In this document: piece after piece, positions 1-64,000 of the stretch
How positions within the stretch are numbered: position 1 is the first letter of the stretch
Layout of the letters: each line of letters opens with the position of its first letter
DNA from: Streptomyces sp. NBC_00490
GTDB lineage: Bacteria; Actinomycetota; Actinomycetes; Streptomycetales; Streptomycetaceae
Direction: 5' to 3'
Assembly: GCF_036013645.1 (NCBI RefSeq)
Contig: NZ_CP107869.1
Coordinates: 1,674,001 to 1,738,000 of the forward strand
DNA length: 64,000 bases
Position numbers and translations under genes: made by a program
Notes under the pieces: model-generated
Seen by the model: the letters and a program-made list of their open reading frames with translations, nothing else
The model's database searches: none
What the model was told of the DNA's origin: nothing

Positions 1-403
1 GGTCGGTGATGTCGGCGAAGAGCCGGCTGCTGGTGTAGTTGGGCACGAACACGACGTCCGAGGCGAACAGGTCCGGCAGGTCGCGGGAGCCGGCGGCGGC
101 ACCGACCTTGGCCTGGTAGTCGTCGGTGGGGATGACGGTGAGTTTGATCCGGTTCTTGTGGCCGGCGTTGTACGCCTTGACGAGGGCCTCGCTCTGCGGC
201 CGGGTCGCCGCTCGTGTCCACATCGTCAGCTCGGCGCCGTCGTCGATTCCGGTGGCGTTCGCCGCGTCCCCTCCCCCGCCGCCTTGGTCGTCCGGATCGC
301 CGTCGCCCGACCCGCAGGCCGTGGCCAGTCCCAGGCTGGTGAGAAGGACCACAGCCGTGACGAGGCGGCGGACACGTCCGTGCGATCCGGTGGGGCTCCC
401 CAT
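1..403 (-). CDS. Sugar ABC transporter substrate-binding lipoprotein (partial, N-terminus only)
   Basis: About 134 residues are visible and the rest lies beyond the left edge. The N-terminus has a basic stretch, a hydrophobic segment and a lipobox (LGLATAC-G), so the protein should be a membrane-anchored lipoprotein. A Gly/Asp-rich linker follows, then the start of an extracellular solute-binding domain (ELTMWTRAATRPQSEALVKA), as in family 1 sugar-binding proteins. The ATG at 403 is preceded by GGAGGGAG. It is divergent from the LacI gene, and its promoter carries an operator-like site shared with the glycosidase operon. I infer that it imports sugars released by those enzymes. The substrate cannot be read from this fragment. 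Confidence 0.85.
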   Translation of the reverse strand, partial: MGSPTGSHGRVRRLVTAVVLLTSLGLATACGSGDGDPDDQGGGGGDAANATGIDDGAELTMWTRAATRPQSEALVKAYNAGHKNRIKLTVIPTDDYQAKVGAAAGSRDLPDLFASDVVFVPNYTSSRLFADITD

Positions 404-442
404 GACGATCTCCCTCCGTGACGAACACCGGGAAGAAACGGG

Positions 443-457
443 CCGAAAAGGCTTTCG
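443..457 (-). promoter_or_regulatory. Candidate LacI-family operator, site 1
   Basis: On the minus strand the site reads CGAAAGCCTTTTCGG, with CGAAA and TTTCG half-sites. It differs at only two positions from the site at 1671-1685 and lies immediately downstream of the -10 box, where a repressor would block initiation. The proposed binder is the LacI-family protein at 574-1602. Confidence 0.55.
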
Positions 458-459
458 TC

Positions 460-488
460 AAGCTAGAGCCGAGCTGAGGGCCCGTCAA
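460..488 (-). promoter_or_regulatory. Leftward promoter of the ABC-transporter gene
   Basis: Read leftward, there is a -35 TTGACG (488-483), a 17-base spacer and a -10 TAGCTT (465-460). The candidate operator follows within two bases, across the expected transcription start. The arrangement matches the glycosidase promoter at 1641-1669. Confidence 0.6.
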
Positions 489-573
489 TCCCTCGCGTAC
501 GAACGCAGTTTCAGGTGCATGCCGAAAGTTCTCGCGTACGGTTTACGGACGTGATGCGAGACAGGAGACACGC

Positions 574-1602
574 ATGACACCAGCCCCCGGCCCCGCTCGT
601 TCGCACACCGCCACCCTCAGCGACGTCGCCCGGCTGGCGGGGGTGTCGGTCGCCACCGCCTCGAAGGCACTCAACGGGCGCAGCCAGGTGCGCGCCGAGA
701 CCCGGCAGCGGGTGATCGAGGCCGCCGAGCGCCTGTCGTTCCGCCCCAACCAGCTGGCCCGCGGTCTGCTCGCCGGGCGGACCGGGACGGTGGGTCTGCT
801 CACCAGTGATCTGGAGGGCCGGTTCAGCATCCCGATACTGATGGGCGCCGAGGACGCCTTCGGGGCGGGCGAGGTGGCGGTGTTCCTGTGCGACGCCCGG
901 GGGGACGCGATCCGTGAGCAGCACCATGTCCGCGCGCTGCTCGGGCGTCGGGTGGACGGCCTCATCGTGGTGGGCAGCCGGACCGATCCCCGGCCCTCAC
1001 TCGGCCGTGACCTGGCCGTTCCCGTGGTCTACGCGTATGCGCCGTCGGACGATCCGGCGGACCTGTCCATCGTCCCGGACAACGTGGACGCGGGCCGGAT
1101 CGCGGTGCAGCACCTGCTGGCCTGCGGTCGCACCAGGATCGCCCATATCACCGGGGATCCCGGCTACGCCGCCGCGCACGACCGGGCCGCGGGCGCGCGG
1201 GCCGCGCTCGCCGACGCCGGGGTCGTCCCGGTCGGCGAGCCGCGGTTCGGTGCCTGGTCGGAGGGGTGGGGGCGGGCGGCCACGGCGCTGCTGCTGGACC
1301 GGCATCCGGATGTGGACGCCGTGCTGTGCGGCAGCGATCAGATCGCGCGGGGCGTCATGGACGTGCTGCGCGAGCGCGGCCACCGGGTGCCGGACGACGT
1401 GGCGGTCATGGGCTTCGACAACTGGCAGGTCCTGACGTCCGGTTCGCGCCCGCTGCTCACCAGCGTCGACATGAACCTGGAGCAGGTCGGCCGGGCGGCG
1501 GCGCAGGCGCTGTTCGGCGCGATCGGCGGTGCGACGGACTCCGGCGTCGAGGCGCTCCCCTGCCGGGTGGTGATCCGAGGCTCCACAGCCCCACTGTCCT
1601 GA
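574..1602 (+). CDS. LacI-family transcriptional regulator
   Basis: This 342-aa protein has the usual LacI length. An N-terminal helix-turn-helix (residues ~15-60, LSDVARLAGVSVATASKALN) is followed by a hinge (RPNQLARGL) and a periplasmic-binding-protein-like sensor domain (~70-335). The ATG at 574 follows AGGAG. It sits between a divergent sugar-binding lipoprotein gene and two downstream glycoside hydrolases, so it is probably their local repressor, responding to a sugar or oligosaccharide. The family assignment is secure. The effector is unknown, though an arabinose-containing saccharide is a reasonable guess from the GH43 neighbour. Confidence 0.93.
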   Translation: MTPAPGPARSHTATLSDVARLAGVSVATASKALNGRSQVRAETRQRVIEAAERLSFRPNQLARGLLAGRTGTVGLLTSDLEGRFSIPILMGAEDAFGAGEVAVFLCDARGDAIREQHHVRALLGRRVDGLIVVGSRTDPRPSLGRDLAVPVVYAYAPSDDPADLSIVPDNVDAGRIAVQHLLACGRTRIAHITGDPGYAAAHDRAAGARAALADAGVVPVGEPRFGAWSEGWGRAATALLLDRHPDVDAVLCGSDQIARGVMDVLRERGHRVPDDVAVMGFDNWQVLTSGSRPLLTSVDMNLEQVGRAAAQALFGAIGGATDSGVEALPCRVVIRGSTAPLS

Positions 1603-1640
1603 ACCGCGCGGTCCGCCAACACGGGCCTCTCCGAGCTCCC

Positions 1641-1669
1641 TTGACACTCCATCAGCTCGCTCCTACGTT
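1641..1669 (+). promoter_or_regulatory. Promoter of the glycosidase operon
   Basis: A consensus -35 TTGACA (1641-1646) is separated by 17 bases from TACGTT (1664-1669). The expected transcription start falls inside the operator-like site that begins at 1671. A GAGGAG ribosome-binding site lies just before the ATG at 1711. Confidence 0.65.
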
Positions 1670-1670
1670 G

Positions 1671-1685
1671 CGAAAACCTTTTAGG
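1671..1685 (+). promoter_or_regulatory. Candidate LacI-family operator, site 2
   Basis: The site reads CGAAAACCTTTTAGG, contains AAAA and TTTT half-sites, and covers the predicted +1 of the glycosidase operon. It matches site 1 at 13 of 15 positions with the same placement relative to -10, which supports a common repressor. Confidence 0.6.
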
Positions 1686-1710
1686 TCTTTTCCGCCAAGA
1701 GGAGCATCCG

Positions 1711-4700
1711 ATGCGAAGACGAACCGAGCCCGTCTTACAGCGCCTCCTGATCGTCCTGGCGCTCCTCGTCTGTTCCGTCCTCACCGCCACCCCCGCTCGT
1801 GCCGCCCAGACCATCGGTTTCCCCACCTTCAGCGGCCCCGCGATCCCGGCCCCGCCCGTCGCCCACACGCCCGGCGACATGATGAAGGCGATCTACGACG
1901 CCGAGAGTTCGGGCACCGACTTCTGGATGGACCGCCTGCTGGCCCGCTCCGGCGACGACCCGTCCGGCCCCTGGCTGATGAGCCGGGGGCGTGCCCTGTT
2001 CATGAAGACCCACAACCCCGCGATCCTCGGCTTCGGCGGCAACGTGGCGTACTGGGAGAGCGTCAACGACCAGAACGCCTACAGCGTCGCGATCAGCCCA
2101 GGCACCTTCACCGAACAGGTCTCCCAGCGCCGGCAGGCGCCGAGCCACTGGAGGAGCGTGCACTCCAGCGGGTCGATCGCGGTCACCCAGACGAAGTTCA
2201 TCACCGACAACAACGTGGCCGTGACGAACCTGTCGATCAAGAACAACGGCAGCGGCTCCACCACCCTCCAACTGCGGGCGACGTCGCCGTACGCCACCAC
2301 GGGCAGCGGCAGCGAGCTGACCGGGCAGGTCAACGCGTACAACAACCTGACCACGCTGCGCCCCCGGCTCACCGGCGACGGTTTCAGCGTCTCCGGTGGC
2401 GGCCTCAACCGCTCGGTGACCATCGCGGCCGGAGCCACGGCGACCGCGAAGGTCGTGATGGGCTTCGTCACCGACGAGATCCCGGCCTCGCTCACGGAGT
2501 ACACCGCCTACGCCGGATACTCCAACGCCACCGCCTTCGCGACCCATGTCCGGACCTACAACCAGTGGTGGGCGCAGAACGTGCCCTACATCGACGTGCC
2601 CGAACCGGCGATCAAGAAGAACATCTACTACCGCTGGTGGCTGATGCGCTTCAACCACCTCGACGCCGACGTCCCGGGGCAGACCTTCCAGTTCCCGACC
2701 TCCACGGAGGGCGTCCTCGGCTACAACAACGCGATCGCGCTGACCCAGCCGATGCACATCGACGACCTCAAGTACCTGCGGGACCCGTCCTACGCGTACG
2801 GGGACTGGCTGAGCGTCGGCCAGACCTCCAAGGGCGGCCGGTTCCTCGACAACCCGGGCGATCCGGAGAACTGGTCCAACAGCTACACCCAGTACATCGC
2901 CGAGGCGGCCTGGAAGAGCTACCAGATCCACGGCGGCCAGCCCGGCATCGCCGCCAACCTGGCGCACTACGCCGAGGGCGACGTCAAAGGCCAACTCGCC
3001 TACTACGACCACGACAACAACAAGCTGATCGAGTACGACTGGGGCGCCCTGACCGGCAACGACGCCGACGCCGTCTCCTTCCACTGGAAGCCCGGAAACA
3101 TGGACCGCGCCGAGTCCGCCTACCAGTACAGCGGCGCACTCGCCGCCGCCCAGGCCTACGAGGCGGTCGGCAACACGGCGAAGGCCACCGAGATGCGGAC
3201 GCTCGCGACCCAGATCAAGGACGCGATCGTCAATGTGCTGTGGAACCCCAACCGGCAGCTGTTCGAGCACCGGTTGAAGTCGACGAACGAGTGGGTGCCC
3301 TGGAAGGAGATCAACAACTACTACCCGTTCTCGGTCGGCGCGGTGCCCAACACGGCCGCGTACAAGCAGGCGTTGCGCCTGTACGACGACCCGGCCCAGT
3401 ACCCGATCTTCCCGTTCTACACGGCCAACCAGGTCGACAAGCAGGCCGCGGCCGACGCCGGGAACCCGGGCTCCAACAACTTCTCCACCATCAACTCCAC
3501 CGTCCAGTTCCGGCTCTACTCCTCGGTCCTGCGCAACTACCCCAACTCCTGGATGAACGCGACCGACTACAAGAAGCTCCTCTACTGGAACACCTGGGCG
3601 CAGTACATCGGCGGCAACACCCAGTGGCCCGACGCCAACGAGTTCTGGGCCGACTGGAACGGCAGCTCCATCACCTACCGCTCCTGGATCCACCACAACA
3701 CCCTCGGCAGCGGCAACTGGACCGTGATCGAGGACGTCGCCGGGCTGCGGCCCCGCAACGACGCCAAGGTCGAGCTCTCGCCCATCGACATCGGGTGGAG
3801 CCACTTCACCGTCAACAACCTCCGCTACCGGGGCGCCGATCTGTCGATCGTCTGGGACGACCCGGCCGACGGCGTGGTCCGCTACCCGGGCATCCCGGAG
3901 GGCTACTCGATCTACGTCAACGGCAGCCGGGCCGCGACGGTGAGCACCCTGGTGCCGTTCACCTGGGACCCGGCCACGGGCGACGTGACCACGAACGGCA
4001 CGGTCACCCACCACACGGCCGTCTCCGGTCTCAAGGCACCCCAGCAGGTCGTGCAGAGCAGCCCCCGGATGGTCGACATGCTCGCCAAGGCCGGCGTCGA
4101 TCTCACCGCCGACCTGACCGACCTGGCCTCCGGCGCGACCGTGTCCGCCTCCCACACCGGGTCCGGCAGCACCGTGTCCGGCGCGGTCGACGGCTACCCC
4201 ACCAACGAACCCTTCTGGGGCGCCGGCTCCTCGCCCAACAGCCAGGACTGGTACGAGCTGAACTTCGGCACCGCCCGCACACTCGACGAGGTGCGGTTGC
4301 ACTTCAAGGACAGCCGCCCGGCGAGCACCACCTACCGGGCGCCGTCGGCGTACACCATCCAGTACCACAACGGCAGTTCATGGGTGAACGTGCCGAGCCA
4401 GACCAGGAGTCCGGCCGCCCCGCGCGCCAACTACAACCTGGTGACGTTCCCCGCGGTCAGCACCCAGCGCGTCCGGGTCCTGGCCACCAACGCCTCCGGC
4501 GCCAAGACGGGCCTCACCGAGGTGAAGGTGTTCCACCGCGGCGGGGCCCAACCACCGGCGAACCAGGCCGGATCCGCCACCGCGACCGCGTCGTACACCT
4601 CCCCCTGGGAGGCCGTCACCGCGGTCAACGACGGGATCGACCCACCGTCCTCCAACGACACGGTCAACCCGCGCTGGGGAACCTGGCCGGAGACCGGGCA

Positions 4701-4986
4701 GCAGTGGGCCGAACTGACCTGGCCGGCCGCGAAGACCCTCAACAAGGCCGACGTCTACTTCTTCGACGACGACCAGGGCATCGACATGCCGTCCGCATGG
4801 AAGCTCCAGTACTGGAACGGCAGCGCCTACGTCGACGTCCCCGGCGCGAGCGCGTACCCGCTGGCCAGGAACCAATACAACACCGTCACGTTCACCGCCA
4901 CGAGCACCACGCGACTACGGGTGCTGCTCACGAGCAACGGCACCGATTCCGTCGGCCTCCTCGAAGCAAAGGTGTACGGCCCGTGA
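1711..4986 (+). CDS. Secreted MGH1-like glycoside hydrolase with two C-terminal discoidin (F5/8C) domains
   Basis: A Sec signal peptide ends near residue 31 (TPARA-A). Residues ~200-790 resemble the (alpha/alpha)6-barrel hydrolases grouped as MGH1-like, including the segment EWVPWKEINNYYPFSVG. Two discoidin/CBM32-type modules follow at ~803-945 and ~950-1091. The mature protein is therefore extracellular and probably carbohydrate-anchored. It is the first gene of a two-gene operon, and its TGA overlaps the GTG of the GH43 gene. I cannot assign the sugar specificity. The GH43 partner suggests plant cell-wall arabinose-containing polymers. GH families that use this fold, including GH142, are possibilities but not established. 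Confidence 0.75.
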   Translation: MRRRTEPVLQRLLIVLALLVCSVLTATPARAAQTIGFPTFSGPAIPAPPVAHTPGDMMKAIYDAESSGTDFWMDRLLARSGDDPSGPWLMSRGRALFMKTHNPAILGFGGNVAYWESVNDQNAYSVAISPGTFTEQVSQRRQAPSHWRSVHSSGSIAVTQTKFITDNNVAVTNLSIKNNGSGSTTLQLRATSPYATTGSGSELTGQVNAYNNLTTLRPRLTGDGFSVSGGGLNRSVTIAAGATATAKVVMGFVTDEIPASLTEYTAYAGYSNATAFATHVRTYNQWWAQNVPYIDVPEPAIKKNIYYRWWLMRFNHLDADVPGQTFQFPTSTEGVLGYNNAIALTQPMHIDDLKYLRDPSYAYGDWLSVGQTSKGGRFLDNPGDPENWSNSYTQYIAEAAWKSYQIHGGQPGIAANLAHYAEGDVKGQLAYYDHDNNKLIEYDWGALTGNDADAVSFHWKPGNMDRAESAYQYSGALAAAQAYEAVGNTAKATEMRTLATQIKDAIVNVLWNPNRQLFEHRLKSTNEWVPWKEINNYYPFSVGAVPNTAAYKQALRLYDDPAQYPIFPFYTANQVDKQAAADAGNPGSNNFSTINSTVQFRLYSSVLRNYPNSWMNATDYKKLLYWNTWAQYIGGNTQWPDANEFWADWNGSSITYRSWIHHNTLGSGNWTVIEDVAGLRPRNDAKVELSPIDIGWSHFTVNNLRYRGADLSIVWDDPADGVVRYPGIPEGYSIYVNGSRAATVSTLVPFTWDPATGDVTTNGTVTHHTAVSGLKAPQQVVQSSPRMVDMLAKAGVDLTADLTDLASGATVSASHTGSGSTVSGAVDGYPTNEPFWGAGSSPNSQDWYELNFGTARTLDEVRLHFKDSRPASTTYRAPSAYTIQYHNGSSWVNVPSQTRSPAAPRANYNLVTFPAVSTQRVRVLATNASGAKTGLTEVKVFHRGGAQPPANQAGSATATASYTSPWEAVTAVNDGIDPPSSNDTVNPRWGTWPETGQQWAELTWPAAKTLNKADVYFFDDDQGIDMPSAWKLQYWNGSAYVDVPGASAYPLARNQYNTVTFTATSTTRLRVLLTSNGTDSVGLLEAKVYGP

Positions 4987-6476
4987 CCCGTTCCCGATGT
5001 CTGTCCGCGCTCCTCGCCGCGCTCACCATGGCGGCCGCCTTCCTCGTGGCACCGCCCGCCTCCGCTGCCGTCGCCTTCACCTCGACGGCGGTGAACCGGG
5101 ACGGCGGCAACTGCCTTGACCTGCCGGGCAGTTCGACCACCGCCGGAGCTCAACTGCGCGCCTTCGCCTGCGACGCGGCCGCGAACCAGAACCTCGGCCT
5201 CACCCCTGTGTCCGGTTCGGCCGACGTCTACACGATCACCACCCGGTCCGGTCAGTGCGTCGACGTGTACGGCGCGTCGACGGCGGACAACGCGGCGATC
5301 ATCCAGTGGCCCTGCCACAGCGGCACGAACCAGCAGTGGCGGCTCGTCCCGGTGACGGTCGCCGGGACCGACAAGACGTTCAACCTGGTCTCCGTCGGCT
5401 CCGGCAAGTGCGTCGCCCCGAGCGGCGGATCGTCCGCCTCGAACACCAACCTGGTGCAGCTGCCGTGTTCCACCGCGAACGGCAGGGTGTGGCGGCTGCC
5501 CGGCTTCACCGGCGGCGGCACGACCCCGGGCACCTTCACCAACCCGCTCTCCCAGCACGGACCCGACCCCTGGCTGACGTACTACGACGGGTACTACTAC
5601 CTCGCCACGACCACCTGGAACTCGACGGTCACCATGCGCAGGGCCGACACGCTCGCCGGTCTCGCCACCGCCACCGACCAGGTGATCTTCAACCTGACCC
5701 GGCCCAACGGGGCGGGCACGATGTGGGCGCCGGAGTTCCATCTCCTCGACGGGCCGGGCGGCAAGCGCTGGTACTTCTACTACACGGCCGGACGCGAGCC
5801 GTACGACCTGGGCACCCAGCGCATCCACGTCCTGGAGAGCGCCGGCCTCGACCCGATGGGGCCGTACAGCTTCAAGGCCGACCTGCTCGACCCGACCCAG
5901 GACAACACCTGGGAGCTGGACCCCGGAATCCTGCAACTCAACGGACGGCTCTATCTGTTGGGCACCTTCTACAACGGTTCGCAGCCGATGTTCATCCGGC
6001 CGCTGTCGAACCCGTGGACCGCGAGCGGCACCCGCCGGATCCTGGCCACCCCGACCTACGGCTGGGAGACGGTGGGCGGCGCCGTCAACGAGGGCGCGGA
6101 GGTCCTCCAGCGGAACGGGAAGACGTTCATCGTCTACTCCGCCAGTCACTGCTCCACACCCGACTACAAGCTGGGCATGCTCACCTACAACGGCGGTGAC
6201 CCGCTGAACTCCGCCTCCTGGACCAAGTCCCCCAACCCGGTCTTCCAGCGGTCCGACGCCAACGGCGTGTACGGCCCCGGTCACAACGGCTTCTTCACGT
6301 CGCCCGACGGCACCGAGGACTGGATCGTGTACCACGCCAACAACTCCACGAGCGGCGGCTGCGACATGAACCGGACCACCCGGGCGCAGAAGTTCACCTG
6401 GAACACGGACGGCACTCCGAATTTCGGCACCCCGGTGGCGCTGGGCGTGCCGTTGACCGCGCCGTCCGGGGAGTAG
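4983..6476 (+). CDS. Secreted GH43 arabinosidase-type enzyme with N-terminal CBM13 (ricin B) domain
   Basis: The protein has 497 aa. The GTG at 4983 overlaps the previous stop as GTGA, implying translational coupling. A signal peptide ends near residue 28 (PPASA-A). Residues ~30-178 form a ricin-B/CBM13 module with repeated Q-x-W-like motifs (NQQWRL). Residues ~185-495 form a five-bladed GH43 domain. The three expected acidic residues are visible: the base Asp in HGPDPW (~194), the Asp of ELDPGI (~311) and the acid Glu of VNEGAEV (~368). This fits an extracellular alpha-L-arabinofuranosidase or arabinanase. The exact subfamily is inferred, not proven. The same frame stays open far upstream, but that part is antiphase to the first gene and has no coding character. 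Confidence 0.88.
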   Translation: MTRSRCLSALLAALTMAAAFLVAPPASAAVAFTSTAVNRDGGNCLDLPGSSTTAGAQLRAFACDAAANQNLGLTPVSGSADVYTITTRSGQCVDVYGASTADNAAIIQWPCHSGTNQQWRLVPVTVAGTDKTFNLVSVGSGKCVAPSGGSSASNTNLVQLPCSTANGRVWRLPGFTGGGTTPGTFTNPLSQHGPDPWLTYYDGYYYLATTTWNSTVTMRRADTLAGLATATDQVIFNLTRPNGAGTMWAPEFHLLDGPGGKRWYFYYTAGREPYDLGTQRIHVLESAGLDPMGPYSFKADLLDPTQDNTWELDPGILQLNGRLYLLGTFYNGSQPMFIRPLSNPWTASGTRRILATPTYGWETVGGAVNEGAEVLQRNGKTFIVYSASHCSTPDYKLGMLTYNGGDPLNSASWTKSPNPVFQRSDANGVYGPGHNGFFTSPDGTEDWIVYHANNSTSGGCDMNRTTRAQKFTWNTDGTPNFGTPVALGVPLTAPSGE

Positions 6477-6484
6477 GTTGTCGG

Positions 6485-6514
6485 CGGGCTCGCTCCGGTA
6501 CCGGAGCGAGCCCG
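6485..6514 (+). terminator. Perfect 30-base palindrome terminator
   Basis: The half-site CGGGCTCGCTCCGGT is followed directly by its exact complement, with no loop bases. It starts nine bases after the GH43 stop and lacks a U-run, as is common for streptomycete terminators. Confidence 0.75.
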
Positions 6515-6544
6515 CACCGACCGTGTAAGGAAGTGATCTGGACC

Positions 6545-7396
6545 ATGCCCGAGCCGACACTGGTCGTCACCGGGGCCACGGGACGCCTCGGCGGGCGCGT
6601 CGCCCGCCGCCTGGCCGAGCGGGACGTCCCGCAGCGGCTGCTGGTGCGCAGCCCCGAGCGGGCGCCGCGACTCCCCGGGGCGACACCTGTCCGCGCGAGC
6701 TACGACGACCACGGGGCCCTCGTACGCGGCCTGGTCGGCGCGGAGACCGTGCTCATGGTGTCCGCCTCCGAGAGCGCCGACCGGCTCACCCAGCACCGGA
6801 CCTTCGTGGACGCCGCCGTCGAGGCCGGCGTACGGCACCTGGTGTACATCTCCTTCTTCGGCGCGGCACCCGACGCCGTGTTCACCCTGGCCCGCGACCA
6901 CTTCCACACCGAGGAGCACATCCGCGCCACCGGGCTGGCGTACACGTTCCTGCGGGACAACATCTACGCCGACTTCGTGCCCGACCTGGCCGGTGCGGAC
7001 GGAGTCATCCGCGGCCCGGCCGGGCAGGGGCGGGCCGCGTTCGTCTCCCAGGACGACATCGCCGACGCGGCCACCGCGATCCTGAACCGGCCGGACGAGC
7101 ACGCCGGTGCGGTCTACGACCTGACCGGACCGGAGGCCCTGTCACTGGCCGAGGCCGCGGCCGTGCTGTCCGAGGTTCAGGGCCGCAGGGTCACCTACCA
7201 CCCGGAGACGGTCGAGGAGGCGTACGCCTCCCGGGCCTCCTACGGTGCCCCGCAGTGGGAGCTCGACGCCTGGGTGTCCACGTACACGGCCATCGCGGCG
7301 GGTCAGCTCGAGGCCGTCAGCGATGCCGTTCCCCGTCTCACCGGACGTCCCGCCACGAGCGTCGCCGACGTCGTACGCGGCATGCCGCCCCGCTGA
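6545..7396 (+). CDS. NmrA/QOR2-like NAD(P)-binding oxidoreductase
   Basis: This 283-aa atypical short-chain dehydrogenase has the dinucleotide motif GATGRLGG at residues 10-17 and a conserved YISFFGA segment. It matches the NmrA-like family that includes NAD(P)H:quinone oxidoreductase 2. The chosen ATG (6545) lies 11 bases after AAGGAAG. The upstream GTG at 6533 would overlap that ribosome-binding site. It stands alone after a strong terminator. It probably reduces quinone-like or other small electrophiles or acts as a redox sensor, but the substrate is not visible. Confidence 0.8.
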   Translation: MPEPTLVVTGATGRLGGRVARRLAERDVPQRLLVRSPERAPRLPGATPVRASYDDHGALVRGLVGAETVLMVSASESADRLTQHRTFVDAAVEAGVRHLVYISFFGAAPDAVFTLARDHFHTEEHIRATGLAYTFLRDNIYADFVPDLAGADGVIRGPAGQGRAAFVSQDDIADAATAILNRPDEHAGAVYDLTGPEALSLAEAAAVLSEVQGRRVTYHPETVEEAYASRASYGAPQWELDAWVSTYTAIAAGQLEAVSDAVPRLTGRPATSVADVVRGMPPR

Positions 7397-7417
7397 CAAG
7401 GTGAACAGGAGGCTGAG

Positions 7418-8098
7418 GTGACCGGGACGACGGTGGCCGAGGTGATGGCCGAGCTGGCCGGGCTCGAGGACCCGAAGGCACGCGAGGTCAACGAGAGACA
7501 CGGTGACGATCACGGGGTGAACCTCGGCAAGCTGCGCGCGCTCGCGAAGCGGCTCAAGACACAGCAGGAACTCGCGCACCGGCTCTGGGAGACCGACGAC
7601 ACCGCGGCAAAGCTGCTGGCGACCCTGATCTGCCGCCCGAAGGCGTTCGAGCGCGACGAGCTGGACGCCATGCTGCGCACGGCACGCACACCCAAGGTGC
7701 ACGACTGGCTCGTGAACTACGTGGTGAGGAAGAGCCCGCACTGCGAAGAGCTGCGTCAGGCCTGGTTCGCCGATCCGGACCCCGTCGTCGCGAGCGCCGG
7801 CTGGGCACTGACCACCGAACGCATCACGAAGAAGCCCGAGGGCCTCGATCTCGCGGGCCTGCTCGACGTCATCGAGGCCGACATGAAGGACGCCCCGGAC
7901 CGCCTGCAGTGGGCGATGAACCACTGCCTCGCCCAGATCGGCATCGACCACCCCGAGCACCGCACCCGCGCCATCGACATCGGCGAGCGCCTCCAGGTCC
8001 TCAAGGACTACCCGACCTCCCCCGGCTGCACCTCCCCCTTCGCTCCCGTCTGGATCTCCGAGATGGTGCGCCGCCGGCACGACAAGCCGGGTGTCTGA
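7418..8098 (+). CDS. AlkD-like DNA alkylation repair HEAT protein
   Basis: This 226-aa, mostly helical protein resembles the AlkC/AlkD HEAT-repeat DNA glycosylase superfamily, for example in VNLGKLRALAKRLK followed by alternating amphipathic helices and DWLVNYVVRKSPH. In characterised members the superhelix cradles DNA with N3/N7-alkylated purines. The GTG at 7418 is preceded by AGGAGG and lies 21 bases after the NmrA-like gene, so the two may be co-transcribed. Some relatives lack glycosylase activity, so enzymatic function is not certain. Confidence 0.75.
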   Translation: MTGTTVAEVMAELAGLEDPKAREVNERHGDDHGVNLGKLRALAKRLKTQQELAHRLWETDDTAAKLLATLICRPKAFERDELDAMLRTARTPKVHDWLVNYVVRKSPHCEELRQAWFADPDPVVASAGWALTTERITKKPEGLDLAGLLDVIEADMKDAPDRLQWAMNHCLAQIGIDHPEHRTRAIDIGERLQVLKDYPTSPGCTSPFAPVWISEMVRRRHDKPGV

Positions 8099-8143
8099 AG
8101 CGGCTCGATCGGAAAACAGGTCAAACGCCCCGCAAACAAGGGA

Positions 8144-8165
8144 AACGACACCCGGATGTGTCGTT
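8144..8165 (+). terminator. Hairpin after the AlkD-like gene
   Basis: Perfect 8-base arms AACGACAC and GTGTCGTT enclose a 6-base loop. The hairpin lies 46 bases after the stop codon and ahead of the next gene. No U-tract is present. Confidence 0.5.
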
Positions 8166-8293
8166 GTGCGGTCACGCCCTGGGCACATCTGCGCAGGGAT
8201 GTCACACAGGCTGCACACACCCCTTCGAAAGCGTCGCTACCTTTGCTCGCGACTCGCTCCCCCGTGCGAAAAGTGAACACAGGAAGACCGCAG

Positions 8294-9133
8294 ATGGACT
8301 ACTGCTCCACATGCCGTCGGCATCTCAACGGCGCCCTGGTGTGCCCCGGGTGCGGCGCCTACGCCCCGGACATCGCGCCCCTCGCCGTCGGAACGACCGC
8401 ACCGGCCCCCGACCCGGTCGCGGCACCGTGGCAATCCCCGGGCCACCTGTGGCACGACCAGGGTTCCGGTGCCGAGGAGAGCGGCGAGGCACCGCAGGAG
8501 CACCCGTACGACGGCCCGGACGCTCCGCCCCTCGCGCCGACGGGCCGGGCGGCACGGCGGCGCCAGCGGGAACGCTGGAAGAAGACCCAGCGCAGGGCCC
8601 TGGTGGCCACGGCGGTCGCCCTGGTCGGCGGCGGTCTGACCGTCACCTCGATGAACCGGCAGTCCACGGACCGCACGCAGGCGGCCTCCGCACCGGACAG
8701 CCAGGCCATGGGCATCGCGGAGGAGCAGGCCACGGCGCCGGTTCCGGCCTCGGCGACACCGGCCGACACGAACCGATCCAAGGGCGGCTCGTCCACGAAG
8801 CGCTCGTCCACCGCGAACGCGCCCCATGAGCAGACGGCCACCACGCCCCGGGCCACGCCCACGACCGAAGCGGTCCAGCAGGACGGCGTCACGGATCCGC
8901 TGACCACAGCGGCGTCCTCCGCCGGATCACAAACCGGCTCCACGGTGTCCGACACCACGGACTCGGTCCCCCGGACGTCGGCCTCGCCCACTCCCACCGA
9001 CAACGCCGACAGCACCGACACCACCGACACGTCGAGCACGGACACATCGGCGGCGACTCCCCCGCCCGCCGAGTCCTCGTCGCCGTCCTCGCCCTCGGGG
9101 CTCTGCCTGCTCGGGCTGGTCTGCATCAGCTGA
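8294..9133 (+). CDS. SCO2400-family zinc-ribbon membrane protein
   Basis: The 279-aa protein begins with a compact zinc ribbon (cysteines 4, 7, 17 and 20 in MDYCSTCRRHLNGALVCPGC). A Pro/Ala-rich cytoplasmic stretch, one transmembrane helix (~100-118) and a long Thr/Ser/Asp low-complexity tail follow. The tail presumably lies outside the membrane and ends in a hydrophobic GLCLLGLVCIS motif. This layout matches the Streptomyces family annotated SCO2400, whose function is unknown. The ATG at 8294 follows AGGAAG. A Thr/Ser-rich external tail could be glycosylated or wall-associated, which is inference. Confidence 0.75.
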   Translation: MDYCSTCRRHLNGALVCPGCGAYAPDIAPLAVGTTAPAPDPVAAPWQSPGHLWHDQGSGAEESGEAPQEHPYDGPDAPPLAPTGRAARRRQRERWKKTQRRALVATAVALVGGGLTVTSMNRQSTDRTQAASAPDSQAMGIAEEQATAPVPASATPADTNRSKGGSSTKRSSTANAPHEQTATTPRATPTTEAVQQDGVTDPLTTAASSAGSQTGSTVSDTTDSVPRTSASPTPTDNADSTDTTDTSSTDTSAATPPPAESSSPSSPSGLCLLGLVCIS

Positions 9134-9188
9134 TCCCGCGCCGGCTACGGGTCGGCCGTGCGTCCCGAACGAAGCCGTCCCGTCACGT

Positions 9189-10181
9189 TCACAGGTGTTC
9201 CGTCCATCGGTTTCGCACGGCGTGGGCACCGAGCTGCATCCGGGTCTGGACTCCGGCTATGTCCATGAGACGGCGCAGGCGCCGGTGCAACGTGCGCGGT
9301 GACAGACCGAGTTGGGTCGCCACCGTTTGGTCCGTGAGGCCGGCCAGGAGGAGTCCGACAATCCTTTGGTCGAGTTCGGTCGGGCCGTGCGGAGCGGCCT
9401 CGACGGCGACGTCGGATTCGTCTCCCGTGCCCGACAACTCGAGCGGCCGAGCCGTGCGCCACACCGTCTCGAACAGCGCGTCCAGCGCGTCCAGGAGGCC
9501 GCTGCGGTGCAGCAGCACGGCGCCGGGTTCTCCCGCCGGTGTGATCGCAAGTGGGACGAGGCCGAGGTCGGCGTCGGCCAGCACGAGTTTCATCGGCAGA
9601 TGGTCCGCGACCCGCAACTGCACCCCGTTGCGCAGGGAATCGATCGCGTCCTGCACGATGCCCGGCTCTGCCAGCACAGCGCGGTCCAGTACGGCTCGGA
9701 AGAGCACTCCACGCTCGAGGGCCATGGGCTCGGCGGTGTTCTCGTCGGGAGAGAGGGCGACGAAGGGTGCGGTGATGAACGAGCGGACCTGTGTCCGCGC
9801 CGCCTGCTGTACCTGGAGGAATCGATGGCGGATGGCATCGACTCCCGTGACCACCTCGATCAGATCGCTGATGCTGCTGCCGGTCATCGCCGCCCGATGT
9901 TCCTCGGCGAAGGCCACCAGCGCGTGCTCGGCCATGCGCAGCCCGTCGCGGCGCTGACTGATGAGGGCACCGAGCGCCATGGCCGGAGGCGCGGCGGTGA
10001 ACCGGTCATCCGCCGACCTGGTCGCCAGTCCCCACTCGGTCAGTCGGGACAACGCCTTGTCGACGTGGGCCCGGGACAGCACGAGCAGGTCGCCGAGAAG
10101 GATCGCGGTGGAGTTCGGCCGTCCGAGCAGGGCCCGGTACACGCGTTCGTCGTCGGGTTCGAGGCCCAGAACATCCAGCAT
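9189..10181 (-). CDS. TrmB-like / LuxR-type transcriptional regulator
   Basis: This 331-aa protein has an N-terminal winged-helix domain like TrmB (residues ~1-70, MLDVLGLEPDDERVYRALLG). A central ligand- or partner-sensing region follows, then a C-terminal LuxR-type helix-turn-helix (~280-320, VATQLGLSPRTLHRRLRRLM). The frame extends upstream to 10322, but family alignment favours the ATG at 10181. It lies just downstream of the large subtilisin gene on the same strand, separated by a hairpin terminator. Regulators of this architecture often sit beside secreted peptidase genes in streptomycetes, so control of the protease is plausible. Confidence 0.8.
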   Translation of the reverse strand: MLDVLGLEPDDERVYRALLGRPNSTAILLGDLLVLSRAHVDKALSRLTEWGLATRSADDRFTAAPPAMALGALISQRRDGLRMAEHALVAFAEEHRAAMTGSSISDLIEVVTGVDAIRHRFLQVQQAARTQVRSFITAPFVALSPDENTAEPMALERGVLFRAVLDRAVLAEPGIVQDAIDSLRNGVQLRVADHLPMKLVLADADLGLVPLAITPAGEPGAVLLHRSGLLDALDALFETVWRTARPLELSGTGDESDVAVEAAPHGPTELDQRIVGLLLAGLTDQTVATQLGLSPRTLHRRLRRLMDIAGVQTRMQLGAHAVRNRWTEHL

Positions 10182-10277
10182 CGGCGATCGACTCTCTTCC
10201 CCTTGCCGCAGCGGGGAGAGTATGCGCCACGGCGGCAGACCTTGAACAGGTCCTGCCAGGAGCAGGTGCGAGGTGAA

Positions 10278-10307
10278 GGGCCCCGGGAAGTCGGCTCCCC
10301 GGGGCCC
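10278..10307 (-). terminator. Terminator of the S8 peptidase gene
   Basis: The GC-rich arms GGGCCCCGGG and CCCGGGGCCC form a 10-bp stem with a 10-base loop. The hairpin begins 11 bases after the peptidase stop codon on the minus strand. Confidence 0.7.
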
Positions 10308-10318
10308 GCCGCTGGGGC

Positions 10319-13300
10319 TCATCGCAGGCCGTACGCCCGGATGATCTCGTTCTTGACGCTGTAGCCGCTGTCGGTCTCGGCACGCGCGCGGACCGAAACG
10401 AAGCCGCCGGGCTTCTTCGGCGACCTGAACTCACCCGTCCAGTAGCCGTCGGCGCCCTTGGCCAGGGTCACCTTCTGCCACGTGTCGCCGTCGTCGTACG
10501 AGACGTCCAGCTTCACCGCGGTGATGGTGCCCGGCACGGTGCCGGAGTCCATCGACACCGGCTTGAGGCCGATCCGCTGGATCGCGTTCGCCTTGACATC
10601 GCCGTGCAGGTCCGACTCCAGCTTGTAGTCCAGGTTCAGCACCGAGAACCGTTCGAAGAAGTCCGATTCGACGGTGTCGGACCTGAACGTCCACTCGGTG
10701 TGGGTACGCGTCGACAGCCGGAAGAGGTCACCGGGCCGTTCCGCGTCGAGGACCGCACGGTAGGGCAGGTTGCCCGCCGGTACCTCCACCCACTGCATGT
10801 CTCCGCTGACCGGGTTGTCGTGGATCAGCCTGTCCCCTTGGAAGACCTGCAGACGGGACGGCGTCTCACCCCACGGCAGGTAGCCGCCCAGGCGCATGTT
10901 GTCGCTGGCGGACGCCCATGCCTGCACGTTCCAGGTCATGTAGTTCTGCCAGCGGGAGTTGTACACCCCGAAGGACTCACCCTGGCCGGGGCGGGTCGCC
11001 GGGGCGAACCAGTCGTGACGTGTGGTGCTGCCCTTGGCGTAGGTGTTGTCGCCGGACACCATCACCCACGGCAGGTCCCCGTCGACGCCCTGCGCGTGGA
11101 ACTCCCGCCAGACCTGCCCCGGGGTCACCCATTCGGTGCGGGTGCCCGGGTGCCACTCGGCTTCGGGGAGGTTGAAGGACGGGTCGAGGGTGAAGTCGGA
11201 CCGGTAGCCTTCCGCGAGCCCGCCGTCCGTGGCCGAGTAGTAGCGGGCGTCTATCCGGGCGAGGTCGGCCCTGGCCGGCTTGTAGAGCAGGGCCCGGTCC
11301 GGTACCCGGCCGGGGTAGTCCCGGGTGAGGTCGTAGACGAACGGTGTGAACTCGGTCTGCTTCACGGTCAGTTTGATTCCGGCTCTGGCCTGCGCGATGA
11401 GGTTCTTGCCCGCGTCGCGGTGCACGGTGGCGACCGGGATGCTCGACTCGCCGACGTACTCGTGCAGGGCGCCGACACCGTCGTTGACCACGATCAGCGC
11501 CTTCGCACCGGCCGCGACCGCGGCTTCGGCGCGCTCCTGCGGCGAGACCTCGTCACTGCGCCTGATCACGACGACTTTGCCCTTGGCGCTGGTCCTGGTG
11601 TAGTCGGCCGCCGCGCCGGTGCCCGCGTAGACGGCGTCCAGCCTGTCTGTGGCGGTGCCGAGGGCGCTGCCCGCCTGCACCAGCGTGTCGAAGCGAAGCC
11701 GTCCGTTCGAGGTGCTCAGGCCGAGCATCGGCTCGCCCTTGCGCCAGCGGGTGATCAGCGTGAACTCGCCCCGCCTCATCCGCTCCGTCGGCGTGACGTA
11801 GATGTCGTCGTAGGTCGGCGGCACCAGATACCCGCCGCGGAAGTCCGTGAACGGGTCGTGGCCGTCGTAGTGGACGTTGAAGTCGACCTTGCGCTGGCGG
11901 TCCTCGGTGCGCTGCGGTGCCTCGGTCTGCAGCAGACGTGCCTTGCTCGCGTCCAGGACCACGTCCGCGGAGCCGTCCTCGAGTACGGTCTCCGGGTCGA
12001 CCAGTACGGCCGTACCCGAGCGGTCCGGCTTCTCGCCGGGTACGTCGAGGTACGCCGCGACGGTGTACAGGCCGGGTGCCATGCGCATGGTGGCTGAGCC
12101 GTCGACGTCGAGCGTCCACGGCCAGAAGTCGCCGGCCAGGTTGATCGTGACCTGGCCGGAGGCGGGCTTGCCGTCCCGGCCGATCAGCTTGATGTTCAGG
12201 TCGTAGCGCTCCTCCTCCTTCAGCAGCGCCACGGACGTGCGGGACACCGGCTGCCCGGTGGCCGTGTCGGTGGCGGTCACGTAGCCGACGTGCCGGCCGG
12301 CCGAGGCGCTCTGCGGGTCGCCGGTCACCGGGACGGTCGCCTGGCCGCCTGCCGGGACGGTCACCGTGGGGGTGCCCAGGGTGAACGGGCCGTCGTCGTC
12401 GGTCAGCGCCAGGTTCAGCGTGACGTCGGTGGAACCGGTGTTGGTGAAGGTCAGGTCCTTCATGACGGGAATGTCGCTCGGCTTGTGCGGCCAGGTGTAG
12501 TTGCCGAAGAACAGCGATCCGGTGCCGCGGACCGTGGCGCGCACGGCGGCGGCCACGTCGAGACGGCCGGTGCCGACCTCGTACGGCGAGTACCCGCTGT
12601 CCAGGCCCTTCGCGGTGCTCATCAGGTGTTCCTTGAGCTGGACGCCGGTCCAGTCCTGGTGCCGCTGGGCCAGGATCGCCGCCGCGCCGGCCACGTGCGG
12701 GGTGGCCATCGACGTGCCGCTGAGGGTCCGGTAGGGGCCCTCACCACCGTCGGTCATGTCCCCCGAGCGGGCCGCGGTGATGTCCACGCCGGGCGCCGCG
12801 ATGTCCGGCTTCATGCCGCCGGACAGGGCCAGTGGCCCGGTGCTGGAGAAGCTCGCGAGCCGGTCCTGCTTGTCCGTGGCGGCCACGGTCAGCGCCGAGG
12901 CGGCCGCACCGGGGGCGGAGATGCTCTCCGGGCCCGCGTTGCCGGCGGCGATGACGAACAGTGTGCCGTACCGCTCGGACAGCGCGTCGACCGTCAGCGA
13001 CATCGGGTCGCTGCCGTCCGTCGGGTAGGAGTCACCGAGGCTCATGTTGACGACGTCCGCGCCGGACTCGGCGGCCCACTGCATGCCGGCCATGACCCAG
13101 GAGTCCTGGCCGTAGCCCTGCTCGCCGCCGAGCACCTTCCCGACGACCAGGTCGGCGCCGGGGGCGACGCCCCTGTGGTCGCCCCCGGAGGCGGCACCCG
13201 AGCCGACGATCGTGCCGGCCACATGTGTGCCGTGCCCGTTGACGTCGGTGACGCTCTCGCCGGGCACGAAGCTGACCGTCTCGTCGATCAGGCCGGCGAG

Positions 13301-14050
13301 GTCGGGGTGGTTGAGGTCGATGCCGGTGTCGAGCACGGCGACCTTGACGCCCTTGCCGGTGTACCCGGCGGCCCAGGCCTCGGGCGCACCGATCAGCGGC
13401 ACGCTCTCCTTCAGGTCGGCCTTCACGCGGCCGTCGAGCCACAGCTTCGCCACCCCCGCGCCCAACGCCGTGCCGTCCTTCGGTGCGACACCGTTCCAGA
13501 ACGTGCGGGCCTTGCGCTTGTCGGTGCTGAGCGCGGCACCGCCGATGCCCTTGAGCTTGCGGGTCAGCTTGCTGCCACGGGGTGCCGTCGGCTCCGGGGT
13601 GGCGCGGGACTTGGGCCGGGCGTACGTCGCGATCAGCGGCACGGCTGCCGTGGTCGCGTCGTCGTAGCCCATCTCGATCAGGTCGGTGACGTTGAAGAGC
13701 CGCCGGTCCAGCTTGTCCGCGCCCAGCAGCGGCTCCGCTTCGTCCGGTATGACGAACAGATCTCCCTGGATCTGCCGGAACTTCACGCCGCCGACGGCGC
13801 TGTCCGGCCGGTCGACATCGGCACTCTGTGTGCCGTCGGCCGCCGTGGTGACCGTGACGACATCGCCGGTGACCAGGGTGACCCTGTGGGTCGCCGAGGG
13901 CTTGGCGGGAACGGTGGGCTCGCTCGGTGCGGCCTGTGCGGACACCTGCGAGACGACAAGACCCGCCGCGAGCAGGGGCACCGCGGTGGCTGCCGAGATC
14001 AGCTGCCGGCGTCTGCGCCGGAAGGCCGAAGCATGAGAGGGGGTGTGCAT
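10319..14050 (-). CDS. Large secreted subtilisin-like S8 serine peptidase with PA domain
   Basis: This 1243-aa exported protease has an Arg-rich signal peptide (RRRRR then a hydrophobic stretch ending VSAQA-A, ~40), which could use Sec or Tat. A pro-region occupies ~45-200 and the catalytic domain ~230-500. The triad is Asp241 (VAVLDTGID), His273 (GHGTHVAG) and Ser447 (SGTSMATPHVAG), with oxyanion Asn371 (AAGN). After Fn3/Ig-like segments, a protease-associated insert is seen near 800-880 (VVVIRRSDEVSPQERAEAA). The long C-terminal beta-rich region probably binds substrate or wall. It is an extracellular nutritional or developmental protease. The ATG lies ~200 bases from a divergent TetR gene. 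Confidence 0.93.
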   Translation of the reverse strand: MHTPSHASAFRRRRRQLISAATAVPLLAAGLVVSQVSAQAAPSEPTVPAKPSATHRVTLVTGDVVTVTTAADGTQSADVDRPDSAVGGVKFRQIQGDLFVIPDEAEPLLGADKLDRRLFNVTDLIEMGYDDATTAAVPLIATYARPKSRATPEPTAPRGSKLTRKLKGIGGAALSTDKRKARTFWNGVAPKDGTALGAGVAKLWLDGRVKADLKESVPLIGAPEAWAAGYTGKGVKVAVLDTGIDLNHPDLAGLIDETVSFVPGESVTDVNGHGTHVAGTIVGSGAASGGDHRGVAPGADLVVGKVLGGEQGYGQDSWVMAGMQWAAESGADVVNMSLGDSYPTDGSDPMSLTVDALSERYGTLFVIAAGNAGPESISAPGAAASALTVAATDKQDRLASFSSTGPLALSGGMKPDIAAPGVDITAARSGDMTDGGEGPYRTLSGTSMATPHVAGAAAILAQRHQDWTGVQLKEHLMSTAKGLDSGYSPYEVGTGRLDVAAAVRATVRGTGSLFFGNYTWPHKPSDIPVMKDLTFTNTGSTDVTLNLALTDDDGPFTLGTPTVTVPAGGQATVPVTGDPQSASAGRHVGYVTATDTATGQPVSRTSVALLKEEERYDLNIKLIGRDGKPASGQVTINLAGDFWPWTLDVDGSATMRMAPGLYTVAAYLDVPGEKPDRSGTAVLVDPETVLEDGSADVVLDASKARLLQTEAPQRTEDRQRKVDFNVHYDGHDPFTDFRGGYLVPPTYDDIYVTPTERMRRGEFTLITRWRKGEPMLGLSTSNGRLRFDTLVQAGSALGTATDRLDAVYAGTGAAADYTRTSAKGKVVVIRRSDEVSPQERAEAAVAAGAKALIVVNDGVGALHEYVGESSIPVATVHRDAGKNLIAQARAGIKLTVKQTEFTPFVYDLTRDYPGRVPDRALLYKPARADLARIDARYYSATDGGLAEGYRSDFTLDPSFNLPEAEWHPGTRTEWVTPGQVWREFHAQGVDGDLPWVMVSGDNTYAKGSTTRHDWFAPATRPGQGESFGVYNSRWQNYMTWNVQAWASASDNMRLGGYLPWGETPSRLQVFQGDRLIHDNPVSGDMQWVEVPAGNLPYRAVLDAERPGDLFRLSTRTHTEWTFRSDTVESDFFERFSVLNLDYKLESDLHGDVKANAIQRIGLKPVSMDSGTVPGTITAVKLDVSYDDGDTWQKVTLAKGADGYWTGEFRSPKKPGGFVSVRARAETDSGYSVKNEIIRAYGLR

Positions 14051-14254
14051 GACATGGGTCTATCGGCCGGTGAACGCCCCGGTGAAGGCCTCATGACGGC
14101 AAGTCCTCGCCATGGCAGAGGCTTGCCATCCGTGGACCGCGCGATTGCGGAACCCGAGTGTGCGGCGGACAGGCCCCGGCGGGGCCCTGCCACGGGCACC
14201 TCTGATCCGGCCCCGACCTCCCTGTGCCGCAGGCCGCGACCGTAAGCTCGGATC

Positions 14255-14857
14255 ATGGTGGGTAGGCAGTCGGACGGGGCCGCGCGAGGACCGGGGCGCC
14301 CGCGGGAGGAGCGGGTCACCGGAGCCGTCCTCAGCGCGGTCGTGGAGTTGGTCCACGAGCAGGGGATCGGGGCGGTCACGATGGACGCCGTCGCGGCACG
14401 GGCCGGAGTGAGCAAGCCCGCCATCTACCGGCGGTGGCCCACGAAGCAGGATCTGATCATCGCCGCTGCGGAAACCCGTATCGGCATCCTGTCGGTGCCC
14501 GATCTCGGTGGCTTCCGGGCGGAGCTCCGATTTGTGCTCACCGCCCGCCTGGAGGCCTACCGGCTGCCGGGTACGGACCGGCTGATCGCCGGTCTCATCG
14601 GGGCCGCGGCCGAGACGGGGGCGGTGCGGGGGCAGTACGCGGAGTACACCGAGCGGATCACGAGCGAGACGAGGCGCATCCTCGAACGCGGCATCGCCCG
14701 GGGTGATGTGCATCCGGACACCGATGTCCGGGCCGCCTCGACGCTGGTGGCCGCACCGCTGATCTTCCGGCTGATCGGCGAGCAGGAGATGCCCGACGCG
14801 CGCTTCGTGGACACCTTGGTCGACCTCGTGGCCCGCGCGGTCGGCCCCATCGGCTGA
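14255..14857 (+). CDS. TetR/AcrR-family regulator
   Basis: This 200-aa protein has an N-terminal TetR helix-turn-helix (residues ~20-65, VTMDAVAARAGVSKPAIYRRWPTKQ) and a C-terminal ligand domain of the TetR_C type that includes ERGIARGDVHPDTDVR. The ATG at 14255 is chosen; a GTG one codon later would hardly change it. It is the first gene of a six-gene rightward series (dioxygenase, carriers, dehydrogenase, CoA ligase), so it is probably their substrate-responsive repressor. It could also act on the divergent peptidase promoter. Confidence 0.9.
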   Translation: MVGRQSDGAARGPGRPREERVTGAVLSAVVELVHEQGIGAVTMDAVAARAGVSKPAIYRRWPTKQDLIIAAAETRIGILSVPDLGGFRAELRFVLTARLEAYRLPGTDRLIAGLIGAAAETGAVRGQYAEYTERITSETRRILERGIARGDVHPDTDVRAASTLVAAPLIFRLIGEQEMPDARFVDTLVDLVARAVGPIG

Positions 14858-14909
14858 CGACGTCTTCGGCGGCGCTCTTCCGGCTCCACATTTTTGCTCT
14901 GCGGACCTC

Positions 14910-14938
14910 TTGCGTCGCCGCACTCTAATTACGATACT
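14910..14938 (+). promoter_or_regulatory. Promoter upstream of the TauD-family gene
   Basis: TTGCGT (14910-14915), 17 bases, then GATACT (14933-14938). A symmetric TTAC-N10-GTAA element spans the -10 region and could be the TetR binding site. The AT content here is clearly higher than in the surroundings. Confidence 0.45.
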
Positions 14939-14974
14939 CCGGGTAACGATTTTCGCCCTCGTTCCGGAGGACTC

Positions 14975-15898
14975 ATGGACAGCGCCGTCACGACCCCCGC
15001 TCCCGCGCTCGACAAACCGCTGATGCACTACGGGAAGCGGACGCTCGACCGCATCGCCCCCGACGCGGCCCAGCCCGACTACCGGCTGCTGGACGTCTGC
15101 CCCCTGACCCCGCACATCGGTGCCGAGATCGAGGGTGTCGACCTCTCGCGCCCGATCGGCGAGCAGCTCGCGGACGAGATCAGGCAGTGCCTGCTGGAGT
15201 GGAAGGTGATCTTCTTCCGCGACCAGCACGCCTTCGACCCGGAGGCCCAGCTCGCGTTCTCCGGCCTGTGGGGCCAGCCGGAGCCGAACCCCTTCTTCCC
15301 CAAGGGCGGCACCGTCGGGGTCTCCCGGCTGGCCAAGGACGCCATGGTCGCCGGCACCGAGAACATCTGGCACAGCGACCACTCGTTCATGGCCGCGCCG
15401 GCCCTCGGCTCCGTCCTGCGTGCCGTCGAAGTCCCGTCCGCCGGCGGCGACACCATGTGGGCGGACATGGCCGCCGCCTACGACAACCTCACCGACGCCA
15501 TGAAGGCCCGCATCGAGGGGCTCACCGCCGTGCACGACTGGGTGCCGAGCTGGGGTTCGCTGATGACCGGGAGTCAGCTCGCGGCGCACCGCGAGAACTT
15601 GCCGGCCGTCGAGCACCCCGTGGTCGTCCGGCACCCGCGCACCGGCCGCAAGCTGCTCTACGTCAACGAGCCCTTCACCACCCGGATCGTCGGCCTGACG
15701 GATCCGGAGAGCCGTGAGCTGCTCGACGAGCTCGTCCTGCAGGCCCGTATCCCGGAGTACCAGGTCCGCTTCCGCTGGCAGCCCGGCTCCGTCGCGGTGT
15801 GGGACAACATCGCCACCCAGCACTACGCGATCAGCGACTACTTCCCCCAGCGCCGTGTCATGGAGCGCGTCGCCATCGCCGGCGTCCCGCTCTCCTGA
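14975..15898 (+). CDS. TauD/TfdA-family Fe(II)/2-oxoglutarate dioxygenase
   Basis: This 307-aa enzyme carries the facial triad His133-x-Asp135 (WHSDHS) and His283 (TQHYAISDY), plus the 2-oxoglutarate-binding Arg in RRVMERV (~292-297). Family members hydroxylate next to a heteroatom, which cleaves sulfonates, sulfate esters or aryl ethers and often releases an aldehyde. The ATG at 14975 follows CGGAGGA. The downstream aldehyde dehydrogenase and acyl-CoA synthetase would then oxidise and activate such an aldehyde. The actual substrate is not determinable here. Confidence 0.9.
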   Translation: MDSAVTTPAPALDKPLMHYGKRTLDRIAPDAAQPDYRLLDVCPLTPHIGAEIEGVDLSRPIGEQLADEIRQCLLEWKVIFFRDQHAFDPEAQLAFSGLWGQPEPNPFFPKGGTVGVSRLAKDAMVAGTENIWHSDHSFMAAPALGSVLRAVEVPSAGGDTMWADMAAAYDNLTDAMKARIEGLTAVHDWVPSWGSLMTGSQLAAHRENLPAVEHPVVVRHPRTGRKLLYVNEPFTTRIVGLTDPESRELLDELVLQARIPEYQVRFRWQPGSVAVWDNIATQHYAISDYFPQRRVMERVAIAGVPLS

Positions 15899-15949
15899 AC
15901 CGGCACCCCGGCCCTCCTCCCCTCCCCCTCCAGTCTCCGCGGAGCCCTT

Positions 15950-17305
15950 GTGACCGACACCGACGTCGCACCCGCTGTGCCCGCCGGCCCCCCGAGGGCG
16001 CCGAGCAGAACGAGACGCCGCGCATGGATCGTCACCGCGCTGCTCGTCGTTTTCATGATGATCAATTTCGCCGACAAGTCGGTGCTCGGTCTGGCCGCGG
16101 AGGAGATCCGACAGGACCTCGGCCTGTCCGCATCGGCCTTCGGACTCGCCAGCAGCGCGTTCTTCCTGCTGTTCTCGATCTCCGGCGCCGCGGTGGGGCT
16201 GCTCGCCGACCGCGTACGGCCGAAGTGGCTGCTGCTGATCATGGCCGTTCTGTGGTCCGTCTCCCAGGCGCCACTGGCGGTCGGAGGAGGGCTCGCGGTA
16301 CTCATCGCCTCCCGCGTTCTCCTCGGTGCCGCCGAGGGGCCCGCCTATCCGGTCGCCCAGCAGACGACCCTGTCCTGGTTCCCCAACCACCGGCGCAACC
16401 TGCCCGGGGCGCTGATCGTCCTGGGAATCACGCTGGGGGTCCTGGTCGCCGCTCCCGTCCTGGCGTGGTTGATCAACCACCACGGCTGGCGCTCGGCCGT
16501 GGCCGCGGTGGCGCTGGCCGGCGTGGTGTGGACGCTGCTGTGGATTCCGTTCGGCGGAGAGGGACCGTACGCGGCACTGTCGGACAGCGGCTCTCCGGCC
16601 GAGGTGATCCGCGACGGCGGGCCGGAACGGGGCAACGGGACCGGGGCCGGAAGCCCGGGTCAGGCACAACCCAAGATGCCGTACCGCCGAATCCTTGCGA
16701 CCCGTACCTGGGTCGGTGTCACGATCGGGTACTTCAGCACCTACTGGGTGATCGCCTTCGCCCTGGTATGGCTCCCTTCCTACCTGCGTGACGGGCTGGG
16801 CTACTCCGCGGCCGTGTCCACACGGTTGCTGATGCTGTTCTGGGGTCTGAGCGGAATCCTGGTGCTCGGGCAGGCGGGTCTGACCGGATGGATGCTGCGC
16901 CGCGGAATCGCGAGTCGGTGGGCCCGCGGTGGGACAGGCGGCGCCCTGCTGCTCCTCGCCGGTGTCTCCTGTCTGGTTCTGCCCATCGCCCCGGCCGGAG
17001 CCGTCACGGTCGTGCTGCTGGTCGGCGCGTTCAGTCTCGCCGGAGCGATGGGCAGCATCGCCGCCACCACGATCATGGAGCTGACTCCCGCCGATCGCCG
17101 CGGCGGTGCCCTGGGCGCCGTGAACGCCGTGGTGACCACCGCCGGCCTGATCGCCCCGACGCTGATCGGCAGCCTCGTCGACACCCACGGAGCGGGGGGC
17201 TACCGGTACGCGGTCCTGATCACCGGCGCCCTGCTCCTGGTGGGCGGAACCGCCGCCGTCACGCTGATCGACCCCGACCGCGACGTCCGCCTGCTCGCCG
17301 TGTGA
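15950..17305 (+). CDS. MFS transporter (anion:cation symporter type)
   Basis: The 451-aa protein has a charged N-terminus and about 12 predicted membrane helices. NFADKSVLGLAAEEIRQDLGLS and the inter-helix motif GLLADRVRPKW are characteristic of MFS carriers related to ACS sugar-acid and organic-anion symporters. The GTG start at 15950 is 51 bases after the dioxygenase stop and is preceded by GGAG. It lies in a co-directional catabolic series, so it probably imports the substrate of the dioxygenase or an upstream precursor. Confidence 0.85.
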   Translation: MTDTDVAPAVPAGPPRAPSRTRRRAWIVTALLVVFMMINFADKSVLGLAAEEIRQDLGLSASAFGLASSAFFLLFSISGAAVGLLADRVRPKWLLLIMAVLWSVSQAPLAVGGGLAVLIASRVLLGAAEGPAYPVAQQTTLSWFPNHRRNLPGALIVLGITLGVLVAAPVLAWLINHHGWRSAVAAVALAGVVWTLLWIPFGGEGPYAALSDSGSPAEVIRDGGPERGNGTGAGSPGQAQPKMPYRRILATRTWVGVTIGYFSTYWVIAFALVWLPSYLRDGLGYSAAVSTRLLMLFWGLSGILVLGQAGLTGWMLRRGIASRWARGGTGGALLLLAGVSCLVLPIAPAGAVTVVLLVGAFSLAGAMGSIAATTIMELTPADRRGGALGAVNAVVTTAGLIAPTLIGSLVDTHGAGGYRYAVLITGALLLVGGTAAVTLIDPDRDVRLLAV

Positions 17306-17391
17306 CACCACCGGCCCGCGCCATGCGCACCCGGGCGGGCAGCCCCCGCCCGCTCCGCCTGCCTCCTCACGACCTTCCGCAAGGGACGACG

Positions 17392-19098
17392 TTGAACAAC
17401 AGCGCCCTCGACACCTCCATCCTCGATCGCACCGTGGCCGACGTACGCGCCAACGCCGCGTCCTGGTCCACCACACCGCTCACCGAACGCATCGCCCTAC
17501 TGGAGCGGTTGCAGCCGCGCGTCGTCGCGCGTGCGGAAGAGATGGCCGGCGCCGAAGCCCGGGCGAAGGGATACGAACCGAACTCCTCCTGGGCGGCGGA
17601 GGACTGGACGGGCGGCCCCTGGGCCCTGGTCCAGAACACCGCGGCCCTGCTGCACGTCCTACGACGGATCGCGGCGGGGAAGGAACCGCTGGACGCCGGG
17701 GCCGTCCACGAGGAGCACGGCCGCACCCGCGTGGACGTCTTCCCCGCCACGCGCTGGGACACCTTGCTGCTCAACGGGTTCCGGGCGCAGGTGTGGATGC
17801 GCCCCGGCGTCACGGCGGAGCAGGCTCGGGCGGGCGCCGCGGGCGAGTACCGGGGCAGGCAGACGGCCCCGGCTGTCGCCCTGGTGCTCGGCGCGGGCAA
17901 CGTCGCCGCCATCACCGCGCTCGACATCCTGCACAAGCTCTACGCCGAGGGCCAGGTCGTCATCGCCAAGATGAACCCGGTCAACGCCTGTCTGCGCCCC
18001 CACTTCGAGTACGTCTTCGCCGAGTTCGTCGAACGCGGCTGGGTGCGCTTCGTCGACGGCGGCGCCGCCGAGGGCGCCCATCTCACCCGCCACGACGGCA
18101 TCGACACCATCCACGTCACCGGCAGCGACCGCACCCACGACGCCATCGTCTGGGGCACCGGCGAGGACGCCGTACAGCGCCGCCGCGACGATCTCCCGTT
18201 GCTCACCAAGCCGTTCGCCAGCGAACTCGGCGGCGTCAGCCCGTGCATCGTGACCCCGGGCCCTTGGAGCGCCGCCGACTTCCGCTTCCAGGCCGAGCAC
18301 ATCGTCACCAGCAAGATGAACAACTCCGGCCACAACTGCATCGCCACCCAGATCCTCGTCCTGCCACGCGACTGGCACGGCACCGAGCGGCTGCTCGTCG
18401 AGATCCGTCGGGTACTGCGCGAACTGCCTCCGCGTACCGACTACTACCCGGGCGCCGCGGACCGTCTGGCCGCGGTACGCGAGGCCCACCCGGAGGCGGA
18501 GACGTACGGCGACGGCTGCCGGCTCCTCGTCCCCGACATCACCGACCACCACGACGTCCTCCTCACCGACGAGGTCTTCGGCAGCGCCCTGGGCGTCGTA
18601 CGCCTGCCCGGCACTACCCCGGCCGCATTCCTGCGGCACGCCGTCGACTTCGCCAACGACACCCTGCCAGGCACCCTCGGCGCCACCCTGCTCGTCCACC
18701 CGAAGACCGAGAAGGCCGACCCGGAGGCGGTGCGCACCGCCATCGCCGAGATGCGCTACGGCACGCTGGGCGTCAACTGCTGGTCGGGCGTCGGCTTCCT
18801 GCTCGGGTTCACGCCGTGGGGTGCCTTCCCCGGCCACACCCCACGGGACATCGGCAGCGGCATCGGCTTCGTGCACAACGCGTTCATGCTCGAGGGCATC
18901 GAGAAGACCGTGCTGCGCGCCCCGTTCACACCGGCTCCCCGCGGCCTGATCACGGGCGACCCTTCGCTGTCTCCACGCCCCCCGTACTTCGTCACGCACC
19001 GCACGGCGCTGGCCACGGTGCGGCGCCTCACCCGCTTCACGACGTCGCCGCGCCTGAGGAAACTGCCCGCACTCTTCGCTGCCGCGCTGCGGGGCTGA
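17392..19098 (+). CDS. Aldehyde dehydrogenase-superfamily protein (~570 aa)
   Basis: The ALDH signatures are visible: the catalytic Cys at ~316 (SGHNCIATQ) and the general-base Glu at ~278 (FASELGGVSP). The protein is longer than the usual 480-500 aa, with an extended N-terminal helix region and a C-terminal tail. I chose TTG at 17392, which follows AAGGGA by five bases. An ATG at 17323 would add 23 residues but lacks a ribosome-binding site. It sits between a carrier and an acyl-CoA synthetase gene and should convert an aldehyde to an acid (or acyl-CoA). Family confidence is high, start confidence moderate. Confidence 0.85.
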   Translation: MNNSALDTSILDRTVADVRANAASWSTTPLTERIALLERLQPRVVARAEEMAGAEARAKGYEPNSSWAAEDWTGGPWALVQNTAALLHVLRRIAAGKEPLDAGAVHEEHGRTRVDVFPATRWDTLLLNGFRAQVWMRPGVTAEQARAGAAGEYRGRQTAPAVALVLGAGNVAAITALDILHKLYAEGQVVIAKMNPVNACLRPHFEYVFAEFVERGWVRFVDGGAAEGAHLTRHDGIDTIHVTGSDRTHDAIVWGTGEDAVQRRRDDLPLLTKPFASELGGVSPCIVTPGPWSAADFRFQAEHIVTSKMNNSGHNCIATQILVLPRDWHGTERLLVEIRRVLRELPPRTDYYPGAADRLAAVREAHPEAETYGDGCRLLVPDITDHHDVLLTDEVFGSALGVVRLPGTTPAAFLRHAVDFANDTLPGTLGATLLVHPKTEKADPEAVRTAIAEMRYGTLGVNCWSGVGFLLGFTPWGAFPGHTPRDIGSGIGFVHNAFMLEGIEKTVLRAPFTPAPRGLITGDPSLSPRPPYFVTHRTALATVRRLTRFTTSPRLRKLPALFAAALRG

Positions 19099-19142
19099 TC
19101 CCGGATCCACCGCGCCCGCCGAAACACCTACAGGAGATCCTC

Positions 19143-20759
19143 GTGCTCAACCTCGCCTCCGTCCTGGAGCACAGCGCCCGCGCCGTGCCCCACCGCACCG
19201 CGATCGTCCTGGGCGTCCAGCGGCTCACCTACGCGGAACTCGACGCCGCCGCCTGCCGCGTGGCCAGCCTCCTGCACTCGCGCGGTGTCGGACCGGGCGA
19301 CAAGGTGGCCCTGTCCTGCCCCAACCTGCCGTGGTACCCCATCGTCTACTACGGCATCCTCAAAGCCGGCGCGGTGGTGGTCCCGCTCAACGTGCTGCTG
19401 AAAAGCCGTGAGATCGCCTACCACCTGGCCGATGCCGAGGTGAAGGCGTACTTCTGCTTCGAGGGCAGCGCCGAACTCCCCCTCGGTCAGGAGGGCTGGA
19501 CCGGCTTCGGTAAGGCGCCGGACTGCGAACACTTCTTCGTGATGACGGCCGCTCCCTCCGTCATCTCCCCGATCGAGGGCGCCGAGACCCTGACGGCGGC
19601 ACTGGCGGGACAGAGCGCGGAGTTCGAGACGGTGGCCACGGAGCCCGGTGACACGGCGGTCATCCTCTACACGTCCGGCACCACCGGCCGGCCCAAGGGC
19701 GCCGAGCTCACCCACTCCAACGTGATGCTCAACGTGCTGACGTGCCACAAGCTGTTCGGCGAAGTGGAACACGACATTCATCTGATCGCACTCCCGCTGT
19801 TCCACTCCTTCGGCCAGGTCGTGCAGATGAACGCGGGACTGGCATCGGGGGCCACGCTGGTCCTGCTGCCACGCTTCGACGCCAAGTCGGCTCTGGCTCT
19901 CATGCAACGCCATGCCGTCACCTTCTTCGCGGGTGTCCCCACCATGTTCTGGGCGCTGCTCGAAGCGGACACCTCCGACGTGGAGCTGCCCCGGATCGCC
20001 GAGAACCTGCGCATGGCGGGCTCCGGCGGCTCCGCCCTCCCGGTGGAGATCCACCGGCGCTTCACCGAACGGTTCGGCGTCACCATCCTCGAGGGATACG
20101 GTCTCTCGGAGACGAGCCCGGTCGCGACCTTCTCACCACGGGGCGAGCGGGTACGCCCCGGCTCCATCGGACGCCCCGTCTGGGGCGTGGAGGTGGACCT
20201 GGTCGCCGAGGACTGGACACCGGTCGAGGGCGCCGACGCGATCGGGGAGATCGCCATCCGCGGACACAACGTGATGAAGGGCTACTTCAACCGGCCCGAA
20301 GCGACCGCCGAGGTGCTGCGCGACGGCTGGTTCCGCACCGGTGACCTGGCCCGTCGTGACGCCGACGGCTGGTTCTACATCGTCGACCGCGCCAAGGACA
20401 TGATCATCCGCGGTGGCTTCAACGTGTACCCGCGGGAGGTCGAAGAGGTGCTGCTCACCCACCCCGCCGTGAGCATGGCGGCCGTGATCGGCCTGCCGGA
20501 CGACCGCCACGGTGAGGAGATCAAGGCCTGTGTGGTCCTCGCCCCGGGAGCGACCGTCACCGAGGAGGAGCTGACCGCCTGGTGCAGGGAGGCGATGGCG
20601 GGCTACAAGTACCCCCGCCTGGTGGAGTTCTTCGGCGTCCTCCCCACCAACGCCACGGGCAAGATCCTCAAGCGCGAGCTCCGGGAGGCGGGAAGGTCGG
20701 TGGCCCGCGACGCCGACCTCGCGGGCAAGCGGACGGCGGACCTCTCGCGGACCGACTGA
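19143..20759 (+). CDS. Fatty-acid/acyl-CoA synthetase (AMP-forming)
   Basis: This 538-aa ANL-superfamily ligase has the phosphate loop YTSGTTGRPKGAE near residues 175-187 and the A5-type motif EGYGLSETSP. The hinge region is GWFRTGDLARRDADGW, and the adenylation Lys (~509) lies in NATGKILKREL. It converts a carboxylic acid, ATP and CoA to acyl-CoA and AMP. The GTG start at 19143 follows AGGAG and lies 44 bases after the aldehyde dehydrogenase gene, so the product of that enzyme is a natural candidate substrate. Medium- or long-chain fatty acid specificity is inferred from the family. Confidence 0.92.
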   Translation: MLNLASVLEHSARAVPHRTAIVLGVQRLTYAELDAAACRVASLLHSRGVGPGDKVALSCPNLPWYPIVYYGILKAGAVVVPLNVLLKSREIAYHLADAEVKAYFCFEGSAELPLGQEGWTGFGKAPDCEHFFVMTAAPSVISPIEGAETLTAALAGQSAEFETVATEPGDTAVILYTSGTTGRPKGAELTHSNVMLNVLTCHKLFGEVEHDIHLIALPLFHSFGQVVQMNAGLASGATLVLLPRFDAKSALALMQRHAVTFFAGVPTMFWALLEADTSDVELPRIAENLRMAGSGGSALPVEIHRRFTERFGVTILEGYGLSETSPVATFSPRGERVRPGSIGRPVWGVEVDLVAEDWTPVEGADAIGEIAIRGHNVMKGYFNRPEATAEVLRDGWFRTGDLARRDADGWFYIVDRAKDMIIRGGFNVYPREVEEVLLTHPAVSMAAVIGLPDDRHGEEIKACVVLAPGATVTEEELTAWCREAMAGYKYPRLVEFFGVLPTNATGKILKRELREAGRSVARDADLAGKRTADLSRTD

Positions 20760-20953
20760 CGCGGCTGGGACCGAGAGCGTTTTCGCCGAACGGCATACGG
20801 CGCTCACGCTTGGCCCCGGCCCTGCCTACATGGTGGACACGCGCACTCCCACGCTCGGAACTGTGTTGTCCCACCACATACGCCTCTCACCTGCGTGTTT
20901 CTACGGTGTGGCGACAAACAAACGTCCCCGTCACACGCCAGGAAGTGGTACCG

Positions 20954-22339
20954 ATGTCATCCCCCGCGACCGCTCCCCCAACTCCCTCCAGCCTCAAGCG
21001 CATAGTCGCCGCCAGCCTCATCGGCACGACCATCGAGTGGTACGACTTCTTTCTCTACGGATCCGCCGCGGCCCTCGTCTTCAACAAGCTGTTCTTCCCG
21101 GGCTCCGACCCGCTCGTCGGCACCCTGCTGTCGTTCCTGACGTACGCCGTCGGATTCGCCGCCCGTCCGCTCGGTGCCCTCGTCTTCGGGCACTACGGCG
21201 ACCGGCTGGGACGCAAGAAGCTGCTGGTGCTGAGCCTGCTGCTGATGGGCGGGGCGACCTTCGCGATCGGGCTGCTGCCCACGCACGCGACCATCGGCTC
21301 GGCGGCACCCGTGCTGCTGACCGTGCTGCGCCTGGTCCAGGGCTTCGCGCTCGGCGGCGAGTGGGGCGGGGCCGTGCTGCTGGTGTCCGAGCACGGGGAC
21401 GCCCGGCGGCGCGGGTTCTGGGCCTCCTGGCCGCAGACCGGCGCCCCCGCGGGGCAGTTGCTGGCCACCGGTGTGCTGTCCCTGCTCACCGCCCTCCTCT
21501 CGGACAGCGCCTTCACCAGCTGGGGCTGGCGGATCCCGTTCCTGCTCTCCGGCGTCCTCGTGATGGTCGGTTTGTGGATTCGTCTGTCTGTCGACGAATC
21601 ACCGGTCTTCAAGCAGGCCCTGGCCCACGCCGAGGCCCGCAAGGCCGAGCAGGGGGCCGCCGCGGAGAAGCTCCCGATCGTCTCCGTACTGCGCCACCAC
21701 TGGCGCGACGTGCTCATCGCGATGGGCGCGCGCATGGCCGAGAACATCAGCTACTACGTGATCACCGCGTTCATCCTCGTCTACGCCACCACCGCGGCCG
21801 ACGTCTCCAAGCAGACCGCGTTGAACGCCGTACTGATCGCCTCCGCCGTGCACTTCGCGGTGATCCCGATGTGGGGCGCCCTGTCGGACCGGATCGGGCG
21901 ACGGCCGGTGTACCTGCTGGGCGCGGCCGGGATCGGGCTGTGGATGTTCCCGTTCTTCTCCCTCATCGACACCGGCAGCTTCGGCAACCTGATCCTCGCC
22001 ATCACCGTGGGTCTGGTGCTGCACGGGGCGATGTACGCGCCCCAGGCCGCCTTCTTCTCCGAGATGTTCGCGACCCGGATGCGCTACTCCGGCGCCTCCA
22101 TCGGTGCCCAGTTCGCCTCGGTCGCCGCCGGAGCGCCCGCGCCGCTGATCGCCACCGCGCTCCTGGACGACTACGGCAGCTCCACCCCGATCGCCCTGTA
22201 CGTCATCGCCGCGGCCGTCCTGACCCTCATCGCGGTGGGGGTGGCCAAGGAGACCCGCAACCGGGATCTCGCCGACGTCGACGCCCCCGCGGACACGGAG
22301 CCGGTGAAGGCCGCGACCGCGGACGCCCGCTCCGTCTGA
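20954..22339 (+). CDS. MHS-family metabolite:H+ symporter (MFS)
   Basis: This 461-aa protein has 12 predicted helices. The typical metabolite:H+ symporter start (IGTTIEWYDFFLYGSAAALVF) is followed by the loop motif GDRLGRKK and RLVQGFALGGEWGGAVLL, as in ShiA/ProP/KgtP-like carriers of organic acids. The ATG at 20954 follows GGAAG. A 194-base gap from the CoA ligase suggests its own promoter, but it keeps the same orientation and ends at a clear terminator. It probably imports an acid related to the preceding pathway. Confidence 0.88.
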   Translation: MSSPATAPPTPSSLKRIVAASLIGTTIEWYDFFLYGSAAALVFNKLFFPGSDPLVGTLLSFLTYAVGFAARPLGALVFGHYGDRLGRKKLLVLSLLLMGGATFAIGLLPTHATIGSAAPVLLTVLRLVQGFALGGEWGGAVLLVSEHGDARRRGFWASWPQTGAPAGQLLATGVLSLLTALLSDSAFTSWGWRIPFLLSGVLVMVGLWIRLSVDESPVFKQALAHAEARKAEQGAAAEKLPIVSVLRHHWRDVLIAMGARMAENISYYVITAFILVYATTAADVSKQTALNAVLIASAVHFAVIPMWGALSDRIGRRPVYLLGAAGIGLWMFPFFSLIDTGSFGNLILAITVGLVLHGAMYAPQAAFFSEMFATRMRYSGASIGAQFASVAAGAPAPLIATALLDDYGSSTPIALYVIAAAVLTLIAVGVAKETRNRDLADVDAPADTEPVKAATADARSV

Positions 22340-22350
22340 TCTCCCCCGAC

Positions 22351-22382
22351 CGGCCCCCGTGCGCTCGCGCGTGCGGGGGCCG
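22351..22382 (+). terminator. Terminator after the MHS transporter
   Basis: Arms CGGCCCCCG and CGGGGGCCG enclose a 14-base loop, 11 bases after the stop codon. The hairpin separates the rightward catabolic series from the leftward regulator gene. Confidence 0.65.
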
Positions 22383-22403
22383 TTCCCGTGCCGACGCGCG
22401 CGC

Positions 22404-24347
22404 TCAGTGCTGTGAGGGTGCGGACAACCGGTGCAGGCGCAGGGCGAGCTGGATCTCCAAGGCGCGTGCGGGGCTCTGCCAGTCGTCGCCGAGGAGGCGG
22501 CCGACGCGCTCCAGACGTTGGGCGACCGTGTTCACGTGGACGTGCAGTTCGTCCTTGGTGCGGGCCGGGCTCATGCCGCAGGCGAAGTACGCGTCGAGAG
22601 TGCGCAGGAGATCGGTGCCGCGTCGTTCGTCGTAGGTGACGACCTGGCCGATGGTGCGGTCGACGAAGCCCGTGATGTCCCGGTCGCCCGCCAGGAGCAG
22701 ACCGAGGAACCCGAAGTCCTCGGCCGCCGCCCCGTCGCCGGAACGGCCCAGGAGCCGCAGGGCGTCGAGGCAGCGGCGGCCCTCCTCGTAGGCGGCGGCC
22801 ACGCTGTCCGGGCGGGTGGCCAGGTCCTCGACCGGGCCCGACGCGCCGACGGTGACGGCCTCGTGAACGGCCGTGCCGAGGTGGCCCGCGGTACGGCGGG
22901 CCAGGGCGGTCGCGGTGTCGCCGGGTCTCAGGGGCAGCAGCAGGACGGTGCCACCGTCGCGGGCGGCGGCCAGTCCGTGCCGGGTCGCCGCGAGGTGGGA
23001 GGCGGCGGACCACAGGCGTCGGCGGGCGTCCGCCTCCTGCTCGGCGTCGGCCGCGGTGCCGTCGAGCCGGGCGGCGAGGACGACATGGGTGGCGTCGAGG
23101 TCGGCGTGCAGCCGGGAGGCCCGTTCGCGCAGCAGGCGCGGGTCGCGGTCGCGGGCGTCGAGGAGGTCGTCCAACAGTTCGCCGCGGACACGCTGTTCGG
23201 CCTCGGCCGCCGAGCGTCTCGCGAGCAGCAGCAGCGAGGTGACCATCGCGGCGCGCTCCAGGGTGCGCTGGTCGACGGGGTCGAGTCCGGGGTGGCCGTG
23301 CAGCACGAGGGCGCCGAGCAGTTCGCCGCCGGCGGCGACGGCCGCGATCCAGTCGTCGCCGTGCCGTACGGCGTGCCCTTCGGCCCGGGAGGTTTCCAGT
23401 GCCTGGGCGGGCGTGGCGGCGGCCTCGGTGAACTCGACCTTGCCGTCGAGGACTTCGGCGACCGCGGCCGCCACGTCGTGCACCCCGCCACCGCGCAGCA
23501 CGAGTTCGGCGAGCCGGTCGTGGACGTCGGAGGCGCGCTCGATGACGCCGCTGCGGTCGCGGATGATCTCGTTGGCCCGCTCCAGACCGGCGAGGGCCGA
23601 GCGGGTCTCGGTGAGCAGGTTCGCGGTGTCGATGGCGGCGGCGGCCAGGGCGGCGAAGGAGCCGAGCAGGGCGATCTGCTCCCGCTCGAAGACCCGGGCG
23701 CGCCGGTCGGCGGCGAACAGCACCCCGATGACGTGGTGGCCCAGCATCAGCGGCACGCCGAGGATGGCGACCAGGCCCTCGTCCCGTACGCCGCCGTCGA
23801 TGGTGCGTGTGTGCTGGAAGCGCTCGTCCTTGAAGTAGTCGTCGGTGACATAGGGCCGGGCGGTCTGGGCGACGAGGCCGCCGAGCCCCTCGCCCATGCC
23901 GAGCCGCAGCTGCTGGAAGCGGGCGGCGACCGAGCCCTCGGTCACGCGCATGTAGGTGTCGCCGCGGACCGGGTCGTTCAGGCTGAGATAGGCGACGTCC
24001 GTGCCGAGCAGGGAGCGGGCGCGCTGCACGATCGCCTGGAGCACGGCGTCCAGGTCGCGCAGTCCCGCCAGGTCGTGCGCGGTCTCGAAGAGGGCGGAGA
24101 GCTCGGCCTCGCGCCTGCGCCGTCCCTCCAGCTCCGAGCGCACGCGCAGCGCCACCAGCTTGGCCTGCTCCAGGGCGGCGATCCGCTCGGCCGGCCGGCC
24201 CTCGGCGCGGGCGACCAGCACCGGCTGCTCGTAGGCGTCGGCGGACGCGCCCCTGGCCAGCAGCTCGAGGAACGGTGCCTCGGCGCTGCCGGCGGGGCGC
24301 TCGGCGGACTGCACGTGATCGCGGGACATGCTCACAGGATTCCTCAT
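22404..24347 (-). CDS. GAF-domain PucR/CdaR-type transcriptional regulator
   Basis: The 647-aa protein has an N-terminal helical segment, a GAF sensor (~90-245), a coiled helical linker and a PucR-like middle region. A C-terminal helix-turn-helix of the PucR/CdaR type lies at ~580-640 (KDELHVHVNTVAQRLERVGRLL). The first ATG (24347) is kept because GAGGTG lies eight bases upstream; a second ATG at 24329 is possible. It lies 48 bases downstream of the 3-hydroxybutyrate dehydrogenase gene on the same strand and probably regulates it. The GAF domain may sense a small metabolite or redox state. Confidence 0.85.
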   Translation of the reverse strand: MRNPVSMSRDHVQSAERPAGSAEAPFLELLARGASADAYEQPVLVARAEGRPAERIAALEQAKLVALRVRSELEGRRRREAELSALFETAHDLAGLRDLDAVLQAIVQRARSLLGTDVAYLSLNDPVRGDTYMRVTEGSVAARFQQLRLGMGEGLGGLVAQTARPYVTDDYFKDERFQHTRTIDGGVRDEGLVAILGVPLMLGHHVIGVLFAADRRARVFEREQIALLGSFAALAAAAIDTANLLTETRSALAGLERANEIIRDRSGVIERASDVHDRLAELVLRGGGVHDVAAAVAEVLDGKVEFTEAAATPAQALETSRAEGHAVRHGDDWIAAVAAGGELLGALVLHGHPGLDPVDQRTLERAAMVTSLLLLARRSAAEAEQRVRGELLDDLLDARDRDPRLLRERASRLHADLDATHVVLAARLDGTAADAEQEADARRRLWSAASHLAATRHGLAAARDGGTVLLLPLRPGDTATALARRTAGHLGTAVHEAVTVGASGPVEDLATRPDSVAAAYEEGRRCLDALRLLGRSGDGAAAEDFGFLGLLLAGDRDITGFVDRTIGQVVTYDERRGTDLLRTLDAYFACGMSPARTKDELHVHVNTVAQRLERVGRLLGDDWQSPARALEIQLALRLHRLSAPSQH

Positions 24348-24395
24348 CGCACCGTCACCTCGTCAGCCCTGTGGACAACCCCGCCGGGGCGCGGC

Positions 24396-25196
24396 TCAGT
24401 GCGCCGTCCAGCCCCCGTCCATGACCAGGGACGTGCCGGTCACGAAGGACGCCTGCGGGCCGCACAGATACGCCACGGCCTCGGCGACGTCCTCGGGCTC
24501 GATGAGCCGCTTGACCGCGCTGTCCTGCAGCAGCACCTCGGCGAGGACGCGCTCCTCGGGGATGCCGTGCGCCTGTGCCTGGTCGGCGAGCTGCTTCTCG
24601 ACCAGGGGGGTGCGCACATAGGCGGGGTTCACACAGTTCGAGGTGACACCGTGGGGCGCGCCCTCCAGGGCGGCCGTCTTGGAGAGCCCTTCCAGGCCGT
24701 GCTTGGCGGCCACGTACGCCGACTTGAACGCCGAGGCCCGCAGCCCGTGGACCGAGGACACGTTGACGATCCGGCCCCACCCCTGCCCGTACATGTGGGG
24801 CAGGGCGCCGCGGATGAGCCGGAACGGCGCCTCCAGCATCACCGTGAGCACGGTGTGGAAGACGTCGGGCGGGAACTCCTCGATGGGGCGCACGAGCTGC
24901 AGTCCGGCGTTGTTGACCAGTACGTCGGTGCCCGCCGCGGCGAGCTCGGCGGCGTCCAGGTCGGTCAGGTCGAGAACGTGCGGTTCGATGGCGCCCGCCA
25001 GGTTCCGGGCCCCGTCGGCGAGCTCCTCCAGCCCCCGCGCCTCCCGGTCGACCGCTCTGACCTTCGCCCCGGCGGCCGCGAGCCGCAGCGCACAGGCGCG
25101 GCCGATGCCACCGGCGGCGCCGGTGACGAGGGCGGTGCGGCCGCCGAGGTCGAGGGAGGAGGCGTGGGGGGCCGGGAGGGCGCTGGGCGGGGTCAT
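24396..25196 (-). CDS. 3-Hydroxybutyrate dehydrogenase-like SDR
   Basis: This 266-aa classical short-chain dehydrogenase has the cofactor motif TGAAGGIG, the NNAG motif (VLVNNAGLQ), and the catalytic Ser, Tyr and Lys in NVSSVHG and YVAAKHG. The segments LQLVRPIEEFP and the C-terminal FVTGTSLVMDGGWTAH fit D-3-hydroxybutyrate dehydrogenases, which interconvert 3-hydroxybutyrate and acetoacetate using NAD. Its likely role is ketone-body or polyhydroxybutyrate turnover. It is followed by the GAF/PucR regulator in a probable two-gene operon. Confidence 0.85.
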   Translation of the reverse strand: MTPPSALPAPHASSLDLGGRTALVTGAAGGIGRACALRLAAAGAKVRAVDREARGLEELADGARNLAGAIEPHVLDLTDLDAAELAAAGTDVLVNNAGLQLVRPIEEFPPDVFHTVLTVMLEAPFRLIRGALPHMYGQGWGRIVNVSSVHGLRASAFKSAYVAAKHGLEGLSKTAALEGAPHGVTSNCVNPAYVRTPLVEKQLADQAQAHGIPEERVLAEVLLQDSAVKRLIEPEDVAEAVAYLCGPQASFVTGTSLVMDGGWTAH

Positions 25197-25250
25197 GGCT
25201 CGACCCTAAGCAGCGCCCTTCACTGTCCCCATGTGGTCAGCACCCATACT

Positions 25251-25730
25251 TCACTCGGAAATCATGGGCTCGAACCATGTGGGTTCATCGGACAGTGCTT
25301 GCTTGATCCGGAACAGCTGGCGTTCGCCCATCGGGGGCAGCGCGTCCACCTCGAACCAGCCGACCGCGAGGGACTCGTCGTCGTTCACCCGTGCCTCGCC
25401 CCCGACGGCCCGGCAGCGGAAGGTGATGTCCATGAACTGGCACGTGTCGCCGTTGGGGTAGACGACCTCTCTCCCCGACCGGACGAGGACGACCCGCTCG
25501 ACGACGCAGTGCACGCCCGCCTCTTCGTGGACCTCCCGGACGGCGGCGGCCGCGGGCTGCTCCCCGGGGTCGGGGATGCCCGAGATCACCGTCCACTCGT
25601 GGTTGTCCGCGCGCTGGCCCAGCAGGACCCGCCCCTCGTCGTCGAAGACGACGGCGCTGACGCCGGGCAGCCACAACAGCTGATGCCCGGCGGAGGCCCG
25701 GATCTCACGGATGAAGTCAGGAGTAGCCAT
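25251..25730 (-). CDS. Nudix hydrolase
   Basis: This 159-aa protein has a complete Nudix box (G-x5-E-x7-REVHEEAGV) beginning at GIPDPGEQ, which binds the divalent metals needed to cleave nucleoside diphosphate-X substrates. The ATG at 25730 lies 10 bases after the apolipoprotein N-acyltransferase stop, so the two are probably co-transcribed. Substrate specificity is not readable; relatives act on NADH, ADP-sugars or oxidised nucleotides. Confidence 0.9.
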   Translation of the reverse strand: MATPDFIREIRASAGHQLLWLPGVSAVVFDDEGRVLLGQRADNHEWTVISGIPDPGEQPAAAAVREVHEEAGVHCVVERVVLVRSGREVVYPNGDTCQFMDITFRCRAVGGEARVNDDESLAVGWFEVDALPPMGERQLFRIKQALSDEPTWFEPMISE

Positions 25731-25740
25731 GCCCCCGACC

Positions 25741-27351
25741 CTAACCGGCGGATCCCGCCCGCCTGTTGCGCACTCCCGCGCCGATCGCCCAGCCCAGGCC
25801 ACCCGCCGCGACCAGCACCAGCAGCATCTCCGGCAGGATGCCCAGCTTGGTTGCCGGAGTCTCGGAGGAGCGCAGCGGCACCTTCTGGACGAGGGAGTCG
25901 GCGACGAACATGCCGGTCTTCTGGGTGATCCGCCCGTCCGGCATGATGATCGCGCTGACACCGCTGGTCACCGGCACCGTGACGGTCCGGCTGTGCTCCA
26001 CGGCGCGCACCCGGGACATGGCGAGCTGCTGGTAGGTCATCTCGCTGCGGTCGAAGGTCGCGTTGTTGCTCGGCACGGAGATCAGCTGGGCGCCGTCGGT
26101 GACCTCGGAGCGCACGGCCCAGTCGAAGGCCGCCTCGTAGCAGGTGACGAGCCCGACCTTGGCGCCCGCCATGGTGAACACACCCGGTTCGGTGCCGCGG
26201 CTGAAGTCCTGGCGGACCATGGACGTCCAGTCGCTGTTGATCGCCCCGATGAGCGAGCGCAGCGGGAGGTACTCGCCGAACGGCTGGATCTGGCGCTTGT
26301 CGTAGGTGTCGGTCGGTCCCTTGACCGGGTCCCACAGGATCTGCTCGTTGTAGAGCTTGCCGTCCCGCTCGACGACTCCGCCGACCGAGATCGGCGCGCC
26401 GATGGCCTTGGCGGCGGCGTCGATGACGGCGCGCGCGTCCTCGTTGGCGAACGGGTCGATGTCGGAGGAGTTCTCCGGCCACAGCACGATGTCGGGCCTG
26501 GGCGTCTTGCCGGCCTTGACCTGGGCGGCCAGCCGCTCGGTCTCCCGTGCGTGGTAGTCGAGGACGGCCCGTCGCTGGGCGTTGAAGTCGAGGCCCGCGC
26601 GGGGCACGTTGCCCTGGATGGCCGCGACGGTGACGGTGCCGTTCTCGGCCTTGTCGCTGACCAGCGGGCGGGCGGCGACGGCCCCCACCACGGGAACGGC
26701 CACGCTCAGCAGGGCGACCACGGCGGCCGACCGGCGTACCTCTCGGGAGCGGCGCTTCTCCACCCCCAGCCGGACGGCCTCGTACAGCCCGAAGCCGCAC
26801 AGGACGACCGCGAAGCCGAGCACAGGGGTCCCGCCCACCGCGGCGAGCGGAAGGAAGACGCCGTCGGCCTGACCGAACGCGATCTTGCCCCAGGGGAAGC
26901 CGCTGAACGGCGCACGCGCGCGTGCCGCCTCTCCGGCGACCCACAGGGCGGCCGCCCACAGCGGAGAGCCGGGCAGCTTGGACACGGTCGCGACACCCGC
27001 GCCGACCAGCGCGACGAAGACCGCCTCGATCACCACGAGCGCCAGCCACGGGCCGGGCCCGACCTCCACGCCGGTCCACACCAGCAGCGGCAGCAGGAAG
27101 CCCAGGCCGAAGAGGTAGCCGAGGCCCAGACCCGCCTTCCAGCTGCGGCCACGCAGTACCCAGCCGAAGACGGCGAACGCCGGGAGGGCGAGCCACCACA
27201 GGGGGCGCGGCGGGAAGCTGACGTAGAGCAGCACTCCGGAGAGTGCGGCGGCGAGAGCCGGGACGAAGCGCGCGAGGCGGGCCGTGCGCGAGGCGGGCGC
27301 GGCCGAATGCTGCTGGTCCGACTCGTCCACGGATGTTGCGGTGACGGTCAC
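25741..27351 (-). CDS. lnt: Apolipoprotein N-acyltransferase
   Basis: This ~536-aa membrane protein has about six N-terminal helices with the Lnt-typical FSGFPWG loop, then a nitrilase-like periplasmic domain. The catalytic triad is visible as the Glu of LWPENSSD, the Lys of YDKRQIQPFGEYLP and the Cys of VTCYEAAFD. It adds the third acyl chain to the N-terminal Cys of lipoproteins at the outer face of the membrane. The GTG start at 27351 is chosen from length. The frame is open further upstream and the ribosome-binding site is weak, so the first residues are uncertain. It heads a two-gene unit with the Nudix gene. Confidence 0.92.
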   Translation of the reverse strand: MTVTATSVDESDQQHSAAPASRTARLARFVPALAAALSGVLLYVSFPPRPLWWLALPAFAVFGWVLRGRSWKAGLGLGYLFGLGFLLPLLVWTGVEVGPGPWLALVVIEAVFVALVGAGVATVSKLPGSPLWAAALWVAGEAARARAPFSGFPWGKIAFGQADGVFLPLAAVGGTPVLGFAVVLCGFGLYEAVRLGVEKRRSREVRRSAAVVALLSVAVPVVGAVAARPLVSDKAENGTVTVAAIQGNVPRAGLDFNAQRRAVLDYHARETERLAAQVKAGKTPRPDIVLWPENSSDIDPFANEDARAVIDAAAKAIGAPISVGGVVERDGKLYNEQILWDPVKGPTDTYDKRQIQPFGEYLPLRSLIGAINSDWTSMVRQDFSRGTEPGVFTMAGAKVGLVTCYEAAFDWAVRSEVTDGAQLISVPSNNATFDRSEMTYQQLAMSRVRAVEHSRTVTVPVTSGVSAIIMPDGRITQKTGMFVADSLVQKVPLRSSETPATKLGILPEMLLVLVAAGGLGWAIGAGVRNRRAGSAG

Positions 27352-27586
27352 TCCCGGAGTGTACGGCGGTCGGCCTCGGCGCCGACAGCGCGGTCCGTGC
27401 GGTGGCACAGGGCTCCGGGGAACCCTTCTGACGCATCCTTCCTGCGCAACTCGTCCACAAACCGTCCATCAGCCGTTACCGTGTGCCGGAGCCTTTGTCG
27501 TACCGCCGGTCAGGCGGCCGTGCGACCGGGGCCCGGCACAGGTCGCGGGGGCGGCCGGTTCGGGGGGTCGGGTGGGGTCCACGGGG

Positions 27587-28660
27587 ATGACGTCTGCGGC
27601 CGGTCCGGCAGCGGACGGCGACAGACGAAACGTTTCGGACGCGACGGGCGTGGTGGTGCTCGGGGCCTGCGCCACCTGGTCCCTGATCACGGCGGCCGTG
27701 CACGACGGCCGTCCCGAGGGCGTGCTGCTCGCCGTCCTCGCCGTGGCCGCCGGTTATGCGGCGGGACGGATCTGCGGAGCGATCCTGCAGGTCGCGGCGC
27801 TCTGTGCGGCGGCGGCCGCCGGGGTGGGCCTCACCGCCGCGGCCCCCCATCTCTCCGCCGGGCCCGAGATCGCCGCACCGCTGGGCCACGCGGGCTCCAC
27901 CGCCGCCGTGCTGACCCTGTCCACGGGTGCCGTGTGCTGTGCCGCGTGGGCCGTGCGGGCGCCGACCTGGCGGCTCGTGCTGCGGGCGTCGGCCTTCGGG
28001 ATCGTGGTGACCGCCGCCGTCCTGGGTTCGGGGAGCGGATGCGTCGCCTGTGCCGCGGTGCTGCTGTGCTCGCTCGCCGCGAGCCGTATGCGCGACCACC
28101 GCGGCGCCGGTTTCGCCGGGCTCGTCCTGACGGCGGCCCTGGTGACCGGGCTGGCCTGGGCGGTCGCCGGCAGGGCGGTACCGGAGGGACTCGCCGTGTC
28201 GCTGGAAGGCCAGCTGACCCGGCATCGCATCGGGCTGTGGCAGGACGCGCTGCACATGGCGCACAGCGACCCCGCCCTGGGCGTCGGCCCCGGACGCTTC
28301 GGCGAGCTCAGCACGACGGCGGCCCAGACGCTGCTGCCGGACGGCAAACCGCACTCGGCGCCGCTCCAGCAGGCCGCCGAACAGGGAGTCGTCGGCGTGG
28401 TCCTGCTCGCCGCGGCCTTCTGCTGGCTTCTCTACACCCTGTGGCGCTCCCCGCGCCCCACGCCGGTCGCGCTCACCGCGGGTGCGGCGCTCACCGCGCT
28501 CGCGGCCATCGCGGCGGTCGGCAACGCGCTCAGTTTCACGACGGTGTCGGTGGGCGCCGGCCTCCTGGCGGGGCTGGCCACGGCCCGCCCGCTGGCCGAC
28601 GAGTCGGCGCGCCGCGAGTCGGACGACATCCGCCCCTGGGACGACCGACCGGCTCGGTGA
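27587..28660 (+). CDS. O-antigen-ligase-like membrane protein
   Basis: This 357-aa hydrophobic protein has about 10 predicted helices and a loop with the Wzy_C/O-antigen ligase signature (HRIGLWQDALHMAHSDPALGVGPGRFGE). Such proteins join or polymerise glycans on lipid carriers outside the membrane. Gram-positive members are thought to act on wall or capsule polysaccharides. The ATG at 27587 is the best of several in-frame starts, with GGGG runs just upstream. It is divergent from lnt and stands alone. The transferred glycan is unknown. Confidence 0.7.
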   Translation: MTSAAGPAADGDRRNVSDATGVVVLGACATWSLITAAVHDGRPEGVLLAVLAVAAGYAAGRICGAILQVAALCAAAAAGVGLTAAAPHLSAGPEIAAPLGHAGSTAAVLTLSTGAVCCAAWAVRAPTWRLVLRASAFGIVVTAAVLGSGSGCVACAAVLLCSLAASRMRDHRGAGFAGLVLTAALVTGLAWAVAGRAVPEGLAVSLEGQLTRHRIGLWQDALHMAHSDPALGVGPGRFGELSTTAAQTLLPDGKPHSAPLQQAAEQGVVGVVLLAAAFCWLLYTLWRSPRPTPVALTAGAALTALAAIAAVGNALSFTTVSVGAGLLAGLATARPLADESARRESDDIRPWDDRPAR

Positions 28661-28661
28661 C

Positions 28662-29207
28662 CTAGTGCGCCCCGCCGTGCGATCGCGAACGCAGCCGGTC
28701 CCTGATGATCTGCACGGCGGCCTCGGCGTCGTCCACGGTGATCGTGAACGTGTGCCCGTCCCACAGGCTCAGCACGATGCCCTCGCCACGGCGTACGACG
28801 ACGGCGGTGCCCTTCTCGGGCCGCCAGCGGTAGCCCCAGCCTCCCCAGTGGCGCGGGGTGACGTCATGGTCGACCTCGGCGCCCGCCACGTGCGACAGCA
28901 GGATGCGGCGGCGCGGCAGGCCCATGTGACCGCAGCGCACCTCGAGGGACTCCTCGTCGACCTTGAGCGCGACATGCACGAACGCCAGGGTGCCGAAGAG
29001 GACGAGCAGGCCGGCCGCGATGCATCCGACGACCGCCATGGCGAGCGGGGCGATGCCCGAGGTCCACGCCGAGTCGACGGCCAGCTCGATGCCGAGCGCC
29101 ATGCACGCGGCGCCGACGAGCGCCAGCAGCCACTGGACCCGGTTGGTGGCGCGTCCGGTCCAGACGTCGGGATGCGGCGCGTTCACGCCGTGGGGGTGGT
29201 CCCTCAT
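28662..29207 (-). CDS. Membrane protein with two helices and a PH-like soluble domain
   Basis: This 181-aa protein of unknown function has two transmembrane segments (WLLALVGAACMALGIELAV and a longer one after WTSGIAPLAM). The beta-rich C-terminal domain contains LEVRCGHMGLPRRRILLSHV and ends in an amphipathic helix (DDAEAAVQIIRDRLRSR), resembling bacterial pleckstrin-homology folds. The ATG at 29207 is the first start after the upstream racemase region. The PH-like comparison is by eye only. Confidence 0.6.
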   Translation of the reverse strand: MRDHPHGVNAPHPDVWTGRATNRVQWLLALVGAACMALGIELAVDSAWTSGIAPLAMAVVGCIAAGLLVLFGTLAFVHVALKVDEESLEVRCGHMGLPRRRILLSHVAGAEVDHDVTPRHWGGWGYRWRPEKGTAVVVRRGEGIVLSLWDGHTFTITVDDAEAAVQIIRDRLRSRSHGGAH

Positions 29208-29301
29208 GCTTATGAGGTTACTCAGGTTTCGCTGTGCGGGTAGCGCGTGGCGGAGGGTGACCGGTCCGGTGGACCGATCGGGGCGCGTGCGCCGCGCCCC
29301 G

Positions 29302-30087
29302 TCAGCGGGCGGGGCTGACCGCCGAGAGGAAGCGGCCTTCCGCGTAGGTGAGCGCGGTCCCGGGCAGCTCCGCCTCACGTCCGCTGAGCAGCACGGTGAG
29401 ACGGCCGTCGGCGGATGCCTCGGGAGCGGGCAGCTCGCCGATCCTGCGCAGTGCCTGGGCGACCACGGCTCCGGCGGTGCCGTGCAGGATGAGCGGCGCC
29501 CGGCCGGGCTGTTGCACTGCCGCGCGGATGCGCTCGGCGACCAGTTCGTAGTTGGTGCAGCCGAGGACGAGGGTCGTGATGTCGTCGGGGGTGCGTGCCG
29601 CGGCGGCGGCGATCGCGGCCTCGATGGCCGGCTCGTCGGCATGGTGGACGGCGTCCGCGAGCCCCGGGCACGGCACCTCGGCGACGTCCACGCCTATGGC
29701 GAACCGCTCGATGAGATCGCGCTGGTAGGGGCTGCCGGTGGTGGCGGGGGTCGCCCAGATGGCGAGGGGGCCACCGCCCGCGGCGGCCGGCTTGATCGCC
29801 GGAACGGTGCCGATGATCGGCAGGTCCGGCTCGAAACGGGCCCGCAGCGCGGGCAGCGAGTGCACCGAGGCGGTGTTGCAGGCGACGATCAGCACATCGG
29901 GACGGTGCGCCGCGGCGGCCTCGGCGACGGCCAGCGCCCGCTGCGTGATGTCCTCGGGGGTGCGCGGCCCCCAGGGCATCCCGTCGGGGTCCCAGGACAG
30001 GACGAGATCCGCGTCGGGCCTGAGCCGGCGTGCCGCGGCAGCGGCGGGAAGCAGGCCGATTCCGGAGTCCATGAGCGCGATCTTCAC
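29302..30087 (-). CDS. Asp/Glu racemase-family protein (MurI-like, altered active site)
   Basis: This 261-aa protein has the N-terminal DSG motif (IALMDSGIG) and the first catalytic Cys in VACNTASVHS, as in glutamate racemase. The second catalytic Cys is also present (LGCTNYE), but the usual GCTHYP is changed: His becomes Asn and Pro becomes Glu. The GTG start at 30087 is inferred from the MurI alignment. It may be a divergent racemase or have another activity. A standard murI supplying D-glutamate for peptidoglycan would be expected elsewhere in the genome. Confidence 0.75.
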   Translation of the reverse strand: MKIALMDSGIGLLPAAAAARRLRPDADLVLSWDPDGMPWGPRTPEDITQRALAVAEAAAAHRPDVLIVACNTASVHSLPALRARFEPDLPIIGTVPAIKPAAAGGGPLAIWATPATTGSPYQRDLIERFAIGVDVAEVPCPGLADAVHHADEPAIEAAIAAAAARTPDDITTLVLGCTNYELVAERIRAAVQQPGRAPLILHGTAGAVVAQALRRIGELPAPEASADGRLTVLLSGREAELPGTALTYAEGRFLSAVSPAR

Positions 30088-30144
30088 CCGGCCACGATAG
30101 ACGATGAGCTCTTTCGGGCCGGTCCGGTGGGGGACACTGCGCCA

Positions 30145-31320
30145 GTGAGTGCCATGACGTGGACCGCCGCCGCTTCCCTCGCCGCCTGGCTGTGGCTGTT
30201 GCTCTGCCAGGGCTTCTTCTGGCGTACGGACGTCAGACTGCCCGAGCGGCGGGAACCCGACGAGTGGCCGTCCGTCTGCGTCGTCGTCCCCGCGCGCGAC
30301 GAGGCCGCCGTCCTGCCCGCCAGTCTTCCGTCGCTGCTGGCCCAGGACTACCCCGGGACGGCCGAGGTCTTCCTCGTCGACGACGGCAGCTCGGACGGCA
30401 CCGCGGAACTGGCCCGGGAACTGTCGCGACGGTACGGCGGGCTGCCGCTCACCGTGGCCTCGCCCGGTGAACCGCCCGCCGGGTGGACCGGCAAGCTGTG
30501 GGCGGTGCGCCATGGCATCGGCCTGGCACGCGCGCGTGACCCCGAGTACCTGCTGCTCACGGACGCGGACATCGCACACGAGCCGGAGAGTCTGCGCGCC
30601 TTGGTCGCGGCGGCGCGCACCGGCGGCTTCGACGTCGTGTCGCAGATGGCCCGGCTGCGGGTGGAGAGCCTGTGGGAGCGGCTGGTCGTGCCGGCCTTCG
30701 TCTACTTCTTCGCCCAGCTGTACCCCTTCCGCCGTATCGGGAGGAAGGGGTCCCGGACGGCGGCGGCCGCGGGCGGGTGCGTACTGCTGCGCACACAGAG
30801 CGCCGAGCGGGCGCGGATCCCGGACGCGATCCGGCACGCCGTCATCGACGACGTGGCGCTCGCGCGCGCGGTCAAGGGCGGGGGCGGTCACATCTGGCTG
30901 GGGCTGGCCGAGCGGGTGGACAGCGTCCGGCCGTATCCGCGGCTGCACGACCTGTGGCGCATGGTCTCGCGCAGCGCGTACGCGCAGTTGCGGCACAGCC
31001 TTCCGTTGCTGGCCGGAACGGTGGCCGGGCTGGCGCTGGTCTACCTGGTGCCGCCCGTGGCCCTGGCGGCGGGACTCGTCGCGGGGGATACGGCGGCCGC
31101 GGTCCTCGGCGGGCTCGCGTGGCTGGTGATGACGGGGACGTACGTCCCGATGCTTCGCTACTACCGGCAGCCCCTGTGGCTCGCTCCCCTGCTGCCGTTC
31201 ACGGCGTTCCTCTACCTCCTGATGACGCTCGACTCGGCCGTCCAGCACTACCGGGGGCGCGGTGCGGCCTGGAAGGGCCGCACCTACGCACGTCCGGACG
31301 CGGTGCCCGACGAGGGCTGA
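30145..31320 (+). CDS. HpnB-like family 2 glycosyltransferase
   Basis: This 391-aa protein has one N-terminal helix, a GT2 domain with VVPARDEAAVLPASL, the metal motif LLTDADIAHEPE and the acceptor-site region IDDVALARAVKGGGG, then three C-terminal helices. The segments GWTGKLWAV, AFVYFFAQLYPF and TAAAAGGCVLLR closely recall hopene-associated glycosyltransferase HpnB. I chose the GTG at 30145 because GGTGGGGG lies 11 bases upstream; an ATG follows at 30154. No hopanoid genes are nearby, so the acceptor may differ. Confidence 0.8.
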   Translation: MSAMTWTAAASLAAWLWLLLCQGFFWRTDVRLPERREPDEWPSVCVVVPARDEAAVLPASLPSLLAQDYPGTAEVFLVDDGSSDGTAELARELSRRYGGLPLTVASPGEPPAGWTGKLWAVRHGIGLARARDPEYLLLTDADIAHEPESLRALVAAARTGGFDVVSQMARLRVESLWERLVVPAFVYFFAQLYPFRRIGRKGSRTAAAAGGCVLLRTQSAERARIPDAIRHAVIDDVALARAVKGGGGHIWLGLAERVDSVRPYPRLHDLWRMVSRSAYAQLRHSLPLLAGTVAGLALVYLVPPVALAAGLVAGDTAAAVLGGLAWLVMTGTYVPMLRYYRQPLWLAPLLPFTAFLYLLMTLDSAVQHYRGRGAAWKGRTYARPDAVPDEG

Positions 31321-31324
31321 CCCG

Positions 31325-32605
31325 CTACTTGCGGCCGGGGGTCCAGTTCATGCCCCAGCCGTAGGCGTAGTCGACGGTCCGCTGAGGGCTGACTCCGCGC
31401 TCGGGCACCAGGTAGCGGGCTTCGCGCTGGACGACGAGGTCGGAGCCGGTGTTGGTGATCAGGGCGAGCGCGCAGACCGTCGAGGGGACGGTGCACTCGT
31501 CGAGGGAGAAGTCGATCGCGGCGCCGAACTGCGGCTGAAGGGTCACGGTGGCGTGCAGGTCGGCGAAGGAGCGCGCGCCCTCGTAGATCGTGACGAAGAC
31601 GAGGATGCGCCGGAAGGCCTGCTTGTGGTCGAGGTTGACGGTGAGGTTCTCGCCGCTCGCGACGGCGCCGGTGCGGTCGTCGCCGTCGAGGTGGATGAAC
31701 GGCGGCTGGTGCAGCGCGCCGAAGGCGTTGCCGAGTGCCTGGACGACGCCCTTGCTGCCGTCGGTGAGCTCGTACAGGGCGCACAGGTCCAGGTCGAGGT
31801 CGTTGTGCGTGGCGACCGGGCGGCCCAGTTTGCTCGCCCAGCCCGAGAACTGCTTGCGGACCTCCCAGTTGAGGTTCACGCGCATCGCGCCCGAGGTGCC
31901 GCCCTGCTTGGTCAGTGAGACCGACGGGGACGCCTTGGTGAGCGTGACCTTGGTGAGGCGGACCGGTTGCGCCGGAGGTGCCGGAGGGGCGGCCGGCGCA
32001 GGCGGCACGGTCACCGGCGGGGCGGTGACGGGCGGGGCGGTGACCGCGGGGGCCGCCGGTGCGGGCGGGGCGGCCTGCTGCGGTTCGTCCACGGTGATGC
32101 CGAAGTCCGTGGCCAGCCCTTCCAGCCCGCTGCTGTAGCCCTGGCCGACGGCACGGAACTTCCAGTTGCCCTGGCGGCGGTAGAACTCGCCGAGGACGAA
32201 AGCGGTTTCGACGCTGGCGCCGGTGCTGTCGAAGCGGGCGATCACCGTGCTCTGGGCGGCGTCCTTGACCTCGATGTAGAGGCCCGGCACCTGTCCGAAC
32301 GACCCGCCGTCGCTGGAGGCGGCCAGGACCACCGTCTCGACGGCGGGCTCCACGCGCGCGAGGTCGACGAGAAGGGTGTCGACCACCCGGCCACCGGCGT
32401 TCTGCTTGCCCTCGTGACGGACCGCGCCGGAGGTGTGCGCCGGCTGGTTGTAGAAGACGAAGTCGCCGTCGGAACGGACCTTTCCGCCGACCAGGAGCAG
32501 CGCCGACGCGTCCGCGTCGGGTACGCCCGGTCCGGAACTCCAGCCCAGTTCGACCCGCAGTGCCGTCGTCGGCACCGGAGCATTGGACCCTTTCGACATT
32601 GACAT
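31325..32605 (-). CDS. Tandem TerD-domain protein
   Basis: This 426-aa protein has two calcium-binding TerD-type beta-sandwich domains, residues ~1-165 and ~220-426. They are joined by a Pro/Ala/Val-rich linker of about 45 residues. Acidic metal-site motifs are present in both, for example [12 protein letters not shown] and [11 protein letters not shown] with DGDDRTG. Ter proteins are linked to tellurite, phage and stress responses and, in Streptomyces, to differentiation. Three ATGs lie close together (32620, 32605, 32599); 32605 is chosen. A GGGGGCGG tract just upstream does not clearly decide between them. Confidence 0.88.
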
Positions 32606-32894
32606 GTCCGCCCCCATCACGTGTCACCGCGCCAGGCATGTCCCGGCAGCCCGTTGTTCTCTACGGGGCCAACCTATTCCCCGCGACAGCGAACTCCCAT
32701 CCGGTGCACAGGGAGATCGCCCGCCAACCCTGGGTAACCCGCTCGGAACTCGGCCTTTACAGGATCGGAGCCTGTGCCGCTGCCCCTTTTCCCCACCTTC
32801 GCTCGCATTGGGGATCCGACGTCACTGCCGACACGGAAAACAACCCTCTTATCGGTCTCCCCAACCAGCACATCGTGGGCTTAACTTATGTGCC

Positions 32895-33332
32895 ATGACC
32901 TCCCCCCGCTCCACTTATGGCGGCGGCTACTACTCCGCCTCCTTCCCGGACACTCCGATCTACGACTCGCTCGTGGCCGAGCGGGGTACCCCGCAGATCG
33001 CCCCGATCCGGGTCCCCGCCGAGTACGCCATGCCGAGCAGCAACAACCTGCCCGCGCTGCCGTCGGCACTGCCCGCCCTCCCGGCGGGTCCCTCCCAGCC
33101 CTCCTACGGCTACCCGCAGGCGCAGCAGCCGGCTCCGCTGCAACAGGCGCCCGCCGCGTACATCCCGCAGCAGGCCGGCGCCCCGCGCGGCTATCCCGGT
33201 CCGCAGCCACAGCAGCCCCGTCCGGCGGCGGCGCAGGGCATGGGCTACGAGGCGATGCGCCCCGCGGCTCCCCGCCCCGCTCCGGCTCCGTACCAGGACC
33301 CGTACAACAACCAGCAGTACCGCGGCTACTGA
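32895..33332 (+). CDS. DUF6643-family Pro/Gln-rich protein
   Basis: This 145-aa protein begins with a conserved block (TSPRSTYGGGYYSASFPDTP then IYDSLVAERGTPQIAPIRVP). It becomes Pro-, Gln-, Ala- and Tyr-rich and ends in PYNNQQYRGY. This matches the Streptomyces DUF6643 family of unknown function. It has no signal peptide or membrane helix. There is no ribosome-binding site before the ATG at 32895, so it may be translated from a leaderless or short-leader mRNA. It is divergent from the TerD gene across 289 bases that contain no other gene. Confidence 0.75.
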   Translation: MTSPRSTYGGGYYSASFPDTPIYDSLVAERGTPQIAPIRVPAEYAMPSSNNLPALPSALPALPAGPSQPSYGYPQAQQPAPLQQAPAAYIPQQAGAPRGYPGPQPQQPRPAAAQGMGYEAMRPAAPRPAPAPYQDPYNNQQYRGY

Positions 33333-33350
33333 GCCGACCCCCGGACACCG

Positions 33351-33366
33351 CGTGCCTGCTGGCACG
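33351..33366 (+). terminator. Small hairpin between the DUF6643 and MOSC genes
   Basis: The 6-base arms CGTGCC and GGCACG flank a TGCT loop, 19 bases after the DUF6643 stop. It is a weak terminator candidate. Confidence 0.3.
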
Positions 33367-33374
33367 ATGGGTTC

Positions 33375-34205
33375 ATGGGTAATGCGCGGCTTCAGTCGAT
33401 TCACGTCCATCCGGTCAAGGCGTTCCGGGGCCTCGCGCCCGGGGAGGCCGACGTGGAGCCCTGGGGGCTGGCCGGGGACAGGCGCTGGGCGCTGATCGAC
33501 GACGGGGGAAAGGTCGTCACGCAACGCCGGGAGCCGCGTGTCGCGCTTGCCGCCGCCGAGCTGCTGCCCGGCGGCGGCGTCCGGCTGTCCGCGCCCGGCA
33601 TGGAGCCGCTGGAGGTCCCCGTACCGCGCCCGGTCGGCACCGTGCCGGTGACGATCTTCCGGGACAAGGTGGAGGCGGTGCCCGCCGAGGACGCGGCCGC
33701 GCACGCCTGGTGCAGCGACTATCTCGGCGCGGACGCCCGTCTGGTGCACATGGACGATCCCGCCACGCGCCGGCCCGTCGATCCGGAGTACGCGCTCGAC
33801 GGAGAGACCGTTTCCTTCGCCGACGGCTTTCCCCTGCTGCTCACCACGACGGCCTCGCTCGACGCCCTGAACTCCCTGATCGCGCAGGGTGATCACGCCG
33901 ACGAGGGTCCGCTGCGCATGGACCGGTTCCGGCCCAACGTGGTCGTGTCGGGCACCGATGCCTGGGCCGAGGACGACTGGTCGCTGCTCTCGATCGGCGA
34001 GGTCGTCTTCCGGGTCGCCAAGACCTGTGGGCGCTGTGTCGTGACCACCACCGACCAGTCCACCGCCGCCCGCGGCAGGGAACCTCTGCACACCCTGGGA
34101 CACCACCGTCGCCTGGGCGGAAAGCTGGTCTTCGGGCAGAACCTGGTGGCCCGGTCCCGTGGCACGATCCGCGTCGGCGACCCCGTCACGATCCTCGATC
34201 GGTAG
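33375..34205 (+). CDS. MOSC-domain molybdenum-cofactor sulfurase-like protein
   Basis: This 276-aa protein has the N-terminal MOSC beta-barrel (residues ~1-115, HPVKAFRGLAPGEADVEPWGLAGDRRW) and a C-terminal MOSC domain. The likely sulfur-carrying Cys lies in FRVAKTCGRCVVTTTD, where eukaryotic mARC proteins bind the Mo cofactor. The N-terminal motif and length fit the mARC/YcbX group of molybdoenzymes that reduce N-hydroxylated compounds. It is a single gene. Confidence 0.87.
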   Translation: MGNARLQSIHVHPVKAFRGLAPGEADVEPWGLAGDRRWALIDDGGKVVTQRREPRVALAAAELLPGGGVRLSAPGMEPLEVPVPRPVGTVPVTIFRDKVEAVPAEDAAAHAWCSDYLGADARLVHMDDPATRRPVDPEYALDGETVSFADGFPLLLTTTASLDALNSLIAQGDHADEGPLRMDRFRPNVVVSGTDAWAEDDWSLLSIGEVVFRVAKTCGRCVVTTTDQSTAARGREPLHTLGHHRRLGGKLVFGQNLVARSRGTIRVGDPVTILDR

Positions 34206-34374
34206 AGACCCGCTCAACGCCTGATGTGCGGGAACCCACCGCGGGGGACCGCGCGTTGATAATCGTGAGAAGTTCATGAGAGGTCCGGCTGGTGATTTCG
34301 CTCTCTCTTTGACCGGGCCTGCACGTGAACATCTCCGCCAGGGGTTATCACGGAGCGGGAAGGGGGTGCGGACA

Positions 34375-34980
34375 GTGCGAGCGATGAGCGGACTCTGGCG
34401 CTGGCGGCGCAATCCGCTGCGCCGTGCGACCGATCTGGCCGAGGCCTGGGTCGCCCTCGCGGCCCTGCTGCTCATCCTGGTCGTCGCGCCGGTGGCCGGC
34501 GTCGTCGTGGGCGGCCTCGCCCAGGACTCCCTCCAGGAATCGGTGCGCGACCAGCGCGGCACCCGTCATGTGGTGACGGCGACCGTGGCCCGCAAGCTGG
34601 ACCGGTCCCCGCTGGACGCCGACCCCGAGACCTCCACCGGGCGGGAGATGCGCACCCGCGTCCTCGCCGACTGGACCGCGCCGGACGGCACCGCACAGCA
34701 CGGCCCGGTGCTGGCGAACCTCAAGGACCCGCATCGGGGCGACCACTTCACCATCTGGACGGACGCCCGGGGCCACATAGTGGCCCGGCCGCTGGACTCC
34801 GCGACCGCCACGACCCATGCCGTCCTCGCCGGCTTCGGTGCGGCCCTGCTCGGCATCGGACTCGTCGAGAGTGCCCGCCGGTTGATCGTCTGGCGCATGG
34901 TCCGTCGCCGGTACGCCCGTTGGGACCAGGCCTGGGAGCGGGTGGGCCCGGACTGGGGCAGGACCGGCACCGGCAGCTGA
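34375..34980 (+). CDS. Rv1733c-like membrane protein
   Basis: This 201-aa protein has an N-terminal helix (WVALAALLLILVVAPVAGVV), an extracellular loop of about 100 residues containing VVTATVARKLDR, and a second helix (HAVLAGFGAALLGIGLVE). A basic tail with many Arg and Trp follows. This two-helix layout matches the Rv1733c family of actinobacterial membrane proteins of unknown function. The GTG at 34375 follows AAGGGGG by eight bases; an ATG at 34384 is the alternative. Confidence 0.7.
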   Translation: MRAMSGLWRWRRNPLRRATDLAEAWVALAALLLILVVAPVAGVVVGGLAQDSLQESVRDQRGTRHVVTATVARKLDRSPLDADPETSTGREMRTRVLADWTAPDGTAQHGPVLANLKDPHRGDHFTIWTDARGHIVARPLDSATATTHAVLAGFGAALLGIGLVESARRLIVWRMVRRRYARWDQAWERVGPDWGRTGTGS

Positions 34981-35170
34981 CAGCCTTCCCTCTCTGGTCA
35001 ACCCACCGCCTGCGCGCACGCTACGGTGGACCGGCCGAACTTCTTCGGCAGCACGAACCCGCGAGCGAGCGAGCCGCAGGGACGTGCCGGTGTCCGGCAG
35101 TTGACGTCGGTACCGGTGTCCCGACGGCCCGCGAGCCATGAGTACCGCACAGTGGGGGCACGGCAACGCC

Positions 35171-37609
35171 ATGGCACAGGGCACGGTCCAGGTGACGCAC
35201 ACCGGTACCTCGCGGTGGCGGCGCCGCACGGGTGAGTACGCATCGCTCGCCGCCGCCCTGGAGGCCGCGGCCGACGGCGACGTCCTCACGGTCGCCCCCG
35301 GCACCTACCGGGAGAACCTCGTCGTGCAGCGGGCGGTGACCCTGCGCGGGCCTGAGGGCTCCCCCGGCTCGGTGCGGATCGCGCCCCTCGACGGGGTGCC
35401 GCTGACCGTGCGCGCCTCGGCGGTGGTCCAGGACCTGCACGTGGAGGGCCAGGACGCGGCAGCGCCCGCGCTGCTCGTCGAGGAGGGCACCCCGGAGCTG
35501 ACGGACATCCGGATCGTCACCCGGTCCGCGGCCGGGATAGAGGTGCGCGGCGGCGCCCGGCCCACCGTGCGGCGCTGCACCGTCGACAACCCGGCCGGGA
35601 TCGGCATCGCCGTACTCGACGACGGGGGCGGCGTGTTCGAGGAGTGCGAGGTCGTGGCGGCCGGCCAGGCCGGCGTCGCGGTCCGCGGCGGGGCCCATCC
35701 GCGCCTGGAGCGCTGCCGGGTGCATCACGCGTCGGGTGTGGGCCTGTCGGTGACCGGGGAGAACTCCGCGCTGGAAGCGGTGGGTTGCGAGGTCTACGAG
35801 GTCCGTGGCAGCGGGGTGCAGATCACCGGCAAGGCCACCGCGCACCTCACCGACTGCGATGTGCACCGCACCACCGGGGACGGCGTCACGCTCGACACGG
35901 ACGCCGTGCTGACCCTGGCCGACTGCACCATCCACGACATCCCCGAGAACGCGGTGGACCTCAGGTCGCGTGCCGTCCTCACCCTCACACGCACGACGGT
36001 GCGCCGGTTCGGGCGCAACGGCCTGTCGGTGTGGGATCCGGGCACGCGCGTGGACGCCAACCAGTGCGAGATCTTCGACAGCACCGGCGACTATCCCGCG
36101 GTGTGGGTGAGCGACGGGGCGACCGTGGTGCTGGACTCGTGCCGGGTGCACGACGTGCCGGACGCGCTGTTCGTCCTGGACCGCGGCTCCCGCGCGGACG
36201 TCGTCGACAGCGACCTCTCCCAGGTGCGCAACACCGCGGTGTCGGTGAGCGACGGAGCCACCGCGCAACTCGACGACTGCCGTATCCGGGACGCGGCCAC
36301 CGGCGCCTGGTTCCGGGACCACGGCAGTGGCGGCACCCTCAACAACTGCACGGTGGACGGCACCCAGACCGGCGTGATCGTCACCAAGGGCGCCGACCCG
36401 ACGATCGAGCGGTGCACGGTCGACTCCCCCGCCGAGGCGGGCTTCTACGTGTCGGCGGGCGGCCGGGGCAGCTTCCTCAACTGCCGGGTCACCGGCAGCG
36501 GCGGCTACGGCTTCCATGTGATCGACGGGTCCCGTACGACGCTCAGGAAGTGCCGCACGGAGCGGTGCGCACGGGGCGGTTACGAGTTCGCGGACGCCGG
36601 CCCGGACACGGGATCCGGCGTCGGCCCGGTCGTCGAGGACTGCACGAGCGACGAGAGCGCGGGGCTGCGCCCGTCCGCCGACCCGGAGCCCGTCGTGCAG
36701 ACGGCGAGCCAGTCCCCCGGTCTGCTCGGCGCGATCCCCGGGCAGCGCATCACCGAGCCGGAGCAGCCTGCCGCCCCCGCCGAGCCGGAGCAGCCCGCGC
36801 GCACCTCCCAGGCCGTCATGGGCGAACTCGACGCCCTGGTGGGCCTGGACAGCGTCAAGCGCGAGGTGCGGGCCCTCACCGACATGATCGAGGTCGGCCG
36901 GCGCCGCCGGGAGGCGGGCCTCAAGGCGGCCTCGGTCAAACGCCACCTGGTCTTCACCGGCTCCCCCGGAACCGGCAAGACGACGGTCGCCCGCCTCTAC
37001 GGCGAGATCCTCGCCTCCCTCGGTGTCCTGGAGAAGGGCCACCTCGTCGAGGTGTCCCGCGTCGACCTGGTCGGCGAGCACATCGGCTCCACCGCGATCC
37101 GCACCCAGGAGGCCTTCGACAAGGCGCGCGGCGGTGTGCTGTTCATCGACGAGGCGTACGCGCTCTCCCCCGAGGACTCCGGCCGCGACTTCGGCAAGGA
37201 GGCCATCGACACCCTGGTGAAGCTCATGGAGGACCACCGGGACGCGGTCGTGGTGATCGTCGCGGGCTACACGGCCGAGATGGAGCGGTTCCTCTCGGTC
37301 AACCCCGGGGTGGCGTCCCGCTTCTCACGGACCATCACCTTCGGCGACTACACCCCCGACGAACTGCTGCGGATCGTGGAGCAGCAGGCCGACGAGCACG
37401 AGTACCGACTGGCGTCGGGCGCGCCGGAGGCTCTCCTCAAGTACTTCACGGCGATCCCCAAGGGCCCCGCCTTCGGCAACGGCCGCACCGCCCGCCAGAC
37501 GTTCGAGGCCATGGTCGAGCGGCACGCGAGCCGCGTCGCCCAGTTCGCGGAGCCCAGCACGGACGATCTGACGCTGCTGTACGCGGAGGACCTGCCGGAG
37601 CTCGGCTGA
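35171..37609 (+). CDS. Parallel beta-helix repeat protein fused to a CbbX/EccA-type AAA ATPase
   Basis: This 812-aa protein joins two unrelated modules. Residues ~20-520 are a right-handed parallel beta-helix of about 20-25-residue repeats rich in 'CxVxx..GxGVxVxxGA' patterns, as in pectate-lyase-like folds but without a recognisable lyase site. A Pro/Glu/Gln linker leads to an AAA domain (~552-812). Walker A is GSPGTGKTT (~596), Walker B is VLFIDEAY (~656), and the sensor region includes NPGVASRFSRTI, as in CbbX, SpoVK and type VII EccA. The ATG at 35171 is preferred by domain start; 35138 is possible. I infer that the helix is a scaffold or recognition surface driven by the ATPase. Confidence 0.88.
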   Translation: MAQGTVQVTHTGTSRWRRRTGEYASLAAALEAAADGDVLTVAPGTYRENLVVQRAVTLRGPEGSPGSVRIAPLDGVPLTVRASAVVQDLHVEGQDAAAPALLVEEGTPELTDIRIVTRSAAGIEVRGGARPTVRRCTVDNPAGIGIAVLDDGGGVFEECEVVAAGQAGVAVRGGAHPRLERCRVHHASGVGLSVTGENSALEAVGCEVYEVRGSGVQITGKATAHLTDCDVHRTTGDGVTLDTDAVLTLADCTIHDIPENAVDLRSRAVLTLTRTTVRRFGRNGLSVWDPGTRVDANQCEIFDSTGDYPAVWVSDGATVVLDSCRVHDVPDALFVLDRGSRADVVDSDLSQVRNTAVSVSDGATAQLDDCRIRDAATGAWFRDHGSGGTLNNCTVDGTQTGVIVTKGADPTIERCTVDSPAEAGFYVSAGGRGSFLNCRVTGSGGYGFHVIDGSRTTLRKCRTERCARGGYEFADAGPDTGSGVGPVVEDCTSDESAGLRPSADPEPVVQTASQSPGLLGAIPGQRITEPEQPAAPAEPEQPARTSQAVMGELDALVGLDSVKREVRALTDMIEVGRRRREAGLKAASVKRHLVFTGSPGTGKTTVARLYGEILASLGVLEKGHLVEVSRVDLVGEHIGSTAIRTQEAFDKARGGVLFIDEAYALSPEDSGRDFGKEAIDTLVKLMEDHRDAVVVIVAGYTAEMERFLSVNPGVASRFSRTITFGDYTPDELLRIVEQQADEHEYRLASGAPEALLKYFTAIPKGPAFGNGRTARQTFEAMVERHASRVAQFAEPSTDDLTLLYAEDLPELG

Positions 37610-37618
37610 CCTGAGCGG

Positions 37619-39910
37619 CTACCGCTGCGCCGGTACGTCCGGACGCAGCCGGGCCAGCAGCTTCGTCCGCTCCTGCGCGAAGCCGGGGTCGGCCTGGTAG
37701 TCGGAGTGGCCCAGGATCGGTGTGGGCAGCGGGTGCTGCTCGGTGCGGCCGTAGGCCAGCGGGTCCTCGAGGGGTTCGTGGTCGACCTCGGGGCCGCATT
37801 CGCCAGGCAGTCGGACCGGGCCGCCGATGGGGTCGGTGGGTCGGTACAGGTTGCGCCAGCAGGCGACGTCGTGGTGCAGGGCGCTGAGCGCGGCCGGCCC
37901 GAAGTGGGCGGGGAACCAGCGGCCGTAGAGCCGCTCGAGCGGTGAGCCGTACGTCAGCAGCGCGACCCGCCTGCGGTCGGCCGGCGTCAGCTGCCAGGCC
38001 GCCGCGGCGGCGAGGACGCTGCCCTGGGAGTGCCCGGAGATCACCAGACGGCCGCCGGTGGCGCGGGTCCAGGTGGCTATCCGCCAGGTCAGGTCGGGCA
38101 CCGCGCGCTCGGCGTAGCAGGGCGGCGAGAAGGGGTGGGCGGCGCGCGGCCAGAACGTGCCGACGTCCCACAGGATGCCGATGGTACGGCGTGCGGAGGG
38201 GTCCTTGTAGGCGCGTCGGCCCCAGGTGACGAACAGTATGAAGCCGAACCCGATCAGCCAGGAGCCGAGCGCCTGCGCGGTGTCGGCGGCGCCCTGGACG
38301 AAGGCGTACGTCCGGTCCGCCGCCTCGCCGGGTGTTTTGCCGGTGGCGAGGGCGCCCACCAGTGCGGCGGCGCCCAGGAGCAGGGTGGTGGCGGAGGTGA
38401 CGGCGACGATCAGCGGGGCCCGGTCGGTGAGTGCGGCCAGCGCGCGGGCGTTGGCGATACGCCGGGTGCGGGCGCGGTCCTTGGGCTTGTCCGGGTAGTC
38501 GCGGTCCACGGCGGCCAGTTCGGTGCGGCGCAGCTGCCAGGTGCGGCGTCCCAGCCAGCCGCACAGCACCAGCAGGACGACGATGAGCGGCGGGATCACG
38601 GACGCCTGCCAGGTCAGCAGGACGGGTGGTCCGGTGATGGTGGTTCCGGTGCCGTCCAGCCAGTCGGCCACGCGCTGGGACACTCCGCCGGACATCACCC
38701 CGCCGAGGGCGCAGGCGAGCATCGCGACGGCGGGCCCGCCCAGGCCGCGCATGGCGGCGCGCGGGTCGGGGTGGGTGCGGTGCAGGGTGTGGGCCACGAC
38801 GGCCATGACGATCACGATCAGTCCCTGGCCCAGGGCGATGGTGCCGAAGGTGGCGTCGCCGGGCAGCCGCCCCCGCGACTCCCATCCCGGGCGGTCCCAG
38901 CCGGCGTAGAGCATGGTCAGGGCGAGCAGGCCGAGCGCGGCGAGCGGCAGACGTCGTACGAGGTGCTCGTCGAGCTCCCGGTCGAGGCGGTTCTCGCTGC
39001 GGCCGCGGCGGCAGACCACCCAGACGACCATGACCGCGCCGCCGGCCAGCGCCACCATCAGGAGCCGGCCCAGCGCGTCGAGCAGGGCAGGTCCGTCGGG
39101 TCGGCGGTCGAAGCGGGCCGCCGCGGAGCCGACGGCCGCGGCGACCGTGAGCAGGGCCGCGGCGGTGTGGGCGGCACGCAGCCGGGCCACCAGTCGGCGT
39201 CCGTACCAGAAGCCGGGGCGGCCGAGGGCGGTGCGGGCCGTGTCCTCGTCGGGCTCGGCCGGGCGGGACATCGGCGCCTGCGACTCGTAGGCGTTCCAGG
39301 TGCGGTGGGACAGGTACCACAGCAGGCAGGTGAGCACGGCGGGGAGCAGGGCGGCGAGGGCGAGTCTGCGGCCGGGGCGGCTCCACCAGCCGCCGTCGGA
39401 GACGGTCGGCGACAGGAAGCCCAGCCAGGAATGCCGGTCGGCACACGCGCGGGTGCCCGCGCACTGCCATGCCGTGAGATCGAGGGCCACCTCGCAGACG
39501 GCCGCGACCAGCAGCACCGTCAGGGACAGTCCCGCCAGTCGCACCAGCAGCCCGTACAGCCGGACCGTGCGGGTGCGGCCGCGGGCGGCGGGGCGCATCC
39601 AGTGGGCGAGGTTGACCACCATGAACGGGAGCAGCAGCAGCCACAGGGCGCGCGAGGCGTTGCCGGAGGTGAGGTTGCACCAGACGTAGGCCTCGGGCAC
39701 CGGCTCGCGCCGCGGGTTGCCGGGTCCGGTGTCGGCCTCGGCGTCGTCGGCGCGCCGGAACACGGCCGCCGTGTCGTCGCCGGTGATCCGTACCGTCCGC
39801 GGATCGTCGAGCATCTTCTCGGGCGTCGTACCGCCCACCCCGTGGACCAGCAGCTCCAGTGCGAAGCCCTCCGGCCCGCCCGTCGAGGCACGTTCCTGCG
39901 CATGTTCCAC
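37619..39910 (-). CDS. Large membrane protein with alpha/beta-hydrolase motifs
   Basis: This 763-aa protein combines an N-terminal hydrolase-like strand (ELLVHGVGGTTPEKML, which resembles an oxyanion-hole region), about 10 transmembrane helices and a C-terminal nucleophile elbow GHSQG (Ser ~626). It may thus be a split or membrane-inserted lipase/esterase. A His late in the chain could complete a triad but is not identified with confidence. The GTG at 39910 follows GGGGGAAGAG. The function is unknown. It ends 10 bases from the convergent beta-helix/AAA gene. Confidence 0.6.
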   Translation of the reverse strand: MEHAQERASTGGPEGFALELLVHGVGGTTPEKMLDDPRTVRITGDDTAAVFRRADDAEADTGPGNPRREPVPEAYVWCNLTSGNASRALWLLLLPFMVVNLAHWMRPAARGRTRTVRLYGLLVRLAGLSLTVLLVAAVCEVALDLTAWQCAGTRACADRHSWLGFLSPTVSDGGWWSRPGRRLALAALLPAVLTCLLWYLSHRTWNAYESQAPMSRPAEPDEDTARTALGRPGFWYGRRLVARLRAAHTAAALLTVAAAVGSAAARFDRRPDGPALLDALGRLLMVALAGGAVMVVWVVCRRGRSENRLDRELDEHLVRRLPLAALGLLALTMLYAGWDRPGWESRGRLPGDATFGTIALGQGLIVIVMAVVAHTLHRTHPDPRAAMRGLGGPAVAMLACALGGVMSGGVSQRVADWLDGTGTTITGPPVLLTWQASVIPPLIVVLLVLCGWLGRRTWQLRRTELAAVDRDYPDKPKDRARTRRIANARALAALTDRAPLIVAVTSATTLLLGAAALVGALATGKTPGEAADRTYAFVQGAADTAQALGSWLIGFGFILFVTWGRRAYKDPSARRTIGILWDVGTFWPRAAHPFSPPCYAERAVPDLTWRIATWTRATGGRLVISGHSQGSVLAAAAAWQLTPADRRRVALLTYGSPLERLYGRWFPAHFGPAALSALHHDVACWRNLYRPTDPIGGPVRLPGECGPEVDHEPLEDPLAYGRTEQHPLPTPILGHSDYQADPGFAQERTKLLARLRPDVPAQR

Positions 39911-39953
39911 TGTGTCGCTCTTCCCCCGTGACGCGCCGTCCGCATATGTCGGT

Positions 39954-40020
39954 GCGGCCTCAAGGATCTCCGCTGAGGCCGCGCCCTACACCTCTCGTCA
40001 CGGAATCTCCCCGTTCCGTG
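39954..40020. promoter_or_regulatory. Two hairpins upstream of the membrane hydrolase gene
   Basis: The first has arms GCGGCCTCA and TGAGGCCGC (9 bp, 39954-39982). The second has CACGGAA and TTCCGTG (7 bp, 39999-40020). Both lie in the 292-base divergent region between the hydrolase and DeoR genes and could form in either transcript. Two copies of GTGACGGTCGG (40020-40030 and 40066-40076) follow. Nothing else is recognisable in this gap. Confidence 0.35.
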
Positions 40021-40202
40021 TGACGGTCGGGACGGAGGATACGGCCGAAGTGACATGAGCGCGTCGTGACGGTCGGTGGCGCGACCGGTACCGTGCCGTG
40101 CGAGGATGGGGCGTCCATGCACCGGGAGCGGCGAGAATGTCCTCGTCGGAGCAGGTGTGCGGGGCGTGTCGGACGGGTTGAGGCGAAAGGACCGGAGCGT
40201 AC

Positions 40203-41033
40203 GTGAGCGAGAATCAGAACCTCCTCGCGGAGCAGCGGCGCGCGCTCATCCTGGACGAGGTCCGGCGTCGCGGCGGCGTCCGGGTCAACGAGCTGACCCG
40301 CAAGCTCGGCGTGTCGGACATGACCGTGCGTCGTGATCTCGACGCGCTCGCCCGGCAGGGTGTTCTGGAGAAGGTGCACGGCGGCGCGGTCCCGGTGGTC
40401 GAGGCGAGCACGCACGAGCCGGGTTTCGAGGCCAAGTCGGGCCTGGAACTGACCGCCAAGGAGGACATCGCGCGAGCGGCGGCCGAACTGGTGGCCCCGG
40501 GCTCCGCGATCGCCCTCTCGGGCGGTACGACGACGTACGCGCTCGCCCACCATCTGCTCGACGTGCCGGACCTCACGGTCGTCACCAACTCGGTGCGGGT
40601 GGCCGACGTCTTCCACGCGGCGCAGCGCACCACGGGCCCCCGCCAGGGTGCGGCCACGGTCGTGCTGACCGGCGGTGTGCGGACGCCGTCCGACTCGCTG
40701 GTGGGCCCGGTGGCCGACCAGGCGATCGCGGCGCTCCACTTCGACGTGCTGTTCCTCGGGGTCCACGGGATATCGGTCGAGGCCGGGCTGTCCACGCCGA
40801 ACCTCGCCGAGGCGGAGACCAACCGCCGTCTGGTGCAGTCGGCGCGGCGGGTCGTGGTGGTCGCCGACCACACCAAGTGGGGCACGGTGGGCCTGAGTTC
40901 GTTCGCGGCGCTGGAGCAGGTCGACACGCTGGTGACGGACGCGGGGCTGCCGACGGCGGCGCGCGAGGAGGTCGCCGAGCATCTGCGGCGGCTGGTGGTG
41001 GCCGGTGAGCCCGGTGGGGCCGCAGACAGCTGA
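40203..41033 (+). CDS. DeoR/GlpR-family transcriptional regulator
   Basis: This 276-aa protein has an N-terminal winged helix-turn-helix (residues ~8-62, RVNELTRKLGVSDMTVRRDLDAL) and a DeoRC sugar-phosphate sensor domain (~80-245) with the GGTTT phosphate-binding loop. The GTG at 40203 follows AGGACCGGAG. Such repressors respond to phosphorylated sugars. No sugar genes adjoin it, so the target is unknown. The direct repeat GTGACGGTCGG upstream might be an autoregulatory site. Confidence 0.9.
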   Translation: MSENQNLLAEQRRALILDEVRRRGGVRVNELTRKLGVSDMTVRRDLDALARQGVLEKVHGGAVPVVEASTHEPGFEAKSGLELTAKEDIARAAAELVAPGSAIALSGGTTTYALAHHLLDVPDLTVVTNSVRVADVFHAAQRTTGPRQGAATVVLTGGVRTPSDSLVGPVADQAIAALHFDVLFLGVHGISVEAGLSTPNLAEAETNRRLVQSARRVVVVADHTKWGTVGLSSFAALEQVDTLVTDAGLPTAAREEVAEHLRRLVVAGEPGGAADS

Positions 41034-41085
41034 CTGGCTGTCAGTTAGGGTGTCACCCCTGTGTCGTCGCCTGGGGGGTGTGACC

Positions 41086-41556
41086 GTGGCTCACCAACTG
41101 CGTGCCGTGGGGCTCGACTTCATCGAGGTCGCTCCTGTGCGCCTGGTCTTCGCCCGGGAGATGTCCGCCGGCCCGGAGGCCGTCTACCGGGCCCTCGCCG
41201 ACGATGTGCCGGGCTGGGCGCAGTGGTTCCCGGCGGTCACCTTCGCCCGGCCGACCGGCGACGGCTCGACACGCGAGGTCCGGCTCAGGGGCGGCGGACG
41301 CTTCCAGGAGACGATCATCGCGGCGAAGGAGCCCGAGGTGTACGCCTACCGTGTCGACGTGGCGAACACGCCCGGCGTCCACGCCCTCGCCGAGGAGTGG
41401 CGGCTCACCCCCGCAGGGACGGGCACCCTGGTGCGCTGGACCTTCGCCCTCGACGGCACGGCCCCGGTCCGCTTCCTGGCGAAGCTCGGACGCGCCGGGC
41501 TGGGGCGGGCGTTCCGGGGCGCGGTCACCGCACTGGACCGGCGTATCGCCGTCTAG
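41086..41556 (+). CDS. SRPBCC-family polyketide-cyclase/dehydrase-like protein
   Basis: This 156-aa START/Bet-v1-like fold protein contains the typical segments [18 protein letters not shown] at the N-terminus and [20 protein letters not shown] in the core. It probably binds a hydrophobic small molecule. The GTG at 41086 follows GGGGGG by seven bases; an in-frame GTG six bases earlier is too close. It lies 52 bases after the DeoR gene. Its stop overlaps that of the convergent cds1 gene by three bases. Confidence 0.8.
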
Positions 41557-42677
41557 CAGGGCCAGACACCCGTTTCCAGCAGCGATTCGATCGCCGCCGC
41601 GTACGGCTGGATGTCCAGACCCTGTTCGGCCAGCCACGCGTCCGAGTAGTACTTGTCGAGATACCGGTCCCCCGGGTCGCACAGCAGTGTCACCACGCTG
41701 CCCCGGCGCCCCTCGGCCACCATCTCGGCGACGATCTTCAGCGCGCTCCACAGCCCGGTGCCGGTCGAGCCGCCCGCCTTGCGGCCGATGGCCTGTTCCA
41801 GTGCCCGTACGGCAGCGACGCTGGCGGCGTCGGGGACCTTCATCATCCGGTCGACGGCGCCGGGCACGAAGCTCGGTTCCATGCGCGGCCGGCCGATGCC
41901 CTCGATGCGGGAGCCGCAGTCGCAGGTGACGTCCGGATCGCCGGTGGTCCAGCCCTCGAAGAAACAGGAGTTCTCCGGGTCGGCGACACAGATGCGGGTG
42001 TCGCGCTGGGTGTAGTGGACGTATCGGGCGATGGTCGCCGAGGTGCCGCCGGTGCCGGCCGTGGCGACGATCCACGCGGGTTCCGGGAACCGCTCCAGCT
42101 CCAGCTGGCGGAAAATGGATTCGGCGATGTTGTTGTTGCCGCGCCAGTCCGTGGCCCGTTCCGCGTAGGTGAACTGGTCCATGTAGTGGCCGCCGGTGTC
42201 CACCGCGAGCCGGGCCGACTCCTCGTACATCCTGCGCGAGTCGTCCACGAAGTGGCACCGGCCGCCGTGGAACTCGATGAGGCGGATCTTCTCGGCGCTG
42301 GTCGTGCGCGGCATGACGGCGATGAAGGGCACGCCGATCAGTCCGGCGAAGTACGCCTCGGAGACGGCCGTCGAGCCGCTGGACGCCTCGATCACCGGGC
42401 GGCCGGGCCGAATCCAGCCATTGCACAGGCCGTACAGGAACAGGGAGCGGGCCAGGCGGTGCTTGAGGCTGCCGGTCGGGTGGGTCGACTCGTCCTTGAG
42501 GTACAGGTCGATGCCCCACTGCTCCGGCAGCGGGAAGCGCAGGAGGTGCGTGTCGGCCGAGCGGTTGGCATCGGCCTGGACCTTGCGGACGGCCTCTTTC
42601 AGCCAGGCACGGTAGGCGGCGTCGCTGTGGTCAACGTCGAGGGTGGCGCCGGTCCGGATCTGCTGGGGGGTGCTCAC
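41553..42677 (-). CDS. cds1: PLP-dependent L-cysteine desulfhydrase Cds1-like
   Basis: This 374-aa fold-type II PLP enzyme has its PLP Lys at residue 72 ([20 protein letters not shown]) and the glycine-rich phosphate loop [12 protein letters not shown]. The segments [31 protein letters not shown] and [14 protein letters not shown] closely match mycobacterial Cds1 (Rv3684 type). Cds1 splits cysteine to pyruvate, ammonia and sulfide and supports redox and respiratory balance. It is a single leftward gene, with a 332-base gap before the next divergent gene. Confidence 0.88.
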
Positions 42678-43009
42678 GGCGGGGCTCCTTAGGCTTCGCG
42701 CCGACGGCGGATCGCGCTGTCGACACTTCGATCATAAGCACCTCCCGCACCCTTCTCACCTGCATAAACACACCTTTGAGCACCCCAAAGGCCACCCTGG
42801 GGGCCGGGCTCCGCAAGACCATGGGGGCGCATTCGGACGAGTGCTCCGGACTTGCGTACCGGGGGTCGCGTGCGCACTGGTGCTCGACGCCGGGTGCGGG
42901 CAGACTGCACCGAACGGGACACGCCGGTCCCGGACGGGGGCGCACACTGGGACACGTGACCAGCCGGATCATGGGCCGGCACACCGAGAGCGCACTAGGG
43001 GGCGGGAGC

Positions 43010-43333
43010 ATGGCGGAGCCGGAGTTCACGGCCACGGGCGTGCGGATCGGGAAGCGGCTGCGTTCGCTCACCCGGGCCGGACAGGTCCGGATCAGCGACG
43101 GCAGGCTGGAGTTGCTCACCAGCTACGGCAGCGAGATCGACAGCGCGCCGGTGCAGGCGGTGCGGGCGTCCAAACCCTGGTTCGCCGCCGACGACCGGGC
43201 CCTCGCCGACCTCAACGGCAAGCGGTATCTGCTGACGCTCGGCGATCACGATCCAGCGCCGGGCGAGCCGGGTCCCCCCGCGGCACGCCGGTTCATCGAG
43301 GCCGTACGGAAGGCCGCGGGACGTCACGGGTGA
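43010..43333 (+). CDS. Conserved hypothetical protein (107 aa)
   Basis: No domain is recognised. The protein is small, soluble and mixed alpha/beta, with the conserved-looking stretch APVQAVRASKPWFAADDRAL and a C-terminal helix (RRFIEAVRKAAGRHG). The ATG at 43010 has a strong GGGGGCGGGAG site. The frame is open to 42776 but that part lacks coding character. The 332 bases between 42678 and 43009 hold the divergent promoters and no other gene. Confidence 0.65.
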   Translation: MAEPEFTATGVRIGKRLRSLTRAGQVRISDGRLELLTSYGSEIDSAPVQAVRASKPWFAADDRALADLNGKRYLLTLGDHDPAPGEPGPPAARRFIEAVRKAAGRHG

Positions 43334-43520
43334 GGCACCGCGAGTTGCGGGATCCCACCCCCTGAGTCACGCTGTTCACACGTCACTCTGGGTTTACCGG
43401 CGATAACGCTGCGAACCAGCCCGCCGGGCATGGCAGCAGGCAGCCGCTTCACCAGGCGCCTTGCTGGATCGATCCGAACTCCGTGTTCTTCCGGACCTCT
43501 TCAGTCGGGGAGTCGCAGCC

Positions 43521-44060
43521 GTGATCAGTCACCCAAGCAGGCACTGCACGGTGGAGCTCCAAGCCCTGCCGTCGCGGATCGGCCAGGTCCGCAGAATCGT
43601 CTCTGCGCAGTTGCGCTACTGGCATCTCGACCCCCTCATAGACCGGGCCGCGCTCGGTGTGACAGAGCTCTTGACCAACGTCCACCGGCACGCCCAGCCC
43701 GACAAGATGTGCACCGTGGAGATCGAGCTGGTCCTCGACCGGCTCATGGTCTCGGTGCACGACCACGACCCGCGTCTGCCGGTCGTGGAAGACATGCCCG
43801 ACGACCTCCTGGAAGCCGAGACGCTCGCCACCCGTGGGCGGGGGCTCGCCATGGTGGCCGCCTTCAGCGAGAGCTGGGGCGTGCGGCCGGACGGGGAGGC
43901 GGGCAAGGTCGTGTGGTTCGCGCTGTCCGCTCCCGCTGCCGTGAAAGCCGGGGCGGGGCGTCCGCCGCGGCGTCTCGCGGAGAAGACACCTCGGGTGTTC
44001 GCCGAGGTCGACGCCCTGAGGACCGAACATGCTCCCGCCCGGTCGGCCGTTGTCGGCTGA
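43521..44060 (+). CDS. HATPase anti-sigma-factor-like kinase
   Basis: This 179-aa protein has a GHKL ATPase domain of the RsbW/SpoIIAB type. The N-box is in LGVTELLTNVHRHAQPD, the G1 box in VHDHDPRLP, and the glycine box in TRGRGLAMV, followed by SESWGVRPD. Such proteins bind or phosphorylate sigma-factor antagonists and are very numerous in streptomycetes. The GTG at 43521 follows GGGGAG; a TTG at 43461 is less likely. No sigma or anti-anti-sigma gene adjoins it. Confidence 0.88.
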   Translation: MISHPSRHCTVELQALPSRIGQVRRIVSAQLRYWHLDPLIDRAALGVTELLTNVHRHAQPDKMCTVEIELVLDRLMVSVHDHDPRLPVVEDMPDDLLEAETLATRGRGLAMVAAFSESWGVRPDGEAGKVVWFALSAPAAVKAGAGRPPRRLAEKTPRVFAEVDALRTEHAPARSAVVG

Positions 44061-44092
44061 CCGGGCGGTGACATCCTGTGGCGGCCCCTGTC

Positions 44093-46654
44093 TCACTCGG
44101 TGGCGATCGCCCGCAGTACGTCCAGGCGTGCCGCGCGACGGGCCGGGCGCAGGCCCGCCAGGGCGCCCGCCGCCAGGCCCACCAGGGCCACGATCACGAG
44201 TTGCAGCGGCGGCATCGCGAAGGCGAAGTCGCTGTCGCTCGCGCCGTCGGAGGCCTTGACCAGGACCCAGCCGAGGAACCCGCCGAGCGCCAGTCCCCCG
44301 ACCGTGCCGAACGCGGCCACCAGGACCGACTCCCAGCGGACCATGGCCCGCAGTTGGGAGCGGGTCTGGCCGACCGCCCGCAGCAGGCCCAGTTCCCGGG
44401 TGCGTTCGTGGATCGCCAGGGTCAGGGTGTTGGCGATGCCGAGGAGCGCGATGAGGACCGCCAGGGCCAGCAGGGCGTAGACCAGGGTGAGCATCATGTC
44501 GATGCCGCCCGCCGAGGACTGCGCGTACTCGTCCCGGGTCTGCACCTCGGGGTTGCCGTAGCGCTCGGCCACCTTCTCCACCGCGGCCTTGCCGGTGTCC
44601 GTGCTCACGCCGTCCTCGAACGACACGGCGATGAGGGTGTCGGCGTCCTGGGTGCGGTGCGGTTCCCAGGCCGCGCGGGTGATGACGTACTCCCCCGCGA
44701 GTTCGGACCGGCCGTAGACGGCACGGACCGTGAAGGTCTCGCTCTTGCCGTCCGTGAACGTCAGCCGGGTCGTGTCGCCGGTCTTCAGTCCCTGCTTGTC
44801 GGCCTCGCTCCCCGTGATGGCGATGCCGTCCGTGCCGAGACCGCTCAGGGACCCCTTGACCGTGCCCAGGTCGAAGGTGCGCTCCAGCGCCAGGGGGTCG
44901 GTGACCGTCAACGCCCTTCCCTTGCCGTCGACTTCGGCGACTCCGCGGCCGAGTCCGACGGCCGTGTCCACCTCGGGCAGCTGGTCGACGGCGCCGGCCA
45001 GACGCGGGCTCAGTCCGCTGCCGCCCGCGCCGAAGGCCGGGGTGCTCACCGCGATGTCGCCCGCGAAGGAGCGGGAGACGGTCTGGTCCATGGTCGCCTT
45101 CAGGGACGCGGCGAACACGGTGAACAGGGAGACGACCGCGACGCCGATCATCAGGGCACTGGCGGTGGCGGCCGTGCGCTTGGGGCTGCGCAGGGCGTTG
45201 CGGCGGGCGAGGCCCCCGGTGACTCCGCGCAGTCGGTCGAGGGGACCGCCGAGGACGCGTACCGCTGTGGTGGAGGCGACCGGGCCGAGGACCACGAACG
45301 AGGCCAGGGCCAGGACGGCACCGGTGCCCGCGAGCCACAGCGACGGGGAGACGAGGACACCGCTGATCGTCACGCCGAGGGCGAGGGCGACGAGGCCCGT
45401 TCCCGTGACGGCGCGCACGCGGGAGGCGCCCGAGGTGTCCACGGCGGTTTCGCGCAGAGCCGCCATCGGGGCGGTGCGGCCCGCCCGTACGGCGGGCAGG
45501 AGTGCGGAGCCGAGGCAGACCACGATGCCGACCGCGAGCGGCAGCAGCATGGACAGCACGCTGACCACCAAGTCGCCCTCGGGGAACGGGAATCCGATCG
45601 CCGGGAACAGGATCTGAAGACCCGCGGCGATACCGATGCCACCCGCCAGGCCCGCGAGCGAGGCCGTCACCGCGACCGCGGTCGCCTCCACGAGGGTCGA
45701 CGCGGTGACCTGGCGGCGGGAGGCACCCAGGGCGCGCAACAGGGCGTTCTCGCGGGTCCGTTGGGCGACGACGATGGCGAAGGTGTTGTGGATGGAGAAG
45801 GTCGCCACCAGCAGGGCGACGCCGGAGAAGACGAGGAGGAAGAGGGTGAAGATGGTCAGGAACTGGCTGGAGATCATCTCGGTGTTCTCCTCGGCCGACT
45901 TCTGGCCGGTGATCGCCTCGACTCCCTCGGGCAGTACGGGAGTCAGCCGATCGACGAGCTCCTGCTGGCTGACGCCGGGACCGGCGCGCACCTGGATGGT
46001 GGCCGCCTCGCCGGGCCGTGCGGTGAGGTACTTCTCGGCGTCGGCCTGCGTCATGCCGGTGAACGTCACCTGGGCCATGCCGTCCTCGCCGCCGAAGGTC
46101 GCCAGACCGACGATCGTCACCTCGACCGGGTCCGGCGTCCGGAGAGTCGTCGTGTCGCCGATCTCCAGGTCGCCGCGCTTGGCGGTGCCCCGGTCGATGA
46201 CGACCTCGCCCGACGCGGCGGGGGCACGGCCCTCGGCGAGCTGGTAGGCGTTGAGCTCGGGATCGGCGATCCAGTTGCCCGCGAGGGTCGGCGGACCCTG
46301 GCCGCCGATGGGATCACCGTTCGCGCCGACCAGCTGGCCCGCGCCCTGGATGCTGGGGGCGGCGGCCGCCACACCGGGGACGCGCTCGACGGCACTCACC
46401 AGGTCGGTGGCGACGGGCTGACGTACGCCCTCGCTGTCGCCCGGTGTGGTGATGGCGTCGGCGCTGCGGACCACGGCGTCCGTGCCGCTGGTCGCCCTGC
46501 CGAACATCGTGTCGAAGCCGGCGCGCAGGGTGTCGCCCATGACGAGCGTCCCGGCCAGGAAGGCGACGCCGAGGCACACCGCGAGGAAGGTTCCGGCGAA
46601 GCGGCGCCTGTGCGCGCGCAGGGAGGACACGCTCAGACGGACGGAGGCGTTCAT
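44093..46654 (-). CDS. FtsX-like ABC transporter permease
   Basis: This 853-aa permease has an N-terminal helix, a MacB-like periplasmic domain, and a first FtsX block of three helices (~265-420). A central pair of helices, a second extracytoplasmic domain and a final FtsX block (~735-850) follow. The coupling segment RENALLRALGASRRQV recurs as RELGLLRAVGQTRSQL. The ATG at 46654 overlaps the stop of the ATPase gene as ATGA. With the ATPase it should export or release a lipophilic compound, peptide or lipoprotein. Substrate unknown. Confidence 0.9.
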   Translation of the reverse strand: MNASVRLSVSSLRAHRRRFAGTFLAVCLGVAFLAGTLVMGDTLRAGFDTMFGRATSGTDAVVRSADAITTPGDSEGVRQPVATDLVSAVERVPGVAAAAPSIQGAGQLVGANGDPIGGQGPPTLAGNWIADPELNAYQLAEGRAPAASGEVVIDRGTAKRGDLEIGDTTTLRTPDPVEVTIVGLATFGGEDGMAQVTFTGMTQADAEKYLTARPGEAATIQVRAGPGVSQQELVDRLTPVLPEGVEAITGQKSAEENTEMISSQFLTIFTLFLLVFSGVALLVATFSIHNTFAIVVAQRTRENALLRALGASRRQVTASTLVEATAVAVTASLAGLAGGIGIAAGLQILFPAIGFPFPEGDLVVSVLSMLLPLAVGIVVCLGSALLPAVRAGRTAPMAALRETAVDTSGASRVRAVTGTGLVALALGVTISGVLVSPSLWLAGTGAVLALASFVVLGPVASTTAVRVLGGPLDRLRGVTGGLARRNALRSPKRTAATASALMIGVAVVSLFTVFAASLKATMDQTVSRSFAGDIAVSTPAFGAGGSGLSPRLAGAVDQLPEVDTAVGLGRGVAEVDGKGRALTVTDPLALERTFDLGTVKGSLSGLGTDGIAITGSEADKQGLKTGDTTRLTFTDGKSETFTVRAVYGRSELAGEYVITRAAWEPHRTQDADTLIAVSFEDGVSTDTGKAAVEKVAERYGNPEVQTRDEYAQSSAGGIDMMLTLVYALLALAVLIALLGIANTLTLAIHERTRELGLLRAVGQTRSQLRAMVRWESVLVAAFGTVGGLALGGFLGWVLVKASDGASDSDFAFAMPPLQLVIVALVGLAAGALAGLRPARRAARLDVLRAIATE

Positions 46655-47418
46655 GACGGCCCTCCGGGGGGTGAGGTGGTGTCGAAGGCCTTCATGCGGT
46701 CCAGGACCTTGTCGGCGGTCGGCGCGGTCATACGGTCGACCAGGCGCCCGTCCGCGAGGAAGACGACCTCGTCGGCGTGGGCGGCGGCCACGGGGTCGTG
46801 GGTGACCATGACGACCGTGCGGGCCGTCTGGCGGACGGCACGGCCGAGGAGGCCGAGCACCTCGCCGCCGGAGCGGGAGTCCAGGTTGCCGGTCGGTTCG
46901 TCGGCGAAGACGACGTCCGGTCGCCCGGCGAACGCCCTTGCCACGGCGACGCGTTGCTGCTGGCCGCCGGAGAGTTCGGAGGGGCGGTGGTGGAGGCGGT
47001 CGCGCAGGCCGACGACGTCGACGAGTGCGTCGATCCACTCGCGGTCGCCCTTGCCGCCCGCCAGGTCGAGGGGGAGCCTGATGTTCTCCTCGACGGTCAG
47101 GGTGGGCACCAGGTTGAACGCCTGGAACACGAAGCCCACGCGGTCGCGGCGCAGCAGGGTGAGGCGGCGGTCGTCGAGGGAGCCCAGTTCGGTGTCGCCG
47201 ATGCGGGCGGTGCCCGAGGTGAGCGTGTCGAGACCGGCCGCGCAGTGCATCAGGGTGGACTTGCCGGAGCCCGAGGGCCCCATGATCGCGGTGAAGCGGC
47301 CGGCCGGGAAGTCGACGCTCACCCCGTCCAGGGCCCTCACGCCGGTGTCGCCGCTGCCGTAGACCTTCACGGCGTCGACCACCCGGGCGGCCGACCGGAC
47401 GGCGGTCGTGGTCGTCAT
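46651..47418 (-). CDS. ABC transporter ATP-binding protein (LolD/MacB type)
   Basis: This 255-aa ATPase has Walker A GPSGSGKST, the Q-loop region FVFQAFNLVPTLT, the signature LSGGQQQRVAVARA, Walker B VVFADEPTGNLDS and switch His VTHD. This set is typical of MacB/LolD-type export ATPases that pair with FtsX permeases. The ATG at 47418 overlaps the SHOCT gene stop and the gene's own stop overlaps the permease start, making a tightly coupled three-gene operon. Confidence 0.95.
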   Translation of the reverse strand: MTTTTAVRSAARVVDAVKVYGSGDTGVRALDGVSVDFPAGRFTAIMGPSGSGKSTLMHCAAGLDTLTSGTARIGDTELGSLDDRRLTLLRRDRVGFVFQAFNLVPTLTVEENIRLPLDLAGGKGDREWIDALVDVVGLRDRLHHRPSELSGGQQQRVAVARAFAGRPDVVFADEPTGNLDSRSGGEVLGLLGRAVRQTARTVVMVTHDPVAAAHADEVVFLADGRLVDRMTAPTADKVLDRMKAFDTTSPPGGPS

Positions 47419-47705
47419 GCCGCACCGCCCTTGCCCGTGCGGCCGAACTGCTCGTCCAGGACGGACAGCCGGCGCCAGTACTCGTCCTCGTCGATCTCGC
47501 CGGAGGCGAACCGGCGGCCGAGCACGGCGATGGGCGAGTCGCCGGACGGACCGGTGTCGGCGGTCGCGCGCCACGGGCCACGGCGGCCGCGCAGGCCGGT
47601 GCGGCGCAGGACGGTGACGGCGCCGACCACGACGGCCGCCCAGATCAGCGGGAAGAGAAGGATCCACGGGCCGGGCCCGCCGTCCCAGTGCGCCAGGGTC
47701 TGCAT
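47415..47705 (-). CDS. SHOCT-domain small membrane protein
   Basis: This 96-aa protein has one N-terminal transmembrane helix (WILLFPLIWAAVVVGAVTVL), a basic loop and a C-terminal SHOCT motif (IAVLGRRFASGEIDEDEYWR, residues ~58-90). SHOCT proteins are often found with transporters and may act in oligomerisation or assembly. The ATG at 47705 follows AGGGAGA. It is the promoter-proximal gene of the ABC operon and lies divergent from a TetR gene. Confidence 0.85.
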   Translation of the reverse strand: MQTLAHWDGGPGPWILLFPLIWAAVVVGAVTVLRRTGLRGRRGPWRATADTGPSGDSPIAVLGRRFASGEIDEDEYWRRLSVLDEQFGRTGKGGAA

Positions 47706-47853
47706 CTCGGGTCATCTCCCTAGTGATGTGTCCGGTTGATGTCTCGAGACTGGCCCCGGCCAGGGGTGCGGGTCGTCGTACGGCCAGCGGCAGTGCGGGT
47801 ACCTCCCGGGGAGTACGAGGGGCCGTTCCGGCTGCTCCGTGAGGGCTCGACTT

Positions 47854-47875
47854 CTGTAACTACTAGTATGTACAG
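47854..47875 (+). promoter_or_regulatory. TetR-type operator overlapping the -10 of the TetR gene
   Basis: Half-sites CTGTAACTACT and AGTATGTACAG meet at the centre. Right and left halves match in 9 of 11 positions after reverse complementing. The -10-like TAGTAT (47864-47869) is inside the site, so binding should block the TetR promoter. The ATG at 47883 lies 8 bases after the palindrome, implying a very short leader. Confidence 0.6.
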
Positions 47876-47882
47876 TGCGTGT

Positions 47883-48443
47883 ATGAGCACCCCGGAGCGT
47901 CTGATCGAGTCCACCCGAGAGCTGCTGTGGGAGCGCGGTTACGTGGGCACCAGCCCCAAGGCCATCCTGGAGCGTTCGGGTGCCGGGCAGGGCAGCATGT
48001 ACCACCACTTCAAGGGCAAGCCCGACCTCGCGCTGGCCGCGATCCGGCGCACGGCAGCGGAGATGAGGGCTACCGCCGAGGGAGTACTCGGCGGGCCGGG
48101 GACGCCGTACGAGCGCATCGAGGCGTATCTGCTGCGCGAGCGCGATGTGTTGCGCGGCTGCCCGGTCGGGCGGCTGACGATGGATCCGGACATCATCGCC
48201 AGCGACGAGTTGCGCGAGCCGGTGGACGAGACCCTCGACTGGCTGCGTGAACGGATCGCCGGGATCGTCGAGGAGGGCAGGGAGCAGGGGCAGTTCGCGG
48301 CGTCGCTCGACGGCGAGGCGATCGCGGCGACGGTCGTCGCCACCGTGCAGGGCGGCTATGTCCTCGCCCGCGCCTCGGGCTCCCCCGCCGCCTTCGACGC
48401 GGGCGTCCGGGGACTGCTCTCCCTCCTCTCACCACGGCCTTAG
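47883..48443 (+). CDS. TetR/AcrR-family regulator
   Basis: This 186-aa protein has the TetR helix-turn-helix RLIESTRELLWERGYVGTSP then KAILERSGAGQGSMYHHFKGK (residues ~5-50), and a C-terminal domain of the YcdC/LmrA-like type ending in a conserved helical dimer region. The ATG at 47883 is preferred; an in-frame ATG at 47868 lies inside the predicted operator. It is divergent from the SHOCT-ABC operon and 12 bases ahead of the cupin gene. It could control both directions, with export and detoxification as likely outputs. Confidence 0.88.
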   Translation: MSTPERLIESTRELLWERGYVGTSPKAILERSGAGQGSMYHHFKGKPDLALAAIRRTAAEMRATAEGVLGGPGTPYERIEAYLLRERDVLRGCPVGRLTMDPDIIASDELREPVDETLDWLRERIAGIVEEGREQGQFAASLDGEAIAATVVATVQGGYVLARASGSPAAFDAGVRGLLSLLSPRP

Positions 48444-48455
48444 GAGTTCACGCAC

Positions 48456-48851
48456 GTGCACATCACGAGGAAGCGTCCCGACACGTGGCAGGGTCCGGCG
48501 GAGAACTTCACCGGCACGGTGTGGCTGGACGAGATCGCCGCGCCCGGACCCCCGTCACGGCTGCGGATGTTCAACGTCCACTTCGCCCCGGGCGCGCACA
48601 CCGCCTGGCACCGTCATCCCCGCGGCCAGGTCCTGCACGTCCTGGAGGGCGAGGGGCTGGTGCAGCGGGAGGGCGGCGAGATCGAGGCGATCCGGGCGGG
48701 CGACACCGTGTGGATCGAACCCGGCGAACGGCACTGGCACGGCGCCGGACCGCGCACCTTCATGACCCACCTCGCGGTCGTGGAGGCCACCGAGGACGGC
48801 ACGACCACGCACTGGGAAGCGCACGTGGACACCGCGGAGTACCCCGCCTGA
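48456..48851 (+). CDS. Cupin-domain protein
   Basis: This 131-aa single-domain cupin has metal-binding motif 1 at APGAHTAWHRHPRGQVLHVLEG and motif 2 at PGERHWHGA. It is similar in size to small cupins such as carboxymuconolactone-type or quercetinase-like proteins. The GTG at 48456 follows TAGGAG and lies 12 bases after the TetR stop. It is in a co-directional unit with the DUF4865 and phosphotriesterase-like genes. The reaction is unknown. Confidence 0.85.
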   Translation: MHITRKRPDTWQGPAENFTGTVWLDEIAAPGPPSRLRMFNVHFAPGAHTAWHRHPRGQVLHVLEGEGLVQREGGEIEAIRAGDTVWIEPGERHWHGAGPRTFMTHLAVVEATEDGTTTHWEAHVDTAEYPA

Positions 48852-48862
48852 GGAGGCACGCG

Positions 48863-49447
48863 ATGCATGCCATGCAGTACGAACTCACCCTGCCCGCCGA
48901 CTACGACATGGACGTGATCCGCGCCCGCGTGGCCCGTGTCGGACATCTCCTCGACGAGTGGGAGGGCCTCGGGCTCAAGGCGTACCTGATGCGGGAGCGC
49001 GGGGTGCACGGCTCGCCGGTCAACCAGTACGCGCCGTTCTACCTCTGGGACACCATGGCGGGCATGAACTCCTTCCTGTGGGGAGGCGCCTTCCAGGGGC
49101 TGAGCGACGACTTCGGGCGGCCGTCGGTCCGGCAGTGGACGGGGCTGGCCCTCGAGGAGGGCGGCGCCGCCGGTTCGCCGGCGCGGGTCGCGGTACGGAG
49201 GCGGCAACCGGTGCCGGACGGAGTGGAGTTGGCGGAGGTCATGGGGGACGCGGTGCGTGCGGCGGGGCGGCTGGCGGCGCAGGACGGGGCGGTGCTGGCG
49301 GCGGCCGTCGTGGACTCCAGTCGTTGGGAGTTGGTCCACTTCTCGCTCTGGGCCCATGACACGCCCAAGGCCGACGGCGAGGTGTTCCAGGTGCTGCACC
49401 TGTCGGCGTCGGGGCTCGCCGGGCTGCCGCGGGGGCGCCGGTGGTGA
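48863..49447 (+). CDS. DUF4865-family protein
   Basis: This 194-aa protein opens with the family-like sequence MQYELTLPADYDMDVIRARV and later has APFYLWDTMAGMNSFLWGG. The fold is unknown, but it may be a dimeric alpha/beta-barrel type monooxygenase relative. The ATG at 48863 follows GAGGAGG by six bases; 48872 is possible. It lies 11 bases after the cupin gene and its stop overlaps the next start as GTGA. DUF4865 genes often accompany TetR and cupin genes, but their role is undescribed. Confidence 0.8.
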   Translation: MHAMQYELTLPADYDMDVIRARVARVGHLLDEWEGLGLKAYLMRERGVHGSPVNQYAPFYLWDTMAGMNSFLWGGAFQGLSDDFGRPSVRQWTGLALEEGGAAGSPARVAVRRRQPVPDGVELAEVMGDAVRAAGRLAAQDGAVLAAAVVDSSRWELVHFSLWAHDTPKADGEVFQVLHLSASGLAGLPRGRRW

Positions 49448-50352
49448 GCGCGGTCCGAACGGTGGTCGGGGATGTGGAGCCGGAGCGGCTGGGTGTGTGC
49501 GACGCGCACGACCATCTGTTCTTCGGCAGCCCCCAGTTGCCCGGGCAGGAGTTGCGGGACGTGTCCGCGGCCCGCGCGGAGTTGGCGGCGTTCCGCGCCC
49601 AGGGCGGGCACAGCGTGGTGCAGTGGACGCCGTACGGGCTGGGGAGACGAGCTGCCGATCTGCCGCCGCTGTCCCGGGAGACGGGGGTCCTGGTGGTGGC
49701 CGCGACCGGTCTGCACCAGGCCGTCCACTACGACGACCGGACCCTGAAAGCACTGCGCGGCAGGCTCGCCGAGCTCTTCGTATCCGAACTGACCGACGGG
49801 ATCGGCACATCGGGCGTCCGTGCCGGACTCATCAAGGTCGCCGGCGGTTTCCACGCCCTCGACGCACACGCCCGCTGGACGATGACCGCGGCGGCCGAGG
49901 CGCACCACGCGACCGGTGCGCCGATCGCGGTCCACCTGGAGCTGGGCACCGGCGCGCTCGACGTACTGGACCTGCTGTGCGGGGAGTTGGGCGTGGCGCC
50001 GTACCGGGTGATCCTGGGCCATCTGAACCGCTCCCCCGACCTCGTGGCGCACCGGCAGGCCGCGGCGTCGGGCTGTTACCTGGCCTTCGACGGTCCCTCA
50101 CGTGCGAACCACGCCACGGACTGGCGGATGCCGGACGCCGTACGGGCCCTGGCCGAGGCGGGCCACGGCGATCGGCTCCTCCTGGGCGGTGACACGACGA
50201 CCGCGGCGGCGCGTTCGGTGAACGGCGGTCCCGGGATGCCGTATCTGCTGCGTCGGGTGCGGCCGCGACTGGCGGCGGAGCTCGGCGCCGAACTGGTCGA
50301 ACGCATCATGCGCGAGAATCCTGGGCGGGCCCTCGGCGTCGAGTGGCACTGA
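49444..50352 (+). CDS. Phosphotriesterase-family metal hydrolase
   Basis: This 302-aa amidohydrolase-superfamily protein has metal-site motifs in canonical order: HxH (residues 22 and 24, CDAHDHLFFG), the carboxylated Lys candidate (GLIKVAGG), His (AVHLELG), His (LGHLNRSPD) and a C-terminal Asp (LLGGDTTTA). Family members hydrolyse lactones, phosphotriesters or organophosphates. The GTG at 49444 overlaps the previous stop in the sequence GTGA. It sits in the TetR-cupin-DUF4865 unit. The native substrate may be a lactone, which is inference. Confidence 0.85.
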   Translation: MSAVRTVVGDVEPERLGVCDAHDHLFFGSPQLPGQELRDVSAARAELAAFRAQGGHSVVQWTPYGLGRRAADLPPLSRETGVLVVAATGLHQAVHYDDRTLKALRGRLAELFVSELTDGIGTSGVRAGLIKVAGGFHALDAHARWTMTAAAEAHHATGAPIAVHLELGTGALDVLDLLCGELGVAPYRVILGHLNRSPDLVAHRQAAASGCYLAFDGPSRANHATDWRMPDAVRALAEAGHGDRLLLGGDTTTAAARSVNGGPGMPYLLRRVRPRLAAELGAELVERIMRENPGRALGVEWH

Positions 50353-50376
50353 CCGGCGACGAAAGCGGGAGCACGG

Positions 50377-50553
50377 ATGGCACTGGAGATGCGCGGGAGA
50401 TGCGAACGCTGTGAGACGGCCGAGCTGCCGCCGGACGCCCCGGCCCGCATCTGCTCGTACGAGTGCACCTTCTGTGTGCCCTGCACCGAGGCGATGCGGG
50501 GCATCTGCCCCAACTGCGGCGGCGAACTGGTCCCCCGGCCGCGGAGGGCCTAA
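50377..50553 (+). CDS. DUF1272 zinc-ribbon protein (58 aa)
   Basis: This short protein carries four CxxC-like pairs: CERC, then CTFC, PCTEAM and CPNC. This is the usual DUF1272 pattern of cysteines that bind zinc. The ATG at 50377 follows GGGAG by five bases. It lies 24 bases after the phosphotriesterase-like gene and its stop overlaps the convergent GNAT gene. The function of DUF1272 is unknown. Confidence 0.85.
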   Translation: MALEMRGRCERCETAELPPDAPARICSYECTFCVPCTEAMRGICPNCGGELVPRPRRA

Positions 50554-51092
50554 CCCTTCGGACCCGGCTTCCAGTCCCGGGCGAGGAGGCCGAGCAGTAC
50601 CTCGTCCACGAACTCGCCCATCACCCATGCCGAGGAGCGCAGCACGCCCTCGTGGACGAAGCCGTTGTGCTCGGCCGAGCGCAGCATCGCGGCGTTGTCC
50701 GCCAGCGTCTCGATCTGGAGCCGATGCAGGCCGCGCACGATGAAGCCGTAGTGGCACAGCACCGCGACCACGTCGGTGCCGTAGCCCTTGCCGCGAGCGG
50801 AGGGACGCAGGCCGAGGCCGATGTGTGCGAACCGGTTGTGGTTGTCGATGCCCCACAGGGTCGCGGTGCCGATCAGGGTGCCGCCGTCGAGTTCCACCAC
50901 GGAGAACGGGACGTGCCCTTCCTCCTCGTCGTCCACCACGAGCCGCGAGTCCTTGGAGCCCGGTGTGATCGGCCGCCACGGCCGGCCCTCGGCCCGCGCG
51001 GAGTTGGCCACGTCGTCGTAGAGCTCGGTCCGCAGGATCGGGATGTCGTCCTCGTGGCGGGCCCTGAGCCCGACCTTGGTGCCTTTGAGCAT
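50550..51092 (-). CDS. GNAT-family N-acetyltransferase (RimJ/RimL type)
   Basis: This 180-aa acetyltransferase has the acetyl-CoA pyrophosphate loop (GLRPSARGKGYGTDVVAVLC) and the RimJ/RimL-like start LRARHEDDIPIL. The segment LHRLQIETLADNAAMLRSAE and the FVHEG motif are also visible. It probably acetylates the N-terminus of a protein or an amine-bearing small molecule. The start at 51092 is an ATG. It is a single gene convergent with the DUF1272 gene and overlapping it by four bases. Confidence 0.9.
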   Translation of the reverse strand: MLKGTKVGLRARHEDDIPILRTELYDDVANSARAEGRPWRPITPGSKDSRLVVDDEEEGHVPFSVVELDGGTLIGTATLWGIDNHNRFAHIGLGLRPSARGKGYGTDVVAVLCHYGFIVRGLHRLQIETLADNAAMLRSAEHNGFVHEGVLRSSAWVMGEFVDEVLLGLLARDWKPGPKG

Positions 51093-51136
51093 GCAGGCTT
51101 CCTATCCGACCGGGAGCGCCGACGACAACTCCTTTC

Positions 51137-52606
51137 CTACGCCACCGAGATGTCCACCGACGGCCTCACCTCGGCCGCCGCGGCCAGGGCCTCGTGCACC
51201 GGGTGGGTGTCGAAGGCGGTCAACAGGGCGGTGTCCGCCGGACGTTCGGCGGCCGGGAAGGCGATCTGCTCGTAGGCGCTCTGGAAGCGCGGGCCCCAGC
51301 GGCGGGCGCCGAGGCGGGCCGTGCGGGAGCAGTTGTCGACCATGTGGCCGACGTCGCGGGCGTGCATGTAGGGCAGGAGCGAGTCCACGGCCTCGATGAC
51401 GGACTCGTTGACGATCTCGGACCAGGGGTGGCCGCGGTCGGCGAACTCGTCGATCTGGGCCGTCATGGTGGCGACGAAGACCCCGGCGGTGAACGGGTCC
51501 ACGGGCAGCTCCCGTTCGGCCCTGCGGGTGTGCGCCCGGTCGCTCACCGACCACATCGGTGAACCGCCGATCCGGCTCATCTCACGGGCGCCGAGCCGCC
51601 GTTCGGCCAGGATCACACTGCGCAGCTCCGTGCCGTCGGCGACCTCGTCGTAGATCTCCGCGACGATCTCGCGGGCCGGGCCGTACGTCGCCGTGTACGC
51701 ACGGTCGAACACGTCACGGGCGTCGGCGTCGAGGTTCTCGCGGACCGCCCGCAGGCCGGCCCGGGAGATGGTGCGGGCGATCGGGCCGGTCACGTTCTCG
51801 CAGGAGCGTTCGTACGCCGTCACCTCGTCGTCCCCGGCGAGGCGGTAACGCGTGAAGAGGCTCTCGACGATGCCGTGGACGGCGCCCAGCAGGATGGCGC
51901 GTTCGCCGACGATGTCGGAGAGGTACTCACCGGCGAGTGTGGTGCGGAAGGTGTACGGCGAGCCGAGCGCCACCGACCAGCCCAGCGCGAGGTCGACGGC
52001 CCGGCCGTCGGGGTCGGCGTGGACCGCGTGACTGCTGTTGATCCCGGCGCCGTTGATCTCGGCGCCCTGCTGGTAGAGCCGTCGCACCGAGTCACCCATG
52101 CCCTTGGGGCACACCGCGATCACCGGATGTCCCGGCGGGAAGCCGCCGCCGGACTCGCGGAGGTGGCCGAGCAGGAAGCCGTGGGACAGGCCGATGGCGG
52201 CGCCCGGCTTCAGGGCCGCGAAGATCTCCTGGTGATGGGCGGCGAGTGCGGCGTCCGCGATCAGCAGGATCACGAGGTCGCTGTCGGCGGTGACGGCGAG
52301 CCAGTCGCCGAGGGTGCCGTCCTCCTCGGTGAAGCCGTGGGCGCGGGCGTCGGCGGCCGAGCGCGAACCGGGGCGCAGTCCGACGGCCACCCGGACGTCC
52401 GTGCCGGTGAGCGAGTCGCGCAGGTTCAGGGCCTGGGCGCGGCCTTGGGGGCCCCATCCGATGACACCGATGCGGCGGATCCCGGCGAAGGCCCGCGGGA
52501 GCAGCGGGAAGAGGTGCCGGCCGCCGCGCAGGATGGTCTCGGTGCCGCCGGGCACGTCCATCGTCTCCAGGGAGAAGACACGGGAGCTGTACGTGGTCGA
52601 GGTCAT
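51137..52606 (-). CDS. ilvC: Ketol-acid reductoisomerase, plant-like class II
   Basis: This 489-aa enzyme has the long, class II size rather than the ~330 aa of class I. The NADPH loop is VIGWGPQGRAQALNLRDS (residues 48-65), with Arg/Ser for the phosphate in GLRPGSRS. Catalytic His142 and Lys168 and metal ligands Asp231 and Glu235 (SDIVGERAILLGAVHG) are present. The C-terminal domain has NESVIEAVDSLLPYMHAR and DNCSRTARLGARRW, and the tail RPSVDISV resembles chloroplast enzymes. It isomerises and reduces acetolactate in isoleucine/valine synthesis. No other ilv gene adjoins it except the divergent regulator. Confidence 0.92.
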   Translation of the reverse strand: MTSTTYSSRVFSLETMDVPGGTETILRGGRHLFPLLPRAFAGIRRIGVIGWGPQGRAQALNLRDSLTGTDVRVAVGLRPGSRSAADARAHGFTEEDGTLGDWLAVTADSDLVILLIADAALAAHHQEIFAALKPGAAIGLSHGFLLGHLRESGGGFPPGHPVIAVCPKGMGDSVRRLYQQGAEINGAGINSSHAVHADPDGRAVDLALGWSVALGSPYTFRTTLAGEYLSDIVGERAILLGAVHGIVESLFTRYRLAGDDEVTAYERSCENVTGPIARTISRAGLRAVRENLDADARDVFDRAYTATYGPAREIVAEIYDEVADGTELRSVILAERRLGAREMSRIGGSPMWSVSDRAHTRRAERELPVDPFTAGVFVATMTAQIDEFADRGHPWSEIVNESVIEAVDSLLPYMHARDVGHMVDNCSRTARLGARRWGPRFQSAYEQIAFPAAERPADTALLTAFDTHPVHEALAAAAEVRPSVDISVA

Positions 52607-52633
52607 GGTCGAGTTGTAGGCTCCGGACGAGCA

Positions 52634-52648
52634 TTGCGACAAGCGCAA
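52634..52648. promoter_or_regulatory. Candidate LysR/IlvY operator between ilvC and ilvY
   Basis: Perfect arms TTGCG and CGCAA surround a 5-base spacer (ACAAG), giving the LysR-type T-N11-A pattern. A second inverted pair GCAACA (52645-52650) and TGTTGC (52663-52668) overlaps it toward the regulator gene. Both lie in the 67-base divergent gap. Confidence 0.55.
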
Positions 52649-52673
52649 CATCTGAAGCGGGGTGTTGCACCGA

Positions 52674-53546
52674 ATGAAAGACGCAGGTCACAGCATGCGG
52701 GAAGACCATCGGGACCTGCGTCTTTTCCTGCATCTGGCGCAGACGCTGAACTTCGGGCGGACCAGTCTCGACTGTCACGTCAGCGCGGCGACGCTGACGC
52801 GGACCGTGCAGCGGCTGGAGGCCGGGCTCGGGCACCGGCTCCTCGACCGGGGCCCGCGCGGGGTGTCGCTGACGGCGGAGGGGCACCGGTTCCGCGCCTA
52901 CGCCGTCGAGGCACTGGAGTTGTGGCGCTCCTATCGTGAGGAGCACCCCGATCCGGCCGAACTCACCGGCCGGCTGGCCGTGTTCGCCACGGTGACCGCC
53001 TGTCAGGCGCTGCTGCCGGACCTGTTGGCCCCGTTCCGCGCCGCGCACCCCCAGGTACGGCTGGACCTGCGTACCGGTGACGCGGCGGCGGCGCTGGCCC
53101 GGCTGGACGAGGGCGAGGTGGACGTGGCCGTGGCGGGGATCCCGGCGCGGCTGCCGGAGCCGTTGGTGGGCCGGACGGTCGCGGTCACCGAGCTGGTCCT
53201 GGTCACGGCCCGGGACCGGCCCGACCCGGACCTTGATGGACCCTTCGTCCTGCCCCACCGCGGCCTGGTCCGCGATGCCGCCGACCGCTGGTTCCGCGCC
53301 CGCGGCGCCGCGCCCGAGGTGGTCTGCGAACCGGACGGCCACGAAGGGCTGTTGACGCTCGTCGCCCTCGGCTGCGGCACGGGGGTGGTCCCCCGTCTCG
53401 TACTGGAGCACAGTGCGGTGCGCGACCGGCTGTCGGTGGTCGCGGCGGATCCGGCACCGGAGCCGTTTCCCATCGGGTTGTGCGTACGGCGGGCCGATCT
53501 GCGCCGCCCGCTGGTGGCGGCGCTGTGGAGCCTCACGGCACCCTGA
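52674..53546 (+). CDS. ilvY: LysR-type regulator, IlvY-like
   Basis: This 290-aa LysR protein has an N-terminal winged helix (LRLFLHLAQTLNFGRTSLDC and HVSAATLTRTVQRLEAGLG). Its C-terminal sensor contains FRAAHPQVRLDLRTGDAAAA, VDVAVAGIPARLPEP and GHEGLLTLVALGCGTGVVP with a VLEHS motif. These closely track enterobacterial IlvY along the entire length. E. coli IlvY activates divergent ilvC when acetolactate or acetohydroxybutyrate accumulates. The start is taken at ATG 52674; 52662 (GTG) and 52695 (ATG) are possible. The gene is divergent from ilvC, as in E. coli. Confidence 0.87.
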   Translation: MKDAGHSMREDHRDLRLFLHLAQTLNFGRTSLDCHVSAATLTRTVQRLEAGLGHRLLDRGPRGVSLTAEGHRFRAYAVEALELWRSYREEHPDPAELTGRLAVFATVTACQALLPDLLAPFRAAHPQVRLDLRTGDAAAALARLDEGEVDVAVAGIPARLPEPLVGRTVAVTELVLVTARDRPDPDLDGPFVLPHRGLVRDAADRWFRARGAAPEVVCEPDGHEGLLTLVALGCGTGVVPRLVLEHSAVRDRLSVVAADPAPEPFPIGLCVRRADLRRPLVAALWSLTAP

Positions 53547-53558
53547 GCCCGCCCGGAT

Positions 53559-54008
53559 TCAGGGCTCCCTGCGGTCCAGGCGTCCGATCCGGGCCACGTT
53601 CTCCCGGTCCTCCACGTCCTCGCTGGCCTCGGCGGTGAACCAGGCGTCGAGGATCTCCTTGAGCAGCGGCTCGGAGGTCAGGCGCAGGCTGAGGGCGAGG
53701 ACGTTGGCGTCGTTCCAGCGGCGGGCGCCGTCCGCGGTGTAGGCGTCGGTGCACAGGGCGGCCCGTACGCCCGGGACCTTGTTCGCGGCGATCGACGCGC
53801 CCGTGCCGGTCCAGCAGCACACGACCGCCTGGTCCGCCGCACCGGTGGCCACGTCCCGGGCCGCCGCCTCCGAGCACGCCGCCCACTGAGGGTCGGAGCC
53901 GGGGTGCAACGCCCCGTGGGCGGTGACGTCGTGGCCGCGTGCGCGCAGCTCGGCGACGAGGCCGCGGGCCACGGGTTCGTCCATGTCCGAGGAGACGGAG
54001 ATCCGCAT
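53559..54008 (-). CDS. RpiB/LacA/LacB-family sugar-phosphate isomerase
   Basis: This 149-aa protein has the DMDEPVARGLVAELRARGHDV N-terminus and the phosphate-binding loop WTGTGASIAANKVPGVRAAL of ribose-5-phosphate isomerase B. The active-site Cys normally before this loop is represented by a VVCCWTGTG pair. The ADGARRWNDANVLALSLR region is typical. It interconverts aldose and ketose phosphates. It lies ten bases ahead of the LuxR gene stop on the same strand and may be co-transcribed with it. Allose-6-phosphate is an alternative substrate. Confidence 0.85.
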   Translation of the reverse strand: MRISVSSDMDEPVARGLVAELRARGHDVTAHGALHPGSDPQWAACSEAAARDVATGAADQAVVCCWTGTGASIAANKVPGVRAALCTDAYTADGARRWNDANVLALSLRLTSEPLLKEILDAWFTAEASEDVEDRENVARIGRLDRREP

Positions 54009-54017
54009 GCCCCGAGC

Positions 54018-55019
54018 CTACGCGCCGAGCGCGCGGGCGAGCAGGTCGCGGCGGTTGTGGGTGCCCGTCTTCGCGAACACCGACTTCAGGTGGTCCTGCA
54101 CGGTGTGTTCGGAGACGTACATGGTGGCGGCGACCGTACGGCTGTCGGCGCCTTTGGCGAGCAGGCCGACGAGTTCGGTCTCCCGGGCGCTGAGGGCGTG
54201 GGCCCGGCAGAAGACGGACAGCCGCTCGGCGGGTGAGGACTCCTCGATGGTGACGGCGACGGCGCCTGCCATCCGTGCGGCGCGCAGGGTCAGCCAGAGG
54301 CCGTCGGTGAGGTGGACGCGGGCCCGCGGCGGATGGTCGTCGACCCCGGCCTCCGCGGCCAGGAGCTGGGCGGCGACGTTGTAGGCGCCGGCCGGCACGG
54401 TCGGGCGGCCGTTCTCCGGGGGGACCAGGACACGCAGGTAGGCGTGGGTGCCCGGGGTCTGGCCGACGACTCCCATGTCGGGCGACAGCACCAGCACCAG
54501 GGGTTCGGAGCGGGGCTCGTGGGACGGTCGTACGACGAAGGTGGCGGCCTGGCTGCGGCGCAGCGCCGTCGTGATCGGCGCCGTGAGGTCGGCGAGGAGG
54601 GCGGCCTCCGCCGGGGTGAAGTCGCGGTCGCGGCGCCACAGGTCGAGGAAGCCCCAGGTGCCGTGGCGGTCCCGGAAGACCGCCGAGGCGACGTCGCGGA
54701 TGCCGTGGTGGCGCAGGAGCTCGTTCCAGAGCGGGCTCGCCGAGCGGTCGGGCAGGTCGCTGAGCAGGGCGGCGTCCCGCAGCTGAGTCCAACGGTTCGC
54801 CCGTGTCAGGTACTTGAGGCGGATCGCGCGGGGCAGCTCCCGCAGGACGGGGACATCGGCGATCGGGGCACAGCCGACCGAGGTCTCCGGGTCGGTGAGG
54901 AGGAAGGCGTACGCGTCGAACCCGATGGTGGCGCGGAGCTCGTCGAGGAGCCGCAGGCGCAGTTCCCGGGCGTCGCCGCCCGCCTCGCACAGCCGCACGA
55001 TGCGGTCCCGTCCGGACAT
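54018..55019 (-). CDS. LuxR-family transcriptional regulator
   Basis: This 333-aa protein has an N-terminal GAF-like sensory region (residues ~5-180, containing [17 protein letters not shown]) and a C-terminal LuxR helix-turn-helix (~270-330, [20 protein letters not shown] then [20 protein letters not shown]). No phosphorylation-receiver domain is present. It is followed on the same strand by the RpiB-like gene after about nine bases, so it may regulate that gene or be an operon partner. Confidence 0.9.
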
Positions 55020-55102
55020 GGCCTGAGCGTATCCCCATATTTCTGGGATGTACGGCGGTGCGTGGTCCGGCGCAACCTGGTGACCAGCGCCGAGGAGGAA
55101 TC

Positions 55103-55417
55103 ATGCCGACCCTGCACATCGAGCATCCGATCACGGACTTCGCCACCTGGAAGACGGCCTTCGACCGCTTCGCGGCCGCGCGCGCCGACGCGGGCGTACG
55201 AAGCCATCGCGTCCAGCGGCCCGTCGACGACCCCGCCTATGTTGTCGTGGACCTCGACTTCGACGATGTGGCGGGGGCCGAGCGGTTCCTGGGATTCCTG
55301 AAGTCGACGGTATGGGGTTCGCCCGGGAACGCCCCGGCGCTGGCCGGGGCGCCTCGGACCCGGATCCTGGAGACCGCCGAGGATCACCAGGGCAGCGAGC
55401 CGTCGACGTCGACGTAG
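55103..55417 (+). CDS. Small dimeric alpha/beta-barrel-like protein
   Basis: This 104-aa protein starts [20 protein letters not shown] and contains [20 protein letters not shown], which resembles antibiotic-biosynthesis-monooxygenase-like ferredoxin folds. No catalytic residues are evident, so it may only bind a ligand. The ATG at 55103 follows GAGGAGG by five bases. Its 3' end overlaps the convergent SDR gene by 34 bases. Confidence 0.6.
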
Positions 55418-56091
55418 CGGCCGGTCGGCCCGTCGGGGCCCAGCCGGGCCATGCGGACGATGATCTCGGCGCCCTGTTCGACGGTCTGGGTGCCCGTGCG
55501 GCCGTTGAGGTCGGTCGCGGTGAACCCCGGCTCGACGGCGTTGACGCGCATCTCGGGGAACGCCTTCGCGTACTGCACGGTGATCATGTTGAGGGCGGTC
55601 TTGGAGGACGGGTACGCCAGGGCCTGGTAGAAGTGCGCCGGTGAGTCCGGGTCGGACAGCCGGGACAGCGAGGCCAGGCCGCTGCTCACGTTCACGACGA
55701 CGGGGGCCGCGGACCGCCGGAGCAGCGGCAGGAAGGCGTGGGTCACCCGGACGACGCCGAAGACGTTGGTCTCGAACACCGTGCGCATCTCGTCGGCGGT
55801 GGTGTCGGCGGCGGCCGGGATGGCGTTGTTCTCGCCCCGGACCTCGATGCCGGCGTTGTTGACCAGGACATCGAGCCCGCCCTCGGCCTCGATGGTCTTC
55901 GCGGCGGCCTGGACGGAGGCGTCGTCGGTGACGTCGAGCTGGACGAAGCGGGCGCCGAGCCGTTCGGCGGCACGGCGGCCGCGTTCGGCGTTCCGGGCGC
56001 CGATGTAGACGGCGTGACCCGCGGCGACGAGGTGACGGGCGGTCTCGAGGCCCAGGCCCTTGTTGGCTCCGGTGATGAGTGTCGTAGTCAT
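55384..56091 (-). CDS. Short-chain dehydrogenase/reductase
   Basis: This 235-aa classical SDR has the cofactor motif TGANKGLG near its N-terminus, NNAG ([12 protein letters not shown]), and catalytic Ser, Tyr and Lys ([16 protein letters not shown]). It reduces a carbonyl with NAD(P)H. The ATG at 56091 is chosen; the frame opens 24 codons upstream without a ribosome-binding site. It is divergent from an XRE/MmyB-type regulator, a pairing that is common in actinobacteria, and a perfect palindrome lies between them. Confidence 0.87.
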
Positions 56092-56100
56092 GGCTCCACC

Positions 56101-56121
56101 GTCCCGCCGGACCGGCGGGAC
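56101..56121. promoter_or_regulatory. Perfect 10-bp-arm palindrome between SDR and MmyB-like genes
   Basis: Arms GTCCCGCCGG and CCGGCGGGAC flank a single A. The element lies 10 bases upstream of the SDR ATG and 72 bases before the regulator ATG. It is a candidate operator for the neighbouring regulator, though an mRNA hairpin is also possible. Confidence 0.5.
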
Positions 56122-56192
56122 AGCCAGAAGACCCTTCTTCCTGGGACCGGCAGTACCAGGCACCGCGGCGGCCGACGCGGTTCACTGGAGGC

Positions 56193-57032
56193 ATGACGAC
56201 GACGGAACTGGGGCGGGCGCTGCGGCGCTGGCGCGACCGGGTCGCCCCCGGGACCGCGGGGCTGCCCACAGGGGGTCAGCGGCGGGCAGCCGGGCTGCGG
56301 CGCGAGGAGCTGGCGCTGCTGGCGGGGATCTCGGTCGACTACGTCACCCGCCTCGAACAGGGCCGGGCGGCCAGTCCGTCGGGGCAGGTCGTGGAGGCGC
56401 TGGCGCGGGCGCTGCGGCTGTCGGGGGACGAGCGGGGGTATCTGTTCCGGCTGGCCGGACTGGTGCCGCCGGGTCCCGAGACGGTGCCCGGGTACATCAC
56501 GCCGAGCGTGCAGCGGCTGCTGGACCGGCTGGTGGACACCCCCGTCGGCGTTTCCGACGCGGCGATGACACTGCTCATGGCCAATCCGATGTACGCGGCG
56601 CTGATGGGCGACCCCTCCGGTCTGCGCGGCTTCGAACGCAACGGGGTGTGGCGCAACTTCCTCGGCGCGCCCGGCCGGGTCCGGCACACTCCCGAGGAGC
56701 GGCGCGCTTTCGAGGTGGGCATGGTCGGCGAACTGCGGTCGACCGCCTCTCGGTATCCCGCCGACCCGCAACTGCGGCGCCTGATCGCGGAGTTGCGGGC
56801 GGGCAGCGAGCGGTTCGCCGAGCTGTGGGACGAGGGTACGGTCGGCCGGCTGGAGGCTTCACGCAAGACGATCGAGCATCCGCAGGTGGGCCCGGTGACG
56901 TTGGACTGCGATCTGCTCCGGGTGGAGGGCAGCGATCTGCACATCCTCGTCTACTCGGCCGAACCGGGGACCGAGGCCGCCGAGAAGCTGGAGTTGGTCT
57001 CCGTGCTCGGCATCCAGTCACTGGTGGGTTAG
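56193..57032 (+). CDS. XRE-family regulator with MmyB-like ligand-binding domain
   Basis: This 279-aa protein has an N-terminal XRE helix-turn-helix (residues ~10-85, with REELALLAGISVDYVTRLEQ). The ligand-binding domain of the MmyB type (MLT_BD) includes RNFLGAPGRVRHTPEERR and PVTLDCDLLRVEGSDLHILV. MmyB from the methylenomycin cluster is the best-known relative. It is divergent from an SDR gene, which is the usual setting for this family, and probably controls it. The ATG at 56193 is preceded by GGAGGC. Confidence 0.9.
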   Translation: MTTTELGRALRRWRDRVAPGTAGLPTGGQRRAAGLRREELALLAGISVDYVTRLEQGRAASPSGQVVEALARALRLSGDERGYLFRLAGLVPPGPETVPGYITPSVQRLLDRLVDTPVGVSDAAMTLLMANPMYAALMGDPSGLRGFERNGVWRNFLGAPGRVRHTPEERRAFEVGMVGELRSTASRYPADPQLRRLIAELRAGSERFAELWDEGTVGRLEASRKTIEHPQVGPVTLDCDLLRVEGSDLHILVYSAEPGTEAAEKLELVSVLGIQSLVG

Positions 57033-58262
57033 CGCCCCCAGCGGGTCGTCCAGCACCGGCTGCCACGCCAACTCGGCGGCGCCGACCAGGCTGTTGTGGT
57101 CGAGGGTGCACGCGAGGATCGGTACGCCGCCGCTCTGCCCCCACAGGCTGCGGTCGGCGACGACCGCGCGCAGCCGGTGCGGGTCGGCGTCGAGGAGGGT
57201 GCGGTGCAGGCCGCCGAGGATGATGCGGTCCGGGTTGAGGATGTTCACCAGGCCCGCGAGGCCCAGTCCGAGGCGGTCGATGAGGGCCTCGGTGGCGGTG
57301 CGGACGGCCGGGTCGTCGTAGTGGTCGCGGATCAGCTCGTTCGACTGCTGGAGCAGGGACACCTCGGGCCCTGGCGCGCGGCCCACGGCGTCGAGGAAGG
57401 CCAGCGGGTCGGCCTCGACGTCCAGGCAGCCGCGGCTGCCGCAGTGGCAGGGACGGCCCTCGGGGTTGACGGTCAGGTGGCCGACTTCCAGCGCGAGACC
57501 CGAACTGCCGGTGTGCAGGCGGCCGTCGAGGACCAGCGCCCCGCCGACGCCCCGGTGTCCGGTGGCCACGCACAGCAGGTCGCGGGCGCCGCGGCCCGCG
57601 CCGTGCCGGTGCTCGGCGAGCGCGGCGAGGTTGACGTCGTTGCCCGCGAAGGCCGGTCCGGCGATACCGGCGGCACGAACGCACTCCGCGAAGATCCGGC
57701 GGACGGGGGCGCCCACGGGCCAGGCCAGGTGCAGCGGGTTCAGCGCGGTCCCGTCGGGCTCGGCGACGGCGGAGGGGACCGCGAGACCGGCGCCCACACA
57801 GCGCAGACCGGTGGTGCGCAGCAGCTCGGCGCCCGCCTCGACGACCGAGGCGAGGACCTTCGCCGGGTCGGCGTCGACGGTCTCGCAGCCGGGTGCGGTG
57901 GCGACGATCCGGCCGCCCAGGCCGACCAGCGCCGCCCGGAATCCGTCGGCGTGCACCTGCGCGGCGAGGACGACGGGCCCTTCCTCGGCGACCGCGAGCC
58001 GGTGCGAGGGCCGGCCCTGCGAACCGGCGGCCGCGCCGGGCCGGGCGTCGACCCGGATCAGCCCGAGCGCCTCCAGCTCGGCGGCGACCGCGCCGGCCGT
58101 GGCGCGTGTCACTCCGAGTTCGGCGGTGAGCACGGCGCGGGTGGGGGCGCGTCCGGTGTGCACGAGCTCCAGAGCGGGCCCGAGCGCACCGCGTCCCCGG
58201 TCCAACCGCGTCCTCGAGGTCGTTCCTTCCCCCGTCGGCCGGGGGTCCGCCTTGCCGCTCAT
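57018..58262 (-). CDS. ROK-family transcriptional regulator
   Basis: This 414-aa protein has an N-terminal winged helix (residues ~30-80, TRAVLTAELGVTRATAGAVA) and a ROK sugar-kinase-like domain. The zinc-binding motif of ROK proteins is visible (EVGHLTV, then CHCGSRGCLDVEAD). These act as sugar-responsive repressors. The gene overlaps the convergent MmyB-like gene by 15 bases. No sugar-transport genes are immediately adjacent. Confidence 0.9.
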   Translation of the reverse strand: MSGKADPRPTGEGTTSRTRLDRGRGALGPALELVHTGRAPTRAVLTAELGVTRATAGAVAAELEALGLIRVDARPGAAAGSQGRPSHRLAVAEEGPVVLAAQVHADGFRAALVGLGGRIVATAPGCETVDADPAKVLASVVEAGAELLRTTGLRCVGAGLAVPSAVAEPDGTALNPLHLAWPVGAPVRRIFAECVRAAGIAGPAFAGNDVNLAALAEHRHGAGRGARDLLCVATGHRGVGGALVLDGRLHTGSSGLALEVGHLTVNPEGRPCHCGSRGCLDVEADPLAFLDAVGRAPGPEVSLLQQSNELIRDHYDDPAVRTATEALIDRLGLGLAGLVNILNPDRIILGGLHRTLLDADPHRLRAVVADRSLWGQSGGVPILACTLDHNSLVGAAELAWQPVLDDPLGALTHQ

Positions 58263-58298
58263 GAGGGCGAGTCTCCCATGATCCGCTGTGCCACCGTC

Positions 58299-58973
58299 CT
58301 ACCGGCCACTGACTCTGAGCGTGATGTTCAGCCGTCCGGCCAGCCCCAACTCCGGGGGCGCGGTACCCGGGTACACCTTCGGTACGCCGTGGTACGCGAG
58401 CCGTGAGGGCCCGCCGAACACGAACAGGTCGCCGCTGCGCAGTTCGACGTCCGTGTACGGCTTCGTCCGCGTCTGGGTGTTGCCGAACCGGAAGACACAG
58501 GTGTCGCCGAGGCTCAGGGACACCACCGGGTCGTCCGCCATCTCGTCGCTGTCGCGATGCATGCCCATGCGGGCGTCGCCGTCGTAGAAGTTGATCAGTG
58601 CGATGTCGTACGGCGGTGAGGTCGCCCCGGGTGCGCTCCCCGCCGTGGGAGAGGGTGCCCCGAAGGCGTCCCGGACCGCGCTGCGGCCCAGCTCCCCCAG
58701 CCACTCGGGGAACGGCTTGACCGGGGCTCCGTCGCCGTCGACGACGGTGCGGGCGTAGGCGTACGGGTACCAGTGCCAGCCCAGGCAGACCTGCCGGGCG
58801 GTCATCGTGCCGCCGCCGGGGGTACGGACCGAGCGCAGCCCGGCCGGGGGGCGGGCCCACTCCCGGCAGGCCTCCAGCAGCTCGTGCTGGCGGCTCGTGT
58901 CGAGCCAGTCCGGCAGGTGCACCGCGCCCGGCGCGACCTCCGTGCGGGGCCTGGGGAACAGCTCGCCATCCAT
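58299..58973 (-). CDS. AlkB-like Fe(II)/2-oxoglutarate dioxygenase
   Basis: This 224-aa protein has the AlkB-type iron motif HRDSDE (His ~138, Asp ~140), a distal His (YHGVPKV) and the 2-oxoglutarate Arg pair near the C-terminus (RLNITLRVSGR). AlkB proteins oxidatively remove N-methyl groups from DNA or RNA bases. The ATG at 58973 is chosen over longer in-frame extensions. It is a single leftward gene and could repair alkylation damage. Confidence 0.85.
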   Translation of the reverse strand: MDGELFPRPRTEVAPGAVHLPDWLDTSRQHELLEACREWARPPAGLRSVRTPGGGTMTARQVCLGWHWYPYAYARTVVDGDGAPVKPFPEWLGELGRSAVRDAFGAPSPTAGSAPGATSPPYDIALINFYDGDARMGMHRDSDEMADDPVVSLSLGDTCVFRFGNTQTRTKPYTDVELRSGDLFVFGGPSRLAYHGVPKVYPGTAPPELGLAGRLNITLRVSGR

Positions 58974-59028
58974 GAGGCCATCCTGCCCGAACAGTCCTGA
59001 GCTGCGGCTCCGATAGCCTGGACCCACG

Positions 59029-60174
59029 ATGAACGACCGTATGGTGACGCCCTGGGGCCAGCTCACGCTGGCCCGTTTCCCCGAGGACCCGCGTGACAGG
59101 CTTCGTGCCTGGGACGCCTCGGACGAGTACCTGCTGACGCACCTGGCCGAACAGGCGGTCCCGCTGTCCGGCACGGTCGTTGTCCTGGGTGATCGCTGGG
59201 GCGCGCTGTCCACGGCGCTCGCCGCGCACCGGCCGGTGCAGATCACCGACTCCTACCTCTCCCAGGAGGCGACCCGGGCGAACCTGGCCCGGGGCGGTGT
59301 CGAGACCGGGGCGGTGCGGCTCCTCACCACCCAGGACCCGCCGCCCGGCCGGATCGACGTCCTGCTGGTGCGGGTGCCGAAGAGCCTGGCCCTGCTGGAG
59401 GACCAGCTGCTGCGGCTGGCGCCCGCGGTGCACGAGGGCACCGTCGTCGTCGGGACCGGGATGGTGAAGGAGATCCACACCTCGACGCTGAAGCTGTTCG
59501 AGCGGATCCTCGGACCGACCCGCACCTCGCTCGCCGAGAAGAAGGCGCGGCTCATCTTCTGCACGCCCGGGACGGCACCGCGTACGACCACCAGTCCGTG
59601 GCCGTACCGCTACGAGCTGCCCGACGGCATCGGCGCGGTCTCGGGGCGCACGGTGGTCAATCACGCGGGTGTCTTCTGTGCCGACCGCCTGGACGTCGGC
59701 ACCCGGTTCTTCCTCCAGCACCTGCCGGACAGCAAGGGCGCGCAGCGGGTCGTGGACCTGGGCTGCGGCAACGGGGTCGTCGGTACGGCGGTGGCGCTGG
59801 CGAACCCCGAGGCCGAGGTGCTGTTCGTGGACGAGTCGTTCCAGGCCGTGGCCTCGGCGGAGGCGACGTACAAGGCGAACGGCGTTCCGGGGCACGCCGA
59901 GTTCCGGGTCGGGGACGGGCTCGCCGGAGTGGCGGACGGGAGTGTCGACCTCGTGCTCAACAATCCGCCGTTCCACTCCCATCAGACCACCACCGACGCC
60001 ACTGCCTGGCGGATGTTCACGGGCGCGCACGGTGCGCTGCGGCCGGGCGGCGAGCTGTGGGTGATCGGCAACCGTCATCTGGGCTACCACGCCAAGCTGC
60101 GCCGGCTGTTCGGGAACAGTGAACTGATGGCCAGTGACCCGAAGTTCGTGGTGCTGAGGGCTGTCAGGAAGTAG
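59029..60174 (+). CDS. Class I SAM methyltransferase, RlmG/RsmC-like
   Basis: This 381-aa protein has two halves. The N-terminal half is a degenerate methyltransferase-like domain. The C-terminal half carries SAM motif I (VVDLGCGNGVVG, ~243) and the NPPFH catalytic motif (~312). This matches 23S rRNA (guanine-N2) methyltransferase RlmG (G1835) or 16S RsmC. The position it modifies is inferred from family similarity. The ATG at 59029 starts shortly after a GC-rich stretch and has no strong ribosome-binding site. Confidence 0.85.
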   Translation: MNDRMVTPWGQLTLARFPEDPRDRLRAWDASDEYLLTHLAEQAVPLSGTVVVLGDRWGALSTALAAHRPVQITDSYLSQEATRANLARGGVETGAVRLLTTQDPPPGRIDVLLVRVPKSLALLEDQLLRLAPAVHEGTVVVGTGMVKEIHTSTLKLFERILGPTRTSLAEKKARLIFCTPGTAPRTTTSPWPYRYELPDGIGAVSGRTVVNHAGVFCADRLDVGTRFFLQHLPDSKGAQRVVDLGCGNGVVGTAVALANPEAEVLFVDESFQAVASAEATYKANGVPGHAEFRVGDGLAGVADGSVDLVLNNPPFHSHQTTTDATAWRMFTGAHGALRPGGELWVIGNRHLGYHAKLRRLFGNSELMASDPKFVVLRAVRK

Positions 60175-60180
60175 TCGGCG

Positions 60181-61029
60181 TCAGCCCAGCACCCGGATGA
60201 TCCCCGCCACGGCCCGCGCCATCGCCGCCCGCCCCACTCCCAGGTACGTGCGCGAGTCGACCGCCTCGGGGTGGGCGGTGAGGAACTCGCGTATGGCGCC
60301 GGTCATGGCGATGTTGAGGGCGGTGCCGATGTTGATTTTGCTGATGCCGCCCGCGACGGCGGCGGTCAGTTCGTCGTCCGGCAGGCCCGAGGAGCCGTGC
60401 AGGACGAGCGGTACGTCCAGCGCGCCGGAGAGGCGTGCGAGGAGGGCGTGGTCGAGGCTGGCGGTGCGGGTGGTCATCGCGTGCGAGCTGCCGATGGCGA
60501 CGGCGAGGGCGTCCACGCCGGAGTCGGTCACGAAGGTGCCGGCCTCGGCGGGGTCGGTGCGGGCGCCGGGCGTGTGGGCGTCGAGCGGCGGTTCGCCGTT
60601 CTTGCCGCCGACCTCACCCAACTCCGCCTCGATCCAGAGGCCTTGGGCATGGGCCCAGTCCGCTGCGGCGCGGGTGGCGGCGAGGTTCTCCCGGTAGGGC
60701 AGGTGGGCGGCGTCGTACATCACGGAGCTGAATCCGGCGTCCGCGGCCTGTCTCAGGAGGGCGTCGCTCTGGACGTGGTCCAGGTGCAACGCGACGGGGA
60801 CGGCGGCGCGTTCGCACGCGGCGACGGCGGCGCGGGCGAGGGGTTGCAGGCGTCCGAGGCGGAACTTGACGGCGTTCTCGCTCACTTGGAGGACGACGGC
60901 GGCGTCCGCCGACTCGGCGCCGGCGACGACCGCCTCGACGTGTTCGAGCGTGACGACGTTGAACGCGGCGACGGCGCGGTGCGCGGCCGCGGCCCGCGTG
61001 ACGAGCTCGCCGGTGGTCACCAGAGGCAC
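60181..61029 (-). CDS. Class II fructose/tagatose-bisphosphate aldolase-like
   Basis: This 282-aa zinc aldolase has the catalytic Asp84 and metal-binding His85 (VALHLDHVQSD), the metal-binding SSHAM and VLHGSSGLPDDEL regions, and Glu in EAELGEVGGKNG. It resembles GatY/KbaY, which cleave ketose bisphosphates in galactosamine or galactitol use. The GTG at 61029 follows AGGAG by five bases. It lies eight bases after the SIS gene and forms an operon with it. Substrate specificity needs assay. Confidence 0.85.
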   Translation of the reverse strand: MPLVTTGELVTRAAAAHRAVAAFNVVTLEHVEAVVAGAESADAAVVLQVSENAVKFRLGRLQPLARAAVAACERAAVPVALHLDHVQSDALLRQAADAGFSSVMYDAAHLPYRENLAATRAAADWAHAQGLWIEAELGEVGGKNGEPPLDAHTPGARTDPAEAGTFVTDSGVDALAVAIGSSHAMTTRTASLDHALLARLSGALDVPLVLHGSSGLPDDELTAAVAGGISKINIGTALNIAMTGAIREFLTAHPEAVDSRTYLGVGRAAMARAVAGIIRVLG

Positions 61030-61037
61030 GGCCGCTC

Positions 61038-61922
61038 CTACGAACCGGCGAGGATCACGGAACGGGTGAGATGGCGCGGCCGGTCCGGGTCGAGACCCCG
61101 GTCCGCGGCGACGGCCACGGCGAGCCGCTGGGCGCGGACCAGTTCGGCGAGCGGGTCGAGACCGCCCGCGACCCACAGTCCGCCGGTCTCCCGCACCTGC
61201 TCGGCCAGCCCCTCGGGCGCCTCGCCGAACATCCAGGTCGCGGTCCCCGCGGTGGTGATGCTGATGGGGCCGTGCCGGTACTCCATGGCCGGGTAGGCCT
61301 CGGTCCAGGACAGGGCCGCCTCGCGCATCTTCAGGCCGGCCTCGTTGGCCAGCCCCACGGTCCAGCCGCGGCCGAGGAAGGTGAACTGCGTGCAGTGGAC
61401 GAGTCCGTCCGGCAGCGGGGCGGCGAGTGCGCTGCGGGCGTCGGCGACGACGGCGTCGGTGTGCAGACCGAGGTGGGCGCGGAGCAGGGTCAGGGCGGTG
61501 GTCGCGAACCGGGTCTGCACGACGGACCGTTCGTCCGCGAAGTCGAGCACGACGACGTCGTCGGCTGCCCGCATGACCGGTGTGTGCGGGTCGGCGGTGA
61601 GGGCCGTGGTCCGGGTACGGCCCTTCAACCGCCCGAGCAGTTCCAGCACTTCGGTGGTGGTGCCGGAGCGGGTGAGGGCGAGGACACGGTCGTACGGGCG
61701 GCCGTGCGGGTACTCCGAGGCGGCGAAGGCGTCCGTCTCGCCCTGTCCCGCGCCCTCGCGCAGCGCCGCGACGGACTGCGCCATGAAGTACGACGTGCCG
61801 CACCCCACGATCGCGACCCGCTCCCCCGGCGCCGGCAGCACGGCGGCATGGTCCGGCGCCTCGGCCGCCGCCCGGATCCAGCACTCGGGCTGACTGACCA
61901 GCTCGTCCTCGACATGGGTCAT
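61038..61922 (-). CDS. SIS-domain sugar isomerase (AgaS-like)
   Basis: This 294-aa protein has two SIS domains with phosphosugar motifs (IVGCGTSYFMAQSVAAL, then LTRSGTTTEVLELL) and a second block with GRGWTVGLANEAGLKMREAA. This is the pattern of AgaS and GlmS isomerase domains. It probably isomerises or deaminates an amino-sugar phosphate. The ATG at 61922 follows GGGGAGGGG. It heads a two-gene operon with the class II aldolase and is divergent from a DeoR-family regulator. Confidence 0.85.
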   Translation of the reverse strand: MTHVEDELVSQPECWIRAAAEAPDHAAVLPAPGERVAIVGCGTSYFMAQSVAALREGAGQGETDAFAASEYPHGRPYDRVLALTRSGTTTEVLELLGRLKGRTRTTALTADPHTPVMRAADDVVVLDFADERSVVQTRFATTALTLLRAHLGLHTDAVVADARSALAAPLPDGLVHCTQFTFLGRGWTVGLANEAGLKMREAALSWTEAYPAMEYRHGPISITTAGTATWMFGEAPEGLAEQVRETGGLWVAGGLDPLAELVRAQRLAVAVAADRGLDPDRPRHLTRSVILAGS

Positions 61923-61960
61923 GTCGCGGCCCCTCCCCGTCAACGAACACCGCGGTGATT

Positions 61961-62007
61961 GTTTCTGCAAGATATAGCGAGGTTTCGAGCATAATCAAGC
62001 ATTCGAG
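61961..62007 (+). promoter_or_regulatory. Repeated TTTC-like half-sites, candidate DeoR operator
   Basis: GTTTCTG (61961), GTTTCGAG (61982) and CATTCGAG (62000) form a loose direct repeat with 21- and 18-base steps, overlapping the leftward promoter. Tandem direct repeats are typical of DeoR-family binding. Confidence 0.4.
61971..61998 (-). promoter_or_regulatory. Leftward promoter of the SIS-aldolase operon
   Basis: Reading leftward, TTGATT (61998-61993) is followed after 16 bases by TATATC (61976-61971). The AT content is locally high. DeoR-type repeated half-sites lie over this region. Confidence 0.45.
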
Positions 62008-62059
62008 TGACATCGGGGTGCGCTAAGGTCACGGAGAGGTCGAGGAATGGAGGCCGCGG

Positions 62060-62839
62060 ATGTCCCGCGACGCCCGCTGGAAAGCGCTGCTGGAACTGCT
62101 CGTGGAGCGCGGCCGGCTGGACGTCGAGGAGGCCGCCGCCGAACTGGGGGTCTCGTCCGCCACGATCCGCCGCGACTTCGACCAGCTGGCCGAACAGCAG
62201 ATGCTCGTGCGCACCCGGGGCGGCGCGGTCGTGCACGGGGTCTCCTACGAGCTGCCGCTGCGCTACAAGACGGCCCGGCACGCCTCCGAGAAGCAGCGCA
62301 TCGCCCAGGCCGTCGCCGCTCTCGTCACCCCCGGCACCGCCGTGGGCCTCACCGGCGGCACGACCACGACCGAGGTGGCCCGCGCCCTGGCCGTCCGCCC
62401 CGACCTGGCATCCGGCTCCCCCGCGCTCACCGTCGTCACCAACGCGCTGAACATCGCCAACGAGCTGGCCGTACGCCCGCAGTTCAAGATCGTGGTGACC
62501 GGCGGGGTGGCGCGTCCGCAGTCGTACGAGCTCATCGGGCCGCTCGCCGACGGGGTGCTGAGCCAGATCACCATCGATGTGGCGGTGCTCGGTGTGGTCG
62601 CCTTCGACGTCACGCACGGCGCGGCCGCGCACGACGAGGCCGAGGCGGCGATCAACCGGCTGCTGTGCGAGCGCGCCGCGCGGGTGATCGTGGCCGCCGA
62701 CTCCAGCAAGCTGGGGCAGCGCGCGTTCGCCCGGATCTGCGCGTCCGACGCGGTGGACACGCTGGTCACGGACACGGCGGCCGACGAGGACGCCGTGCGG
62801 GGCTTCGAGGAGGCGGGGATCCGGGTCGTCGCGGTCTGA
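62060..62839 (+). CDS. DeoR/AgaR-family transcriptional regulator
   Basis: This 259-aa protein has a DeoR-type helix-turn-helix (residues ~5-60, LDVEEAAAELGVSSATIRRD) and a phosphosugar-sensor domain (~75-235, with the GLTGGTTTTEVAR loop). Its divergent neighbours are a SIS isomerase and a class II aldolase, the setting of AgaR in galactosamine regulons. I infer that it represses them until a sugar phosphate builds up. The ATG at 62060 is preceded by a purine-rich GAATGGAGG stretch. Confidence 0.9.
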   Translation: MSRDARWKALLELLVERGRLDVEEAAAELGVSSATIRRDFDQLAEQQMLVRTRGGAVVHGVSYELPLRYKTARHASEKQRIAQAVAALVTPGTAVGLTGGTTTTEVARALAVRPDLASGSPALTVVTNALNIANELAVRPQFKIVVTGGVARPQSYELIGPLADGVLSQITIDVAVLGVVAFDVTHGAAAHDEAEAAINRLLCERAARVIVAADSSKLGQRAFARICASDAVDTLVTDTAADEDAVRGFEEAGIRVVAV

Positions 62840-62897
62840 TTCCGTTCGCCGCACCTGCCGGGCCGAACCGACCTAGGGTGGTTCCAGGGAGGCCGCG

Positions 62898-64000
62898 ATG
62901 AGCGCAACACCTTTGGACCAGCCGGACCAGCCGTATCTGCCGATCGCCGAGCACGGGCTGATCGGCGACCTGCGGAGCGTGGCGCTGGTGGGCACGGACG
63001 GCACGATCGACTGGTACTGCTGCCCGTCCTTCGACGCCCCCAGCGTCTTCGCCTCGATCCTCGACGCGGAGCGCGGCGGGTCCTTCCAGCTCGCCGCGTC
63101 GGTGCCGGCGAAGACGAAGCAGTTCTACTGCCCCGACACCAACGTCCTGATCACCCGCTTCTTCACCGAGGACGGCGTCGGCGAGGTGCAGGACTTCATG
63201 CCGGTGGACGGCGAGTCGGCCGAGACCGAGCGGCACCGGCTGATCCGGCGGGTGGTGTGCGTACGCGGCTCCATCCCGTTCCGCACCCGTGTCGCCCCGC
63301 GGTTCGACTACGGCAGGACGCCGCACACCGTGCGCATGGCCGGTGACGTCGCCGTCTTCGAATCGGAGCAGCTGTCGCTCGGCCTGACCGCGACCGTGCC
63401 GCTGGAGACCGACGGCCAGGACGCCCGCGCCGACTTCAAGCTCGCCGAGGGCGAGTCGGCGGTGTTCGCGCTGGACCAGGTCGGCGGTGAGGTGACCCCG
63501 CGCAGATGCGCCCGCACCGAGGCCGAGGAGCAGTTCAGCAGCACGGTCGCCTACTGGCGCCGCTGGCTCTCCGCCTCCAAGTACCGGGGCCGGTGGCGGG
63601 AGATGGTGCACCGCTCGGCCCTCACCCTGAAACTGCTCACCTACGCGCCGACCGGCGCGATCGTGGCCGCGCCGACCACGAGCCTGCCCGAACAGCTCGG
63701 CGGGGAACGCAACTGGGACTACCGGTACGTGTGGGTGCGGGACGCCGCGTTCTGTGTGTACGCCCTGCTGCGGCTCGGCTTCACCGGCGAGGCCGAGGCG
63801 TTCATGAACTTCGTGACCGAGCACATCAGTCCGGGCGACGGCAAACCCTCCGGACCCCTGCAGATCATGTACGGCATCGACGGCCGCACCGATTTGACCG
63901 AGACCGAACTCCCCCACCTCGAAGGGCATCAGGGCTCCGCGCCGGTGCGGATCGGCAACGCCGCGGCGGACCAGCTCCAGCTGGACATCTACGGCGCGCT
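62898..64000 (+). CDS. Glycoside hydrolase family 15 protein (partial)
   Basis: About 367 residues are visible and the gene runs past the right edge. The N-terminus (PIAEHGLIGDLRSVALVGTD and then GTIDWYCCPSFDAPSVF) and the segment GGERNWDYRYVWVRDAAFCV are typical of GH15 enzymes, including actinobacterial trehalases and glucoamylases. The (alpha/alpha)6-barrel is only partly covered. The ATG at 62898 follows AGGGAGG by five bases. It could hydrolyse trehalose or a storage alpha-glucan. It is not obviously part of the preceding aldolase locus. Confidence 0.88.
   Translation, partial: MSATPLDQPDQPYLPIAEHGLIGDLRSVALVGTDGTIDWYCCPSFDAPSVFASILDAERGGSFQLAASVPAKTKQFYCPDTNVLITRFFTEDGVGEVQDFMPVDGESAETERHRLIRRVVCVRGSIPFRTRVAPRFDYGRTPHTVRMAGDVAVFESEQLSLGLTATVPLETDGQDARADFKLAEGESAVFALDQVGGEVTPRRCARTEAEEQFSSTVAYWRRWLSASKYRGRWREMVHRSALTLKLLTYAPTGAIVAAPTTSLPEQLGGERNWDYRYVWVRDAAFCVYALLRLGFTGEAEAFMNFVTEHISPGDGKPSGPLQIMYGIDGRTDLTETELPHLEGHQGSAPVRIGNAAADQLQLDIYGA

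Follow-up and report, generated by a model that had tools for sequence, protein, structure and literature searches.

A plant-type ketol-acid reductoisomerase of Streptomyces with probable substrate induction by an E. coli-style three-site DNA switch

Comparison of actinobacterial and enteric loci indicates that a class II ketol-acid reductoisomerase (KARI) of Streptomyces sp. NBC_00490, related to the chloroplast enzymes, is probably induced by its substrate by way of a three-site DNA switch in the style of E. coli. The gene lies in a stretch of 64,000 nucleotides from this genome (hereafter, the window) and faces a gene for the LysR-type regulator IlvY across a short intergenic region (Table 1). 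We consider it probable that the enzyme is an auxiliary KARI, induced by substrate, that supplements the class I enzymes of the cell and that it belongs to a two-gene unit that has spread horizontally. What we regard as new here are the three-box operator, the separation of KARI and IlvY in Kribbella, the patchiness and transfer of the unit, a second clade of plant-type KARIs (clade B), and the exchange of partners by IlvY.

Table 1. Positions of the plant-type KARI gene, the IlvY gene, and the operator and promoter elements between them, in window coordinates.
Feature	Position	Strand	Remarks
Plant-type class II KARI, third of the genome	51137..52606	-	489 aa, ATG at 52606 to stop at 51137 (ORF reading of the window); identified by Pfam, alignments, and active-site residues
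IlvY, LysR-type regulator	52695..53546	+	Likely start ATG 52695, 283 aa; frame opens at GTG 52662
IlvY box IR1	52665..52679	-	TTTCA-n5-TGCAA; offset -31 from IR3; mean 8.07/10, 81 sequences
IlvY box IR2, overlapping IR3	52643..52657	-	Offset -9 from IR3; mean 6.47/10
IlvY box IR3, TTGCGCTTGTCGCAA	52634..52648	-	Overlaps the putative -35 region of the KARI promoter
Putative -10 hexamer, TACAAC	52613..52618	-	Spacing from the ATG points to a leaderless KARI transcript

Both KARI domains of Pfam, KARI_N and KARI_C, score clearly above their cut-offs in the window protein, which aligns over its whole length with rice and spinach KARI (569 and 559 bits, respectively, with residues 2-488 aligned to rice residues 13-510 and 56% identity to rice by BLAST) vs 63 bits for the E. 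coli enzyme, which is 28% identical across 285 aligned positions only; among the solved KARIs listed, those other than rice and spinach score at most 124 bits. The plant-like class II enzyme of 489 residues described in the first-pass annotation is thus recovered along its full length, and a longer frame of 504 residues is possible from an in-frame ATG at 52651. The score with the NCBIfam KARI equivalog model TIGR00465 is 167 bits, below the cut-off of 226, and our claim is therefore one of kinship with plant KARI, without membership in the NCBIfam equivalog. With regard to the duplicated C-terminal knot domain of plant-type class II KARIs, positions ~187-257 of this model match twice in several relatives (G009, G068, and G189, for example), the second time in the last third of the protein; the window KARI gave no second match at E 0.001. 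At the active site, all 11 aligned positions (catalytic and Mg2+/NADPH), which we take to be those of the spinach structure, are identical to spinach, and among the KARIs of clade A, the IlvY-linked group to which the window enzyme belongs, ten of these columns are identical in 23 of 23 proteins and the eleventh in 22 of 23. Judged by its class and its retained active-site residues, the window enzyme is a KARI, and isomeroreductase activity is predicted for it.

A search of the genome (10.8 Mb in two contigs) with KARI_N returned three KARIs with nearly full-length matches. The other two are class I proteins of 344 and 370 residues as called, one near 7.04 Mb in the order ilvB-ilvN-ilvC and one standing alone near 0.247 Mb, and no LysR gene was seen beside either among the neighbours read by eye, these genes having been delimited with a simple caller and named by eye from their sequence. 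An ilvBNC operon is therefore present elsewhere and the plant-type gene is not the only ilvC of the genome; the earlier description of it as a second KARI holds in that it is additional to the class I form but not in its count, since with two class I genes it is the third. The class I proteins are 32-33% identical to it over ~290 positions (BLAST), that is, across part of the protein, which rules out an ordinary ilvBNC paralogue.

The facing gene had been taken for IlvY in the divergent layout of enteric bacteria, and both points were confirmed. The protein scores 266.4 bits with the NCBIfam IlvY model (NF008722, cut-off 246), for which E. coli alone scores positive among 14 control genomes, and the next-best LysR protein of the genome reaches 61 bits vs 643 for the self-match of the IlvY gene. 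It is 38% identical to E. coli IlvY, and the tree groups gammaproteobacterial and actinobacterial IlvY (95/96) against five other LysR rows, a thin outgroup with two long-branched rows and one that is 28% filled. The open frame (52662-53546) begins with a GTG from which it would cross box IR1, and 9 of the 12 IlvY matches in loci from other genera start aligning only at residues 11-15, which makes the ATG at 52695 the likelier start. Recent acquisition of the pair as a unit from enteric bacteria is unsupported, given this 38% identity and an E. coli IlvC of another lineage.

The region between the two genes reproduces the enteric operator. As described in the accessible text of PMC5002191, the enteric ilvYC motif is TTGCA-n5-TGCAA, and the three boxes that carry it have their centres at -65, -43, and -34 relative to the ilvC start site. 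We fixed motif and positions beforehand from this source and then scored every offset in 81 distinct actinobacterial intergenic regions of six genera, drawn from 93 loci and all containing the anchor TGCGCTTG, which favours offset 0, covers part of the -9 box, and leaves the -31 box untouched. The three highest means fell at offsets 0 (8.11/10), -31 (8.07), and -9 (6.47), followed by 4.98 at the next offset and an offset mean of 2.40, so that the actinobacterial boxes share the enteric spacing of 22 and 31 bp from IR1. The same three offsets lead in Streptomyces (69 regions), Kribbella (3), Pseudonocardia (5), and Actinocatenispora (1); offset -9 shares third place in Nonomuraea (2) and is preceded by another offset in Microlunatus (1). 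A perfect TTGC-n7-GCAA is found in 75 of the 81 regions, and the window's own copy of IR2 is weak (CTTCA-n5-TGCGC). Five gammaproteobacterial sequences (E. coli, Kosakonia, Aeromonas, Proteus, and Amphritea) have their best site followed by sites at +22 (5-7/10) and +31 (6-7); similar single scores occur elsewhere in these stretches, and it is the joint 22/31 spacing that counts. Three-box sums were 17-25 (median 23) in the 81 actinobacterial regions and 21-24 in the five gammaproteobacterial ones, and 300 mononucleotide shuffles gave a maximum of 18 and a mean of 14.5, a range that the weakest of the 81 overlap.

The placement of the boxes also points to how the promoter may work. IR3 is centred 35 nt upstream of the KARI ATG in 65 of the 81 regions and TACAAC stands at the -10 place in 70, which together predict a leaderless transcript with IR3 centred at -35, near the enteric -34; positions of the boxes relative to the KARI start site presuppose such a transcript. 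We infer that the KARI promoter is leaderless and activated by IlvY. Across the genome, the operator sequence TTGCGCTTGYYGCAA has one exact match, which is IR3, and with one mismatch allowed, its pattern has three further sites vs six for a reversed control pattern; other IlvY targets in this genome were accordingly rejected. There is strong cis-evidence for the acetolactate control that the first-pass annotation had suggested for this gene, acetolactate itself being the presumed inducer.

The unit is patchily distributed. Among 295 Streptomyces, 26 carry a plant-type KARI (E up to 1e-60), as do two genomes, the window's own included, in a draw of 396 across the phylum; IlvY (E up to 1e-50) was found in one of these 396, again the window's own. 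A contig scan with patterns derived from the window protein, which sought its near relatives, confirmed 90 stretches, and the best 80 of them gave 77 loci. These belong to Streptomyces, Nonomuraea, Microlunatus, Kribbella, Pseudonocardia, Actinocatenispora, and some unclassified organisms; within this same best 80 of 90, an IlvY match (E up to 1e-5) is present in 73 of the 77 loci, that of L108 being a short piece only. Among the 26 Streptomyces carriers, IlvY lies above the cut-off in 24, with a partial match in G182 and none in G122. The plant-type genes fall short of the TIGR00465 cut-off; a KARI above it is also present in 39 of the 40 carrier genomes searched (the 26 Streptomyces, G329, and 13 others). 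The remaining one, G329, which belongs to another class and is 94% complete, has no KARI above that cut-off and a plant-type KARI as its sole substantial match; among three genomes of the class around it, none yielded a second plant-type KARI, and one other than G329 gave a weak class I-like match. Presence in 26 of 295 Streptomyces indicates that the unit is unneeded for growth, and truncated or degraded copies (G182, G196, and L119-L121) that it is dispensable. The neighbours of clade A recur, for example in 49, 35, and 35 of the 77 loci from the best 80 of 90 stretches, and give the impression of a fixed stretch of chromosome. We rejected a natural-product cluster for clade A, as a PKS/NRPS-sized gene occurs in 0 of the 40 most widespread neighbour groups of the 77 loci, judged by gene length and partial annotation.

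Kribbella shows the two genes apart. At three loci (L105, L107, and L114), the KARI has other genes in place of an adjacent IlvY, and all three KARIs retain the three boxes with a sum of 24 each. A search prompted by these boxes located IlvY upstream in each case, at distances of 6.2, 7.0, and 7.0 kb, on the contig and strand that carry KARI; it is 70-74% identical to window IlvY over residues 15-291, a stretch without stops. In-frame stops had been flagged for IlvY in G687 and G690, and a broken gene was dismissed there, as the matching stretch (residues 15/16-291) is stop-free. Beside the displaced IlvY genes, a three-box site was not found, the best sums being 15-16, as in shuffles. With IlvY displaced onto the strand of KARI, the enteric layout is not universal.

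In the tree built without a distant outgroup, clade A forms one side of a 100/100 branch, and the plants join clade B, with support of 97/92 without the outgroup and 97/93 with it; G329 is adjacent in the former. A single clade of Pseudonocardia KARIs is rejected (p-AU 1.4e-9) and one of Streptomyces KARIs weakly so (p-AU 0.031), which, together with the patchiness, means that KARI was transferred between genera, and KARI distances correlate with those of IlvY (Mantel r 0.83 across 17 loci, 0 of 2000 permutations), indicating that the two travel together. The gene had been described as either acquired or ancient; a normal vertical actinobacterial branch was not seen, and these trees tell us that plant-type KARI has moved between actinobacterial genera, a narrowing that applies within the actinobacteria only. 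Class I and E. coli KARIs were rejected as a root because they sit on branches of 5-10 changes per column and leave the root unsure; in the outgroup-rooted tree, clade A is not one side of a branch, yet such a grouping is not rejected (p-AU 0.50). With the root unsure, we claim no direction of transfer between bacteria and plants. Clade B with L122 to the exclusion of plants (p-AU 0.17) and all bacterial rows together (p-AU 0.14) were not rejected, and, as the KARI trees hold two plant sequences and the bacterial survey is confined to Actinomycetota, we name no source for the plant enzyme.

Relatives of IlvY also face genes other than KARI. Five Streptomyces whose genomes gave class I-like matches only, and no plant-type KARI, encode an IlvY 58-60% identical to the window's (245-271 bits). 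In four of the five, it faces a methyltransferase-type gene (two domain-scanned, the others alike by eye), and in the fifth, an isochorismatase-like gene lies on its facing side, so that IlvY kinship alone leaves the regulated function unfixed. The three boxes remain recognisable at these loci (sums 18-21), and the five proteins, referred to as methyltransferase-linked, form one clade (100/100) among KARI-linked IlvYs, with enclosing forks of 90/83 and 89/78; they are likely, although not certain, to derive from KARI-linked IlvY. Among the KARI-linked and gammaproteobacterial IlvY proteins, 59 columns are conserved in at least 21 of 22; 38 of these fall in the effector half by residue number, and only two, both in the DNA-binding half, are changed in all five methyltransferase-linked proteins. 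Four more non-carrier Streptomyces gave IlvY-like matches of 141-150 bits that were not accepted as IlvY, the two examined (L169 and L170) falling among other LysR proteins.

Clade B consists of KARIs from G122, three linear Streptomyces plasmids, and Pseudonocardia spinosispora (L163, a second KARI of this species). The three boxes were not found at the clade B and G329 KARIs (sums 12-18, within the shuffle range), and IlvY was not matched in the G122 and G329 genomes at E up to 1e-35; in G691, a match at this threshold lies beside its clade A copy. Homology of the L163 KARI starts ~0.2 kb past the end of an NRPS gene (C-A-PCP-reductase), which adjoins a PKS gene with a luciferase-like monooxygenase domain. 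On plasmid L124, the KARI adjoins an MFS transporter gene, and on L123, genes for a terpene synthase, an MFS transporter, and a flavin reductase are near it, the MFS gene being the only one in common near KARI; two neighbours named on L125 are a transposase and a resolvase. This suggests a use of clade B in specialised metabolism, for either precursor supply or self-resistance.

For the window, we propose that IlvY would bind the three boxes in the short divergent intergenic region, that acetolactate or acetohydroxybutyrate would accumulate and bind IlvY, and that substrate-bound IlvY would activate the leaderless plant-type KARI transcript, the induced enzyme then draining the pool of these compounds. 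A high affinity for substrate, for Mg2+, or for both, resembling that of plant enzymes, may be the benefit over class I enzymes; for the plant enzymes, the accessible part of PMC5940873 gives Km values of ~11 µM for acetolactate and 5 µM for Mg2+; the same source lists 0.8-12 mM acetolactate for Streptomyces class I KARI and 420-900 µM Mg2+ for bacterial and fungal KARI. By analogy, the window KARI may share plant-like kinetics.

Other explanations can be accommodated to varying degrees. Plant-type KARI might be insensitive to a natural inhibitor of KARI encountered in soil or produced by relatives, with inhibition of the class I enzymes raising acetolactate and so inducing a bypass, and clade B serving the producers as self-resistance. 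An inducible bypass needs a sensor of accumulated substrate, and the L163 KARI directly downstream of an NRPS gene with a PKS adjoining, together with the genes near the L123 and L124 KARIs, fits such a role. However, we know of no natural KARI inhibitor from these organisms, a literature search for one returned no pertinent paper by title, and clade A lacks PKS/NRPS-sized genes in its 40 most widespread neighbour groups. L123 and L124 share only an MFS gene near the KARI, the two neighbours named in L125 are a transposase and a resolvase, and the L163 enzyme may merely supply a precursor, as the accessible text of PMC4353338 proposes for the KARI beside the valanimycin cluster. All told, we regard an inhibitor bypass as unlikely, and a fuller arms race, in which clade B protects producers of a KARI-targeting product, clade A is the inducible bypass of bystanders, and the chloroplast KARI came from this bacterial pool, as highly improbable.

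It is also quite unlikely that the pair is a neutral or decaying xenolog, a mobile pair of genes that is gained and lost and has no physiological role of its own: its presence in a minority of Streptomyces (26 of 295) and its truncated or degraded copies would be in keeping with this, but most loci examined across six genera preserve their operators, active-site residues, and reading frames, unlike what neutral drift would leave. Lastly, the main substrate could be a specialised 2-ketol acid sensed by IlvY, as the available text of PMC4353338 describes KARIs as promiscuous and substrate preference as varying among Streptomyces paralogues, and the methyltransferase-linked proteins indicate a regulator that can be re-used. 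The active-site residues equal those of spinach KARI, and the conserved IlvY columns lie mostly in the effector half (38 of 59), the two changed in methyltransferase-linked proteins being in the DNA-binding half; we find this last explanation barely credible.

The substrate-induced auxiliary KARI that we favour resembles known systems in some respects and differs in others. Like the window, E. coli ilvY-ilvC pairs IlvY divergently with a class II KARI, with boxes spaced at 22/31 bp and IR3 at about -34/-35, but the E. coli enzyme represents another class II lineage (partial alignment, 28% identity), its gene adjoins ilvD and ilvA whereas the window KARI stands alone as the third of its genome, its strongest box is IR1 whereas IR1 and IR3 score alike in actinobacteria, and its transcript differs from the seemingly leaderless one of the window. 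Chloroplast KARIs (rice, 3fr7; spinach, 1qmg) share whole-length homology, 55-56% identity, and the same active-site residues with the window enzyme, which, by contrast, is bacterial and IlvY-linked, the plants grouping with clade B. The Streptomyces class I enzymes IlvC1 and IlvC2 would be expected to catalyse the same reaction but are of class I, with 32-33% partial identity. MtKARI-II (PMC8985424), as presented in the accessible text, is likewise a class II KARI from an actinobacterial assembly, that of M. tuberculosis, but is E. coli-type (86% to 1YRL), whereas the window KARI is plant-type, and it is described there as 100% identical at the DNA level to a Morganella gene. Svi2 of S. viridifaciens, encoded next to the valanimycin cluster, is a natural-product KARI paralogue comparable to the clade B enzyme L163 but, in the source text available, is listed as class I within an ilvBNCE operon, unlike plant-type KARI.

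By title and the start of the abstract, no paper on actinobacterial IlvY systems or plant-type KARIs was retrieved from a search outside of which most subscription literature lies. The available main text of the Streptomyces KARI study PMC4353338 does not contain the terms "class II" and "LysR", the accessible portions of PMC6939163 and PMC11760712 hold nothing further on the subject, and a class II alignment of 1,682 sequences mentioned in the accessible part of PMC9632902 may include such proteins.

These comparisons imply that a textbook switch of enteric bacteria has been kept box by box in actinobacteria, where it would control a different class II KARI lineage, and the same boxes beside a different lineage indicate that the history of the switch is separate from that of the enzyme. 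Chloroplast KARI is a herbicide target, and its bacterial relatives now come with a candidate substrate-responsive promoter. The results also draw attention to a gene cluster of P. spinosispora in which plant-type KARI may act as a precursor or self-resistance enzyme.

Clade B, the sister clade of plant-type ketol-acid reductoisomerases (KARIs) without IlvY boxes, is found near genes of several other kinds. The NRPS gene that directly precedes the clade B KARI gene in Pseudonocardia spinosispora has the domain order C-A-PCP-terminal reductase, and a nearby PKS gene encodes a luciferase-like monooxygenase domain. On the linear Streptomyces plasmid NZ_CP109191.1, the clade B gene has upstream of it genes for a terpene synthase, an MFS transporter, a flavin reductase, and a MEKHLA-domain protein, and a 1-Mb Streptomyces plasmid carries another about 7 kb from a reading frame identified by eye as enolase-like.

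Positions of features within the loci examined
Locus	Positions	Feature
L163 (P. spinosispora)	9281-19998	region with NRPS gene, clade B KARI directly downstream, and PKS gene
L123 (NZ_CP109191.1)	8343-15482	terpene synthase, MFS transporter, flavin reductase and MEKHLA-domain genes upstream of clade B KARI
L125 (1-Mb plasmid)	5853-7250	enolase-like frame
L043/L044	G196:C1:267001-268228	degraded plant-type KARI

In the actinobacterial genome G329 (loci L122 and L127), which belongs to a different class, the sole substantial KARI match is plant-type; a related genome, G300, instead shows a match that is weak and class I-like. Genome G196 encodes an intact plant-type KARI, and its second, degraded copy has an IlvY match beside it.

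IlvY also occurs with other partner genes. At four loci (L164, L165, L167, and L168), an IlvY relative carrying most of the effector-half residues common to KARI-linked IlvY proteins faces a gene of 255-256 aa, with a methyltransferase domain in the two scanned, and remnants of the three IlvY boxes are present. On an Amphritea japonica plasmid (L177), ubiM rather than ilvC adjoins IlvY, and the three-box spacing is nonetheless visible upstream of the regulator gene.
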